From Lineus longissimus (taxonomy: Eukaryota; Nemertea; Pilidiophora; Heteronemertea; Lineidae): 64,000 bases of DNA. The stretch is taken from the NCBI RefSeq assembly GCF_910592395.1, contig NC_088318.1, forward strand, positions 7,440,349 to 7,504,348, written 5' to 3'. This document shows positions 1 through 64,000 of this stretch, piece by piece. The notes beneath the pieces are model-generated. The model searched no databases. It was not told the origin of the DNA and saw only the letters and a list, made by a program, of their open reading frames with translations. Positions within the stretch are counted from its first letter, which is position 1, and every line of letters begins with the position of its first letter. The translations under genes and the position numbers were made by a program.

Positions 1-1080
1 ACTCCATCTTGTTGCCATGGTTGTGGCCGCGAACGCGGGTGTAACTAAAACCGGTATTCAGTCGGAATGGAAGGAGGAATGCTCATTTCCCAATACCCCT
101 TTTAGCCTCATCAACGTGTGCGCAGATTGGCAGCATCCGGCCTTGATCGTGCCAATACACTACATGTATGTACTACACGGCGTAAATAGAAAATAGTCCT
201 TCGAATAGCGAGTCCTGTTCTTTTGTACATTCCATGGCCTGTGCACGACACTAGGCTGAACTTCCCTACTGCAACCTCATTAACATAAACATATATTTAA
301 AGGGACTATTTAAAGGCAGCAGCTGGGCAGGCAAGATTGAGTTACTCCAAGTCCAAGTCTAGTGCCCGCCCCCCCCCCCCCCACTTTACTCTATTCTAGT
401 CGCCAAAATTGGTCTCTCACGTCTCACATAACGTCGAAATGATTCACCCATGTACTGGTACCGTACCTTGCATTTAGTGCTGCATCAGACGGGATTTGTA
501 GGATGATCCTGGTACTTCATGTAAATTGAACACTACAAGGCAAGATGTTGCACTGCACCTTCATTTAAAATAACATGCTGTAGGAATCGAATCGAACCTA
601 CCAAAGTACTACACCACCACCTCAAAAGACTTCACATATCGTGCCGCCCCCTCCCCCCCCCCCCCCCCCAAGTTGCTCCATGTATCCCCTCAACAACTCT
701 ATTGCATTCCGGCTGGCCGCAACCCACCAACCTCAGATTTTACTTTTAAACGACAATAACAACGGATTGGGCAAGGAAAGTATCGGCGTGCCGCTTGATT
801 CCAACTTTTATGAAAACCCGTTTGATTTTCGTTTCTGCGTTTCGTTTCTGCGTTTCTGTGTTTCTGTTTCGTTTCTGTGTTTCTTGTTTTACAACTACCC
901 GCGGTTAACAGGCTTTTCGTATGGACCAATCGTTGGGCAGCAGGCTAGTAGGCAGAATGGTTTATTTCGATGTCATGTTTAGGCTTAGCTGAAACAGCTG
1001 TGACTTAGTTACAGGTGTCGAGTTATTGTTTCACTGGGTCAGAAAGTACTAAGGAAGACTATGCCGGTGTTGTGAAAGCA
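1..1080. other. Non-coding stretch with poly-C tracts
   Basis: I see no supportable gene here. There is a run of 14 C at 369-382 and one of 17 C at 653-669. A T/G-rich imperfect tandem repeat built on a GTTTC core lies at about 825-892. The open frames over 641-982 are by-products of the C run and the repeat. Confidence 0.6.
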
Positions 1081-1082
1081 TC

Positions 1083-2233
1083 TGCTTTAACTCCAAAGAC
1101 ACCGACACAGCATGCTGCAGAGACTTGCGAATGCTTATGAAAGATGCTAGGTTTGCTCATGTTTTCAAAGGTCCAAATGGTTCACCCAAGCCCATTGATG
1201 TCATTCGAGTTGATGGTGGGGGGATGAAAATCCTGAGCATGCAGAGCAAAGATTTCTGTGGACTGAATGGCATCTTGAAATGGGAAAATTGGCTACGTTC
1301 GTATCAACCAGATATAGTGGGGGTAGCTACCTCAATGAAGTAGAGCATTTGAATGGACAGCTCTGCAGGGCCCATGCAAACCTGTTCATACCGTCAAATT
1401 TGTTAGGTCCAAATAAAGACCCAGCAACTGGTCAACAAGATGACGCAATGGCTAGTGCTAATCTCAAGGAAGCTGTTGACATTTTTTATATCTCTCGAGT
1501 GGACAACACCCCTTTCAAAGATAGCACTATCAAACTGTTCCGGGCTGCTGCTTCTTCAGATCTCAGTGAAAGGCGACCCATTTTATTGGAATATTTAAAG
1601 GCAAGTGGACCCAAAAGAGAGCAGTCAAAAAGAAAATACTCACATGATCAAAAGGTTCAGGCATATTTAAATCATTTTGCAACTGTTCTGGCTGTACAGA
1701 AGGCACATGAAATAGACACTGTCAAATATGTGTATGGATTAGTGTGCTGCTTTTCTTCTGAATGCTGTCATCCATTTTGTGCTGCCCATGTTGGCAGTGA
1801 ACCAGCAGATTTCAATTGGTTTGAAGGTGGCCCTAAACTCAGCTTTTTTCCATGGCCTGCTGTGGATGTATCTTGAAGATCCGAAGACTGTCAAGTGTGC
1901 AAAAAGTGTTATGGGCATTTTATGAAATACACTGATCTGCTAGAACAGCATAACCAGTGTATCAGTGTAGACCCTGACTCACACCTACCTTCTACCCAGA
2001 TTGGGCAGGTATTTACTTCCAAAAAGGAAGATGCCAATCGGAGGAGAAAGCAAGATCCCAATGCCGATGTTGAACCACTGTCAGAAATTGAATTGTCATC
2101 ACTGTCCAAGAAGCTCTGCTTGTCTGAGGAGCGAGTTCAGTTTCATTTTGATCACCTTCTAAGTGTGCATAATGCACGACGAAGAGGTGCTAGAAAAGCA
2201 GTGGAAACACGCCGGGCCCAACATGACCAGTAA
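1083..2233 (+). pseudogene. Broken gene of an unrecognised metazoan repeat family, possibly transposase-like
   Basis: Three open segments read as one protein: about 1083-1343 in one frame, then 1280-1876 and 1895-2233 in another. There is thus a frameshift near 1300-1320 and an in-frame TGA at 1874-1876. Visible landmarks are an IRVDGGG motif, then a GGSYLNEVEHLNGQ-like motif and HANLFIPS, a stretch with ISRVDNTPF, and a Cys-rich end (CQVCKKC..GH..., then H and C further on) that looks metal-binding. Spaced acidic residues (RVDGG, then N-E-x-x-N) would suit an RNase H-fold DDE nuclease, but that is inference. I recall similar uncharacterised multicopy proteins from marine invertebrates but cannot name the family. 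It is a fragment lacking the N terminus. Confidence 0.5.
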
Positions 2234-3411
2234 TACTTTGGTACTGTTATAGATCATACTTCCCAGTGGTTCCCCCAGAAATTAAGTTTGAATGAAAATC
2301 CTGGTCAGAACGACAACATTATCCCATATTTGGATTTCTTTGGGGGGGGGGGGCCTCTGGCAGAAACACTGCTTTCTAAGCATTCCTATTATTTGAAATC
2401 TCCGGGCCGCAGAATCCATTTGCAACAGTACTGATAATCACACCCCTGTTTACAAGAAAGATGACATATACATGTGCATCATGCCATGATATCCATTATT
2501 CTTCCAATTTCAGGACTGATTTCTCTGAATGAAGGAGAGGATGAGGTACACAGAATTTATCAAGTCCATTCCACTTGGGCCAGCCCTTCTGGAACATTTC
2601 TCACCCAGTGACAGTGCCGTTTCTATTTTAGTTATACTTACCAAGTTTGAAATGTACCGGTATACTAAAAAGTATCCATGTGATTATGTCAATTTGTATT
2701 TTTAGTCCATCATCAGTGCAATTACTACATTGTATATCAGTTGATTACTTTTGTTTTTTGGAAGGTAGACAAAAATGTACAATGGCTTCAGTTGTGTGAT
2801 AATCTCAGGAATACATGTATTCTTGCTGTCTTCACTGGTAATTTTTCCTATTAAATGATCACGGATAGGCGACTTCAGTTGATGTTGTATTGGGCTTTTT
2901 AATCAGTGAACATGTACTACAGGTCGTAAGTCATGTGGCTGTGAGTGAATTTAGAAATTAAAGGGAATAGAGCGCAGATTTGGCATAGGGGTTATTTGTT
3001 ACAAATAACACATCCTGTTGATGCCCCAGAGCTTGTTAGGCTCCACGTATTGAAGTAAGTTTATTCAGCTATAGCTTGACTGGTACTGTGCCAACCATAC
3101 TGGGCTGGCCCAAGTGGAATAAACAATGATAAACAGGAAGTGTTACCCCTATTCCAAATCAGCACTCTATTCCCTTTAAGCGTGCATTTTGCTTCCTGGA
3201 CTACTGGGTAGTGTTGTATCAGATTCTGTACATGTGCTGCTGTACTTGGCACCATTGATGAAAAATCCATAAATATTTTTTGGGTGTAGTTAGTCACTTT
3301 AGGCAGTAATTGGCCAAGGAGGGTGTTGTTAACTAGTATTCACTAGTGTATACAAAATACATAGTTTATGAAAGCAGTTATGGCTGAGGATAGGAGGAGC
3401 AGTGTTTTTTG
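2234..3411. other. Non-coding, AT-rich
   Basis: I see no gene. A run of 12 G lies at 2342-2353. The small open frames here lack coding character. Confidence 0.5.
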
Positions 3412-3414
3412 TTA

Positions 3415-3643
3415 GGGGTCGTTCACAATTATCAACATTTTCACAAGCGTACAAATTGTACTCGTTTTCTTAGCCCCCCTCTTGATCTCCCCCCTTAATA
3501 GAAAGCGTACAGCACAAAATGTTTAATTGTATATCAACATTTCCTCTTATGTACTAGAGTGTACAGGAAGGTTTACCCCTCCCCTCCCCCTAAAGTGTAT
3601 GGTTTGTACACTTGTGAAAATGTTGACAATTATTAACGACCCC
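3415..3643. mobile_element. MITE, PIF/Harbinger-like, 229 bp
   Basis: Long imperfect terminal inverted repeats start GGGGTCGTT and end AACGACCCC, and they continue inward for about 50 bp (a shared TTTTCACAAG core). The element is flanked by the 3-bp direct repeat TTA at 3412-3414 and 3644-3646. A TTA target duplication with a G-rich terminus is typical of PIF/Harbinger elements. There is no coding capacity. Confidence 0.8.
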
Positions 3644-3662
3644 TTAAAGTTCTTTGTATTGT

Positions 3663-3758
3663 ATTATATTCTTTGAGGAGTGTCTTGACTCTTAAAGAGT
3701 CTCCATCACATGGCGATTTGAAGTACGACAGATGTGCAATCATTTTTGAAATATCATT
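3663..3758 (+). repeat. Direct repeat, copy 1 of a ~90-bp pair
   Basis: The segment starting ATTATATTCTTTGAGG and containing CTTAAAGAGTCTCCAT recurs at 5448-5535 in the same orientation, about 1.8 kb away. A shorter repeat (AAAGTTCTTTGTATTGTATT) also occurs at about 3647 and 3760. This could be the remnant of an inserted element or a local duplication. Confidence 0.7.
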
Positions 3759-4256
3759 AAAGTTCTTTGTATTGTATTATTGTGCTGACGATGTAGTCTG
3801 CTGTAAATATTATTATGAGGGTCAAGGTCGTTTCGTCATCGAGCGCCCTGATTGGTTGGGTTTTTTTTCGGACTTCGCGGCGCTCGGAGTTGAACCTTGG
3901 CCACACACTAGAAAGTCTTCACGGAGAGAGGATCGCCTTTTTTTACGAGATTGGAAAACGCCCTAAATTCGAGAACGTCACGCCTAGAGTACAGAAGAAC
4001 GAAGCCTGCTGTTTCACAGACCAACCACCCAGAGAAGAGAAGAGTAGAGTAAGCAGCTTGTATCCACCGAAAAATGAACTTTTAAATCAATTCATTGAAA
4101 CATTTCAAGTTTGAAGGCGTGGTCGCCATTTTGAAATCTCCGTCGTAAATAATATCATAATTAATTGGCAGGGGATCCCCTTATAAACTCAAAAACCTCT
4201 CTCCTGAACGTTGGCCAAATTATTATATAACTGAACTGAATTTTAATGTGTTTATA

Positions 4257-4452
4257 GGGCCGTTTAGACGACAGGCGAAAAGACCGCATTCGGATCGAAT
4301 CTGGATGAATCCGGATTAAAACCACCCAAGGCGATGGTACCTTTTTAGTCCGGATGCAACCACATTGATCCGGATATTTTTGCGTTTACACGACGAAAAA
4401 TTAACCCGGATTCGGGACGCATCCGGATTTTTTCGCGTCGTCTAAACGGCCC
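4257..4452. mobile_element. MITE with TA target duplication, 196 bp
   Basis: Terminal inverted repeats GGGCCGTTTAGACGAC and GTCGTCTAAACGGCCC are flanked by TA at 4255-4256 and 4453-4454. The interior is rich in CCGGAT/ATCCGG and folds back on itself. It is non-coding. The TA duplication suggests the Tc1/mariner superfamily. Confidence 0.75.
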
Positions 4453-5447
4453 TATTGTCCATGTTTTTAAGGACTTTAGTTAGACTTTGATCGACTCGTT
4501 AGTCTTTTAAACATATTATGGCGGATGTACACTGTACAGTACACCGTCTTCAGTTACATACTGTTAGTGTCGGAATTAGCCGGCAGCTCAGTATTTAGTG
4601 CATTTGCACAGTGCATTTAAAACACTTACTCACTGACTCACAACTGGTTGACCCGTCCCACCGTGCCAAAAGGTGTTGCCGCTTGGGAGCTGTTAGTTAT
4701 CGTTCGAGCTGCCCAGTCTTGAGGGGATACGTTTCATCTAGAATTGCCATACATTTACCACATTTAGGAAGATAGATGTCGCCATTATAGATGATTTCTA
4801 GTCGTTTAACCAGATGCGATTCGTACCCAGTTGATGCTTCAGTGACGTCCAGTCGTTAGTCCAACGTCATTTGTAAACCTGTCGATAGTACTGTCAAACC
4901 AATGTTAGATGTTGCCTGCTGTAGATGTCGCTGCCGTAGATGTCGTCTGCTGATGGAAGCCGTTGTTCAGCCTCCGAGATGTTGCTGAACTGAATGAGAC
5001 GGGTGAGAAGCCAGAGGTGGTCAACAGAGTAAATGTTGTGAGTTCACTATTAATTAGTCCAGTTTGACATTTAGATAGTTGTTCATACTGGCATTCAGTT
5101 ATATACGTTTTAAGCATTTACTAAGGTAAAAGCTTGTTAGTAAACATTGATAGTGCCATATAGTTAAGAGCACTCAGACATTAATGTTAAATGACCTGTA
5201 AGGTCACACCGAACGGAGACTTGAACTAAAGCTGCCCCTTACGAGGAGGACCGATGATGACAACCGAATCGTGGACCGCCTGCTGAAATATTCGTGTCAG
5301 GAATCAACAGAGTCGAGGACCGCCTGCTGAATATTCTTACGAGGCCTGACCCAGATTCCAGTTGCCAAGAACTCGATACAGCTGGTAAGATTACCTATCT
5401 TAGATTAGTCAGAACAATTTATAATACAGTCCTCAATCGTCGGTACA

Positions 5448-5535
5448 ATTATATTCTTTGAGGAGTGTCTTGACTCTTAAAGAGTCTCCATAATATGGCG
5501 ATGACAGATGTGCAATCATTTTTTAAATATCATCA
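5448..5535 (+). repeat. Direct repeat, copy 2 of a ~90-bp pair
   Basis: This is the partner of 3663-3758, with the same orientation and high identity, with a few substitutions and a small indel after the shared CTCCAT block. Confidence 0.7.
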
Positions 5536-7769
5536 TATTAAAAGTAATTTGTTCTTTAATTGATGTGTTGTCTTGATAATTTAACTGTGCTTCGGGATCA
5601 TCTCGGAAATGTTTCGCCCCTGGCCTCCATGTTGTCTTCAGGAATCAGGTCTAATTTTATGGTCGGGATGCTCCATGCAAGAACTCTGCAGCATGGCCAA
5701 CAGGCATTCAATAGGAAACAACTTAAAAAAGGATCACAAAATATTCGAGGCTCTCAAAACTTCCATCAGATCTAAAGTCTGCAGTGCATTGGTGGGAGAG
5801 TGTCAAGAGTCAGTGACCTATAAGCCCTGACCTGACCCAGAACAGCTCCTCACTTCCCCTATTGTGTCCCTTGATTGGATGCCACTATAAAGCCATGGTA
5901 TGCTTTTCTCTCTTGGAGTCTGGTCCTCCATCAGTATAATGGCATGTTCTCATCTTTACTGCAATGACTAAACAAAGCTGGTGGAGCTGTCCTCCTCATT
6001 TTCAGAGGCTTGGAACTCTCTACCTCTCCCCTTAGCTTGCATGTTTCCTTTCTCCATGCAGTCATTCAACTAGTCAAGGTTACCTTGGTCAAACTCCACC
6101 CACCAATCCATGTAGACTGTGTGTGCCTGTGAGCATGGTGTCAGAGTGGCTTTGAATGGTGTAAAACACTTGATTAAAGCTATGTTAATACTATAATAAC
6201 ACTACACCACACTTAAAAGAATAGCAAAAAAGACATTCCCGCTATGGATAAGGCTGAGGATAGGAGGACAACATTGCTAACTAAGGAGAGAAGTAGGCAG
6301 GGTTACAGCTAGCTACCACCAGTAAATTGGAAGACAAAACATGCATACTGTAGACCCACATGACCATGGTCATGCAATTTATTAATGACAGATAGTACAT
6401 ACATAGGGACAGTACATGCATAAAAAGCTCTCCTTTGCTTAAAATGCCGAATTTCTGGCGTTCACTATGTTCACAAGGGTGTCTCAGAGTCGTCTCTCTG
6501 ACCCCTGGATAATTGAGAAGAAGTGTTTTCCTGGTGATTTGTTAGGGCAGTCTGGGTGGGAAAATGTCTAGTCCTGGACGACCATCATACATTTCAGTGT
6601 CGACTGCCTGAACAGGGGGGGGGGGGTACAGGGTTCATGTTGACCGCTGCATAAAACGAATGTAACTTCCTTAATACTCAACATAATTTGATGTTTTAGG
6701 TGTCATTTTGATGAGTTTTTAGCTTCGCTGTGCTTTAGCCAGCGAAGCTTTAGCTATGGGTCAGCCTGCGAGCAGACGACGTAATCCAATCAAACTGCAA
6801 TAGCAATCTCTAAAATGCCATTAATAATGCTTTTTTCTTCTGACTATCTTCCTCAGATAATAAAGCGATGTTATTGGCATTAAAACTGCTTAAAAAGTCT
6901 ATAGTTAGTTGTATTTAGAGGAAATAACCGGCCTTCGAGAGGCATTTTCGGCACTTCCGGTAACAGGCTTCCAGGACCTTGTATTGCGTTGTCACTAATT
7001 TGCATAAAACTAATCGATACTGACGTTTTACACACCTGCCTGATATAGTTCTATTTGGTAGGTGCGATCGCGATGCTGGTGGCGAAATTTCGATGGAGTA
7101 GATTATTTATACGACTCATGTCGACAGTCACTTAAACCTACTGGTGTGTGTTTTGATGATGCTGAGAATATTTTAAGTTGAACAAAATAATTCATTCAGT
7201 TGTGGCGATTCACCGCGTATCAATATGTAATTTGCTACCGCTACGAGGACACCCCTCTAGGCATGATTGCCGGAACTATTTTCTTTCATGGCTTCAGGTA
7301 AGCATTTTTCTGTAGAATTCATTCCCATTGATTATCAAATAATTTGGATGGAATTGTCAGTGGGGTTCTCTAATAGTGACCAACTTTACTCTAAGATACC
7401 ATGGTTTACAATTATGAGTGTTGTTTTGTCCAACCACCTACAATTGTCTGCAAATCGGCCTAGTTTGGATGCTGCGGGCCGGGTTTCAGCCGATTCTCCA
7501 GGCAAATGTGGCATTTTGCCATGGGAGCATTGTGTGCACTGCATGTTGCATGAATGTGGCTGTCAAATGTACACGCGAGCGAGCAATGCAATGCAGTGCT
7601 TCGCTCGCGTCGTGCGTACATCTGACGGTGTGGCCTCCAATATTATATTATATTACTGAGAAAAAGATTGCTAACGGTCAGTGCAGTGTGTTGAACGCTG
7701 CTCGCACTTGTAGTGTACAAATACGGTGCAATGGCATGAAAATCGGAGCGCGATTTCTTGGCAACGAAG
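5536..7769. other. Non-coding repeat-derived sequence
   Basis: No convincing gene is present. Two overlapping short frames at 5560-5830 have no recognisable motif. A run of 12 G is at 6615-6626. A hairpin at about 6719-6755 (TTAGCTTCGCTG then CAGCGAAGCTTTAGC) resembles the head of another dispersed repeat at 45138 in this window. Confidence 0.4.
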
Positions 7770-8480
7770 ATGGCCGGGCCATGACGATTTAACGGAACCT
7801 ACGGAAACTACGGAACCTACGGAAACTACACCCCAATACTAAATACGGATGAAAGAACTTTGTATCATTTGAATCGACTCGTATCTCAAAGTACAGGTTC
7901 CTCCAATGCATTTATACATTGTATCTTTTCTGACGGCGTTGGATAGCAACAATTCATCCAAGGCAACAACATCTGACCACTCTCCGCTACGCCACTAGGC
8001 CTATGTATTCGATGGCGCAGGCCGGCCGGCCCGCCCCGCGTGGTGGAGATTGAGTCGCTGCTTACAAACGCCGCCAGAAAAGATACAATAGACGCCCTGC
8101 GAAAGTCCGCCATGACAGGCCAAAAGGGGTAAACAAACAGGGCTACGCTACATTTGTACAGCTGGATGCATTGGGAGTGTAGTGTATTCCTAGTTTGTTT
8201 ACCCCTTTTGAGCTCTCGGACTATCGCAGGGTGTCTATGTCGATTTTAAATGATACATTGTTGCACAGGGTGATGATGTGCAGGTTGTGTAGTAATGGTG
8301 TGATGTGCATCTTGAGTTGTGGGATATGCGACTCTAAACGGGCAAAGGATTTCATGATTGAGATTCATAATTTTGTTGCAAATGACGTGCCTTGTCTATT
8401 GTCTGATAAATATTGCCATTAGGCCTAGTATTGGGGTGTAGTTTCCGTAGTTTCTGTTGAATCGTCATGGCCGATGGCCG
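7770..8480. repeat. Inverted repeat pair around a second palindrome
   Basis: The arm at about 7770-7840 contains CCATGACGATT, two tandem 18-bp units of the GGAACCTACGGAAACTAC type and CACCCCAATACTA. Its reverse complement lies at about 8428-8478. A third, degenerate copy is at 8738-8774. A second inverted pair sits inside (AAAAGGGGTAAACAAAC at about 8121 and its complement at about 8190). The large cruciform-like layout looks like nested foldback elements. Confidence 0.6.
7990..8420 (+). repeat. Left copy of a long direct repeat flanking the 8.8-17.2 kb retrotransposon
   Basis: Two blocks are shared with the right side. The block from ACTAGGCCTA through CGCCGCCAGAAAAGAT matches about 17218-17310, and the block from GTCGATTTTAAATGATACA through ATGATTGAGATT matches about 17370-17525. 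In the left copy the two blocks are separated by a palindromic insertion. Confidence 0.7.
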
Positions 8481-8774
8481 GTCTCAACGAAAATCAGAAA
8501 CGCCAAACCGGGAGGTTGAACAGACTTAGGCCTAACGCCAACGGCATAGTTTCCATGCCAAAACCACAAGCTTAGACTTAGAGAAATTATACTTGGACAG
8601 GTCATGTAGGCCTTCAAGCCACAAGTAACGAAAAATTCATTGTATGTATGTACCATGTCGTAATTAAGAACAACGAAATAAATAATCCAAACCTGTTTTT
8701 ATGCTGAATTATCTATGTATTGTTATTGTTTGTCATGGGCCAAGACGATTGAACGGCACCTACAAAACTACGGA

Positions 8775-8842
8775 TATTCCGAGTGGTGTGACGTCACCAT
8801 GCGTGTTCGAAGCGAGACCTACTTATTCAGTTGTTCTTCGGA
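8775..8842 (+). repeat. A1 terminal repeat of the PAT/Ngaro-type element
   Basis: It is a near-perfect 68-bp match to 16887-16955 with about one mismatch. It contains the palindrome TGACGTCA at about 8790. A consensus 5' splice site (CAAG then GTAAGT) follows at 8911-8920, so A1 may supply the promoter and a leader exon. Confidence 0.8.
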
Positions 8843-8924
8843 GCGCACGGGCGCAGGACGTGCGTCCAGCTCCCTGCGGCGGTTCGACCTACCAACTAGG
8901 ATTGGCAGTACAAGGTAAGTATTA

Positions 8925-9206
8925 GAACCTTGCGGTTCGGGTGGTAATCTTTCAGAAGATAGACCACAGTTGGTTGGGAATCGTTAGATTGCCCATAGTT
9001 GGACCTTTCGGAGGTTAACAAATTGGATGGCAATCTTTACGAAGACGAGCCACAGATGGTGGGGATCCTCGGGATTGCCCGCGCATACTAGAACCTTTCG
9101 GAGGTTTAGTTTTGGAATGTTAATCTTTTCGAAGATAGGCCATAGGGATCCATACCTGAACCTTTCGGAGGTTAAACTTGGATGGCGCTCTTTGCAAAGA
9201 GGGGCC
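8925..9206 (+). repeat. Array of paired small hairpins in the retrotransposon leader
   Basis: Four imperfect tandem units of roughly 70-90 bp each hold two hairpins. The first has stem GAACC/GGTTC or AACCT/AGGTT (8925-8938, 9002-9016, 9092-9106, 9159-9173). The second has stem ATCTT/AAGAT, TCTT/AAGA or CTCTT/AAGAG with 4-nt loops TCAG, TACG, TTCG and TGCA (8947-8960, 9034-9045, 9123-9136, 9188-9201). An outer GTGGT/ACCAC or TGGC/GCCA pair brackets the second hairpin in units 1 and 2. Paired changes keep the stems intact, which suggests folded RNA. Confidence 0.65.
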
Positions 9207-9846
9207 GCAGATGGCGGGGATCATCTGGATGGCCCACGCACACTGAGAACCTCAAGAATAGTGACCCAGTTTCGAAGGCGGGGAAATGAAGATTATTTGG
9301 CTCGCCCATTTTTGAAACCATTCCGGTTTTTCTTTGCTCGGGTTATGTTTGTGGCGACCCAGGATTCTTTCTTCACTGCAATCGTGGGGCATGCACTTGG
9401 TGCATGCATTCAATGAATGTATGTTTAGAAAAGCCCAAGCGCTGAGAGTAATAAGAGATTGTTGCGGCTATTGTTTTGGGTCGCTAGTAGGGTGTAGTGT
9501 AGGTTTTTTTTTTATATAACCAATAGAGTGCAATCGGTTTATGACTCCGACCATGGTTCAATGGAGTGGAGCGGTTTGTTGTTCGTTTTCCTTTGTCCGT
9601 TTTGTTCCCGGTGAAAGAAGGAGAAGTTTGAAGGTCAACGTGTCTTTTGTTTGGAGATTCAATGTTTTGCTCCTTCCCTGAAAGATATCGGGGAGTGTGT
9701 TTCGGGTCGTTGTTTTGAACTCGGCGAGGGAATAATGCCCGCAGGCGATTACATAAGGGAGTCATTTGACAACGTGTCGAGGGTCCTGGAGATCCGAATA
9801 AAGTCTAGAGTGCGCGTAGGACGAGCCATTCGTTACTTGAGTCAGG

Positions 9847-11182
9847 ATGACGGACACATCGGACAAAGTTGGTTCTGCCGCGGGCCCGTCTACCCCGAAG
9901 GTATGTCTCCGGGACAGACACTCCTTGAAGGGAAAAGACATCTTACCGGTCGTGTTGCGGCTGAAAGCGTTAGAACAGATGCCAGAGGAGGATTTCGCAA
10001 GTCCCTCTAAACGCTACCCGTTGGCAACATTCACGGAAAAGGACTTGGAGAAGCAGATCCTGGCGCTAACTGGATATGAAATGAAGATTCTATTGGACAT
10101 GGGGGCGAAAGAAGATACGTTTCGTAATAAGAAACTGGTGGTACACTGCGCTATCATGGAGGCGAACCAGGGCGGGGCTCCAGACGCCCAGGTCTTGTCC
10201 ACGGGAGCCACACTGACACCAGAGGATAAGGAAAAAAGGGAAAGGCACAAAGAGGGTGAGTGTTGGGGCTCTTTTTTTTTTCTTCTCAAATAGGAAAGGG
10301 TTTATTTGAAAGGTGATGACGCTAGCAGGTAATGGCGGGTTTGATGTTATTCCATTTCCCGCAGAGGCATAATCTAGGTCAGATAGCGTAGGTTACTATC
10401 GGAACATCAATAGGGCAACGAAACTCAAAACACGGAACTGCCATTGACTACACGATATACTATTAGTGATTAAGAATTTGAAAGGCGCGGTTTTTTACCC
10501 AAAGATTATGGTCTTTTTCAGGCGGCTCCACACGACGATTCTGGGGAGGCGCAGCGGGATTCGGGTACAGGCTCTACTAGACTGCTTCGGCTACGGACGG
10601 TACTGACGGTGGCGATCGCTTGTCCAGAATGGAGGCGGATCTAAAGAAACAAAAGCAAGCGGGAGATGCAGGATCTGTGGAATTCGCGCTGAAACAAGTG
10701 AGGGCCTTGGCTTTAAGATCCACGACCGATAACAGCGTTTTGTTGGCCTCCATGGAAAATCTACACGACGCGGCCGTTATTGCCGGAAGTTCGGAGGCTT
10801 CGCTGTACAAGATGACGTTAAAGGCTTGCAGGGAGAACGATGGGGCGGGTTATCCACTGCACACTCTTGTAACTAAAATGATCGGGGATGAACAGTCGAG
10901 GAAAGCTCAGACGGCGATCGATGTGTGGCAAAAATCCGCTCGCAAAGCAAAGAAAATGAAAGAAGAGACCGAGGAGAGGAAAAATCGGGAAAGGGGGATC
11001 AGTCTGGTGAAAAATCTACCTCTCCTTGGTCCCATGCTCAGGCTTATGGAGCTAGGGGCAGATCGTACGGGGCAAGAGGGAGGCGAGGGGGTGCTTCGGG
11101 CTGCTTTGTCTGTAAATCCTTAGATCATTTTGTACGTGACTGTCCTCATAATTCATATAACAAGGTGGTCAAGAGGGAATAG
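9847..11182 (+). pseudogene. gag-like ORF of the PAT/Ngaro-type element, broken, probable intron
   Basis: The first segment (9847-10255) is a 130+ residue frame without recognised domains. It is followed by a consensus donor (GTGAGT at 10256) and an acceptor (CTTTTTCAG ending 10521), giving a probable 266-bp intron. The next segment is helical and charged (about 10583-10990). It then continues in another frame to a Gly/Arg-rich tail and a CCHC zinc knuckle (C-x2-C-x4-H-x4-C, about 11099-11140). The frame change falls near a G run at about 10990, and there is a TAG at 10578-10580 in the frame predicted from the splice. The knuckle is the usual nucleic-acid-binding end of retrotransposon Gag. 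Overall it is a decayed capsid-like gene. Confidence 0.65.
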
Positions 11183-11753
11183 ATCGGTAACTTGTTACAA
11201 ATGGTTTCCGTGGGGTTTTTGTTTGTTTTCCTTTTTCTTTTTTTTAGGAGGTAGTTTATTTGGGACAATGTCTCGGAAATGATGAATAATTCTTTTCATT
11301 CGCCTTGGGACAATTCATCCATCAGAGTAGACGCCCTTTCTTGTGAATAGGAAATTGGGGCTACCTGGTTGACTATGATGGCGGCATTGCCGCGTTATAA
11401 TGGGTCCATCCTTAAGGTCTAAAAAAAAATGTTTTGTTTCATGATCAGCTCTGGTGTAGTGATCTAGGGGACCTTGATTTTCCGCTATCTGGGGATACTA
11501 AGCCTCGTGGGTAACACCACCTTGAGATGGCGGGGAGTTTTAGGTCTGCCTCTGTGGTCTGAGAGACGCGGTTGGTTGGGAAATATAATTCTCTTTCCCA
11601 GACACCTATTGATATATTTCTCTTGATATATTACAGGAGGTTCCACAGTGGGAATATTGTGAGGAATTTGATCCTGTTCGACTGGTTTCGGAACGCCGAG
11701 AACCGCGTTTATCTGACTATAGGGGTAGGCCAACTACTGCCCTGCCTCTCAGT

Positions 11754-14700
11754 ATGAAGAATATTCTGGAGGACGATTGGTCTTCACAAACGGATTGGGA
11801 AGCACGCATGGGGGATTTTAGGCTGAGAGATCCGAACCACTTTGTTTCCGGTCAGTTGCATTCTGAGTTAGAGAATTGGGAGAGTCTGTTTAGGGTAGTC
11901 GACAATGATGGGTCACGCATGGTCAAGGACTGGCTACACAATGGCGTTAATGTAGAAAGTTTCCTTAGGCCCTATAAAGGTGTTTTTAAGAGTATCCGGC
12001 TAAACTCCGACAGGCCGCCAGCTCAATTTTTTTCAAATTATGACAACTGCATTAAATTCAAGGGTGAGATCATTAAGCATTAAGAGGAGGGTTTCAGAAG
12101 TGGGGCTCTTGGATATGTTGGCAGAGTGGGGGAGGTCCAGCCACCACATTTGGTTATGCCTCTCCTCATGATTGAGGGATCAAGAAAAAATCGTCTGTGC
12201 CATGATGAGCGTTTTCTAAATTTGTTCATGAAACACATGCCATTCACCCTGGAGGGTCTGTCGCTTATACCAACCTTGTTGGAGGAGGGCGATTACATGG
12301 CATCCTCGGACGAGAAGTCCGCGTATCAGGGGGTGCGATTATCAGAGAGCTCGAAGAAGTATTTTGGGTCCAGTTTGGCGGTTTTTACTTCCAATACACG
12401 GTGTTATCATTCGGCTTGAGTATCAGTCCTTTCGTGTACCAAACCGTTGGGATGCAGGTTACCACTTTGCTAAGAAGTAAGGGAATGATAACCACTCAGT
12501 ATTTGGACGACCGGTTTCTAGGCCCTTTAGTGGGGGTGAAAAGGCCAACAGTGGTGAGCACAGGGTGGTCGATTTACTATAACGCTGTAGTCCTGTCTTG
12601 CCTTGGTTTTACAATAGAATTTTTAAAGTCGTTGTGGTTTCTACACTACTAAATCTATAGACTTCCAAGGAAATCACGGCAACCGTGCGCACTGTCTCTT
12701 TAAAACTTCACCTAACCTTTCACTACCTTTCCGTTCACAAAATGATCGATTCTCAGTCTAAACATTTGCCGGGAATGTGGACTTTTTAGCGATTTTATTC
12801 ATGAATTTTGTCTGATCTAAAACTCACGGAAATTGCCGGACATTGCCGAAGTTGACCGTTTCGTGTTGATGACGTCATCAGTAGCGAACAGTGACAGACC
12901 AGTGAAGAGCAGTCAATTTGCAACTTTCGCCCTGCCATCTGTTGGAGACTTCGGGAACCAAAATGTGTTGATGACGTCATCAGCAAACAAAGTGACAGAC
13001 CAGTGAAGAACAGTCAATTTGCAAAGTGTCAATGGCGAGTTGTCCATGTTGTCCGGCGAGTTTTACACCTGTTTTTGGTCAACTCAGCAACTTTTCTTAT
13101 TCAAGTAATTTGATACTTTCCACCAGTGTTGTTGTCTGAGCTGCCTGTTCTATTTTCAAGCAACATGTTGTCACTCCAGGTGCAGCACCATCCACTTTCT
13201 GACCAGTGTTTTCAACAGCATTGAGGGGAAAACAAGCATTTCTACATTCTGGGTGGGTTGTAATGTAAAAACTTGACCTAGGTCTATATTGTAAATTAAT
13301 TTGGGGCGTATTTTTGTACAAGTTGGAAATTTTTATGGCGGTTGCATTTTAGGTTTGGTGTATAAAACAGGCACTCGAATTGTGAAATATGCTGTAACCC
13401 AACCTTTAGCACCCTCCTTGCTAAAGAGAGGCCAGTAAACGAGTAATTTTGATCTGGACTCTCTTTCCCACTGAATCTTTAGGAAGTGTTGTGGAGAATT
13501 CATGTTTAGTCTGGACGACACAGCAAGTTTAGTTCTCCAAGTAGCTCCACCCGACATCTGGTGTTATCATATCTTGCTGAAGAAAAATTGTTAATGTGGT
13601 TGTGGCTTAAGCCATACCACGGGTAACTTTACTAGTCCAGTATTGAAGATGATACACTTGGGTTTGATCGTTCATTCGGACTTGAGGGTATTTGAGATTC
13701 TGCAAGAGAAAAAGGACTCTTTTATGTTGTTGAGGGAATCTATTTTGGCAGACGACTTCGTCCATGTGAAGTCCCTTCAGAAGCTAATGGGCAAATGTAA
13801 CTCGTTTTGTCTCTGCATCCCAGTAGCTAGGTTGTACATTCGAAAAATGACAAGAAGCATCAGTTGGGCGGAAAAGCACGGAGGGGTAATCCAGTTGTCT
13901 GGGGGACTCCGAGAGGAGATCCTTTTCTGGCGATTTCTAGACTCTCACGAGAGTTGGTCAAAATGGAGGGGGGATAGGCATACAGATTTAACTTTGGCTA
14001 CAGACGCTAGTGGTTTCGGTTGGGGGCGCACATCTCGAACGAGTTGATAATTAGTGACCTTTGGGATAAGGATGATACCAGGCCAATTCATCTCAAGGAA
14101 GCAGAGGCTTTATGTAAGACCTTGCAGTCCATCCCTGACATGATCTCAGATAAGAGGCTTGACGTCCTTGTGGACAATCAAGCCTTGGTCAAGGTTTGGG
14201 AGAACCAGGGTGGAAAAGATTTAACTCTAATGAATATGCTTAAGGCTTTGGTAGTTTTCCTGTCTGATTTGAATTGTGACTTGAAACTTCTGTATGTTCG
14301 ATCTGCAGATAACCAAGCGGATGGGCCTTCACGTAGAATCTCAGAGGCCGATGCGAGACTGACCACATCTTCTTGGGAAAAAGTGGAGGGTTGGTTTGGT
14401 CCTCACACCTTTGACCTAATGGCTTTAGATTCAAACTGCATGAAAGGCCCAGATGGCCGGCGGTTACCACATTTCACTCCTTGGCCCCTCCCAGATTCTT
14501 CGGGAGTTAACGTATTCTCTCAACAGTTGTCGAAGGATGAGAACTATTATGTGTTCCCTCCTTTCAATATGGTCGGAGCGGTTATGTCTTTCGTACTTCA
14601 TGACTGCCCAACCTCATTATCGGTTTCAATGGTAATCCCCAAGCCGACCCCTATTCCTGCTTGGTGGCCTTTACTTATGCGTAGGGCTGTACATTGCCAC

Positions 14701-14808
14701 AAACTGGGCGAGCAGGGCAGACTGGGAATTGTAGAAGGTCCGTCCCCTTCCGGTTTCGGGGCGTCGGAACTCAAATGGGATTTGTGGGTGGCAAGGTTGG
14801 AGTTGTAA
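11754..14808 (+). pseudogene. RT-RNase H-methyltransferase-like polyprotein of the PAT/Ngaro-type element, broken
   Basis: Open segments at 11754-12083, 12126-12419, 12401-12652, 13643-14047 and 14020-14808 together give one DIRS-type polyprotein. The RT part shows LCHDERFLNL, FGLSISPFVYQT and the catalytic YLDD (in TQYLDDRFLG). After a ~965-bp insertion, the remaining RT/connection part reads MIHLGLIVHSDL. RNase H follows (ATDASGFGWG, KEAEAL, VDNQALVKVW, NQADGPSR supply the acidic residues). The last 150 residues (FDLMALDSNC, YYVFPPFNMVG, WWPLLM) match the methyltransferase-like module found behind RNase H in DIRS1/PAT elements. At least three frame changes and the insertion show it is dead. 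Confidence 0.85.
12641..13605. mobile_element. ~965-bp insertion inside the RT domain, unclassified
   Basis: It separates RT motif C from the downstream connection region and is flanked by a 7-bp direct repeat GTTGTGG (ending about 12640 and 13605). No terminal inverted repeat is obvious. It contains a ~100-bp tandem direct repeat (about 12863-12927 and 12965-13028), each copy starting TGTTGATGACGTCATCAG. Short minus-strand frames at 13097-13557 have no recognisable domain. The exact ends are uncertain. Confidence 0.45.
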
Positions 14809-15034
14809 GATTGCTTCATTACTACCTGTTTGGTTTTTTCAGAGGGACACACCACCATTCGACCGGTTGTCTTTTTGTGGCCCAACGCATCCATGTAGCA
14901 GTTGGACGGACTGCACCTGGAAATCCGACGGGGTTGTCATTCAGTGGGCATACGACTTTTAAACTGACAGTCATTCTAAGTCATCGGGATGCGATTTTAT
15001 TTGCTAACCGGGGCGAGGCAGAAGTTGTGAGATC

Positions 15035-16268
15035 ATGTTTGTTTTCACGACTACTCATTTGGTTTTTCAGAGAGACACAATACCTCTAGATTTATTCAGT
15101 CTTCGGACCAGGGTCGACACTATGATGTATAACCATTCGTGCAAGGCATATGAGGCGGCCAAATCGAAATTGGGATATCAGTTGGAGAAATTTCTATTTG
15201 AAATGGGTAGCAGTATGATATCGTGTTCACCCTATGAGGTATGCCTTTTTCTGGCGTGGTGTGACCACAACGGAAAAACTGCAGTGCATGTCCGGAATTG
15301 TGCGCAAATTGGGGCAAGGAAGCCGGTTTACAATTGCCTGAAACGATTGGCATTTGGTACGGTTAAGACGAAAGTAGCTCAGTTAAAGGTATTGTTCGAC
15401 AAGATTGGGCGTAGTGGGCATTGGGCGCGGGGCGAGGGCAATCCTGTCTGTTCGAGAGAGGTGGGTATTTATGGGGGGCAGGTGAGGGAGGAACAGAGTG
15501 TGGGTCATGTAGCACCGATTCAGGCAGTGCCACTGTTCTTACCCAAGGTCAGATTGATTGCTCTTTACATTAACAGGAACTTGGAAGAAGATCAGCATAA
15601 TTTAACTATGAAGTATATTTGGGCAAGAGACCAGGCTTGGTTAAAACTTCTGGCTTTTGGAGGCGACCGAGCTCATGATGTAGGTTTGATGCTTTCACAG
15701 GAGGTGAAGAGTTTGACGGATAACTCCGGTTTCGTTATTCGCCATACATGGGGGAAAAATCTTAGAGTGGACCGCCCTAATATTTTTACTATTTTGAGAT
15801 GCCAGGATGAGATTATCTGCCCAGTGAAAGGCCTGGAAGATTATGTGAAAGTGGCAGGGTCTATGGGGGTCAGTTTGAGAGTAGGCTATTTCTTCAGGCC
15901 CACGTCCCATGGAAAGGTGATGGACGCTCCATTGAGCTATGACGCCATCTATGAAAGATTGGATTTCTATCTGACTTCTTTGGGTATAAAAGATGGGGAG
16001 ACCCCCCCCCCCCCGTAGCCTGAGGAGTGGTTGTGCCATTGGTCTACAGGCAGCGGGGGTAGACAGGTCGGCCTCAATGCAACATGTCGGCTGGTCAACA
16101 GATGACTCGGCCACACATTACGCCAGGAGTTCTAGGGTCTGCCAGGCAAACATCATGCGGGGTGTGGTAGCAGGCTCCTCAGCAGGGTACGACTCCGTTG
16201 ACCATATTGACCACACCCGCCTCAGTAAATCCTTCGACCGAGTTTTTTTATTTCGGCACCTGATTTAG
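15035..16268 (+). pseudogene. Tyrosine recombinase (integrase) of the PAT/Ngaro-type element, broken
   Basis: This is a lambda-integrase-family enzyme that would insert the circular cDNA. The frame 15035-16018 carries an N-terminal core-binding-like region and the first catalytic Arg in a GDRAHDVG context (about 15662-15690). The reading then shifts at a run of 13 C (16002-16014) into 15993-16268, which holds SLRSGCAI, QHVGW and the nucleophile Tyr in THYARSS. The usual HxxR is read here as RSLR, so the catalytic His is missing beside the C run. The family's normal length and order are otherwise kept. Confidence 0.8.
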
Positions 16269-16605
16269 TGTCTGCACTGGTGTTTTTTTTGGGGGAAGGG
16301 GGGCTACAAAAGGTAGACAAAAAAGAAAGAAAAAAAAGTACATTTTACTGGTTTGTCCCTAGGAAACTACCTTCCTGCATGTAGTTGTATAGTTTGTACT
16401 GTAATGTCGAGACATAAATAGTTGGTCTTTTTCATGTCTTAGAGGTGTTCAAAGGAAAGGTTGTAGTTGGTATTGTGTGTACTCGTATATTCATTTGCAT
16501 GGGTTAGATGCCATTGGGTTGCTATTAAAGATGAAAGTGCATTCTAATATCATTGTTTCAGAGTTATTTCTTTGAAATTAAATTGATTGGGAGTTCTTCT
16601 GATTA

Positions 16606-16711
16606 CAGTGGAGCCTCGCTGTGACAGACACATGGCGGGTCACTTTATTGGCAGGATTAGTCTGTCTCATACCGAGAGCGTTCTCGTGTCTGGCTCAGCG
16701 AGGTCCTACTG
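16606..16711. mobile_element. Short pogo/Tigger-like MITE, 106 bp
   Basis: The ends CAGTGGAGCCTCGCTG... and ...GGTCCTACTG are inverted repeats, with an inner match of CAGACAC to GTGTCTG. TA duplications flank the element (16604-16605 and 16712-16713). The CAGT...ACCTCG-type terminus with a TA target is typical of pogo/Tigger elements. It is non-coding. Confidence 0.75.
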
Positions 16712-16811
16712 TATCTGAATAAGACAGTTTTGTTTTATCTATGAGTTTTGGTAGATTTGGAGAAAATAACTGATAGATAAAACAAGGGATATCGCACATG
16801 GAGAGGATAGA

Positions 16812-17205
16812 CTGGAAGGTTTTCTTCCCCATATCTATCTCCGGCGCAGAACATCCTGTGACGGCGCTCCACCCGGGATACTTAGTTATTCCGAGTGGTG
16901 TGACGTCACCATGCGTGTTCGAAGCGAGACCTACTTATTCAGTTGTTCTTTGGAATCGGCCGGACGGCAGTACGGATGTCGCCGCACTCTGCGAAGACTG
17001 GAAGAGGCTCTAGGAACATATTATGACCCTCTACGAGAATCAGAGATTGGGGCCACTCGGACAGCTTTCTTCCCCTCCCGCCCCTCCCACGAAACTGTCG
17101 GTGGATGCCGTCCACGGGGTCTTTCCTGTGCTGGAAGGTTTTCTTCCTCATATCTATCTCCGGCGCAGAACATCCTGTGACGGCGCTCCACCCGGGATAC
17201 TTAGT
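16812..17205 (+). repeat. B1-A2-B2 terminal repeats of the PAT/Ngaro-type element
   Basis: B1 (16812-16886) and B2 (17131-17205) are 75 bp each with one mismatch, starting CTGGAAGGTTTTCTTCC and ending GGGATACTTAGT. A2 (16887-16955) directly follows B1 and matches A1 at 8775. A ~175-bp unique segment separates A2 from B2. B2 marks the right boundary of the element. Confidence 0.8.
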
Positions 17206-17217
17206 ACCTACCGGTAC

Positions 17218-17530
17218 TACTAGGCCTACGTATTCGATGGCGCAGGCCGGCCCACCCCGCGTGGTGGTGGAGAATGAGATTCGCTGCTATCAAACGCCGC
17301 CAGAAAAGATGCACACTGTTTTAGTGTTTAAATGCATTGCAGGAACCTGTACTTTGACTTTGAGATACAAGTCGATTTTAAATGATACACTGTAGCACCG
17401 ACGGGGTGATGATGTGCATGCTGTGTAGTATATAATGGTGATTGGTGTGAATGTGATGTGCATCTTGAGTTGTGGGATATGCATAATTGTGCGATTCTAA
17501 ACGAACAAATGATTTCATGATTGGGCTTTC
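17218..17530 (+). repeat. Right copy of the long direct repeat flanking the retrotransposon
   Basis: It matches 7990-8420 in two blocks in the same orientation. The two copies bracket a ~9-kb interval holding the whole retrotransposon, so this is an older repeat or a segmental duplication. Confidence 0.7.
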
Positions 17531-17692
17531 ACTAATTTACAGCAGTATACTGTAGAAAGCATTACATCTATGATCTCTGACCACAATATAATATCATTCC
17601 AATACAACTCCATTATGCCATGATGAAAAAACTGCATTAAATGCAATTGCAGACACAATGTCCTAACCAGATAATGAATTTTCTCTTTCCAG

Positions 17693-20663
17693 ATATCACC
17701 ATGATCACAATCCAACAATTAAGAAAGGTAAAGTCTGCCAATGGAGCAAACCTTAAGAAAGGGCTTAAGTGCATAGTAGCTGGTACAACAGATGACATCA
17801 CCTATAACACAGCAACCAGCCCCGAGAAAAAAACAATGAAGAAAGCCGTTGTTGTTGATGAGACTGGGTTTTCGAAGCTTACGGTATACCCACAACAGCA
17901 CTACTCGAAGATACAACCTGGCAACACTGTCATAATCGCCAATTTTATAGCTAAAGAAAATGAACTGGTTGTCACTCGAATGTCGAAAGTAGCAAAAACA
18001 AGCAAGATGACTGTTCCTGAAGAGCTCATCAACCATGCCAAAAATGCCTTGCAACCCACCAGTGCACCGGTCAGCCCGATAAAAGTTGTTCTTGGATCGC
18101 CAGCATCCGAACTGCAATCGGTCAGCGGCACAATTGTACAGGTGAGGTCATTCATTACCTGTTACCATAGTTACAAGTACTTGTATACCGATCACTTCTC
18201 ATCATGCAGTAAACTTACTTTAAAGAGGTTGAATAGCGCCTCCAGAAGCAAGCAACAGCGCCACCCGTAGCAGAAATAAGAACTGCTTAGTGACGTCATG
18301 GTTTCCATATACGGCATCTCATTTGCATATTTTTACAACCTTATTTACTACGAGTTATAAATATGCCAGTAGCACGTGGATCATGCCGGGCGGCGCTGTC
18401 AGGTGTTTCCACTATGGGTTACATAATCGGCTACAAAGAGGCCAGTGTTCTTGTAAATGAAGTTATTAATGATAGCGAAAGAATGTTAGTGTATGTTACG
18501 CAGTCAATAGCGATATTAGTGAGTTGGAGAGAGGAGAAAATGGAAAATGGAGAGAATAGTAGTATGGATTTCGAGTCCCAAGAAGAAACTTTGCAAAGTT
18601 TTCATCAAACTGATAATCATATTCCTTCCTTCTCTGTCTCCAACAATTAAAAGTTGCTGCAGTCAACCTGATGCGTTTATCCGCGAGCGAATCGACGAGA
18701 CGAGGCATTTTTCAAGCATCCGAATGGTACCTTACAGATCCGCAAGGGGCGCGTTACCGAAAATGTTGCAAAATGAATAACGCGATCGTAAATATTGTCA
18801 TATTTTTCAAGATGAGAGTATGTAAATGATACGCAAACGGTAAACCAATGAAAGGCCAGTATCTATTGAACCTTACAAGTGATTTGGGGGCCTTGAAACT
18901 CCTTATATTTATCAATGAAACCTTATTCCCGCCTAAGGTTTTGACCGGGCCGTGCAAAACTCCCCTTTTTTTCCCGGGCAGTTTCCTTTAAGCACCAAAT
19001 TCTTACACAACTGTTTTGAAATAAATCTTGTATGACATAAATCTTGTATTACATCAATTGCCTGCCACACCCTTGAGGCTGACACATCCATCCCGGATAA
19101 TTGTTTTGCATTCTTTATCTTCACATCATCACTGATATGAATTTCTTGATTCCCATGCTCTCGCCATAAGGCTGTGTCAATCTTGCCACTGTCATCTTGG
19201 ATGGTGATATTGCGCACAGCAATATCGCGTTAGTATACATGTATTGTGCTAGGCGAAGTTGCCGTGGTCTCAGGTTCGAGTCCGGTTCGGGCCGATTATT
19301 TCTAGTAAACTCCCCGTAGCGGGAGACTAGTAAAACCAAACTGCAATTATTCAAATTGCCAGCCACACATGCCAATTGTATGTGTAGGCACACAGCCACG
19401 GCAAGTCCATCAACCTGCTAACCCTATAAATGAAATATTTACAATTCCAGGATGAAGCTACACGTGAGGTGACGGACTCGTTCAGCAACACCATTGCTGT
19501 GCGCAATATCGCCATCCAGGATAACAGTGGCAAGTATGACATAGCCTTATGGTGAGAGCATGCGAATCAAGATATTCATATCAGTGATGATGTGAAGATA
19601 ATGAATGCAAAAACAACTATCCGGGATGGATGTGTCAGCCTCAACTGCAACGCAACAACTACCATCGACGTATGTATTCCTGTTTTGTCTGACCAACAAT
19701 CACAAAAATTTCACTTTTAGTAACTTAACATAATACACAACTACATTAACAATTGGTCCAGGCTGATAATCACTCGCGCCTGCCAGAAGGTATCGTTCCA
19801 CGTTTATTTTACGCTACGCTGTAGTTACGGTCACTTCTACCTCTGGCGCCATCTTTGTACTAAATTGCGTAGAAATCCAAGAAAGAAGATCCCCAACATG
19901 GCGACCTCCATTCCAAGATCTCATTTCCAGCATTTTCATTGGTTTGTTATGGGTTGTTTCTAAAATCAGAATCCAGACCTCGGCGTGCCAACTATATTTG
20001 GCTGTGATGTGGCTAATATAGTGCGCCAGAAAATATTGAATAAAACACTGGATTTTGCACCTTTTGCCTCAAAATGTTCGACTGAAATGTTTGTCAACCA
20101 TTATTACAACTCATGAATATTTCAAAACTTGATATTTTAAACTGGAAAGTGGAAATGCAGGATCTTGCAAAAACACTTCGGTTAATGGTTCTAGAGATAA
20201 ATGTGGAGCAATGGGTAGCGTAAAAAGTAGAACTCTGAGCAGAACGAATATCGACAGCAGACTAGAGTGGCTGATAATTGGACTCGACTTATTTGGAACA
20301 AGAAAAATTTCAACCACCTCTAATGATATCTCAAAGTAATTCATCCCCTCTTCCTTCCAGAAACTAGACAAACCCATCCAAACAGTAGAGATGACATTCA
20401 TGGCAATCGAAGATATGACCTCCACAGCCGCAACACTTCTGGATGAGATGCTCACTGCCTTCACCATTCCAACAGCCATGCTCAACCGCCATGTTTTACA
20501 TCTTGACAGCCCCACAGCTGCTCAAGCAGAGGAAGCATTGTTGCCTCTCCTGCCACTTACTCTGCTTACCACCCGTCACGGAACAAGTATCACTACGATC
20601 GTTGAAGAGACCGACTTGGCCATGAAGCCTACTGGGACTGATGATAATGTTGATACTCAGTAA
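17693..20663 (+). pseudogene. RPA-like OB-fold protein gene, three exons, broken
   Basis: Exon 1 (17693-18141) lies between acceptor TTTCCAG and donor GTGAGG and encodes MITIQQLRKVK..., a beta-rich domain (VVVDETGFSKLTVYPQ; GNTVIIANFIAKENELVVTRMSKV) typical of OB folds. Exon 2 (19451-19669) runs from acceptor TTCCAG to donor GTATGT and holds VRNIAIQDNSGKYDIALW, like the RPA-type strand pattern. It has an in-frame TGA at 19553-19555. Exon 3 (20361-20663) ends at a TAA. Intron 1 contains a partial inverted copy of exon 2. The product would bind single-stranded DNA. RPA-like proteins are also carried by Helitrons, but I see no Rep/helicase here. OB-fold assignment moderate; pseudogene status firm only for this copy of exon 2. 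Confidence 0.55.
18933..19230 (-). pseudogene. Inverted partial copy of the RPA-like exon 2
   Basis: The minus strand at about 19078-19217 reads VRNITIQDDSGKIDTALW and further residues closely matching the plus-strand exon 19451-19669. This copy has Arg (CGA) where the plus copy has TGA. The two arms form a large inverted repeat with a ~220-bp spacer that holds a tRNA-like B-box (GGTTCGAGTCC at about 19275). Confidence 0.65.
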
Positions 20664-20763
20664 TCTTACATATACATTTGTGTATTAATCACACTCAGTG
20701 AATTACTATAAACAGCTCAAATTTGCATTTATATGTTACTATAGCATAATTATTGTCACTTAA

Positions 20764-20983
20764 AGGGACCCTACTGTCAGCTTGCTAATTGGCCCATGTT
20801 AGTTCTGCAACTACTCCAGCAGGTGATGCCAACAGTTAATAACCGATTAAAATATTGTTCATCGGCACATGTAACAAAATAACCATACAGTATTATTTTA
20901 TTGGTTCTTAACTGTTGGTGCCACCTGCTCGTGTAGTTGCAGTAGTAACATGAGCCCAATAGCAAGCTGACAATAAGATCCCT
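20764..20983. mobile_element. Foldback MITE with TTAA target duplication, 220 bp
   Basis: Inverted arms of about 85 bp (starting AGGGACCCTACTGTCAGC; the other end complements AGGGATCTTATTGTCAGC) are flanked by TTAA at 20760-20763 and 20984-20987. TTAA targets are used by piggyBac and Kolobok elements. It is non-coding. Confidence 0.75.
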
Positions 20984-21049
20984 TTAATGCAGCATATTAT
21001 CACATTGCTGGAATTAATGAAATGGCCAGGGCCATTGTGCTCACCTCAT

Positions 21050-22150
21050 GTGGAGGAAAGATAGATAAAGAGCATGGTATTGTGTCATGTAGTGTTAGGT
21101 TTGATGTTGGTCCAAGCAATTACAATTTCCCCAAAATGGCCAATTTACAGTACATTCGACCTCTGTGACCTTGAAAAGTAGGTCAAATCAAAGAAGACCC
21201 GGGTGACACATTGAATGGTTGTTAGAATTAGATGTACCTATGATATAAAATTGGTGCCAATCGGGCAAGTAATTACTAGGAATAATGGCATTTTGAAGAA
21301 TTTAGGATTTGGCCCCCTCCCTGGAGGCCAAACGGCAAATCAGATCGCACCAAACTTCGGTACCTGAGATCACCTGACCAAGGGGTACATGTGTACTTAA
21401 TTTCTGATCAATAGTCATTGCATTTAAGAAACGTGCCATAGTTACGGCCTGACGGCCAATTTACGCCATTTGACCTCTGTGACCTTGACAAGAAAGTCAA
21501 ATTAAAAACATGTGTGACATATACTGTATGGTAGTTAGATGTACCCATGATATCAAATTGGTGGCAATCGGGCAAGAAGTTAAGGAATAATCACATTTTT
21601 AAGGTTTTTGGATTTTGCCCCCTGGTGGTCAAGTGGTGAATCATATTGGACCAAACTTCGGTCCCTGAGATCACCTGACTAAGGGGTAAATGTGCACCAA
21701 ATTTGGGATCAATAGTCATTGCAGTTTAGAAACGTGCCATCGTTACATCCTAACGGCCAATTTACACCATTTGACCTCTGTGACCTTGAAAAGTAGGTCA
21801 AATCAAAAACCTGTATGATATGTGATGTATCCTTGCTTGGAGTACCTACCATAAAATTTTTATTGAAAACGGATCATTAATAAGAGACATATCACACTTT
21901 TTATGTTTTAAGTTTTAGCCCCCTGGTGGCCAAGTCATGAACCAGACCGGACCGAAATTCAGTGTCAGAGTACCTCTGACCTAGGGGGTCATGTGTACAA
22001 AGTTTCAAGTTCATAGCACAAGCGGTTAAGAAACGTGCCACACAGGATACGGACAACTCACGACGACGACGACAACGACGACGACGACAACGGACACAGG
22101 GCTATTGTATAGACTCCCCTAACGGTGAGCCAAAAATGTACCTATTTTAG
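21050..22150 (-). repeat. ~300-bp-unit repeat array (family 1), minus orientation
   Basis: The conserved core AAGAAACGTGCCA recurs at about 21427, 21728 and 22027, giving a ~300-bp period. The head of the element is at the right end: a CGACGACGA microsatellite (22056-22090) followed by the complement of GGCTCACCGT-AGGGGAGTC. Related arrays in the opposite orientation lie at 44.2-45.1 and 47.6-49.0 kb. There is no protein-coding signal. Confidence 0.85.
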
Positions 22151-23395
22151 CTAGTAGCAACGTATACACTTTTTAGTTTAACTTTATTCAATTCAATCTA
22201 TATCGAGCTAATATCTGCCAAACTTAGCACATCATGCTGTATTTGCAGGACCCATACATGCCACATCATGCATCCCTAAAACATGATCTTTGCTTGAGAT
22301 AATCATCTGCATGTGCTTTTCCAAAACTGCATAGTGTTTGACAAGTTTGGCAGTTATTAGTTTGATTTAGAATTGAATAAAGCCCTTCATCAAATATCTT
22401 AGCATACATTTGTTATACTATTGTTTCTATTACTAATTGCTGCCAAAATTTACATACATAATTTCTAATCATCGTATTTTGATTCTAATCACTTGCTGGC
22501 CAAGACAATCAATCCAATAAATCTTTATTTTCCTACAAACATTCTTGTTACTCATTCTCTTCTCAAAGCCAGTACTCTATAGGGAACACAACCAGAGCAT
22601 CGATAATGGCACCGACCAATGGTGGCAACAATACATATAGTGTCCTACCAGTCCATTCTGAAACGAACTACATTGTATATAAAGTTTTCTCTGTCCGTGG
22701 AGGAGAAAAACTGACAATATCGAGTTTGCTCTGTGGTGAAGGGCAATACCAATGAGTTACTTTACATCAAATCAGTGTTCAAATGATGGAGAACCATTAT
22801 CGCTAGAGCTATGAAGCAGGTCTGCTTCATTAAATAGAGGCTATTCATATGACATTATCAGCGGCCATGCTGGAGAAAAATGGGCAGATCTGGCGGGATA
22901 CTGACACTACCATATACACATTACGCGTCATTGGAGCATCTTGCCACGACTGGGTCATCCTTCTTCCAATATGGTCCCCGCGTGACATCCCTGAATAGCC
23001 TCTATGCTCGCTAACACTGCAGCCATACTTATGCCAACAGCGAAGCTACCAGGCCGTCAGGCCTCTAGTTTAACCTTGGTAGCGCCGGTCCCGTCTGCAT
23101 ATGTCAATACACACACACTATGCACATCGCCATGTGCCGGTCCCGCGTATATACGTTAGTCTAATGTGCACAATACACTGCCGGTCCCGTCTAGATCCGT
23201 TTCAGACACGTGCGGTACAATCATTATAATTTATTTCAACTAATCAGAGAATAGAATGATCATTAGCCCGCATTTATTTCACAGGAAGTACTAAGGTATC
23301 GCGGTACGTCTTGATATTTTGTTTTTGTTCCCTAACAACGGCTGAAAATGAGTTTGTTTGCCGTAGTTACGATCTGAACGGCGCGAATTTTAAAA
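22151..23395. other. Non-coding
   Basis: No gene is seen. The sequence GCCGGTCCCG recurs at about 23083, 23135 and 23181, close to a TTAA (23071), and might be the subterminal repeats of an element whose other end I could not find. Confidence 0.4.
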
Positions 23396-23763
23396 ATGGC
23401 GGCGCCCATCGCTGAAGTTGATGAATTGAAAATTAGGCTATTTATCGCGAGGTATTTCTTGCTAATGATTCAGACGATGAATTTGGGGGATTTACAGATG
23501 ATGAGGATGAAAATGGAGTGGATTTAAATGATTTAGAAGCCGAGAATGATAGGCTTGATGAAATGTAATGTTGGCCTGTGTTGGCAGCCCTGCTTTGGGT
23601 TCTTTCATCGCTACAAGGACCACAACAGTACAAGGCTGCTTGGCGGAGGTGGAATGCACGCAAACAACAGGGACAGCCTTCCAGCTCGGAATCAGGATCT
23701 GACAGTGACGATGACATGTCTGAGCATGAGGGAGAGGACATCGGTGAGGAGTACTTAGAGTGA
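23396..23763 (+). pseudogene. Acidic protein fragment, possibly a piggyBac transposase N terminus
   Basis: An ATG in good context (AAAATGGCGG) is followed, after a frame change, by LANDSDDEFGGFTDDEDENG and a stop. Further on is an acidic SSESGSDSDDDMSEHEG stretch ending at 23763, just before an 18-G run (23765-23782). Acidic Asp/Ser-rich leaders are common at the N terminus of piggyBac transposases. No catalytic domain follows. Low confidence. Confidence 0.25.
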
Positions 23764-24176
23764 TGGGGGGGGGGGGGGGGGGCACAATCTTGTAAATAAG
23801 TGAACTGACTAAGTGTAATGACACAATCTTGTAAATAAGTGAACTAACTTTGCAGAGTTTGGAAACCTTTTTTTCGATATCAAATAAGGATAGGATTATT
23901 ACTGAACTTTATGATTCCATGATGATTAGCCTGATGCGAGTCAATAGATCAAGGGAACAGACCAAGCTACAGTAGCAGGCCTATGATTGAGTGAGATAAA
24001 TTGGCTGTATTGTTCACAGTTGATTCAATTATGGCTAATGTTACTGTTTTTTTCTTTTAATTAATATTCATGGCAATAACTTTCCATTTTGAGCTTTGCT
24101 TTTAGTCTCAATATCCCCCAAACAGAACCCAATATAATATTTTCAAAACCATCCTTTAAAAACAGCTGATTTTACC

Positions 24177-25015
24177 CGGCTGTTATAAAACGCGGATTCC
24201 GCGGAAATCCGCGGAATCCGCGCGTACCTGGTTCCCCTGGCTACCGTCAGATGTAGTGGTAGTCGTTCACACGCTCTCTGCACGGTCACTGCACGCAGCA
24301 CGAATTTAGAGAACTAAATCGTTCCGTAATAACTGTATTTCATTACATTATTTTGAGGGAAGGTAAGTACTATAAACAGACACTGTGGACTGAAATACAG
24401 ACAGGACTGTTATTCTATTAATCACATATACATTGTACTACGGTTTTTGAATTTTTTTTACCAAGGATGAATCGTCGCCTGAAGATGGCTAAAGATGGCT
24501 AAATTAGCCCCACTGCTGCTGCCTATAGTCCCCACCGCATTTTGGTATATTCATTAAATAAAATACCACCATGCGAATGGTTAATTGACAAGGACATTTA
24601 AATAAGCCTGGTTATCATTTCATGTCGGATTAAACGTAAACTGAATCACACACTACGCTGGGCGATCTTCGGTCCGAGTAGCTAGACCTACCATCGAGAG
24701 TCTAAGAATGTTCCAGAAGGGCGCCAATGGCTAATATTCATAAAAAACGAGGAAAAGTTTTTACTTTAAACTTCATGTATACCATACATTTACACTAGCC
24801 ATCTCTGTAGAACAATGTAGTAAAAAGCATATTAGCACATGATATAATTACAGTTGGCTGGCATTGATTATTGTATGTTGGAGCTCTCGGCCTAGCGATA
24901 GATCGAAACACAGTTATCATTACATCTGACTACCACTACATCTGACGGTGGCCAGCGGAACCAGGTACGCGCGGATTCCGCAGATTTCCGCGGAATCCGC
25001 GTTTTATAACAGCCG
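24177..25015. mobile_element. Long-TIR element with a 9-bp target duplication, Mutator-like
   Basis: Inverted repeats of about 85 bp start CGGCTGTTATAAAACGCGG and contain nested GCGGATTCCGCGG palindromes. The 839-bp element is flanked by identical 9-bp direct repeats GATTTTACC (24168-24176 and 25016-25024). Long inverted repeats plus a 9-bp target duplication fit non-autonomous Mutator-like elements. The interior is non-coding. Confidence 0.8.
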
Positions 25016-25024
25016 GATTTTACC

Positions 25025-26075
25025 TGTCACCCCATCTCACCAACGTTAACAAACTGAATAGATCGATTCAAGCCTCACCCAGCCAATCAGAGCAGTCCTA
25101 CACTATGACGCGCCGTGACGTCACGGCAGAGAAGGGTGTTTCTGCAATATACACTCGCCCATTGTACATAGGCAGTTTCATGCAAATGGCCGTCTGGGTT
25201 ACGCTATCGATGATCCGCATCTAACTGACGATTTCAGGGGATTAGTTACGGGAATGCGCAATGATATTTGTTCTGAAGTTTGGGAATAGATCGTATTTGA
25301 TTGAGATGCCATTAGAATTTCCAGAATGTGCGAAATTCGCCGTAAATCGATTGTTGAAGTGGGCCGGTGTGATTTTTTCTCTCACGAAAACTATTGTCGA
25401 TCCTGCGGTTGCAAATGCCGGTATTTTGTTATTGTTTACTCATATCAATAAATTATTGGTACAGAACTGACGGGAAGATACTTGTCTCTCTGAATATCAT
25501 AGGTTTTCCTGACGTAAACCTTCGCATTCTCGCTAAAAATGCGATTATCTGCACCTTACCCATACTGACGCAATTTTTGGGGAATTCCCCGGCATACACA
25601 CGTGGCGTTACACATGTACTGACCGGCAGTGTATTGTTGCAGTGCTTTGACGTCGTCGGCATGGCGTACCGAGAGTGCACAATTTATATGTGGCACTACG
25701 AGGGTTAAGCTCTTTCTGAATCCAGAATCCAACTGTATATTGGATGTGGTCAAAATTTTTGTCCATGCCGTTCCGTCGAGAAATCTTCCGAGAACTAGCT
25801 TTTCTTGTGTATGAAGTCATCAATCTATGTGCAATCTGAGAGCAATGCGTTATCGACGATGGAAAACGGCACATTCTTCCTGTTTCTCGGCAAACGGGAT
25901 GGCGAAAACCTGTTTCTTGGTCAGATGAGGACACGAACGCAATTTATTGAGAAACTTGTACTCAGTTTGTAGTTGTACATGTATCTCAGTGGGTCGGTTC
26001 TCGACCGGTGCAGGAAAAACTCTATTTCTGCAGATGGCTGGACTCCTGCCTTCAGGATTTAGTCTCCTTTTCAGC
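25025..26075. other. Non-coding
   Basis: I see no supportable gene. The overlapping short frames on both strands (25261-26116) have no recognisable domain. A CRE-like palindrome TGACGTCA is at about 25118. Confidence 0.4.
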
Positions 26076-26079
26076 TCTA

Positions 26080-26450
26080 CAAGCAATGAACTTTGTTGTG
26101 GCACTTGGTATTTCAACTACCAACGTGGATCGTAGTGGAAATACCAAATATTACAGTTCATAGTAGAACTACCATCAATTTACCACCAACTTTCATAGTT
26201 CAACTACCATCACAGATCGTAGTAAAACTATCAAATAATTGGTTCGTTGTAGAACCCCATAGAAAAAGTAACTGGAATCCCACTGATAATCCCGGAGGGA
26301 ATGACTGGGAATCCACTGGGAATCCCATCGGGAATTATGGTTGGGGTTTTTGGGCGGGATGCCAGGATTTTTACTGGGATCCCGGTGGGATAGGACTGGG
26401 ATCCTGCTGGGATAGCACTGGGATCCTGCATGGTCATGCGTCCTGGTCCG
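26080..26450. repeat. GGGATCCC/ACTACCATC dispersed repeat, copy 1
   Basis: A block with repeated ACTACCATCA and GATCGTAGT is followed by CCCCATAGAAAAAGTAACTGG and then tandem variants of TGGGATCCC(A/G)GTGGGA. A second copy is inverted at about 41070-41340. Confidence 0.75.
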
Positions 26451-26956
26451 GCATGCAGACTACCATACTTTATGCTGCTGTACTTCCAGAGAAAAGCTAT
26501 AGCTGTGCGAATAAAAACAGAACAATAACAAAATGAATTCCATGGTTCAATTGATATATTTCCCGTCTTATTTCAATTAATTATCATTATCATGTTTTCC
26601 AAAAACGTATTGGTTGTTCTTGATGGCCCTTGTCTTATCATTTAATTTCATCACAATCTTGTCCATCCACATTGTGTCCTTTTCTTCTTCGGAAGAAGTT
26701 TTAAAGATCCTGAAGATGTGAGCTGAAAAGACACAATCAAATGTCTTGCTAAATGTCATGACTGTGAATGTTCATGTATGTATTCTCCATTGTACATGTT
26801 CAATAAATTATGAGAACTGGTATGAGAATTAATGACGACTGTATTGTGTTCATTTTTCCTTCGCACTCCCTTCCTTTGAATACTAACAGGAAATGATTTG
26901 ACCAAAGATGTCTCACCCAACACATTCAACACTTTTCATCAAGTACTTACATCTCA

Positions 26957-27421
26957 ATGCTCTATGTTTATTCACATCGAGGGCCACCTTGTTCTGCTGC
27001 TTGCAATATATCGACAGGTTCTGGTTTCCTTACTGACCAGCAACTCCAGCAAGGTCAGCGCGAGCTTTTCTGCAGTCCTGCTCATCTTTTCCGCGAGCTG
27101 CAGCCTCTTTGCATTTACACGGACACCAAATCTGGAGTCACCCATGTATGCAAGATCTGAAATAATAAGATGTCCTGAATAAGAAGACATCATCACAGCA
27201 CTCACTGACGGAATTATTCGAAGTGAAGACGAGGACAACTTTCCACATTTTCATCTTGGCAATAAACATCTTTCACACACATCTTGAGACGAATTGACCA
27301 CCTGATGTCTAGCATGAAACATGTTGTAATTTTTGCAACACTTACCCTCTCCATCATCATCAGCCACGTTCACTACTTGGTCTGCATCACCAGTTTGGAG
27401 TTGGACATCCGCTTGCGTATC
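26957..27421 (-). pseudogene. BEN-domain exons, broken
   Basis: A short exon (about 27421-27349) ends at donor GTAAGT and encodes an acidic TQADVQLQTGDADQ stretch. The next exon starts near 27167 after acceptor TTATTTCAG and encodes GVRVNAKRLQLAEKMSRTAE, then LALTLLELLVSKE. After a frame change it reads VALDVNKHRALR up to a donor GTAAGT near 26952. The order V-V-x4-L..A, LA..LLe.L, ALD...ALR is that of BEN domains, DNA-binding modules of chromatin regulators and some DNA viruses and transposons. The frame change within the domain argues for a pseudogene. Confidence 0.5.
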
Positions 27422-28588
27422 TGTACGTGAAGAGTAGTAAAATACTAATAAACATTTAAAGCAAATCTGAGGGTGTCATATATCACACCCTCTAATAGAA
27501 ATCTGCCCGATTCTTATAAAAACTGGCTCTTAAACTACAATTGTAAGCTGATTATCGACATTTTGAGACAGGGAATGAACTTAATGGACATTTTGTAGAG
27601 TGCCAGGATGATCAGTAGAAATCAGTAAAAATGTGTCAGACTGACACTTCAATCATGAATTAACATGTCTCCTCCAAAATTTTAGCAGGCCATGTTGTGG
27701 TTGCATGACTTTACTTGATAATTAAAAATAGGAAGGCTGGTTTCAGTAACAGAATGAACTTTGGACCTACCTTTCGGAACGGACCTACATGCAATGCTGT
27801 CTTCTTCTAGGTTTTCAAAGAAGTACATAGTCCCATGTGTGCTGCATTGTCAGGTTAAGAAGCCAAATATGCTGACATATCTTCAACCCCTGATGAGGAC
27901 CTTTCAGGTATTCAGTAGTGAAGGTATGTATATGGTCATATTAACTAATAACAAAAACTTGTTTTTTTCTAATAACCATGTCATTGCTCTATATACAACT
28001 GATGCCTACTGTGCATTTTTAGGATGCATCTCTCTCCTTGGTATGCGATATACCTGTACTGTCATACTGAGTATGTCATTTGCATTACCAACACAAATTT
28101 GGGGGTTGATGATTGATGGTTTGCATACAGTGGGATAAAAGGTGACCTGAACTTATTCCATCAATTGGTAACTGAATCCCGGGAACTGAATATCAACATA
28201 CCTTTGAAATGATAATACTAAAATGGTTCTGTCTTATTGCAGGATTGAAAGTGATGACTCCTTTTGGTGAAAAAACATTCAAGGGGCATCTTCTGATGGT
28301 TTGCCTGGATCTTCCGGCACGTGCAATGGTGGCCAATATGAAGCAATTCAACGGGAAAGTCGCGTGTAATGTTTGTTTCGACAAAGGTGACCAACGTTCT
28401 GAAAATCTCATGCACATTTACTACCATTTCAATGAAGACTGCCTGATGAGGGCATATGAATCAATTATACAGGATGCTGAAACAGCTACCGCCAATAACA
28501 TGGCTGTGAGTATATTATAGCATCAAATTAGTTGTATATCGCAAGTTTGGTTCAGCTTTTATAGTATTTCACTTCGAACTAGCTTTAA

Positions 28589-29609
28589 CCCAATGGAGCC
28601 TATTCGGCCGATTTCGTTTTTGCTATGGCTTCCTGATCGTTCGATTTCGTTCGCCTAGACTGTGCATCAGAAGCGCTACCATGAGCGCCGCCTGCAAACT
28701 AAAATGTGGATTATTTTCTCAGATCCAGGTACCTGATGGCCTAAGCTGTTAAATGCATGGAATTTTCGGGTATGTTGCTGTACAAAGTATTGGTCAAATT
28801 TTTACTGAACAATGGCGCTCAACCGAGCATTATTCACTGCTGAGGACATAATTGATCAGCTTTCAGATGCTGACCATGCTGATTTTCCAAGTGGGCTTGA
28901 CAGCGATGGGTCGGACATCGATATTCGAGGCGGATTTACGGTAAGGGGTCACTTTTAGGGGGTCATGAGGGTCGAAGTGAGGGATATGTATTGTGAGCAG
29001 ATTTGACGCATGTTTACCATGTTTACTGTGCATGTATACATGCACAATACGGCGAGTGTGTGCAACCAATAATTTTGGCGGTTCGGCTGTGGTCTACCAT
29101 GTGCTGAGGGTCGGCCTGGCCGATATTCGGCTGATCAGGGAAGTGGACCAGGAAATTATTTGGGGTACATTTTGTGAGTATTTGAAACACCTTTTTTTTT
29201 TGTAACATCATTTTCAATGCGCAGTACACTGAAAGGAAAGGGTTAATTTTCCATAAATTGAATAATTTACCCCATATAGATTTGTGAATTCAATAACAGC
29301 TTCATTTTGGCACAAAAAATGACTGCATTCTGCCTTTGGTGCCCATTTTAGGCAAATTTCAATTTTTTGACCGTTTCTGGGTTTGGAAGGGGTTAATTTT
29401 CGTTATATGGAGAAAAAAAACACCTGAGATGCCTCCCAATGTCTTGTTTGGGTCATGAATGATAAAATAAACACAACTTGTAGTACATTATCTTTTACTT
29501 TTTATATCTCTTTTTTCAAAAATCGACAGTATGTCATCTTCTGGTAAAAAAGCTGAAATGCTCCAGGGAAATACAGGTAAATTTATTGTAACGTCTAGGA
29601 TCTATTGGG
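28589..29609 (+). mobile_element. Non-autonomous piggyBac element, 1,021 bp, in a CACTA-gene intron
   Basis: It is flanked by TTAA at 28585-28588 and 29610-29613. The termini are CCCAATGGAGCC and, inverted, CCCAATAGATCC. It retains a first-exon-like frame from ATG 28812, reading LFTAEDIIDQLSDADHADF and more acidic residues, then a GTAAGG donor at about 28940. This acidic leader is typical of piggyBac transposases. The catalytic part is absent. Confidence 0.85.
28812..28940 (+). pseudogene. piggyBac transposase N-terminal exon remnant
   Basis: A 43-residue frame MALNRALFTAEDIIDQL..., rich in Asp and Ser, runs to a splice donor. It is the only coding trace left in the surrounding 1,021-bp piggyBac element. 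The DDD catalytic core and Cys-rich end are missing. Confidence 0.5.
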
Positions 29610-31308
29610 TTAAGCCATATTTGATTAAGACTATGGCTCTTCTGCCATTTCTGCAGTGTACAATAGTACAATAGTGTACATTGTATTGTAATATACAATA
29701 GTAGGGATTGATCCCAAGTTAATTACATGTAGGTTATTTTATGTTTATTGCTTTTGCAGGAAAGGGGAATAAAAGGTGCATCAGTCCTGGCAGCTCTGAA
29801 GGAGGTTGACCTCACCAAAGCATTCCCTGCTGATTGGATGCATTGTGTGCTTCTTGGTGTTGTTAAAGCTCTGCTAAGATTTTGGCTGAACACAAAATAC
29901 CGCAATTACCATGAGGAATTTTACATTGGAAACAAGGTGAGAAAACCAATTGGCCACTTCTGTAGCATGAATGGCAGCTATGTTTCTTTCTGTTCTCTTT
30001 GTCCTGATGCCTTGTCATGTCTTGTCTTTACAATGTTCTCTCTACATGTGTATCTGTTGCAGTCCTCAGTTACAGGGTTCTAAAGCACATCCAGACGTCT
30101 TGCATGGTTATTGTTGATTGTTGATTGTCTAATTTATTGCTTGTTATCTGTTTAAATTTTAGATTGCACTCCTGGAAACGAGATTCATGAAAATTCAAGT
30201 GCCTGATTTCGTTGCTTGAAGACCGAGGAGCTTATCAGAAAGTCAGCACTGGAAAGGTATGTTTTTGGATTGAGGCAGACAAAAGATAGGTTTTAATACT
30301 TTAGAACAATCATTTATAAGGATACCTAGTGTCTTAGAAATGCCTTCCTATCCATGTCGCACTGATGTCCTTAATATTCAGTTATGTTCTGATCCTGGGC
30401 ATTACACTCAATATTCTGAGTTGAAAAGAGGACACGAGTTCATCATAAGTGGATAAACAGATTGTGAATACATTATATTTTCAACGACGGAATGTCGAGA
30501 ATGGTTGATGCTCTTTTCGGTTCCAGTTCTTCAGGGAGTACTGCAGCCTGAACCCTACCTCCACCACTGTATGCTGGTGTCTACTATGGGTTTACTGACG
30601 AAAGAAGTAGTAGCTCAAAAGGAAATCATGTATGCAGAGGAATTGCTCCTAGACTATTGTAGAGTGTATCCTAGCATATACGGTAAGCCTGGGGTTTATG
30701 AGGCTCATTCTGAACCCAGTTGAAATGGGAATTCTACTATTTTCATATCGAGATAAAAATACTCTTTCTAATGTAAAGCAGAATACTTTTAAAAAGAACG
30801 GTTTTGCTAGAACATAAAATGCAATCTTTTAAGAATATATCACTTAATGATGTCTTTTCCGGAATTGTCAGACAGACGATCAATGTTCATCTCCTGCGAC
30901 ATCTGCCACATTTATGAGACTATATGGACCTCTCTTCCATTTTTCGAACTTCGGCTTCGAGTCGATGAATTCAGCACTGAAAAGCATGATCCATGGCAGT
31001 TGACACATAAATAGTCAGGTAAGTCTAATGGACATTTTAAAATTTAGACCACTGGTACATGTATTTATAGGAGAATTTGCCAGATCTTTTTATCCAGACT
31101 GTAATATTTTTTTCAAGATGAGGCTCATCTGTGTATTTTTCATGTAAAATGCTTAATTATAATATTCATAAATTTCAGATTTCCTTTGCCGTTGGAGTGA
31201 CGAAATCTCTTCCAAACTTGCTGAAAAAACTCACCATCACCTTGGAAGACAGGAATATGCAGGTTTTGTTTCAAAACCTATCAAAAAGAGTCGTCAGGTA
31301 TGCACATA

Positions 31309-31640
31309 ATGAGGTATCGGCATTTTAATAGGTGGCGCTGGGTGTTAACCCGGGTATGAGCTTAATTTTTTGATAAGTCCCAAGCGACCAAACCAACATG
31401 TGACGCAACAAACGCCCAACACTTGCATTCATTTTGCGATTTGATTTAGCGTGCTATTTTTCTCACAGCGTAACAGGGTGTCTGACCCAATAATACTATG
31501 ATGCACGATGTAACAGGCAAATTGATGCCACGTCATTTCCAGTTGCAAGGGGGTCTGGTCATTAATTGACCATATTATGCAATACCCGTGTTAACAGTAC
31601 CCAGCGCCACCTCGTGGCGTTGTTTCGCCGGTACCTCATT
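31309..31640. mobile_element. Inverted-repeat MITE, ~330 bp
   Basis: The left end reads TGAGGTATCGGC then GGTGGCGCTGGGTGTTAAC. The right end is the complement of TGAGGTACCGGCG then GGTGGCGCTGGGTACTGTTAAC. The target duplication is not clear. It follows the last recognisable middle exon of the CACTA-like gene. Confidence 0.6.
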
Positions 31641-32379
31641 GTTAAGAGAACTCACCTGTTGCCTAAAGAAGTGTAAATGAATCATTGCTCATTTAGTAGT
31701 TGTCAATAATGCAGATTTCCATTGTACAAATCAATCAATTAAAGCTGTCAGTAGATTTCTGGACCACAAGGATAATTTTGATGTACGGTAATATAAACTG
31801 GACAGTTAGATGTCCATTTATGTTTCACTTAATTTAGCAACTCCAAAGCAAATTATGAAATTCCACTATGTTGTATTTTGACAACAGATTTGAACAGGCC
31901 TAAGTGTACAGATCACAGTACTTTTTGAATTTTCAAATTTGGTCAAGTGGTTTTGATTTGATGGCACGGTCAATATAAGGAAAGTTGTCCATTTCGGGAA
32001 CAATATTCATGTACTTAATTAGTGTATCGAATTATCAATTTCTTCTGACGATTTCAAGACAAAAAGTATCATATCTAAAGTTTAAACAGCTGCAATTCAG
32101 TTATTTCAAGGATTGGAACAACTAAATTTGGCATGTTGGCTATTTTGGGTATGCCAAGTTCAAATCTGTCGTCAATTTTTTAAAAAAGATGTATTAATTA
32201 GTGATTAATTAGCATATTTAATAACCAAATTAGCATATTTATTGGTCAATTTCACTGAAATGCAAAGATTTAGTGAATGTAACACAATCAAATGAAATGA
32301 AAATACCTGTTTCAGTAACTTTTTTTTTCAGTTCATGTCTTGGCTTATCGATACTTGGGGTTGTAGGTCTTATCTTAGA

Positions 32380-32640
32380 TACATAGGGGGTGCTACCAGT
32401 CAGTACAAGTCAAATGGGCGGGGGGGCGCCACCAGTCAAAATCGGGTAATAATACACTTTCAGCATATCAGTGGTTGCAGTATTAAGTTCCGATCCTCAA
32501 CGGATTTTGCTTATTATTGTTTCCAGGACTCATTTCAGCCGCATAGTGGAACAACCAGTCTATTCAAGTCAAATAGGGGGCGCCACCAGTCCATTTAAGT
32601 TGAAAAGGGGGCGCTGCCAGTGTAAATCCACATTCCACAA
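32380..32640 (+). repeat. Tandem-like repeats of a GGGGGCGCCACCAGTC motif
   Basis: Variants of GGGGG(C/T)GC(T/C)(A/G)CCAGT occur at about 32386, 32424, 32575 and 32608, each preceded by AAGTCAAAT- or AAGTTGAAA-like sequence. This degenerate array of unknown origin is non-coding. Confidence 0.55.
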
Positions 32641-33505
32641 ACACCAGGGGTTGATCGGGTACTGTGAGTATATGGCTTGTCATATATCAAAAACTCAGCA
32701 AATAGCATAAGGCTCCTTTCATTTCAAGGAGGGACTTCTGTAAGAAACCAGAGGGTTAAGATGTATAACACTACAATGTATAAAAATAACACAATTGAAT
32801 TACCATCATTCCAGGCGTTTTTGCATCTTATTCTGACATAAACCCAAGAAATTCCCGTCTGGAAGTTTGTTACCTGGCATGAAACTGATGTTATATCATA
32901 TATGCGGCTCAAAAAGTTAACTAAAACCGCATAGAATTCATCTTAAATGATTTGTTTTGAAAAACTTCCTGGAAAAAACAAAAGTCAGCTGGGACAACCT
33001 GCTACCCCTCCATGGACGATCCAGTAATATATTAACCAATCAGATCGCGAGGTCGCGAACAAAAGAGCAACGCGCAGGGTTACTTCCGCTAACATCAATT
33101 ATGAACTCGCTCAACGTCATCGATAATGTATTCACGCAGTTCAAAACAGAGTAGGAAAATGGGATAGGTGGTGTTCAAATGCTTCGTGTGAGTAAGTTTA
33201 CGATCAAAATTTCTTACGGGGTCGATGATTTGAGGCAGAAAGACTTACTTTTCATGGTGATTCCGTCCAATCTGGAAAATATTTCGCGGTTTGATGATAT
33301 TTTGCGGCCGATTTTGGCGAATTTCAGCGGCTTACAACTTTGTTGTTTTTCCTCGAAATGACTCCGTGTTTCGTCACACATATATTGTAACAAGCCTGCT
33401 GATTGGTCAGAAACTTGCATGGGATTCCCATGCCGCGATGACCCGCGGAATTTGAGTTGAAAAGGGGGGTTTCCCGGCGCTGTGCGGGCCCGATCGGGAA
33501 AAATT

Positions 33506-33716
33506 GCCCATTTCCTTACAAGAAATGGCCATTTTGTTAGTTCATACTTACCTATGGAACACTTTTGCATGTTACTCCATTTGGGCTCAAACACAAGAGT
33601 ATCCCTTTAATTTTCTAAAGGGAGAACTGAGTTAACAGCTCGGCCGCCAGGCGGCGCCCTGACCGATCCCGCGAGATCGCGCCGATCTCATGCCGCCATA
33701 TTCAGTCTTACTCTTG
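33506..33716 (-). repeat. DIRS1-type terminal repeat, 3' end of element
   Basis: The outer 56 bp are unique to this end. The following ~160 bp form the inverted repeat with 39730-39892. Confidence 0.85.
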
Positions 33717-33764
33717 AGCGTTAACAAAGAGTATGTCCCGTTTGTGGGGACGGCGGGAGGGCCG

Positions 33765-33861
33765 TGTTCCATAGGTTAGTATGAACTAACAAAATGGCCA
33801 TTTCTTGTAAGGAAATGGGCATTTTGTGTCATTCAAACTTACCTATGGAACACTTTTGCAT
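33765..33861 (-). repeat. Internal complementary region of the DIRS1-type element
   Basis: The first half (33765-33820) is the reverse complement of the element's left outer end, sharing for example ACTAACAAAATGGCCATTTC. The second half (33816-33861) has the same strand sense as the inverted right outer end (GCATTTTGTGTCATTCAAAC). The two halves join at GGGCA, as expected for a circle junction. Confidence 0.85.
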
Positions 33862-34290
33862 CGAATCCCAGCAACCTATTGGAGGTGGGAAACGAGGACT
33901 TACCTAAGGCTGAGCTGTTGTTCCATCAAGGAGGCACCACCGGCATATTAGCTAAGGAGGACCGCCAGGGGAAAGAAATGGGGAGAACCGGGGGACCGGT
34001 ATTTTGATCTCGGTATTACAATCGAATTATAGAGAGTAATAGACCCATTCTCCGGAAAGCGCTAGAATTGCATAATAAAACCATCTTCTTTCCGGCAACA
34101 GAGCTTAGAGCAAGTAAGGCATGTTCGAGGTTGTAGAATGAGTTATTGCTAAACAACAATAAGAAATTGCGTCCTTTCTAGTCTACTAGGGGTTGCCTGG
34201 ATTGTTGAAGATAGGGCATATCAAAAATGGCGCAAGATGCGCGTTTGACTCTTCAATCGGGCTCCCCCCCCTATTTTGATCTAGCCAGAA

Positions 34291-37153
34291 TCAAACAACA
34301 TGCCCCACGGACACAATTGGGCCGATTGTGTGCATGCCATCTACAAGGGAAGAAACGTCTCGTAGGTAGAAACGAGAGAATGTGGAGTGATTACTCCAAC
34401 ATGCAGCGGAAACGACTTCTTGAAGAGCAACTCCTCGGTAGTTAGCCCAGGAGGTGGCTAGTGCTCTAACTTCGTGCGCTGAGATGTTAGCTAGCGCACG
34501 AAGATCAGAGGAAGTCTTCAAGGTGTTGTAGGAAAGACGAATAGTCTCCACAATCCACCTTGAAATAGTGGCGGCCGCTATCTCTCCTTTATTTCCCTCC
34601 TTATAGGACAAAAACAAACGCTCTCTCCCCTGGCGGATACCGGGAGGTTTTGTCCTATTTATGTAGAACTTTAGGGCCCTGACGGGACATAAAGTTCTGT
34701 CAGGAAGATCATAAGAGATCATTCCTGACAGAGAGGGAATAGTAACCGGGGGCCGAGAGGCGGCCGGTCCCTGGTTCTTCGCCAGAAAGCCTGGTATGAA
34801 AGCCAGGATAACCTCCCCTCCCTCTCTAAAAGCCAGCTTCTTAAAAGAAAGTGCATGGAGCTCTGATCTCCGTTGGGCGGTAGCCAAGGCTACTAGAAAG
34901 ACCGTTTTGAGTGTCAGATATTTCATGGATGAAATAGACATGGGTTCAAAAGGATGCCTCATGAGCACCTTAAGGACAACAGAAAGGTCCCATTTAGGGG
35001 TGTTGTGAACCGGTCTAGGACGCTCTAATAACATTCCTCTGAAAAGAGGGGTTATTTGGTCCTCCCAACGAAGATCCCAGGTGCTTAAGACACGGAGGGT
35101 AGAAGCGATGGCGGGCTTGTACCCTTTTATAGCCGTGACAGATAGTTGTCTTTCCGTGAATAATTCAATAAGGAAATCAACTAATCTGTATATAGAGGGA
35201 GAGATCGGATTAACTCCGTTCTCCCTGCACCAGGAAGTGAAGGTAGACCACTTTCCTTGATACACATCAAGGGTAGACACCCTTTGAGGTGCGGACATGC
35301 GTTTGACAGTGATGTCCGAAAAGCCTCTCTGGTGGAGATGCAACTGGATAAGTTCCAGGCGTGAAACTTGAAAAATCCAGGGTTCTGGTGGTAGCATCTC
35401 CCCAGGGGGTGCCACAGGAGGTGCTTCCAAGTAGGAAGACTCCTGGGGTGGTCTATCAGGAGCTCCAGCAAGGCTGGGAACCAGGCCTGATTTGGCCAGC
35501 AAGGTGCGATGAGAGTTATTCTCACCGGGTGGCTGGTCAAGATCTTGTTCAGGACTGGTTGGATGAGAGGGAGGGGTGGAAACGCATATGCGTTCAGCCC
35601 GACCCAAGAGGCTGTAAGGCTGTCGACTTCTAGGGCCTCTTCGTCCGGAAGTGGAGATTAATAGATGGGAAGGCGATTGTTCAGCCTGGTGGCGAACAGA
35701 TCTCCAAGGTCGGCACAAAGATGGTAAAGCTCCCAAGTTAGCTGGCAAAGAATGCCGGACTTTGTGCCTCCCTGTCTCCTGACATATGCTACTACTGTAG
35801 AATTGTCTGAGAACAGGGTTACTCTCCGATTCTTCAGGTGAAGGGAAAGAGCCCTCACAGCAAGAAGGACAGCCTTCATTTTCCAATATATTTATTGAAA
35901 GAATGGTCTCCTCCCTTGTCCATAGACCCCTTATGGACATGTCCCCGTTGTTCAGATGTGCTCCCCACCCTAGTAGAGAAGCATCTGTGAACAGGGACAC
36001 TTCTGGGGGCGGTGGAGCAAGATCTACACCGCTTTGGAGACGAGTCTCCGACTCCCAGAAGTTCCAGACGTTCTTGAGTAGGTATTGAGGTATCAATACC
36101 AACTTGTCTAATGGGTCCCTGTGGGGTTTCCATAGAGACATTAGAAACCTCTGGATGGGACGCATATATAGACGGCCAAGAGGGATTTGGTCTGCTGCCG
36201 AATTCAGAAGTCCCAAAAGGCTCAAGCATCGCCTTGCGGAAGCTTGAGTCCTTCCTCTGAATTCTGCGACGAGATGAAGAATTTTCTTTATCTTGTCTAG
36301 GGGGGGGGCAGCATTTTCCCTATGGCCGTAAGGAACCGAACTCCAACGTAAACGAAGTATTGGGATGGTATGAATTCTGACTTTGTTTCGTTGATAATCC
36401 AACCTGCGGAAACTACTTTTTGCTTTAGAACCTGAAGTTGTTGCAGTAGTAGTTCCCGCGATTTGCAACGGAGTAGCCAATCGTCGAGGTAGTGATGGAG
36501 CTTGAACCCATCACGTGAAAGGGAGCGACGAAGGCTGTGACTATCATCGTAAAAATTAGGGGTGCTGATGCCAGACCGAACGGCAGGGCCCTGAATTGAT
36601 ACGTCTTTCCTTCGTAATGGACTCGAAGGAAGTGTTGATAGTCTGGATGGATCGGTACATGTAAGTACGCATCCGTTAAATCCATCGATACCGCCCAATC
36701 GTTGGGCTGTATCGCCGTTGCTATAGACCTGGTGGTTTCGATCTTGAAATGGGGAACATTCGAGAAGGTGTTTAACCTGGAAAGGTCTATGATCAGCCTC
36801 CATGTCCCTGCTTTCTTGGGAACCAAGAAAACGTGGCTGTAAAAGCCGGGGGAACATGGATTTTGAAGGACCTGGATAGCTTGCTTCTCCAGTAATGTCG
36901 CGACCTCTGCTTGGAGGGCAGAGGCCTTGACTGGGTCCTTCGGTGGCTGAACTGGGGTTGGATATATGGTAGTCGGGGGGGGGGGGGGGGGGTACGGTTG
37001 AAATCTAGTTTCACTCCGTACCTCAACATGTTTGGGACTGGGGACCCCTTTGGGCACCAATCGTCCCAAATGTCTGCAAATTTTTGCAGACGGCCCCCGA
37101 CTACCGTAGTCGACTCCTTTTTGCGTCCGGGAGGTGAAAGGAGGGGGAGTCAC
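34291..37153 (-). pseudogene. RT-RNase H-methyltransferase-like-tyrosine recombinase region of the DIRS1-type element, broken
   Basis: The RT starts at 37153 (GTG overlapping the gag stop) and shows WRLIIDLSRLN, MDLTDAYLHVPIH and LPFGLASAP. The catalytic HYLDDWLL is in another frame (36297-36857). After a 9-G run (36300-36308) the reading moves to the 36480-34291 frame. RNase H is split: SLFTDASLLGWGAHL in that frame, VTLFSDNSTVVAYV in 35658-35879. A methyltransferase-like end (VRITLIAPCWPNQAWF) is in 35181-35540. The tyrosine recombinase is uninterrupted: catalytic Arg in TAQRRSELH, HxxR as SAHEVRALA, and Tyr in FSRFYLRD. Several frame changes, at least one at a homopolymer, break the polyprotein. 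Confidence 0.85.
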
Positions 37154-39438
37154 TTCTTCCGGCCTGCACCCCTTGGACGAAAGGAGTGCTTAGTCGGACC
37201 GGATCCACCCTGGTTAGAGGAAGTATTTTTCCTCTTTCCAGTCCGGCGACCCTCCGCTTCCCATCGGAAGGATCCAGCAGGAGCAGGCTGACTAGGCGGG
37301 GTAGGCCCAGGCAGGGTCTGCCTGGCGTACGGGATTGAACCCGATGCCTGCTGGGGCCTCTCTATCTTTCTAGCGTTAGGTATGGAGGTCGTGGCCCTCT
37401 GTGTCGCAGTGGGGGCATATAATTTGTCCCAATCTTTCTGTGCTTGAGCCGCCTCTTGTACAGAATCTGCGAACAGGAAAGAACCGTCCATAGGAGCGGT
37501 TCTTAAGGCCCCTTCCAGCTGGAGGGATCTGATGACATTGAGAGAGCCCAGTGCGGCGTCTCTACGGAGTAGGACGCTATTTGCTGCGGTCTTGGCGGAC
37601 AGAGCAATAGCGTGCCTAATCGAATGTGACAAGGATGTCACAAGCGATTTTGTGTCATCAGATAGTGACTCATTATCTTTTAGGGATCTGGCTAGGGCCA
37701 GGTTAGTGTGCTCTGCGTAGGAGAGCACCGCTAACGTGTTTTTGGCCAGACCCTCTTGTGCTCTAAGGTCTCGGTAAGCCGAGGAGGAGGTCACCCTAGG
37801 CACGAGTTGGTCCAGCTGTACATCGTCCTTTAATATGGAAGTCGATGCTGGAGCTGGACAGCCGGCCGAGCTGACTCGATAATAGTCAGCGCGGTACTGC
37901 CTAACGGGAGGAAGTTGTGCCGTGAACAACTTCCCCGGTTTACACCAAGCTTCCGGTCCGACTGCCGGAAGGACAGGGATGGAAGTACGTTGGTGGGTGC
38001 CTTGTGAGTCTCTGATTGTACGCTCCAAAAGTTCAGAGACTGCTACCACCGACGGGGAGGGAGGAAGGAATTCAAGTGCCCGAGTGGAGCCCTGAGAAAC
38101 CTGTGGATTGGGATCCACTTCCTGTCCCCAAAGTGAAAAGGTCGGTGTTGATAAGGCTGGCAGTTCCGGTCGGGTAGGGCACAGATCCTGCGGGAGGTAC
38201 GCTCTGATCAAGGATCTGAGTGTCCTCATATCCGACAAGATACTGGCCTCCTCTGGTGACAGCTTCTCCTGATTGGGGGAGCGGTAGCCTGGCTGAGAAC
38301 TCTCGTTCTCATAAAATTCCTCTAAAATAGAGGAGTCGGATGGTGGGTATCCGATGGGACCAGGCACACCAGAGGAACCGGAACCCTGCTCCAGATGGCT
38401 GAGTCTATCAGTAAGACCTGCTACCATCTGGATGAGCTGGGACAGTTGCTGTCCCGACTCGGGTTCCGGACCCGACGTGCGGCTTCTCTCAACGACAGGC
38501 GGTTGAGGCGACGGTGAGTGCATAAGCGAACTCTGGAAGCCGTATGTACGGGCGAATGGGTCTTCCGGAAGCGGAAGATGCCCATATTCTGAACCGGAGT
38601 TCAGATGTCCTCTCTGCGTAGCTCGTTCCATGGGAACGACGCCTCTGCTACGTGGAGGAGGTGGCACTTCCGGTTGGTTCCACCTAAGAGGTTGGCCAAC
38701 GTAGGGAGGTGCCTGCATTTCCGGTAGGACGAAGTCCGAAACCGGAAATGCCCGTAACTCCTTCGCCGGTATGGAGCTACCGGTTGCCCTTTTAGAAGGA
38801 GGTACGGAGGGCGGAAACGCTGTTACCGAAGACGCATGGCGTTTCGGAGGTGGCGTTATAAAGTCCGTCCCTACTCTACTGTGTCCGTGAGGACTGGGGT
38901 TATTTCGCAGTAAAGACTGAGAAAAACCCCCAGTAGAGTCTTCGGTTACTGATAAACGGGAACCCGCGTCAGCAACCGGAACTGCAATCGGCGGACCGGA
39001 AGCAGGGTGCTCCCGCGGGTACAAAGGGCTTGTACTCGGGGGAGCGGACGACAGAGGAACCGGAAGGTTCCCTGAGGTCCGGGGTATATTAAACCCTTGG
39101 AGACTTACTGGATGTAAGTCTCCCTTGGGACCACAGACATTGATAATGTCTGATCCCGCATCCTTCGCAGCCGCGGCCGGAACCGGAATTCGGCTGACGG
39201 AAGGAGTGGTGGCGGGAGGTTTGCTAGACCTCCGGGTTATATGCCCGGAAACGGAACCGGAAGAGGGTTTAGGCGTCTTCGCGGCCCGTTTCCCGCCACC
39301 AGACGCATTCCTTTGTGGTGAGACAAAGGATGCCGTCGGAGGGGTACGCCATATAAAAAATGGTACCAATGAAAATAAAAACACTGGAAACCCCAAGTAG
39401 GCCAGAAAGGACGCAATTATTAATGGAAAGGAAAACAT
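37150..39438 (-). CDS. gag-like protein of the DIRS1-type element
   Basis: This open frame of up to 762 residues precedes and overlaps the RT by 4 nt (GTGA). The N-terminal ~30 residues are strongly hydrophobic and may be leader read-through rather than protein; a downstream start is possible. Residues about 40-300 are Pro/Ser-rich and low-complexity. Residues about 390-660 are helical and ordered (ASILSDMRTLRSLIRAYLPQ; YRDLRAQEGLAKNTLAVL; SHSIRHAIALSAKTAANSVL). The end is basic with RGAGRKK. No CCHC knuckle is seen. This layout fits DIRS1-type ORF1, presumed to form the particle. Confidence 0.75.
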   Translation of the reverse strand: MFSFPLIIASFLAYLGFPVFLFSLVPFFIWRTPPTASFVSPQRNASGGGKRAAKTPKPSSGSVSGHITRRSSKPPATTPSVSRIPVPAAAAKDAGSDIINVCGPKGDLHPVSLQGFNIPRTSGNLPVPLSSAPPSTSPLYPREHPASGPPIAVPVADAGSRLSVTEDSTGGFSQSLLRNNPSPHGHSRVGTDFITPPPKRHASSVTAFPPSVPPSKRATGSSIPAKELRAFPVSDFVLPEMQAPPYVGQPLRWNQPEVPPPPRSRGVVPMERATQRGHLNSGSEYGHLPLPEDPFARTYGFQSSLMHSPSPQPPVVERSRTSGPEPESGQQLSQLIQMVAGLTDRLSHLEQGSGSSGVPGPIGYPPSDSSILEEFYENESSQPGYRSPNQEKLSPEEASILSDMRTLRSLIRAYLPQDLCPTRPELPALSTPTFSLWGQEVDPNPQVSQGSTRALEFLPPSPSVVAVSELLERTIRDSQGTHQRTSIPVLPAVGPEAWCKPGKLFTAQLPPVRQYRADYYRVSSAGCPAPASTSILKDDVQLDQLVPRVTSSSAYRDLRAQEGLAKNTLAVLSYAEHTNLALARSLKDNESLSDDTKSLVTSLSHSIRHAIALSAKTAANSVLLRRDAALGSLNVIRSLQLEGALRTAPMDGSFLFADSVQEAAQAQKDWDKLYAPTATQRATTSIPNARKIERPQQASGSIPYARQTLPGPTPPSQPAPAGSFRWEAEGRRTGKRKNTSSNQGGSGPTKHSFRPRGAGRKK

Positions 39439-39729
39439 GCCTACTTGAATTAAACACTATTGTAATGGATCTGAGTCTTGTTCATTACAATAGAGCGGAG
39501 ACTAGCCTACGTAAATCTACCCTACCAAGATCAAAATAATGGAGCCGGGTCGACTAAGCTAGCTAAGAAATGTCTATAATTAAATAGACTGGACAATACT
39601 AATGCCAAGATTAGTTTGGCGGTCTACTCCGTAGGTGAATGAACCCAAAAATCGTCTAGACTTGGCTGGTTGAATTTGGTTTTAAATCGAATTCACGGCA
39701 GCTTTGAAAAAACGATGTGCTTCGTAGAA

Positions 39730-39922
39730 GCACAAGAGTAAAGACTGAATATGGCGGCATGAGATCGGCGCGATCTCGCGGGATCGGTCAGGGCGCTGCC
39801 TGGCGGCCGAGCTGTTAACTCAGTTCTCCCTTTAGAAAATTAAAGGGATACTCTTGTGTTTGAGCCCAAATGGAGTAACATGCAAAAGTGTTCCAAAGTT
39901 AAGTTTGAATGACACAAAATGC
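39730..39922 (-). repeat. DIRS1-type terminal repeat, 5' end of element
   Basis: The inverted repeat matches 33556-33716. The outer ~30 bp (to GACACAAAATGCC) are matched by the second half of the internal complementary region. Confidence 0.85.
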
Positions 39923-40173
39923 CTCGCACACGTTCTACGTTTTTGACGCGCTGTACATGCGGTGCTTTGGAGTTGCTACTTAATTACTCCGATGCCTGCC
40001 TATGTTTCTTCCAGTCTAGGGCCATATGAAGCCCGCACAACCTTGTGATGAGCGAATAGACTGAATGCCATTAGACAATAGATTTGTTTGGTTAGAAATT
40101 TGTGACTTCTTTGTAAATGATGTACAAGAAATGTATTAAATGATGTATTTGTGGACTTGATTTTACACTGCAG

Positions 40174-40702
40174 GGAATACATCATGGAGACAGAAGAAGA
40201 AGTTGGAGATGTACTTGGAAAAGGAATGAAGCTTGGAAGAAAGTACAACACCACGGTTGCTCCTTTGCTTGAGTCGCACAAGTGTGATATAACGAAAATC
40301 TCGATTTACCATCGGTTCCGCATAGTGCGGATAACGTATACTTCTAAATCATACAAGAAGGGAAAGATGAGGAGTAATATGACAGTCAGCTACAGGAATG
40401 GCGACAAATTGTGCTACCGTCGGGTCCAAGCATATCTCAAGTGTGAAGATACATCCTATGCTGTGATTAGGCAATATGTTCCTAAACCAGGTCAAGCTAT
40501 GGATTTCAGTGCAGTAGAAAATCCACTGATAAAGAAGTACGAAGCCACGCCTCTTTGTGAACACATTCAAAAAAGGAATGTGCCTGTAGTAACGGGAAAA
40601 CATGTTGTTCGGATACGGGACATTGAGGGAAAATGCATCTTCATTGAAATAGCAGAAGAGGTTTTCATATCCAAACCACCAAACCTCTTGGAACACAACT
40701 AA
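40174..40702 (+). pseudogene. CACTA/EnSpm-like transposase, last exon
   Basis: It begins after acceptor ACACTGCAG and reads EYIMETEEEVGDVLGKGMKL to a TAA at 40700-40702. The body has SHKCDITKISIYHRFRIVRI, a KSYKKGKMRSNMTVSYRNGD block and ITYTS-like strands, matching the C-terminal part of animal CACTA-like transposases after DUF4218. The exon itself is intact. It is separated from the upstream exons by a MITE, other repeats and the DIRS1-type element. It may be the surviving 3' end of the 27.8-31.3 kb gene. Confidence 0.6.
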
Positions 40703-40965
40703 CTTAGCGGGAACACTAGGCGGAGGTCTAAGATTTTGACGGAAGTTTAGCGACGCCTCTCGCGTGAGATCACCTCTGGCCATGCCCAGATCTCCTACAA
40801 CTCCTCAGCGCCTTCGCCCGGCTGGACTCAAATCTCAAAATTGCTAAAGTTAGAGAATTTTTGAGATTTTTCGAACTTTTATAGGACTAGAGAAATTTTG
40901 AGAATTTGGAACTTTTTTGGACTGAGAGAATTTTTGAGAAAAACTTTTTTCTTGGTTTTTTTATA

Positions 40966-41605
40966 GAAAGCACCGGGGCAGATCCAGGAGTCGGAGAAAG
41001 GGGGGCGTGCAGGTATTTTTCACCGGATTTTTATGTCAATTTCGAATATGCCTCTTTTTTTATCCATTCCCAGGTCTAAATTTATCCCGGTTGGGATCCA
41101 AATTTTACTCCCAGCCAGCATCCCACTTTCAGTGACAGCAGCCAACTGGGATCCCAGTGGGATTGGGAAATCCCACCGGGATATGTATATCCCACAGGGA
41201 TCCCGGTGGGATCCCGGTTTTATCCCAGTTACTTTTTCTATGGGGAACTACTGTCAATTTAGCACCAACTACTACCAACTCAGTTTCATAGTTTAACTAC
41301 CATCATGATCGTAGTTAAACTACCAAATATTCATAGACCATTTTTTCCTGGGGCCTTATTGATATTCATCTATTTCATTCTCATTGAGAGCCAGCGTCCG
41401 CCATTGAAAACACCATTGACGACATTGACCCGTATGAGCAAAATTACGCTAAATGCTTCAAGTGCAGATCCAAAGGGGGCACCGGCTAATTTGAGAAAAA
41501 TCTTGGAAATTGACCACGAATTTAAGGAAATTTGACATACAAATCCGTTAAAAAATACCAGCACGCCCTCCTTTCTCCGACTCCTGGATCTGCCCTGGTG
41601 CTTTC
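40966..41605. mobile_element. Inverted-repeat element, ~640 bp
   Basis: The ends GAAAGCACCGGGGCAGATCC and, inverted, GAAAGCACCAGGGCAGATCC are followed by AGGAGTCGGAGAAAGG on both sides. The inverted match continues for ~75 bp. The GGGATCCC-type repeat lies inside (41070-41340). No clear target duplication is seen, and there is no coding signal. Confidence 0.7.
41070..41340. repeat. GGGATCCC/ACTACCATC dispersed repeat, copy 2 (inverted)
   Basis: It is the reverse-orientation relative of 26080-26450 and shares the complement of CCCCATAGAAAAAGTAACTGG, tandem GGGATCCC variants and CTACCATCATGATCGTAG. Confidence 0.75.
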
Positions 41606-41716
41606 ATGGCAAAATTTGTCCATCGGGACATTAAAAGTGACACACTGGTTGCATGACATTACAGAAAAAGACTCTGTTTTCATCATTGTTAATGTTATTA
41701 TTCCTGTTGTTTTCAG

Positions 41717-41970
41717 AGGCTCTTACGGTCCATATGGCTGTTGGGCGACATGATATGAAGCTACTACGTGATACAAAAATGGATGAAATCAAAATGAAAT
41801 GGGCTGGGAAGTTTTGTGACTTTGCCATGCGAGGGCATTCTTCTGATTTGCTGGAAGGGACTTCTGAACATGCTGAAGAACTACCAGTACTACAACCCTT
41901 AGACTCCCCAGTGCAACGTGGATTGTTGAGTGGAGTGTCCATGTCCTTAGTGAGGCTAAGAATGATGAAA
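41717..41970 (+). other. Possible exon, unknown
   Basis: An acceptor-like TTGTTTTCAG precedes an open frame EALTVHMAVGRHDMKLLRDT... of about 84 residues, ending at a stop near 41970. No known domain is recognised. It sits just before the gypsy LTR. Low confidence. Confidence 0.2.
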
Positions 41971-41992
41971 TAGAACACGGAGGTATAGCACA

Positions 41993-42145
41993 TGTTTAAT
42001 ACACTGAAGAAGCCATCTTAGAAGGGGGGAGCACATGCTCATACATGCATACTAATGATGCAGACAAGACGATGCTGCCATCTGTACTAATAGAAACTAA
42101 CTAGCATTAACTAACAGAACTCAAGTGATTTAGGATCACGGAACA
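41993..42145 (-). repeat. Putative 3' LTR of the gypsy element, 153 bp
   Basis: In element orientation it runs from TGTTCCGTG to TTAAACA and is preceded directly by the purine tract GAAAGAGGAGA. There is no second LTR to confirm it, so the limits are inferred from TG/CA and the purine tract. Confidence 0.5.
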
Positions 42146-42363
42146 TCTCCTCTTTCAGAAACCTGAAGGAAGAGGATAATTAAGAAAGAGAAGATTATAA
42201 AATTTAACGAAGCGAAAAGTCCAAGACAGTAATCATATATAGCGATCACTCTAGAGCTAAACTTATATTGTCCATGAGGCACCGATAAATGTATGAAAGT
42301 CCACAGAACATGCTTCACAGCATTTGGGTTACTCATTACTAATATACTGCTGTACGGTACACA

Positions 42364-43351
42364 CTAGATAAAGCTTTCAGACACATTATTTGTTTGAGTT
42401 TGCTCATCTGCGAATCTAGCAGGCGGTCTGCTAATACGACCTGAACGGCGCATGACGTAACCAGTTGGCTCATTTGGAGCCTGAGTCTCTGAATCATTCA
42501 GCATTGGTACAGGCTTAGGAAGAGGAATCTTACTGGCATTTGAGTAACTCTGCCGTAGTTGGCACAAGTGTTTTAGTGCGGCGACCCAAAATTCTCTGGA
42601 CAGGGCTTGAGTCCAACCCTTCGGTGGGCGTATTACGTGCATTCAAGAGTCCTAAATATGGGTCCTCATGCGACTTGTGCGCTTTTTTCAACAAACGTTT
42701 TGCTTGCTTGACTGCGGCTTCAGCAACTCCATTTGCTTTTGAGTTTCCAGGGCTTGAAAACTCATGTTTGAACCCCCACTGAGTTTCAAACGTTTTGAAC
42801 TCAGTTGCCGTAAATTGCGGTCCTCCATCGCTAACCACTGTATCAGGAATGCCGTAGCGCGCAAAGTGGTTTTTCATCTTGGCGATGACAGTGCCGGAGT
42901 TTGTCTGCGGGATATAGTCTAGTTCAAAGAAGCCACTGAAGTAATCAGAAGTCACTAGATATTGTTTGTCTTTGTAGGAAAACAGATCAGCGCCAACCTT
43001 TGCCCATGCAGGCTTTGGTACTTCATGCAGGTACAACATTTCAGCAGGCTGGCGGTCCGCAAATGTTGCACAGGTACTACAAGACTCGATGAATTCACGG
43101 AGTTCGGAGGACATTCTTGGCCAAAATATGAGCCCTCGGGCTCGTCACAAGCAAGAGTTAATGCCAAGGTGCCCTGCATGTATCTTATCTTTCATTTCAC
43201 GGCGCATGCTTTTCGGAATCACAAAACGTTCACCGCGCATAATAATGCCATCCAACATTGAAAGTTCGTCTCTGTAATTGAAGTACGGAACAACACTTGT
43301 AGGTAGGTCACTTTTGTTGTCAGGCCATCCTTGCGCAATGGTTTCCATCAA
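42364..43351 (-). pseudogene. Ty3/gypsy integrase (C-terminal part of pol), broken
   Basis: This enzyme would insert the retrotransposon cDNA. An HHCC zinc-binding region (H..H in KIHAGHLGIN, C..C in CSTCATF) is followed by the DDE core: Asp in GADLFSYKDKQYLV, Asp in VVSDGGPQF and Glu in NGVAEAAVK. A TGA (43145-43147) interrupts the zinc domain where Arg is expected, and a frameshift near 42550-42640 separates the core from the tail. The tail has a basic GYVMRRSGRISRPP-like motif, usual after gypsy integrases. Confidence 0.85.
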
Positions 43352-43356
43352 CAGTA

Positions 43357-43557
43357 ATAGGGAACCTCATGTACGACTATCTACGACTAATCCTGGAAAC
43401 GTTATTATTCATGTAAATTTGGCAAGAATCCTAAGTTTTACACCACAAACACTACCAAAAACCCAACATGGATAATTTGTGTAAACACAGGGGGTCTTTG
43501 GTTTTTTGCCAAAACTTACCAAAAACGTAACATGGATAAAACGACAAGGTTCCCTAT
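43357..43557. mobile_element. MITE with TA target duplication, 201 bp
   Basis: Inverted termini ATAGGGAACCT and AGGTTCCCTAT are flanked by TA at 43355-43356 and 43558-43559. An internal direct repeat (TTTTGCCAAAACTTACC and ACCAAAAAC) is present. It is Tc1/mariner-like and lies at the broken end of the gypsy element. Confidence 0.75.
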
Positions 43558-43689
43558 TACTTACTTAAGTTGGTTGTTTTTAGGGACATCATAATTTCAT
43601 CTGTCATTGAACAAAAAATGAATCAAAAAGACTTATCCCAGTGGGATAAAAACTTATCACGGCGTGATAAGTTTACACCCGCTCCATTA

Positions 43690-43810
43690 TCCACAACTAA
43701 AACCCGTCTTCATATGTTGCCTTCACCGGGAAACGAACCCACGCCAACACATAACCTCATGTGTGGAAGCTCCATGCTTTACACACTCGGCTATTGAACT
43801 TTCTACTAGA
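43690..43810 (-). repeat. tRNA-derived SINE-like or tRNA-pseudogene sequence
   Basis: On the minus strand there is an A-box-like TAGCCGAGTGTGTAAAGCA and, about 45 nt on, a B-box-like GGTTCGTTTCCCGG. The distance and order fit an RNA polymerase III promoter of tRNA origin. The cloverleaf is not convincing, so this is not a functional tRNA. Confidence 0.4.
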
Positions 43811-44060
43811 TCAATGACATTTACGCCTATTTAACAGTAACACCTGTTTAACATTAATTGCTCCAGTGCTGCCATCTGATAGCTTTTGGCCTAATCGCGA
43901 AGGGAAATTCAAGTAATCCAGTGCTGCCATCTGCTAGCTTTTGACTTAACCAAATAAGTGAACACTGATGCCATCTGATAACTTTTGGCCTAACCAAAAT
44001 TCAAGTAATCCAGTGACAGACATGCATTCAAATAATCTCTAATTAATTCGCTAATTAAAT

Positions 44061-44204
44061 ATGAATAAGATTTATTGCCTTCGATGTAAGGAAATTACAG
44101 GTAATTCGGGTAAGTTAACTCATCACATCACTTCAAATGGACACAGATATCTACTGGTCAAGTGCGCGAAATGTCACAAGAATAAAAGCAAGTTTACTAC
44201 TGAT
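44061..44204 (+). pseudogene. Small zinc-ribbon protein fragment of Polinton/large-DNA-virus type
   Basis: From ATG 44061 the frame has C-x2-C (YCLRCKE) and, after a basic hairpin, C-x2-C-x3-K-S-K-F (CAKCHKNKSKF). Small proteins with this paired-Cys plan ending in KSKF occur in Polintons and related DNA viruses, and their role is unknown. The frame then runs into the head of a ~300-bp repeat array (TTTTTGGCTCACC at about 44203). It may be the outer part of the Polinton at 49.2-64 kb, displaced by repeat insertions, or a separate fragment. Confidence 0.5.
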
Positions 44205-45140
44205 TTTTGGCTCACCGTAGGGGAGTCTTTACAATACCGCAGTGTCCGTCGTCCGTCGTCGTCTGTCGTCGTCCGTCGTCGTCGTATCCTGTTTCAAAAA
44301 CAGTGGCACGTTTCTTAACCGCTAAGCCTATGAACTTGTAACTTTGTACACAGGACTCCCTTGGTCAGATGACCTGTGACACTAAATTTCGGTCCGATCT
44401 GATTCTTAATTTGGCCACCAGGGGGCCGAATGTAGATATCTAAAAAGTGTGATATCTCGCTTATTAATGACTTGTTTGGAATGAAATTTTTGTGGTAGGT
44501 ACTCATAGCAAGGATACATCATATATCATACGGGTTTTTAATTTGACCTACTTTTCAAGGTCACAGAGGTCAAATGGCGTAAATTGGCTGTTTCAGTGTA
44601 ACTATGGCACGTTTTTCAACCTCCACAGCTATGAACTTGAAACTTAGTACATATAACCCCCTATACCAGATAACCTCTGGTGCTGAATTTCGGTCTGATC
44701 TGATTCTCAACTTGGCCACCAGGGGGCCGAATGTGGATACCTAAAAAGTGTGATAATTCGCTTATCAATAACTTGTTTTCAATAAAACTTTCGTGGTGGG
44801 TACTCATAGCAAGGATACATCATTATCGTACGGGTTTTTAATTTGACCTACTTTTCAAGGTTGCAGAGGTCAAATGGCATAAATTGGCTGTTTCAGTGTA
44901 ACTATGGCACGTTTCTCAACCGCCACAGCTATGAACTTGAAACTTGGTACATATAACCCCCTATATCAGATAACCTCTTGTGCTGAATATCGGTCCGATC
45001 TGATTCTCAATTTGGCCACCAGGGGGTCGAATGTGGATATCTAAAAAGTGTGATATCTCGCTTATTGATGACTTGTTTTCGATAAAACTTTTGTGGTAGG
45101 TACTCATAGCAAGGATACATCATATATCATATGGGTTTTT
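44203..45140 (+). repeat. ~300-bp-unit repeat array (family 1), plus orientation
   Basis: The head is TTTTTGGCTCACCGTAGGGG followed by a GTCGTC microsatellite (44245-44285). The core GGCACGTTT recurs at 44305, 44606 and 44906, a 300-301-bp period. Units contain TTTGACCTACTTTTCAAGG then TCACAGAGGTCAAA, in which AGGTCA-CAG-AGGTCA is a direct repeat with 3-bp spacing. No coding signal. Confidence 0.85.
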
Positions 45141-47388
45141 AGCTCAGCTGACAAAGTCAGCGGAGCTAGTAGTATAGCTGTTCAAATGGTGTCCGTCCTG
45201 CAATCCATCCATCTAGGGACCCATCTGTGGACAAAATTGGACATTTCTGACCGGGAAGGCCTAGCCACTTCGTTGACGGTGCTAAATTAGGAGTTGCCCA
45301 AGGTGAACTCAAAAAACGAAAAATCGGCGCGATCCGACCTGTATTAAGAGAATGAGGTCATTTCGCGTTTAGATTTCTTTCCCTTTTTACCTCGGTCCAC
45401 AGAGCAAATATTGTTTTCAAATGTGGCTGAATATTTTTAAATATTTTTTCATTTTTTACTTTTAATGGAATTAATATAGTTTTCACCGCCAGTTGGCGCT
45501 GCAGGCACATTGCCTGAATTTTGGCGATTTCAAATTTGGCGGTGGCTTAACTTTTTTGCAAGCAGTGCCGCTGATTGGCCGATCGATAGAAGAGATGCCA
45601 CCATTTAAAAATGGCGGTAGTCGCTGCTTCAATGAAGGTGAGTGAACTTTCTCATGTTCAATCGGTTGATACTCTTTTAATCAACATGACCATGTACCTG
45701 AAATTTGTTTAGGTACTGAAAAGAGTCTATATAATTCAGATTTATCAATAGTTTTTTATAATATTCCGGAAATTTTGTGCACAAATCAGCGGAAGTTGGT
45801 GCTCGTCTCATGTCATTTTAGAGCGAAAAATTTGTTTCCGTCGATCTCTACCACTGAAAAATCGCTTGCATAGCTTCGAATTTTTGTGAAAATAAGTATC
45901 TGAACTTGGTTTCAAATAGTCTAGAGAGTTACCTTTGTGGTGATACATATGGTATGTGATAAATATTTGTGGAATTTGTGAAATTCGGTTTTCAAACGTG
46001 CCGATGATGCAAGCGATCTCGCGTGAATTTTGCAAGTCCTGATATGTCGACCGGGTGTCAAAAATCACTCGCCTAAATTCAATTCAAAGATCGAAAATGA
46101 CATCTGAACTTAGTTTCAAATAGCCTACGCAATTATCATTTCGGTGATATATAATGCATGCATGTAATAATTGATTAATCTACCTAAAACGCGCAATTAA
46201 AACGGCGAAAGATCGTGATAAACACCGGTTCATAAGAAAGCAGGAACGGACCGAAACGAACCAAAACGGGCCGGATCGGGCCGGATCGGGCCGGAACGGA
46301 GTTAAAATTTGCCGAAACGGAGCTTCTAGTGGTTTTAAATGGCATCTATAGGCAAGATAGGGCCCCTGAATTATAAATTATGTTCATATAAGCGAAAGAT
46401 CTTGATAAACACTCTGGTGGCGGTCGCACTAAATAACGACCGGTAGGGCCCGGCGTGTGGCGGAGAAAAAAAGGTAGCGCCCGGAGGTTGAAACGGGATT
46501 TTTATGCACTTTTAACTGTATATATATGTTGTTTAGATGTATTTCTAACAGTTCTGTAACTTTTATGACCAAGCTTGCACCCAAAGTTGGTAAAATTGAT
46601 GCTTGTTTATGGACTGCGCTAGCGACCGGAGAATTCGCCGTCGGCCATTTTGGGACGGTCAACAAATCTCGCCATTTACGTTTGTTTACAATTATTTTGA
46701 AAGTCACATTAGGCCTATGACATCGTAGTATGAATTCCACTGCAGTTTCCTTACGCAGCAATGCTCATGTTTTTGGTTGGCAATCCTGTACTGTCTGTAC
46801 ACTGCGCTGTGCAGGCTTAGAGTATAACTCAACAGGCCCTCATGATTCATTTGATGGACACCTTATTTGATAGTACCTCATCATTAAGTCCACTAGATCC
46901 TGTTCTGTTACATGATAGACAATTTTCAAAATGTAGTACACCACTCGCTCACGGCTCACATCATGTGGGCACGGTTGGCTGTTGAGTGTTATGGTTCAGT
47001 CTGTGAGACTAATTCAAAGAGGTTACACTTTTATTTTGAATTGGAAAACAACCCCCAGGACTGACTTTTCACTGAGTGATAAGTGTGCCCTTCGAAGGTT
47101 AAGTCTCTTTCTGGATTTGCTTCCATAGATGCCTTGTTCAGGATATCATCTGACCGATGCCTGATCAAGCACAGACTGTATCCGGTGGTGTACATTTCCC
47201 CGTCTATGTCACCCTTTTTTATTCAGTCAGTGTTAATTTCTCTTCTCTTTTTTTACAGATTAACTGTTGTTGGTTATTGCAAGAGGAGTCGTTGGCACAT
47301 TTCAAGTCCAGGAAAGCACTTGCTGTTCCCACATTCAGAGTAAGGTGTGCTTACTCGTTTTACTGCTTTCCATTCCTGGAGAGCGTTA
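45138..47388. other. Non-coding; second dispersed repeat head at its start
   Basis: 45138-45175 has a short stem-loop (AGCTCAGCTGAC then GTCAGCGGAGCT) resembling the head at 6719. GGGCCGGATC repeats occur at about 46262-46295. No gene is supported. A start-like AAAATGGCGG followed by a GTGAGT donor at about 45611-45644 might be a stray first exon. Confidence 0.4.
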
Positions 47389-47468
47389 TCAAATATCTGC
47401 CGCAAGGCAACAAATATCTGCCGCAAGGCGCTTCAATATCTGCCGAAAGGCATCAAATATCTGCCGCA
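47389..47468 (+). repeat. Tandem repeat, ~20-22-bp unit, four copies
   Basis: Variants of CAAATATCTGCCGCAAGGCA occur four times in a row with small length changes. This is a minisatellite and has no spacers of the CRISPR type. Confidence 0.8.
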
Positions 47469-47589
47469 CCAATAAAGTTCATTTTGTTAACCAACTCTTT
47501 ATCTTCTTCGTTGCCTCATAATAACGGTACCGACACACACTTGACCCTTGCCTTCACCTATCCATTTCAGCTGAGCGCCAGGCCCTTGG

Positions 47590-48975
47590 GCCTCTTGTTA
47601 ATTTGACCTACTTGTCGAGGTCACAGAGGTCACAACGCAGACACAGATATGGCCGAAATTGCATGTTTTGTGTTTTTCGTGTTGTGGCAATCCAAAGGTC
47701 GTGAGTTCAAACCCCGGTCAGGGACGGCCAAAAATATTTTTTTATTTTATTATTTTTTATCTTTTCCCTTTTGTCTTTTCTGACCTGTATCTTACATTTT
47801 CTTGATTTTTGGCTCACCGTAGGGGAGTCTTATGTAATACCGCAGTGTCCGTCGTCCGTCGTCGTCGTCCGTCGTCGTATCCTATTTAAAAAACAGTGGC
47901 ACGTTTCTTAACCGCTAGGGCTATGAACTTAAAACTTTGTACACAGCACCCCCTAGGTCAGGTGACCTCTGACACTGAATTTCGGTCTGATCTGATTCTC
48001 AACTTGGCCACCAGGGGGCCAAATGTCGATATCTAAAAAGTGTGATATCTCGCTTATTAGTGACTTGTTTTCGATGAAACTGGTGTTGTAGGTACTCATA
48101 GCAAATATACATCTTCTATCTTACGGGTTTTTAATTTGACCTGCTTTTCAAGTTCACAGAGGTCATATGGCGTAAATTGGCCGTTAGAGTGTAAACTATG
48201 GCACGTTTCTTAACCACTAAAGCTATGAACTTGAAACTTGGTACATATAACCCCCTATATCACATAGCCTCTGGTGCTGAATTTCAGTTTGATCTGATTC
48301 TCAACTTTGCCACCAGGGGGCCAAAAGTGGATATCTAATTTTTATGGTAGGTACTCTTAGGAAGAATACATCACATGTCTTACGGGTTTTCAATTTGACC
48401 TACTTTTCAAGGTCACAGAGGTCATATGGCGTAAATTGGCCGTTGGAGTGTAAACTATGGCACGTTTCTTAACCAGTAAAGCTATGAACTTGAAACTTGG
48501 TGCATATAACCCCCTACATCAGATAACCTTTGATGCCGAATTTTGGCCTGATCTGATTCTTTATTCGGCCACCAGGGGGCCATAATGGAAAAAGGAAGAA
48601 GTGCAATATCTTGCTTATTTGAGTGAATTGTTTTCGATAAAATTTTTATGGCAGGGACTTCTAGCAAGGATACACCACATGTCCTACGATTTTTGGATTT
48701 GACCTCCTTTTCTAGGTCAGAGAGGTCAAATGGCGTAAATTGGCCATTAGAGTGTAACTATGGCACGTTTCTTAACTGCTGAAGCTATGAACTTGAAAGT
48801 TGGTACATGTAACCCCCTACATCAGATAATCTCTGACACCGAATTTTGGCCTCATCTGATTCTTGATTTGGCCACCAGGGGGTCAAAACTGAAAAAGTAG
48901 GACGTGCAATATCTTGCTTATTAATGACTTTTTTTCGATGAATTTTTTATTGCAGGGACTCTTAGCAATCACACG
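47590..48975 (+). repeat. ~300-bp-unit repeat array (family 1), plus orientation, second plus copy
   Basis: The head at 47806 (TTTTTGGCTCACCGTAGGGG) and GTCGTC microsatellite are followed by core GGCACGTTT at 47898, 48200, 48459 and 48762 (302, 259 and 303 bp apart; one unit has an internal deletion). A partial unit end (TTGACCTACTTG...) lies upstream at 47598, and a tRNA-like B-box (GAGTTCAAACCCC) at about 47702. Confidence 0.85.
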
Positions 48976-49211
48976 ATATTGATCTTGTTGATGTCATAGA
49001 CAATTATTGGTTGGATCATAAACTTATATATACTGCCCTGTCTTATTACTTGACATCAATACACATCTAAAAATCAATACACATCTAAAAAAAGTCTTCA
49101 TGCCTGATTGTGTTCACCATATTCACCTCTAAACTAAGCATGATCCTGCCTACTAAAAGATGTTTTCGGTGAGCACAATGGCCCCTGGCCGTTTCATTTT
49201 TATTCTAAATC

Positions 49212-50274
49212 ATGAGTGAAAGAATGTACAGTTATGTCTCTTTAGAGAAGTATTTTAGTAAAATGCAGTATTTCAATCAAATGAAAAAGGTAACACCTAT
49301 GAATCAGGTAACACCTATGAAACAAAATGGTTACATTAAACCAAGGGTTGAACCATTAATGACAATCTCTGAAGAAGATCCGGACAAAGTGCACAGAGCA
49401 GAGCTCGATCTTACAGTAACACCTATGAAACAGTATGATACATTCACAGGAAGTGATGCTCAATTGTGCCATAATTGCAAACGATGGACACTTTTTGAAT
49501 GCCAGAAAAAAACTGAATTTTGACAGACCGGCCAAGCAACTTTACACGTACTGCAGGAATTGCAATTCGACCACTTACAGTGATGACTTTAAGAATCCAG
49601 AAATCACTATTGAGAACAAAACACGTTACTTTGACTACATCATCATAAACCTTGGCCAGACACGTCTGTCAGATTTATTGGTAAATTATTTGAAACATTT
49701 TGTTGAAAGTAGGATTAAGGTTTACTTCTCAAGTCCAAGAAAATGGCTCTGTGCGGCCAGCTATGAAAAAACAGTCCTGAATGCCTTGCGATTTGGTATC
49801 GTTAAACTCAAACCCAATGATGTCTTACCTGGTCTAGAGTGTGACACTTATTTAGAAATTGAATTCATTAACAGAGCAATTAGTAAACCTCGGTTGACCA
49901 AAGACAATTTCACAGATCTCAGAATGGTTTCCTTGGCATTCCTCAAATATCTTCATTACAGGGGAGTTAAAATTAACATAAATTACAAGCTGTTTTTACA
50001 CCAAGCATTTAAAGCATTGAAAATTGATTATGTAGTATTGAAACCGAATCCAACTGATAAGGACCGACTGGATGATTTGAGATCACTATGGTCTGGTTTC
50101 TTAGGAAGTATTTTCTTCAAAAATTACAGGCTTGAACATGAAAATGAACAAGCAATCGATAAACAAAGTGAAATTTTATTGAAGGCAATAGAGGTGCAAG
50201 ATACCAGTAAATGTTACCCTTTACCATGTAGTCTAGAACTTGCAAGATCTAGATATCCTCTTTCTGGTAAGTAG
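49212..50274 (+). pseudogene. Polinton protein with paired CxxC motifs, unknown, frameshifted
   Basis: Two overlapping frames (49212-49523 and 49435-50274) join at a run of seven A near 49505, giving a protein of roughly 350 residues. The N-terminal part has an in-frame tandem VTPMNQ/VTPMKQ repeat and one hairpin insertion (49382-49407, coding DPDKVHRAEL). CHNC (frame 1) and CRNC (frame 2) form a probable zinc site. The rest is a mixed alpha/beta region with FDYIIINLGQTRLSDLLVNY and YLHYRGVKININYKLFL. I do not recognise the family. The next gene starts 34 bp downstream in the same direction. Confidence 0.55.
49378..49411 (+). repeat. Degenerate double-hairpin insertion
   Basis: GGACAAAGTGC followed by CAGAGCAGAGCTC is flanked by GATC (49377-49380 and 49408-49411 approximately). 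Insert plus one flank is 30 bp, in frame with the host ORF. Confidence 0.55.
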
Positions 50275-50308
50275 GACTTTTCCTAGAAGGGATTTTCCGT
50301 TCAAATAA

Positions 50309-51025
50309 ATGAATAATCAGACATCAACGATAATTGAGCAGCAAATGAAACAAATCGGAGTAATCCCAGTTAATACAGGTTCAAATCCAGCTAATCCCAT
50401 TTCAACTAATTACCAACAGAATGCAGCTAACTTTCAACAGAACACTGCTAATTACCAACAGAATTACACAACAAAGCAACAAGCTTCTAACAAGGCGTTA
50501 AATAGTTGGAATTTAGTCAGTTCTAGTCAAGGTCTAGTTAACACTAGTCAAGGCCTAGTTAACCCTAGTTGCCAACTGGAGCTACGCTCTCAGGACAAAG
50601 TCCTACTAGGGTCAACTAGAGCTACGCTCTCGGGACAAAGTCCGCCTAGCTCTCAACTAAATTCCAACTACTTGACTGAAAATGGCCTTAAAGCTAAACA
50701 AGACCTCGAAGTTCTGGTGGCAACAGGTAAAAGCAAGGATTTCCTAAATAAACAGTTTACATTTAATGACTTAGACGCAATGAATGAGAAGGAAGTATTG
50801 AAACACCATAGGATCTACCAGACAAAGATGGCTGCCAGACTTAACGATTCATTGGGTAAGACAGTCTTAAAAACTTACACTAAATTAACAAAGTTTTTCT
50901 TGCCTGTTGATGACGAAGACCAGCTGTACGAAGACCTAAGAAATGATTACATTGTTACCAATGAATTGGACAGATGGTTAGGATGGTTGAGTTTGAAAAT
51001 GGGTGCACTAACTGCTCTTGCCTAA
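50309..51025 (+). CDS. Conserved Polinton protein, unknown role
   Basis: 238 residues. The N-terminal half is low-complexity (QQNAANFQQNTANYQQN; SSQGLVNTSQGLVNPS). It contains two tandem 40/41-bp hairpin units (50573-50658, coding QDKVLLGSTRATLSGQSPP). The C-terminal half is ordered and helical (FNDLDAMNEKEVLKHHRIYQ; LGKTVLKTYTKLTKFFLPVD; YEDLRNDYIVTNELDRWLG) and resembles a C-terminal region I associate with Polinton/adintovirus proteins of unknown function. The frame is intact. Confidence 0.55.
   Translation: MNNQTSTIIEQQMKQIGVIPVNTGSNPANPISTNYQQNAANFQQNTANYQQNYTTKQQASNKALNSWNLVSSSQGLVNTSQGLVNPSCQLELRSQDKVLLGSTRATLSGQSPPSSQLNSNYLTENGLKAKQDLEVLVATGKSKDFLNKQFTFNDLDAMNEKEVLKHHRIYQTKMAARLNDSLGKTVLKTYTKLTKFFLPVDDEDQLYEDLRNDYIVTNELDRWLGWLSLKMGALTALA
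50573..50658 (+). repeat. Two tandem double-hairpin units, in a Polinton gene
   Basis: Each unit is GAGC-TAC-GCTC followed by GGAC-AAA-GTCC. The two units are bracketed and separated by CAACT (50573, 50613, 50654). Spacing is 40 and 41 bp, 81 bp in total, so the reading frame is preserved. Confidence 0.7.
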
Positions 51026-51098
51026 TCAACACTGATCACTTTAGGACATTGTCAAGAAACAAAATCTGCTAGTGAACATGAAAATTTCATAAGATTAA

Positions 51099-51598
51099 AT
51101 GGAAGTGGAGCAGGACAAAGTCCAGAGAGCAGAGCCCGAGAGCATAGCTCGAGTGACGGACAGTGAAAAGCCCCTTAAGAGAGCAAGATCAGAAAAACAA
51201 ATTGCATGGTCTCGAGAATTAGGTAAAAGATCTCAGGAATTCAAGAAGTCAAAAAGGAGAGGTTTACTGGGAAAGACGATGAACCCAGGAAAGAAGATGA
51301 ATCCAGGAAAGAAGATGAATCCAGGAAAGAAGATGAACCCGAACAAAGTTCACTTCATAGCATTCATAATCAACCAGAGCTCGATAAGCCTGAAAATACT
51401 GGAAGTTCCAGGAGTACAACACTGTATGTCATTTTAGCTGCATTTGGTTTTGCAGTCATCATTTACTGCTATCCTAAGATTAAAACTAACAAGAAAGTAC
51501 TAGTAGGTAGTAAACCAGAAGGATACAAATTAAAGGGTAGTAAACCAGAAGGGTGTTGCACAACTCCTAAAACATGTAATCTTAGTTTAATGGAGTAG
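51099..51598 (+). pseudogene. Polinton small membrane protein, frameshifted in a tandem repeat
   Basis: It starts at ATG 51099 with a basic N-terminal part (KRARSEKQIAWSRELGKRSQ). Within the first 50 bp lies a hairpin insertion (about 51104-51151, coding DKVQRAEPESIAR). An 18-bp unit (coding MNPGKK) repeats from about 51288 to 51350. A different frame then continues to 51598 with a single membrane segment (TLYVILAAFGFAVIIYCY) and a Lys-rich tail. Either frame stays open across the repeat, so the switch point is uncertain. Confidence 0.5.
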
Positions 51599-51625
51599 AA
51601 TTTATTCTAGTGATACAACAAGAAT

Positions 51626-52582
51626 TTACTCAAACACACTATTCTTAGTTTCAAGTGAAAAATTTAAAGAAACTGAGCTCCCTCTGAAATTAACTATTTT
51701 ACCATTCTCATCAGTGATTTCAAATTTGACTTGATTTGTACATTTTTTGTTCACTATTTTCTTACAATTGAGTTCATATCTCTGGTATTGTACCTGATCA
51801 CCATCTTCAACAGGAACGATACATAAAATGTCAGAATGTTAATTGTTGTAGAGGGTCTTAGCTTTGTCAACCAAATTTGATCTTATGAATAATTCTTTTC
51901 TGTAAAAGTTAAGTGGCTTGGTGGAGTAGTATTTTCCTTTCTTGTTGAACTCATCTTGTTTAAAGCCGAACCATTCATTTATCACACGGGATAAGCGTAA
52001 GTAGGATGTTTTGCCAGCTGGTGCATCATCTACAGTACCATAAAATATGAGATTAAGGTAAAAGTATTTGTCCTCTGTAAGTTCAAGGACTAGGCAATTT
52101 TTGTCACAGTAAATTTTCACATGGCTTATTCCGTTTTCTTTTATGTATGATTTCCATTCCTCACAAAACGAACTTAAATTAAAATGCCGAGAGTATGGAA
52201 ATGTAGATTGACTTTTTTTTATTATCGTTTTAATAAAAAATCGTATCATTTTTTCTAAAAAATTCAAACAAATTTCATCTGGTGTCGCATCGGGTTTATT
52301 TTTAAAGTCTTCAATGCATTGTTCTATTATGGTTACATTCAGTGATTTATCAAGTTTAACATTCAGTGATTTATCAAGTTTAACATTCAGTGATTTATCA
52401 ATCTTAAACTCTTCGTAAAGAAACATCAATAATTGGGCACGCGCTGGTGGCAAATCGCTTGTCCACCACGAATTGTAAAACGCTATCGTTTTCAAAGTGA
52501 TCGATTTTATGTTCAATGGGTCTGTTAAGTTAAGCTCAAATATGGCTTCATCGCATTCATTCTCAAAAATTATGAAGTTCAT
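51626..52582 (-). pseudogene. Polinton capsid-like protein, in-frame TAA
   Basis: The main frame is 52582-51839 (247 residues, IFELNLTDPLNIKSITLKTI and NSWWTSDL near the start), ended by TAA at 51839-51841. The same frame stays open to 51626 for another 70 residues, ending with the strand-rich VKFEITDENGKIVNFRGSSV. A C-terminal strand pattern of this kind (hydrophobic strand, D-x-x-G turn, strand) is usual in Polinton minor-capsid/penton-like jelly-roll proteins. A 24-bp unit coding LDKSLNVK is repeated three times. An AT-rich 14-bp array lies just upstream. Confidence 0.5.
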
Positions 52583-52588
52583 TTTCTA

Positions 52589-52697
52589 TTTAATTAAAGT
52601 GATTTAATTAAAGTGATTTAATTAAAGTGATTTAATTAAAGTGATTTAATTAAAGTGATTTAATTAAAATGATTTAATTAAAGTGATTTAATTAATG
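52589..52697. repeat. Tandem 14-bp repeat upstream of the capsid-like gene
   Basis: Eight copies of TTTAATTAAAGTGA (last two degenerate), each with the palindrome TTTAATTAAA, start 7 bp before the ATG (minus strand) of the capsid-like gene and end at the polymerase stop codon. It may be a promoter-like element for the minus-strand gene or a simple expansion. Confidence 0.8.
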
Positions 52698-55682
52698 TTA
52701 AACATTCATTAAATCACTGTAATGAATGTATTTTTCATAGTACATACCGAAAGGCAGTGTAGAGATTCCATCCTCTAAGATGAAATGCTTGTCATCGAAA
52801 GGGCTTAAGCTTTTCTTGTCAATCTCTTCCAGATACATTTGATGCTTTTCTGACCTCAGATGACGCATTTTATGATTAAAAGTCTTAGTGTTTTCAAGAC
52901 AATCAACGTAGTTATCAAATGTAATAGACTTATTCACCACATTCTTAGCGATTTCCTTCAATTTCTTTGTTTCTGAATTTATAGTCGAGCCTTGCTCTCC
53001 AGACATAGTCTTGGTTCTGTACGCATACATCTTACTCCTCAAGGCAATGAATTCTATCATTTCGTCTCCTCCCAGCTCATCCTTAAAGTGGCCTGGCACT
53101 TTCTTCTTGCTAGTGTCGTAAAGAGGATGATCCTTTGGGTAATTACTGAAGTTGAAGTGATCCTTTAACTCTTTGAGGTCTGCTGTTAAATCGTCGGTTT
53201 TGATCTTCAAAACGAAAGAATCCGTGTCCAAATAAAGAAGTTCTAGGTTTTTCTCACCAAAGTAAGGTTGAAGTATGTTGTAGTAGAATTCATACATCAG
53301 CAGCTTGGACAACTCCAGTACTGCAGCTCCTATGTAGATTGGCTTGTTAAACTTTATTGATGTTTTCCTCATACAAATTGCCGCGCTACTTTCATCAAAG
53401 ATGTTAATCGATGAAAACCTGGGACTTGCCATGAAGTTCTTGGCACTTTCTCCATCTGTCACCAGTTCAATTTTTACCCTGTTCCTTACGTTTTCACATG
53501 TCTTTCCGTAGAAAGCATTGTTCATTAATTTGAAGTAATCTTTCTCGAAATCAGTAGTAGAAGCCATCCTCCTTTTAGTGTTGAAGTCGATGTATGATTT
53601 CAACCACTTTGATTGTTTGAAACTGATGACAGAATGGACCTTTTTTAGTATCATTCCTTGCTTTAAGTAAAACTGTAAAAGTCTGTAACGTACGATGTAG
53701 TTTGTCTTGTCCTTCTGTGTGAGGATCAATTTTTCTACCCTTGACCTCTTCTCGTCACCAAGTAACTCTTTCTGGTAAGGGCTTAATTCGTCGTCGTCTA
53801 TGAAAAGAGATTCTGGGCAGAATGGAAAGTTCTTTGACTTGAACTTGATTTCCTCTGGATAAGCCAAATCTACTTCGAAAAGATATCCTTCTTTAATGTC
53901 TTTAGGAATTGACATGATCGTCTGATAAGTTATGTTTGCTTTGATCATGGTATCGTCAAACATTTGAAAACTGCCGTAAGGCTGACTTTCCATCATTGCC
54001 CAGCCGTAGAGATTATTTGCGTCTATGTAGGGTAGTTTGTGGTGTTCATCTGCCTTGACATGTCTTGTTCCCATCACACCTGAAATTCCACCTCTTCTTG
54101 CCTTTTCAAAAGTAAGTAGGATATCGGTATTGGTAAGAAGTTCGAGATTTATGTCTGTGTGTTTCAATCCGGCCAACCAGGTCAAGCCAGGTGCTGAATA
54201 GCAGTGACAAGGATCGATCTGAAAATTGTTTAAATTAACGTCCCTGAATTTCTCGAATAAATCAGCTAACAAAAGAACATCTGTTTTGAGGTACAGGTCG
54301 ATGAACTCTCCATGATTTCTGATCTTGAAATGATCCCATATGTCTTTGGATTTTAGGTAAACTGAATCATCCGACATTTCATTCTTCAATTCATCAAAGA
54401 ACATAGACTTCTCTAAGTGAGTAACACTGTAACTTTCATGTGATGTGAAAAATGAATAAGGCACCGATCCTTTCTTCCTCAATAGTTTAAAATTGTCAGG
54501 ATTGGGGTAAGACTGTCTTGTTATCTTAAAGTCACCATCTTCCATCGATTTGGTGATGTTGTCCAATCCAGACTGTAAGAATCTGTAAGAGTCTAAAAAT
54601 TTAAAAAAACCTAACTCAAATACAATGTACTCTTCTGCGTTTTTAGCAAGAAGCTTCAGTTTCTTGTGTGACCTAGACATCAATTCTCTGATGAAGAGGT
54701 GAGCATCGTAATTACTGAGATTGTGAAAAAACACTGGGACAAACATGGCTTTCTTCTTGTTCAAGTTGCAAGCGTTGTGAGCAGCACCTCTGTATTTTCC
54801 ATTGTAGTGATTGTGATCTTGAACTCTGTCATCACCTAAAACTTCATTGCAGTAGTAACAGTTTGTTTCTTGGGGATATCTCACCAAATCTTCGTCTGTC
54901 ATGATGAGAGGAATGTTGCAGTTCAGTAGAGTTGAGAACGTCTCTTCCATTCTGAGTAACCAGTTACAGAAAACGTCAACTACATCAGCACCTCTGTGAC
55001 AGAGATACTCACTGGCGTAGATTTGTGGATAGTCAGAGTGAACGTAAACTCCAACTGCTGACGCAATCTGTTTGAATAGTTTTTTAGTGGTATCAGTATA
55101 ATTTGAGCACTGCTCTCTAAACTCTGTCGGATTTGTATTACCATTGACTGTTGTGCTTATCGCTTCGAAATCAGCATAGATTACAAAGGGAACTCTGTTC
55201 TTGAATGAGTGCTTTTCAAACTTAAGTTGTGACCATTTACTATTCGGTTGAGGCAGACTGATCTTACAGTAATCGTGTTGTCCACATTTCAATTTATGTC
55301 TTTCTAGTGTAGATTTCTTGTAAAAGTAATTCATGCATCTCCTACAAATGAATACACTATTCCTGTCAGTCTTGAAGAATAGATTTATGTCTCTTATGTA
55401 CATGAAATGACCCTTGAAATACAACAGATCGATAACATCATCATCATCGTGGTTCTTAGAGAGGTAGAGTGGTTCCAGCTTTGCGGCATAAATGCTTTTA
55501 GCCAATTCGTTCTCTAACTTGAAAACATTAATCTTGAGATTGTTGTCTTGTTCGATCTTAGGGATATCCTTTTGAACGCACACAGGAAATGATTTGATCT
55601 TTATCGAGCTTTCCTCGTTTTGAAAGTCCATGTTGGGATAGATTTCAGTGACGTTTCTGTCGTTTTTGTATCTGGCAGCCAA
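52698..55682 (-). CDS. Protein-primed DNA polymerase B, C-terminal 994 residues (3'-most copy)
   Basis: This enzyme replicates the element from a terminal protein. Visible motifs in order: a Cys/His cluster (CRRCMNYFYKKSTLERHKLKC), Exo I FVIYADFEA, an endonuclease-VII-like zinc insert (CYYCNEVLGDDRVQDHNHY...AHNACN), Exo II-like HNLSNYDAHLFI, Exo III-like YLKTDVLLLADLF, motif A YIDANNLYGWAM, motif B KLMNNAFYGKTCEN and motif C LYLDTDSFVLKI. The full palm and exonuclease sets are intact. The true N terminus lies upstream in the same frame but is cut off by a TAA at 55713-55715. The MAARYKND start used here is only the first available Met-like codon. Confidence 0.9.
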   Translation of the reverse strand: MAARYKNDRNVTEIYPNMDFQNEESSIKIKSFPVCVQKDIPKIEQDNNLKINVFKLENELAKSIYAAKLEPLYLSKNHDDDDVIDLLYFKGHFMYIRDINLFFKTDRNSVFICRRCMNYFYKKSTLERHKLKCGQHDYCKISLPQPNSKWSQLKFEKHSFKNRVPFVIYADFEAISTTVNGNTNPTEFREQCSNYTDTTKKLFKQIASAVGVYVHSDYPQIYASEYLCHRGADVVDVFCNWLLRMEETFSTLLNCNIPLIMTDEDLVRYPQETNCYYCNEVLGDDRVQDHNHYNGKYRGAAHNACNLNKKKAMFVPVFFHNLSNYDAHLFIRELMSRSHKKLKLLAKNAEEYIVFELGFFKFLDSYRFLQSGLDNITKSMEDGDFKITRQSYPNPDNFKLLRKKGSVPYSFFTSHESYSVTHLEKSMFFDELKNEMSDDSVYLKSKDIWDHFKIRNHGEFIDLYLKTDVLLLADLFEKFRDVNLNNFQIDPCHCYSAPGLTWLAGLKHTDINLELLTNTDILLTFEKARRGGISGVMGTRHVKADEHHKLPYIDANNLYGWAMMESQPYGSFQMFDDTMIKANITYQTIMSIPKDIKEGYLFEVDLAYPEEIKFKSKNFPFCPESLFIDDDELSPYQKELLGDEKRSRVEKLILTQKDKTNYIVRYRLLQFYLKQGMILKKVHSVISFKQSKWLKSYIDFNTKRRMASTTDFEKDYFKLMNNAFYGKTCENVRNRVKIELVTDGESAKNFMASPRFSSINIFDESSAAICMRKTSIKFNKPIYIGAAVLELSKLLMYEFYYNILQPYFGEKNLELLYLDTDSFVLKIKTDDLTADLKELKDHFNFSNYPKDHPLYDTSKKKVPGHFKDELGGDEMIEFIALRSKMYAYRTKTMSGEQGSTINSETKKLKEIAKNVVNKSITFDNYVDCLENTKTFNHKMRHLRSEKHQMYLEEIDKKSLSPFDDKHFILEDGISTLPFGMYYEKYIHYSDLMNV

Positions 55683-55712
55683 AAGACTCCATAGAAAACA
55701 TTTCTCATCATT

Positions 55713-57089
55713 TTATTTCACATTAATGACAGCTTTAGTTTGGAATGGTAAACTAGTGTAGTGACCGCCTTTACATTTCTTGTAGGAACATATCGTAAGA
55801 TCGCACGAAAATACTTCATTTAAACTCAGGCCGCTTCCTTCGAAGTATCGTTCCTCAATCGCGGCCTTTATGTAGTTCAATTGACTGGTTATGGCATAAA
55901 TTGAAATTATGCTTTCCATTGGAGATTGAATAGGATAGATAACCTTTTCGCCAGATCTGTCAAATTCAGCTTTAACTGAAATACTTATTTTATGATGGAA
56001 ATCAGTGAGCTTGAAGAGAATTTCTTCCAGTTTATCTCTGTACTCGTAAACGTGTTTTGCCGGTTTGCTAATTTTCAGACCAATGGTAACAACTGGCTTA
56101 CCAAATTCTTTAACCTCTTCGATATCCTTCACATTCTTTATGCTCTCCAATTCCTTAGCCTCGAATTCAAGTTTCTTGGTATCTTGTAGTAGAATAGGGT
56201 TAGGTAAACGCAGTGAACTCGAGTCTGACTGGCTTGTTAACTTCATTTGATGACCTTCCATTCTTTGATTGTCTTTCATTCTTTGATGACCTTTGGTTTT
56301 CCTATGTGCTGAAAGCGGAATGTTGCAGTTCAGTAGAGTTGAGAACGTCTCTTCCATTCTGAGTAACCAGTTACAGAAAACGTCAACTACATCAGCACCT
56401 CTGTGACAGAGATACTCACTGGCGTAGATTTGTGGATAGTCAGAGTGAACGTAAACTCCAACTGCTGACGCAATCTGTTTGAATAGTTTTTTAGTGGTAT
56501 CAGTATAATTTGAGCACTGCTCTCTAAACTCTGTCGGATTTGTATTACCATTGACTGTTGTGCTTATCGCTTCGAAATCAGCATAGATTACAAAGGGAAC
56601 TCTGTTCTTGAATGAGTGCTTTTCAAACTTAAGTTGTGACCATTTACTATTCGGTTGAGGCAGACTGATCTTACAGTAATCGTGTTGTCCACATTTCAAT
56701 TTATGTCTTTCTAGTGTAGATTTCTTGTAAAAGTAATTCATGCATCTCCTACAAATGAATACACTATTCCTGTCAGTCTTGAAGAATAGATTTATGTCTC
56801 TTATGTACATGAAATGACCCTTGAAATACAACAGATCGATAACATCATCATCATCGTGGTTCTTAGAGAGGTAGAGTGGTTCCAGCTTTGCGGCATAAAT
56901 GCTTTTAGCCAATTCGTTCTCTAACTTGAAAACATTAATCTTGAGATTGTTGTCTTGTTCGATCTTAGGGATATCCTTTTGAACGCACACAGGAAATGAT
57001 TTGATCTTTATCGAGCTTTCCTCGTTTTGAAAGTCCATGTTGGGATAGATTTCAGTGACGTTTCTGTCGTTTTTGTATCTGGCAGCCAA
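55713..57089 (-). pseudogene. Tandem-duplicated segment of the polymerase gene, copy 2
   Basis: 458-residue chimera. It begins like the polymerase ORF (MAARYKNDRN..., through the Cys/His cluster and Exo I to CNIPL), then jumps to SAHRKTKGHQ of the upstream N-terminal ORF and runs to AVINVK and a TAA. The unit is 1,407 bp, nearly identical to 57120-58496, and ends on the same codon as that copy. Confidence 0.85.
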
Positions 57090-57119
57090 AAGACTCCATA
57101 GAAAACATTTCTCATCATT

Positions 57120-58496
57120 TTATTTCACATTAATGACAGCTTTAGTTTGGAATGGTAAACTAGTGTAGTGACCGCCTTTACATTTCTTGTAGGAACATAT
57201 CGTAAGATCGCACGAAAATACTTCATTTAAACTCAGGCCGCTTCCTTCGAAGTATCGTTCCTCAATCGCGGCCTTTATGTAGTTCAATTGACTGGTTATG
57301 GCATAAATTGAAATTATGCTTTCCATTGGAGATTGAATAGGATAGATAACCTTTTCGCCAGATCTGTCAAATTCAGCTTTAACTGAAATACTTATTTTAT
57401 GATGGAAATCAGTGAGCTTGAAGAGAATTTCTTCCAGTTTATCTCTGTACTCGTAAACGTGTTTTGCCGGTTTGCTAATTTTCAGACCAATGGTAACAAC
57501 TGGCTTACCAAATTCTTTAACCTCTTCGATATCCTTCACATTCTTTATGCTCTCCAATTCCTTAGCCTCGAATTCAAGTTTCTTGGTATCTTGTAGTAGA
57601 ATAGGGTTAGGTAAACGCAGTGAACTCGAGTCTGACTGGCTTGTTAACTTCATTTGATGACCTTCCATTCTTTGATTGTCTTTCATTCTTTGATGACCTT
57701 TGGTTTTCCTATGTGCTGAAAGCGGAATGTTGCAGTTCAGTAGAGTTGAGAACGTCTCTTCCATTCTGAGTAACCAGTTACAGAAAACGTCAACTACATC
57801 AGCACCTCTGTGACAGAGATACTCACTGGCGTAGATTTGTGGATAGTCAGAGTGAACGTAAACTCCAACTGCTGACGCAATCTGTTTGAATAGTTTTTTA
57901 GTGGTATCAGTATAATTTGAGCACTGCTCTCTAAACTCTGTCGGATTTGTATTACCATTGACTGTTGTGCTTAGCGCTTCGAAATCAGCATAGATTACAA
58001 AGGGAACTCTGTTCTTGAATGAGTGCTTTTCAAACTTAAGTTGTGACCATTTACTATTCGGTTGAGGCAGACTGATCTTACAGTAATCGTGTTGTCCACA
58101 TTTCAATTTATGTCTTTCTAGTGTAGATTTCTTGTAAAAGTAATTCATGCATCTCCTACAAATGAATACACTATTCCTGTCAGTCTTGAAGAATAGATTT
58201 ATGTCTCTTATGTACATGAAATGACCCTTGAAATACAACAGATCGATAACATCATCATCATCGTGGTTCTTAGAGAGGTAGAGTGGTTCCAGCTTTGCGG
58301 CATAAATGCTTTTAGCCAATTCGTTCTCTAACTTGAAAACATTAATCTTGAGATTGTTGTCTTGTTCGATCTTAGGGATATCCTTTTGAACGCACACAGG
58401 AAATGATTTGATCTTTATCGAGCTTTCCTCGTTTTGAAAGTCCATGTTGGGATAGATTTCAGTGACGTTTCTGTCGTTTTTGTATCTGGCAGCCAA
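57120..58496 (-). pseudogene. Tandem-duplicated segment of the polymerase gene, copy 1
   Basis: Same chimera as 55713-57089, with one visible residue difference in the Exo I region (FEALS versus FEAIS). The head-to-tail arrangement shows a duplication with breakpoints after CNIPL in the polymerase part and before SAHRKTK in the N-terminal part. Confidence 0.85.
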
Positions 58497-58553
58497 AAGA
58501 CTCCATAGAAAACATTTCTCATCATTTTATTTCACATTAATGACAGCTTTAGT

Positions 58554-59207
58554 TCAGAATGGTAAACTAGTGTAGTGACCGCCTTTACATTTCTTGTAGG
58601 AACATATCGTAAGATCGCACGAAAATACTTCATTTAAACTCAGGCCGCTTCCTTCGAAGTATCGTTCCTCAATCGCGGCCTTTATGTAGTTCAATTGACT
58701 GGTTATGGCATAAATTGAAATTATGCTTTCCATTGGAGATTGAATAGGATAGATAACCTTTTCGCCAGATCTGTCAAATTCAGCTTTAACTGAAATACTT
58801 ATTTTATGATGGAAATCAGTGAGCTTGAAGAGAATTTCTTCCAGTTTATCTCTGTACTCGTAAACGTGTTTTGCCGGTTTGCTAATTTTCAGACCAATGG
58901 TAACAACTGGCTTACCAAATTCTTTAACCTCTTCGATATCCTTCACATTCTTTATGCTCTCCAATTCCTTAGCCTCGAATTCAAGTTTCTTGGTATCTTG
59001 TAGTAGAATAGGGTTAGGTAAACGCAGTGAACGAGAACGCAGTGAACTCGAGTCTGACTGGCTTGTTAACTTCATTTGATGACCTTCCATTCTTTGATTG
59101 TCTTTCATTCTTTGATGACCTTTGGTTTTCCTATGTGCTGAAAGATTACTGTAGGATATCTCCATGTTACATGTTGAACAATGTATTTTCTCATTTTTAT
59201 CAACCAT
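58554..59207 (-). pseudogene. N-terminal region of the Polinton DNA polymerase gene
   Basis: From ATG 59207 there is a C2H2 zinc finger (CSTCNMEISYSNLSAHRKTKGH spans residues about 10-31; written here only as landmarks C10, C13, H26, H32). A charged linker and the conserved FEGSGLSLNEVFSCDL...GHYTSLPF block follow, which in other Polintons leads directly into the polymerase. The frame stops at TGA 58554-58556. The duplicated copies have CAA at this codon but then meet a TAA nine codons later. A 15-bp tandem duplication (about 59026-59052) is unique to this copy. Confidence 0.75.
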
Positions 59208-59216
59208 TTCTATTTA

Positions 59217-59412
59217 GGATAACAAAAATTATTAAATTAAATTTTCAACATACATCGGGGGTGCTGATGGCAATAATGCTGATCCTAGTAATGGTGGTAC
59301 CAGTAAATCAGGTGTTGTTAATGGTGGTAGCAATAATGGTTGAGGATAGTAGTAGTGGTAATGGACAGAGTCCGGAGAGCGGTGCTCGAAATGGTGGTGG
59401 TGGTTAATTATT
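59217..59412 (+). other. Gly/Asn-rich open stretch between divergent or convergent Polinton genes
   Basis: The plus strand reads GADGNNADPSNGGTSKSG and NGGSNNG to a stop. In another frame it reads SSSGNGQSPESGARNGGGG to 59405. A hairpin insertion lies at 59361-59389. This could be the tail of a decayed plus-strand gene or just GGT/AAT-rich spacer. Confidence 0.25.
59357..59394 (+). repeat. Double-hairpin insertion
   Basis: GGAC-AGA-GTCC followed by GAGC-GGT-GCTC is flanked by AATGG on both sides, with the first GG shared. Insert plus one flank is 30 bp. Confidence 0.6.
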
Positions 59413-59422
59413 GGTGGCACCA

Positions 59423-60111
59423 TTACTGTGACTTCAGTTTCGCTATCATCTCTGTTTGCGCCAGTTTTTTTCCTTCTTCTAAAAAAGTCTTCTTTAAATA
59501 TTCCACATCAACAGCTGAACTTGCCTCCCTCTGTTTTTTTCTGATGGCATTTTTCATGGCAATGTATTTTTCCTTTTCTTTGAGAATCAAAGTAAACTCA
59601 TCTGTTGAAATGTGTGAATCACTCATGGCCTTACTTACCAGATCATTGATGGTGTTAAGTTTTGAAATTGCCAACATTCTGATATTCTCATGTTTTTCAA
59701 TTTTCTTAAGTATGCTTTTCTTCTGCCAACTTAGAAATGAGGAAAAAAGGGCACTTCCTATTGTCACACCACCCAAAGCTAAACCTATCGGTGCGGTGAT
59801 GACTCCAGCTAATGCTGAAATACCAACTGAGCCAGCCGCAACGCTTACAAAATTAAGACTATGACTTATGCCCGTAATTACGCTAAATGCTTTTTTGTAC
59901 TTTGAAAATATCTTTCTTCTAAATTCAATCTCGCTTTCTAAGAAACTCTTAACCTCACATATTTGTTTAATCTGAAAGCCTGAGGGTTACTTTCTGTGTG
60001 CTTTTCAGACCTTTCAGAGTTGAAATGACTTTCAGAGTTTAACTGAATTTCAGAGTTTAATTGAATTTCAGAGTTTAATTGACTTAAATCTGGATAAACC
60101 TTGCTGTCCAT
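59423..60111 (-). pseudogene. Conserved Polinton membrane-hairpin protein, frameshifted
   Basis: The frame ending at 59423 can be read upstream to about 59970. It contains SVITGISHSLNFVSVAAGSV, a long Gly/Ala-rich hydrophobic hairpin (ISALAGVITAPIGLALGG), then a helical SILKKIEKHENIRMLAISKL and DEFTLILKEKEKYIAMKNAI. This hydrophobic hairpin plus 'KHEKI..LA..KL' plan recurs in Polintons of other invertebrates; the function is unknown. The probable start at 60111 is in another frame, so there is a frameshift near 59975. The N terminus has three to four QLNSEI repeats. Confidence 0.55.
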
Positions 60112-60119
60112 CCATTTAA

Positions 60120-60524
60120 TTAGTGGGAAAAACTAGAATCAGTTGTTCTGACATTTCTAGTGTTTAGTGTTGATCTTGCAGACACTACAGGTTTTTTAAG
60201 TACATTAAATTTTAAAGGTTTTTCGACCACAGCAGGTTTTAAAGGGGTTTCAGGCTCAGCAGGTTTTAAAGGTTTTTCGACCACAACAGGTTTTAAAGGA
60301 GTTTCAACCACAACAGGGTTTAAAGGTTTTTCGGGCTCAGCAGGTTTTAAAGGAGTTTCAGGCTCAGCAGGTTTTAAAGGTTTTTCGACCACAACAGGTT
60401 TTAAAGGAGTTTCGGGCTCAATCTCCAACTTTGACTCTTCTTCTGCCTCTAATTCTCTATGAAATCGTTCTAATCTTTCTTTCCAATTACGTGGTCATTT
60501 TGTGTAATCCCAAGTTCTATTCAT
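60120..60524 (-). pseudogene. Pro/Lys repeat protein of the Polinton, in-frame TGA
   Basis: The start ATG at 60524 gives MNRTWDYTK, then TGA at 60495-60497, then the same frame continues PRNWKERLERFHREL and an acidic linker into about eight 10-residue repeats of the type (E/P)xPLKPxxxEK (60180-60428), ending DSSFSH at 60120. A duplicated copy of the start region at 60748-60816 has CGA (Arg) at the position of the TGA. Its biochemical role is unknown; a structural or DNA-binding role is only a guess. Confidence 0.5.
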
Positions 60525-61042
60525 TTATTCAGATGAAAATGTCTGAAAATGACTGAAAAAATCAATAGATGAAAGTTCAATAACCTAATGTTCACATAAA
60601 TTAACATTTACTACAATAATGTTTTCAGTTTAAAAAGATGGTGACTTATTCACCAGTAATGGTGACACCAGTTGAAATTTATCTCTTAAATCCTCTGGTG
60701 TAGTTAATTTTACTGTCATTAAATTATGATTTAGTCTATCACTGATCTCTATGAAATCGTTCTAATCTTTCTTTCCAATTACGTGGTCGTTTTGTGTAGC
60801 CCCAAGTTCTATTCATTTATTCAGATGAAAATGTCTGAAAATGTCTGAAAAAATCAATAGATGAAAGTTCAATAACCTAATGTTCACATAAATTAACATT
60901 TACTACAATAATGTTTTAAGTTTAAAAAGATGGTGACTTATTCACCAGTAATGGTGACACCAGTTGAAATTTATCTCTTAAATCCTCTGGTGTAGTTAAT
61001 TTTACTGTCATTAAATTATGATTTAGTCTATCACTGATCTTC
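60456..61042. repeat. Tandem duplication, two copies of ~293 bp
   Basis: 60456-60747 and 60749-61042 are nearly identical. Each contains the end of the small 67-residue ORF and the start of the Pro/Lys-repeat ORF. The copies differ at one CGA/TGA position (60787-60789 versus 60495-60497) and a few other bases. Confidence 0.85.
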
Positions 61043-61125
61043 ATCATTAAATTGGATGTTTCTTGGTTTAATCCATTTTGAAACATAATGTTATTTAATT
61101 TCCAAATATCATTAAGTAGAAACAT
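60922..61125 (-). CDS. Small Polinton protein, 67 residues, unknown
   Basis: From ATG 61125 it reads MFLLNDIWKLNNIMFQNGLN and then MMKISDRLNHNLMTVKLTTP to a TAA at 60922. It overlaps the end of the HNH gene by 14 bp, which suggests it is a real downstream gene of the same minus-strand cluster. It is predicted helical, and I recognise no domain. Confidence 0.4.
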   Translation of the reverse strand: MFLLNDIWKLNNIMFQNGLNQETSNLMMKISDRLNHNLMTVKLTTPEDLRDKFQLVSPLLVNKSPSF

Positions 61126-61867
61126 TGTAAAACTCGGGATAACCCCCAAAATACTTGTTTGTTATCCTTATCCACTCGTTTATCACGTTTTGGTCTCGAT
61201 AGTCAAACCAGTTTTCATTATGCTTTTTGATCATAAAGTTAATTGAGCGGTCCAATTGCTCTTTGAAAATACTCCAGTTGACTGTGGAACTCTTCTGCCT
61301 GTTTTGTGTTTTAGACATTGGCCGAATGTTAAACCAAGAGTAACACAGTTCTGGATGATCTTTGAATTCCTTGATTGGTAAAACATGATCCAACTCCTCT
61401 TCAATTATTTGTGATAGACACCTTTGGTAGTCTAACCAATCCATGAAGAACTCATTGGAACAACCTAGATTAAATGATGATGATGATTTCAAATCTGAGT
61501 AACCAGTTAACTCTACTTCAGAAATATGGCCTTTAGAAATACGGTTTAAACCTACCCTTATTCTATGCCTGTCTCTATTACCATTCTTATCAAGATGATC
61601 TTTTTGGGATAAATTAACACAAGCTCTACATTCGCGTCTTTTTCCTTCTTTACCGAATTCACCATCGCTTAGTAATTTAACTTCTCCACATTTACCGCAT
61701 GTCTTTGTTTTGGTACCACATGATTTACAGTAGTCCAGTAACTTGCCTCTTCTGTTCTTTTCAGATTGACTTTCAAATTTAGATGCATTGCACTTGACAC
61801 ATTCCTTACCTGTTCCTAAATTAACATTTACTGTACCATAGTTGTTCACTATTATTTGACTCTCCAT
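61112..61867 (-). CDS. HNH endonuclease with N-terminal zinc ribbons
   Basis: 251 residues, intact. Four CxxC motifs come first (CVKCNAS, YCKSCGT, CGKCGEV, CRACVNL), forming two probable zinc ribbons, followed by a basic helix (DKNGNRDRHRIRVGLNRISK). The HNH core is LDHVLPIKEF, then CYSWFNIRPM, then NRQK: His of the DH pair, central Asn and a C-terminal basic residue. HNH nucleases cut or nick DNA. The gene is not part of the Polinton core set and may be a homing-type passenger or a replication/recombination nuclease. It lies between the integrase and small ORFs on the minus strand. Confidence 0.7.
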   Translation of the reverse strand: MESQIIVNNYGTVNVNLGTGKECVKCNASKFESQSEKNRRGKLLDYCKSCGTKTKTCGKCGEVKLLSDGEFGKEGKRRECRACVNLSQKDHLDKNGNRDRHRIRVGLNRISKGHISEVELTGYSDLKSSSSFNLGCSNEFFMDWLDYQRCLSQIIEEELDHVLPIKEFKDHPELCYSWFNIRPMSKTQNRQKSSTVNWSIFKEQLDRSINFMIKKHNENWFDYRDQNVINEWIRITNKYFGGYPEFYNVST

Positions 61868-62038
61868 TTAAAGGATAAAAAGATTTTAAATTATGTTTTT
61901 TAGGCTTTTAGGCTTTTTATGTCTGAAATTGGCAACCATTCATTGAATTTGTCACTGTAGCCTTTCCATTTCACTAATCCGTATTTTTTTACCTTTAGTG
62001 GTCTTGCGCCTTATTATCTTCTCTATTTTGTACTCTAT

Positions 62039-63069
62039 TTAGTCAGGGTTGGGAACATTACTTAATTCCTCCTCATAGAAATATCCTTGAATTTCTTCCT
62101 TTTGGTAATCTTCAAGTTTGTAGACAATAGGATCAGTGAAGATGATCTGTCTTATTTGAAAAACTTCTTCAGTGAAATTGGGTAAGTAGCCTTTGTCGAA
62201 AATGGTCTTGTACTTTGAAATTCTGACACTGTCGCCAACCTTGTACTTCGGATCTCCAAATGTTTCTTTAAGATGTAGGCCGTAAAGGTTGTACCAGACA
62301 GTTCCTTCATTCTCCCTCTTTCTGGCGTCAATTGGTTTCATCCCTATTGATGAGTGAAATGAGTTGTTGTAGCCGCTCACCAAGTCATCTAGGACATCGA
62401 CCCACTTGTCAGTTTCCTTTGCGGTGAAGTACTTCCACATTTTATCGTTTAAAGTTCTGTTTAACCTTTCCACAACTGCTGCCTTCTTACTTGAAAATGT
62501 AGAGAACCACTCTATGTTGTTTTCTCTCAAGAGTTTTTTGAAGTGTTGGTTGTAGAACTCATTGCCTTCGTCAAATGGAATTTTCTTTGGTATCGCCTCC
62601 TCAAAGATCACTTTAAATGCATCTCTGATTTCTTCTCCTCTCTTGCCATAGCCCAAGCATAGCGACTGAATAGGTCAATTACTGTCAAGATGAATCTGTT
62701 GCCTTTATTCTGTTCCTCAAATTTTTGCATGTCCACAAGATCTGCTTGCCATTGTTGATCGATGTAAGATACCATTGTCTTTCGGAACGTAAATTTCTTA
62801 ATGGCCGGTTTGTGTAGTTGGTGAGTTGGTAGTGTGTCTAGAAATTATTTTACTTCCTTGTACCTGATCAGAGCTATGCTCTCAGGACTCTGTCCGTCAG
62901 GACGATGTCCGATCAATTTTTTATCTTCCCTTACTTGTTTCCATATCTTACTTAATGAACTGTAAGCCACAGGACTTTCATGATTGTAGTACAAATCTCT
63001 CAGATACCGTTCGATGTTGTCTGGATTCGACTGGACTTTGTCTGGGTCTTTTAGTTCTGTTTTACTCAT
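62039..63069 (-). pseudogene. Polinton retroviral-type integrase, broken
   Basis: This DDE enzyme would insert the element. It starts at ATG 63069 (MSKTELKDPDKV) and carries IERYLRDLYYNHESPVAYSS. A 45-bp hairpin insertion (about 62867-62911) flanked by TGATC adds 15 codons without shifting the frame. A TAA (62845-62847) interrupts the N-terminal region just before FLDTLPTHQLHKP. The core then shows DQQWQADLVDM (first Asp) and VIDLFSRYAWA. A frameshift at about 62650 leads into the 62656-62039 frame with Asp in DEGNEFYN, Glu in AAVVERLNRT and a C-terminal domain (YKVGDSVRISKYK; KGYLPNFTEEVF) specific to Polinton integrases. Confidence 0.85.
62867..62911 (-). mobile_element. Triple-hairpin mini-insertion in the integrase gene, 45 bp
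   Basis: In element orientation it is GGACATCGTCC, TGAC, GGACAGAGTCC, T, GAGAGCATAGCTC: three perfect 4-bp-stem, 3-nt-loop palindromes. It is flanked by direct repeats TGATC. Insert plus one repeat is 45 bp (15 codons), and the flanking integrase sequence is in frame across it. Confidence 0.7.
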
Positions 63070-63073
63070 TTAA

Positions 63074-63688
63074 ATGAAGGCAAAAGACATACTAGTTTTC
63101 GGTCCACACAACATGTTGATTTCAGGAGTCGCCAATTGCGGTAAGACTCATTTTGCTCTTATCCTCTTAGAGAAGGAATATCGTCATAAGTTCCAGAACA
63201 TAGTCATTTTCTGTCCCACTTACTTCAGAAACAATACGTACAATAGGAGATGGATTTACGAAGACAAGAATGTTTTCATTGTCAATCCAATTGCTGCAGC
63301 CAATAATTTAGACCCTGTGCTTCAATTTGCCACCATGGCCTTCGAAGGATCACAGACATTATTCATCATTGACGACTGTGCTAATTTGAGAGACACAAAG
63401 AAGAAGGTGTCTGAGTTATGTAATCTTGCCTTTTCCGGTAGACACTACAATCTGACTGTTTGGTTACTCGTTCAAAAGTACAACTCTGTTGTTAAGGACT
63501 TCAGAGAGAACATAAGGGTTTTAGTCCTGTTTTTCAACAAGGATGAATCGGCAATGAAAGATGCCTTAGAAGAAAATAGTGTTATCCCTAAAGACCAGAG
63601 GCAAAAATACATAGATGCCCTTAAAAAGACGAAAGGATCTAAATTAATCATAAGACTAGAACACCCGTATGGTTTTATTCACGTTTAG
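63074..63688 (+). CDS. FtsK/HerA-like genome-packaging ATPase
   Basis: 204 residues, intact. Walker A is GVANCGKTHF (residues about 19-28), Walker B LFIIDDCA (about 96-103), followed by an SGRHYNLTVWLLVQ sensor-like stretch. This is the A32-type ATPase of Polintons and large DNA viruses that pumps DNA into the capsid. It is transcribed divergently from the integrase, with only 4 bp between the two start codons. A 17-bp CTTAGTCTTTCTTCTTC-type tandem follows its stop. Confidence 0.85.
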   Translation: MKAKDILVFGPHNMLISGVANCGKTHFALILLEKEYRHKFQNIVIFCPTYFRNNTYNRRWIYEDKNVFIVNPIAAANNLDPVLQFATMAFEGSQTLFIIDDCANLRDTKKKVSELCNLAFSGRHYNLTVWLLVQKYNSVVKDFRENIRVLVLFFNKDESAMKDALEENSVIPKDQRQKYIDALKKTKGSKLIIRLEHPYGFIHV

Positions 63689-63785
63689 TCTTTCTTCTTC
63701 CTTAGTCTTTCTTCTTCCTTAGTCTTTCTTCTTCCTTACTCTTTCTTCTTCCTTATTCTTTCTTCTTCCTTAGTCTTTCTTCTTC
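63686..63785. repeat. Pyrimidine-rich 17-18-bp tandem repeat
   Basis: About five copies of a TTAGTCTTTCTTCTTCC-type unit lie between the stop of the ATPase gene and the stop of the converging membrane-protein gene, and overlap the end of the latter. They may serve as a convergent terminator region. Confidence 0.75.
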
Positions 63786-64000
63786 TTTCCAACGAAATAG
63801 TAAATCCCAAAACCCAGGACGCTCAATCCTAAAATGATCCAAAGGTATTCGTAATTCTTCATTTCATCGCTGGGCTTGTAGTAGTCGCTCAATTGCGGTT
63901 GTCTAGGAATTGTAATTCCATTATGTGGGTTTAAACTGTTGTACAATGAAAGTGAGGCGTCGGCATTTTTGAAGTCAATTGCCGCTTCATGTTCTCTCTT
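63770..64000 (-). CDS. Polinton membrane protein, C-terminal part (cut by window edge)
   Basis: 77 codons enter from the right edge. A soluble stretch (AAIDFKNADASLSLYNSLNP; IPRQPQLSDYYKPSDEM) leads to one membrane helix (LWIILGLSVLGFGIYYFV), a short Lys tail and TAA at 63770-63772. It converges with the ATPase gene. The position and the C-terminal anchor are compatible with a Polinton minor-capsid or membrane-associated protein. Family not recognised. Confidence 0.5.
   Translation of the reverse strand, partial: KREHEAAIDFKNADASLSLYNSLNPHNGITIPRQPQLSDYYKPSDEMKNYEYLWIILGLSVLGFGIYYFVGKKKKD

Follow-up and report, generated by a model that had tools for sequence, protein, structure and literature searches.

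The host element and its hairpin insertions

The window, by which we mean the whole 64-kb stretch of DNA analysed here, contains a Polinton/Maverick, as judged from predicted proteins: polymerase B, integrase and A32/FtsK-type ATPase are all recognized. The polymerase appears to be of the organellar/viral type (L011:317-4153, in a related copy, matches PF03175, E 3.9e-19), and the integrase of the retroviral type (L011:6535-7683 matches rve, E 3.6e-11, and includes a chromodomain). Presumed capsid genes (L010:3460-4848, L011:8818-9582) have no Pfam match. The A32-like ATPase gene was used for placing Polinton copies in the genome, and at least 150 places were scored.

52698-55682, minus strand: DNA polymerase B of the Polinton, via relative L011
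61112-61867, minus strand: endonuclease-VII-like (HNH) protein, candidate mobilising enzyme (PHROG 1035, E 4.5e-11)
62039-63069, minus strand: integrase region with two open stretches (62039-62656, 62848-63069), via relative L011
63074-63688, plus strand: A32-like packaging ATPase (Pox_A32, E 3.3e-14)

Two palindromes, GGACN3GTCC and GAGCN3GCTC, occur seven and ten times, respectively, in the window (0.56 and 0.33 expected). A scan with the 27-bp pattern, allowing up to three stem mismatches, finds ten copies or relics in 49-64 kb; in 1-49 kb, it finds none at this threshold and one with four mismatches. These results, with counts far above expectation, bear out the recurrence of the palindrome pair described in the initial annotation. 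The "both orders" of palindromes described there are merely the two strands, since each hairpin is palindromic.

49381-49407, plus strand: 27-bp element with one stem mismatch, flanking repeat ATC, in open reading frame 49209-49520
50578-50604, minus strand: 27-bp element within gene 50309-51025, flanked by repeats of AGT (plus-strand ACT)
50618-50644, minus strand: 27-bp element, 30-bp insertion, in the 50309-51025 gene
51112-51150, plus strand: 27-bp element (51112-51138), then an extra GAGC-ATA-GCTC hairpin (51140-51150), in open reading frame 51099-51437
52986-53012, minus strand: older element, stems AGAC-TAT-GTCT and GAGC-AAG-GCTC, in the DNA polymerase gene
55104-55130, minus strand: decayed element, three stem mismatches, in the polymerase gene
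59362-59388, plus strand: 27-bp element lying past the end of minus-strand reading frame 59426-59986, within a repeat of the GGTAATGG type
62866-62914, minus strand: three-hairpin array within the integrase reading frame, an insertion of 45 bp

Tandem copies spaced by 1407 bp repeat the relic at 55104, which thus reappears at 56511 and 57918. All three relics were previously overlooked, as was the element at 52986, which is nonetheless confirmed by empty alleles: among other Polinton copies, L011, L027, L028 and L166 are occupied at this site, and L016, L018 and L024 are empty.

Comparable evidence exists for other elements of the window. The 30-bp insertion at 50578 is missing from ten other copies aligned, and a separate comparison finds the exact empty allele in four loci. 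The site at 50618 is occupied at the same place in L010, L019, L020, L023 and L026, and empty in L013 and L014; what had been described as one 81-bp unit is instead two separate 30-bp insertions. The integrase-site insertion is absent from L167 and L168 and longer in L170. No empty allele was found at 49381, where the sole other copy compared (L166) is occupied; at 51112, in two group-1 Polintons (L166 and L171, both occupied; group 2 is unalignable there); or at 59362, where L168 is occupied and L167 ambiguous. Some details of the initial annotation need correction. The repeat flanking 49381 is ATC rather than GATC, and the trace near 63031 belongs to a 21-24-bp tandem repeat, not to an element. 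In-frame genic insertion at 59363 is unsupported, the site lying in repeat DNA past a clear minus-strand gene.

A 27-bp unit with empty alleles

Scanning the 391-Mb genome (the window's own assembly) for GGACN3GTCC-N3-GAGCN3GCTC, we find 1,960 exact matches, versus none for a reversed control pattern. Aligned copies yield the 27-bp element CGGACTTYGTCCTGAGAGCANAGCTCG, one common unit present in 188 copies with up to two mismatches. It comprises little beyond two hairpins, each with a 4-bp stem and a 3-nt loop; variants have CGA, AGA or GGA in place of the spacer TGA, and AAA or AGA in place of the loop ATA. The ends, CGGAC and CGAGC, agree at only 3/5 positions, so the element is without a terminal inverted repeat. 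Copies lie on contigs of 15.9-29.4 Mb, and hence reside in nuclear rather than mitochondrial DNA.

Each insertion adds 30 bp, or ten codons' worth, because the 27-bp unit is accompanied by a 3-bp target duplication. For 69 of 91 comparable single copies, the site is exactly empty in another locus, which retains one of the 3-bp repeats; an initial looser count, which takes in neighbors inside arrays, gave 143/173. By site, exact empty alleles are found at 25 of the 34 that are comparable (43 sites in all) and are lacking at nine, the number of empty sites rising to 26 when a gap of -6 to 0 is accepted. Elements in related Polinton copies are not independent, so p-values at the level of elements are too strong. 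Flank gaps fall at -3 (599 pairs), +27 (470), +57 (56) and +87 (16). An indel survey blind to the motif gives a sharp peak at 30 bp, which accounts for 86 of 248 strand-collapsed insert events (116/333 before collapsing). Both hairpins are present in 70 of these 86 events, and in 24/24 events of 60 bp.

Could the palindromes instead be ancestral, conserved parts of the proteins, lost in some copies? Both Polinton groups carry an element at one polymerase site, and two of seven comparable group-2 sites are occupied in group 1. However, four of the seven are empty in group 1 (one is ambiguous), the identical 27-mer turns up in several reading frames and in either strand, and the exact empty alleles, with one 3-bp repeat left, contradict this explanation, which we regard as vanishingly improbable. 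The initial annotation had proposed a mini-mobile element, to be checked by alignment against insertion-free copies, and had named as contrary outcomes an ancestral peptide and a lack of empty alleles or flanking duplications. The alignment, run here, favors mobility, in line with the 30-bp peak found without the motif. We consider it probable that the 27-bp copies represent a mobile, Polinton-confined element.

The 3-bp target duplication is mostly ANN. Insertion sites are of the type YN-ANN, with Y at -2 in 21/22 and A as the first duplicated base in 19/22; the duplicated bases are mostly A-G/T-T. Among the 188 copies, 122 have a direct repeat of exactly 3 bp and no longer, and identical 3-bp flanks are seen for 131 of 199 elements, versus 2.9% at random. 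The remaining 68 lack identical flanks, and at some sites the flanks are consistently unequal (AGT/ATC, ACC/ACA, GGT/AGT), which implies that some insertion events were imprecise or converted afterwards.

Additional copies often adjoin existing ones, in either orientation, giving rise to arrays that grow by 30-bp steps. Spacing is exactly 3 bp in 53 of 58 neighboring pairs, and the number of units varies among Polinton copies at 15 sites. At hairpins, the Polinton polymerase might slip or switch templates and duplicate 30-bp units in this way, with occasional ectopic copying and without a transposition enzyme. Such a process would account for same-orientation tandem arrays, which hold one to seven units at a single site, and for growth by 15-bp half-units at the integrase site; the unequal flanks would also suit imprecise copying. 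Yet slippage does not account for insertions at 43 separate sites, for their preferred targets and 3-bp duplications, or for the opposite orientation of 21 of the 53 pairs spaced by 3 bp, and we deem it an unlikely source of the family.

Confinement, reading frames and stems

Polinton DNA surrounds every copy whose surroundings were examined (100/100, 73/73 and 8/8 in three samples, 37 of the 73 being assigned by proximity only), in agreement with the initial annotation, which saw no copies elsewhere. In-frame stops are rarer than chance, occurring in 12 of 153 elements in clear open reading frames, versus 43.7 expected. Loop and frame are not significantly associated at the level of sites (p 0.35). 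That insert lengths are multiples of three is a consequence of the fixed 27+3 geometry. The idea that the element is specialised for coding DNA is better recast: confinement to a gene-dense element stands, and a length of 27+3 is unable to shift the frame.

Among 63 mutated 27-mers, 85 stem pairs are changed, of which 29 are compensated, 10 are wobble pairs, 41 are broken, and 5 are altered on both sides without pairing. The 29 compensated pairs compare with 2.3 expected under independent changes, an excess inflated by one inherited variant. An unbiased comparison restricted to shared sites shows no significant excess of conservation in stems relative to flanks. As single-stranded DNA, the hairpins are weak: one 27-mer folds with -4.1 kcal/mol, and 18 of 200 shuffles are at least as good. 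The earlier statement that loops vary while stems stay paired applies loosely. The proposed constraint on the nucleic acid rather than the peptide finds little backing after insertion, where stem conservation is not significant. The same data bear on whether the hairpins are selected as functional Polinton signals (replication, packaging, RNA structure). The compensated pairs, inflated as noted, and the many copies in each Polinton are consistent with such a role; variable presence at 25 of the 34 comparable sites and the lack of significant stem conservation make it, in our judgment, quite improbable.

Possible mobilization and related systems

If the elements move as their alleles indicate, they are, to our knowledge, among the smallest transposing units described, and represent a parasite that resides within genes belonging to a second mobile element. 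We envision a non-autonomous nano-transposon, mobilised in trans by an enzyme that would recognize extruded hairpins and make a 3-nt staggered cut, perhaps timed with Polinton replication or packaging. Polintons consist almost entirely of genes, so presumably only a family that can be read through, with an insert length divisible by three, could spread in them; the 27+3 geometry would then be a way to spread in gene-dense DNA with frames unbroken. The mobilising enzyme may conceivably be the Polinton's own endonuclease-VII-like protein, a speculative candidate suggested by co-occurrence and by the activity of its family, which cleaves cruciforms and other branched DNA. The gene is present in 11 of 12 loci that show an integrase (the twelfth is a 2-kb piece), and 4/4 of its members match PHROG 1035. 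In the alignment, the protein contains the element peptide once in L011, twice in L168 and not at all in the window copy. The fuller scenario is rather doubtful: a gene-adapted Polinton hyperparasite, i.e., a 27-bp transposon without terminal repeats, its sole recognizable feature two adjacent hairpins, moved by the host Polinton's endonuclease-VII-type nuclease with a 3-nt stagger on extruded hairpins, and with frame-specific variants readable in nearly every frame.

It is also conceivable that a host transposase with a 3-bp duplication moves the 27-mer in the manner of a MITE, Polintons being merely where copies survive or are seen. CACTA and PIF/Harbinger elements duplicate 3 bp of target, and the element resembles a MITE in its unvarying length, its 3-bp duplication, its preferred targets and its many copies. 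On the other hand, terminal inverted repeats are absent, two transposase sites would hardly fit in 27 bp, and a host-wide transposase leaves unexplained why all sampled copies lie in Polintons. MITEs are about 100-600 bp long, according to PMC4495683, a range that the element falls short of. The same paper describes the Submariner MITEs of Pandoravirus salinus, which are 243 bp long, with terminal inverted repeats, a TA duplication and a Tc1/mariner partner; 10 of 30 copies lie in predicted coding regions, and one paralogous empty site is reported. Submariner illustrates how transposons of host origin can spread through the genome of a virus and, like the present element, is non-autonomous and multiplied inside a virus-type genome; ours is 27 bp, lacks terminal inverted repeats, duplicates 3 bp and has no known transposase partner or longer relative with the same ends. 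Overall, we view MITE-type spread as somewhat unlikely.

Taken as a mobile, Polinton-confined element, the 27-mer has counterparts in mitochondrial DNA. Like yeast GC clusters (M1-M4, 30-80 bp, typically non-coding), it is short, palindromic and mobile, with polymorphic positions and tandem arrays; some GC clusters lie inside the protein gene VAR1, altering product size (PMC4464245). It differs in its 27-bp length, its residence in a nuclear virus-like transposon, largely in reading frames, and its 3-bp duplication. The repetitive and double hairpin elements (RHE and DHE) of sponge and fungal mtDNA likewise scatter hairpins, singly or in pairs, over a small genome; a few lie in coding regions without a frameshift, and stems are reported to be conserved and loops variable (PMC2800124). 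Those elements are mitochondrial and mainly intergenic, whereas ours is nuclear and largely genic, has a single constant length and duplicates a defined target. A dispersed mobile unit of two neighboring hairpins, as in DHEs and GC clusters, is found here too.

Rickettsia palindromic elements, which are bacterial and about 100-150 bp long, were reportedly found by Ogata and colleagues to sit in frame within numerous unrelated protein genes and to be translated. The 27-bp, non-bacterial element appears similar in its in-frame insertion in unrelated protein genes, given that 141 of the 153 elements are stop-free and that peptides are predicted in the endonuclease-like protein; the likeness to these elements (mentioned in PMC2635572 and PMC5799277) is one of description. 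Repeated 10-codon insertions in polymerase, integrase and nuclease offer a ready-made test of protein tolerance to inserted peptides. It has long been suspected that hairpins drive the mobility of Rickettsia palindromic elements and of hairpin elements in mitochondria, and the Polinton places with and without each insertion constitute a natural record for dating and testing such mobility.

The repeat unit, its duplication and its empty alleles

The double hairpin GGACN3GTCC-N3-GAGCN3GCTC disperses with a 3-bp duplication, grows beside existing copies and is confined to Polintons in all samples drawn from the genome. Its two palindromes, which the initial annotation had picked out from the sequence alone, are real: GGACN3GTCC occurs 7 times in the window (0.56 expected) and GAGCN3GCTC 10 times (0.33 expected). 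Across the window's own 391-Mb assembly (30 contigs), the combined pattern is abundant: its 1,960 exact matches divide into 985 and 975 between the two strands, versus 0 matches for the same pattern written backwards. Chance palindromes are ruled out by the excess in the window and by this control. The strict pattern also gives single matches in 20 stretches of viral contigs and in at least 117 stretches of prokaryote genomes; one each in scattered hosts, these look like chance occurrences. No Rfam family reached its gathering score in the 48–64 kb part of the window.

A single 27-bp unit, CGGACTTYGTCCTGAGAGCANAGCTCG, emerges from 188 copies with at most two mismatches (106 exact). The direct repeat around these copies is exactly 3 bp, and not longer, in 122, 2 bp in 7 and absent in 59. 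In a larger set of loci, identical 3-bp flanks are seen at 131 of 199 elements, compared with 2.9% of random positions. When 3 of the 188 elements with less than the full 60 bp of flank are dropped, 173 of the remaining 185 are comparable with other copies, and 143 of the 173 have an exactly empty counterpart that keeps one 3-bp repeat, a count inflated by neighbouring units within arrays. The gap between flanks is −3 in 599 pairs, +27 in 470, +57 in 56 and +87 in 16. Because of this inflation, arrays were merged into sites: 200 elements in 142 arrays reduce automatically to 43 sites, a total that may be low. With comparison restricted to other loci and to the outer flanks of whole arrays, exactly empty alleles are found for 91/130 arrays, 69/91 single copies and 25/34 sites (26 when gaps between −6 and 0 also count). 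Arrays (12 of the 142) and sites (9 of the 43) that had nothing to compare with in another locus are left out. The initial annotation had named an alternative, that the palindromes are ancestral parts of each protein; the exact empty alleles found instead rule this out. Unit number varies between copies at 15 sites. At one site, at a gene end, the number of units runs from zero in locus L028 through one (L024), two (L020) and three (L026) to seven (L023).

A survey of indels made without reference to the motif found 333 insert events of at least 6 bp in pairwise alignments of group-2 stretches (Polinton copies whose ATPase is the more distant from that of the window), 116 of them 30 bp long, some events being seen on both strands. 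Collapsed by strand, there are 248 events, although a single event may count more than once where flanks differ; 86 are 30 bp long, 70 of these with both hairpins, and all 24 of the 60-bp events carry both. Other lengths include 14 events of 29 bp and 16 of 18 bp, and 127 events lie between 20 and 40 bp. Among the 30-bp events that lack one or both motifs are out-of-register copies, some unrelated repeats and variant hairpins such as GGGAC-TTT-GTCCC with CAAC-GAA-GTTG. The second indel peak, at 18 bp, stems from tandem repeats, not hairpins (L010, L013, L015, L017, L027 and others).

The initial annotation had also placed a series of in-frame insertions between 49378 and 63050, and alignments, in one set showing at most five group-2 loci per site, bear on them. 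Position 50578 holds its own 30-bp insertion, absent from ten other aligned copies, and 50618 a separate one, empty in L013 and L014. The integrase site at 62866–62914 holds a 45-bp insertion that L167 and L168 lack; L170 has a longer one. Site 49381 is occupied in the one group-1 copy (ATPase closest to that of the window) compared, and 51112 in the two group-1 copies compared there. Site 59362 is not clearly in a gene; 63031 belongs to a short tandem repeat and is not an element copy. An older copy in the polymerase gene, at 52986, is shared with group 2; L016, L018 and L024 are empty there. Seven group-2 sites could be compared with group 1, where four are empty, two occupied and one ambiguous. 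The integrase-site arrays (L170 and window 62866–62914) grow by single hairpins in 15-bp steps, those elsewhere in 30-bp steps.

Target sites, reading frames and stems

Unoccupied sequence was found elsewhere for 22 target sites, one of which is truncated where its stretch ends. The duplication starts with A in 19/22 and ends with T in 16/21; a pyrimidine stands at −2 in 21/22. Genome-wide, a G at position 27 is followed by something other than A in only 8 of the exact copies. Neighbouring units are spaced exactly 3 bp apart in 53 of 58 pairs, of which 17 are plus-plus, 15 minus-minus, 16 minus-plus and 5 plus-minus. The 21 pairs in opposite orientation cannot come from slippage; such neighbours, together with the dispersed sites, rule out slippage as the sole explanation. 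The flanks differ at some sites, as where AGT stands opposite ATC and the empty allele has ATC; we provisionally take these cases to be imprecise events or later conversion.

Reading frames were called from the flanks only, giving 153 of 200 elements in clear frames; the other 47 were dropped. An in-frame stop occurs in 12 of the 153, versus 43.7 expected with random frames (p = 2e-10), or in 11 of 91 versus 26.8 when each distinct combination of site, frame and sequence is counted once (p = 7e-5). In the frame where the usual spacer TGA is a stop, it is present in 1/15 elements, versus 111/138 elsewhere. Because TGA is also rare in this frame at the site level (1/6 versus 28/38, p = 0.013), spacer variation follows the reading frame in part. 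In the frame where the usual loop ATA gives TAG, xTA is found in 1/23 elements versus 71/130 elsewhere, a link that is not significant at the site level (1/5 versus 23/44, p = 0.35).

In the 63 unique 27-mers that carry one to three stem changes, these changes affect 85 of the 504 stem pairs. Of the 85, 29 are compensated and 10 form wobble pairs; 41 are broken, and 5 are altered on both sides without pairing. The 29 compensated pairs compare with 2.3 expected under independent changes, in copies that share descent; in the main class, where GAGC/GCTC becomes GAAC/GTTC, many copies may have inherited a single old change. At 18 sites shared between copies (80 copies), loops diverge by 9.4%, flanks by 4.1% and stems by 2.4%. 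This comparison accepts any 27 bases enclosed by matching flanks and leaves out pairs with more than 24 flank differences and sites with fewer than three copies. Neither per-site contrast is significant over these 18 sites (stem versus flank, p = 0.62; loop versus stem, p = 0.09). Selection on the stems after insertion, hinted at by a biased, motif-selected comparison, is thus not supported by the unbiased one. Folding of single 27-mers as DNA is weak (−4.1 and −3.2 kcal/mol), being matched or bettered by 18 and 10 of 200 shuffles, respectively.

Host Polintons and confinement

The window hairpins lie among Polinton genes. In another copy, the related genes match DNA polymerase B (PF03175) and an rve integrase with chromodomain, and an A32 ATPase is present in the window itself, where the integrase region is open only in pieces. 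No relatives were found for the polymerase in viral contigs, or for the ATPase in viral contigs or phages. Of 515 candidate ATPases, 150 were scored: 45 belong to group 1 (92–100% identical, the window's own included) and the remaining 105 to group 2 (81–82%), many of them tied in score.

The first 100 of the 1,960 places, all on contig C1, lie without exception in fetched stretches, and all 100 have flanks that recur at other Polinton loci (a median of 11). Two more samples came from the whole genome. One comprises the 73 copies with first loop GCA, representing only a few sites; 37 are no more than 18 kb from an ATPase match (about 1 expected), 33 are sequence-verified, and the remaining 3 are in L024 and L028, both verified with the contig C1 sample. 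The other, chosen to enrich oddities, is made up of the 8 copies whose following base is unusual. All 8 are in Polinton sequence: five stand in stretches that are Polinton throughout, the other three in copies that have diverged or are partial. The weakest case is L212, with 182 matched bases and a 29-residue match (E = 1e-11). Every sampled copy lies in a Polinton, most of the 1,960 being outside single inspection. Loci L172 and L207 belong to Polinton lineages that have diverged (about 67% identity in places); each has an exact double hairpin, which suggests that the association of element and Polinton is older than groups 1 and 2.

The amino-terminal part of the polymerase gene stands in tandem copies 1407 bp apart (window 52698–58526), within which the same relic element repeats at 55105, 56512 and 57919. 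A diverged tandem repeat of a few hundred bases, judged by eye, lies just before the Polinton genes (48001–49000).

Related systems and a candidate mobiliser

In how it works, the element is nearest to yeast GC clusters (PMC4464245), mitochondrial hairpin elements (PMC2800124), organelle palindromes of Volvox (PMC2670323) and Rickettsia palindromic elements (PMC2635572, PMC5799277). Being nuclear, 27 bp long, housed in a Polinton and flanked by a 3-bp duplication, it is a member of none of the four. Nor is it a MITE in the strict sense, because terminal inverted repeats are missing; we call it a hairpin-type mobile element. No such Polinton element was described in the titles and abstract openings among the matches listed in literature searches, most subscription journals being outside their scope. 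On Polintons, these covered palindromes from 2021 on, hairpins and miniature elements from 2012 on, and short palindromes in Polintons or Mavericks from 2006 on. Beyond Polintons, they covered palindromic and double-hairpin elements up to 2016, hairpin elements that duplicate their target from 2017 on, the palindromic elements of Rickettsia up to 2014 and GC clusters from 2005 on.

How is the element moved? We infer a trans-acting activity on Polinton DNA that would recognise the element by its hairpins. Enzymes of the endonuclease VII family are known to cut cruciforms, and one Polinton-encoded protein resembles them:

Window 61112–61867: gene for endonuclease-VII-like HNH protein, Polinton-encoded
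L011:5301–6443 (another Polinton-bearing locus): gene for the same protein

It matches PHROG 1035, endonuclease VII (E = 4.5e-11 in the window, 3.9e-13 in L011), as do 4/4 of its relatives. The protein is present in 12 of 27 fetched loci searched and in 11 of 12 integrase-bearing loci, the twelfth, L170, being a 2-kb piece. Its own gene contains the element peptide once in L011 and twice in L168, and lacks it in the window and L167. It had no NCBIfam match and only weak Pfam matches, sequence comparison with solved structures gave no convincing relative (best E = 0.39 and 0.85), and its AlphaFold model is uninformative (pLDDT 33). We offer it as a tentative candidate for the mobiliser, a role that it may fill, though less likely than not. 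Inside the polymerase lies another weak match to endonuclease VII (PF02945), which stays under the cut-off of that family. The window also has a weak tyrosine-recombinase match, below cut-off, at 34291–36480, and a similar protein, judged by eye only, stands beside a Polinton copy at L010:1531–3033; these two proteins possibly represent another mobile element.
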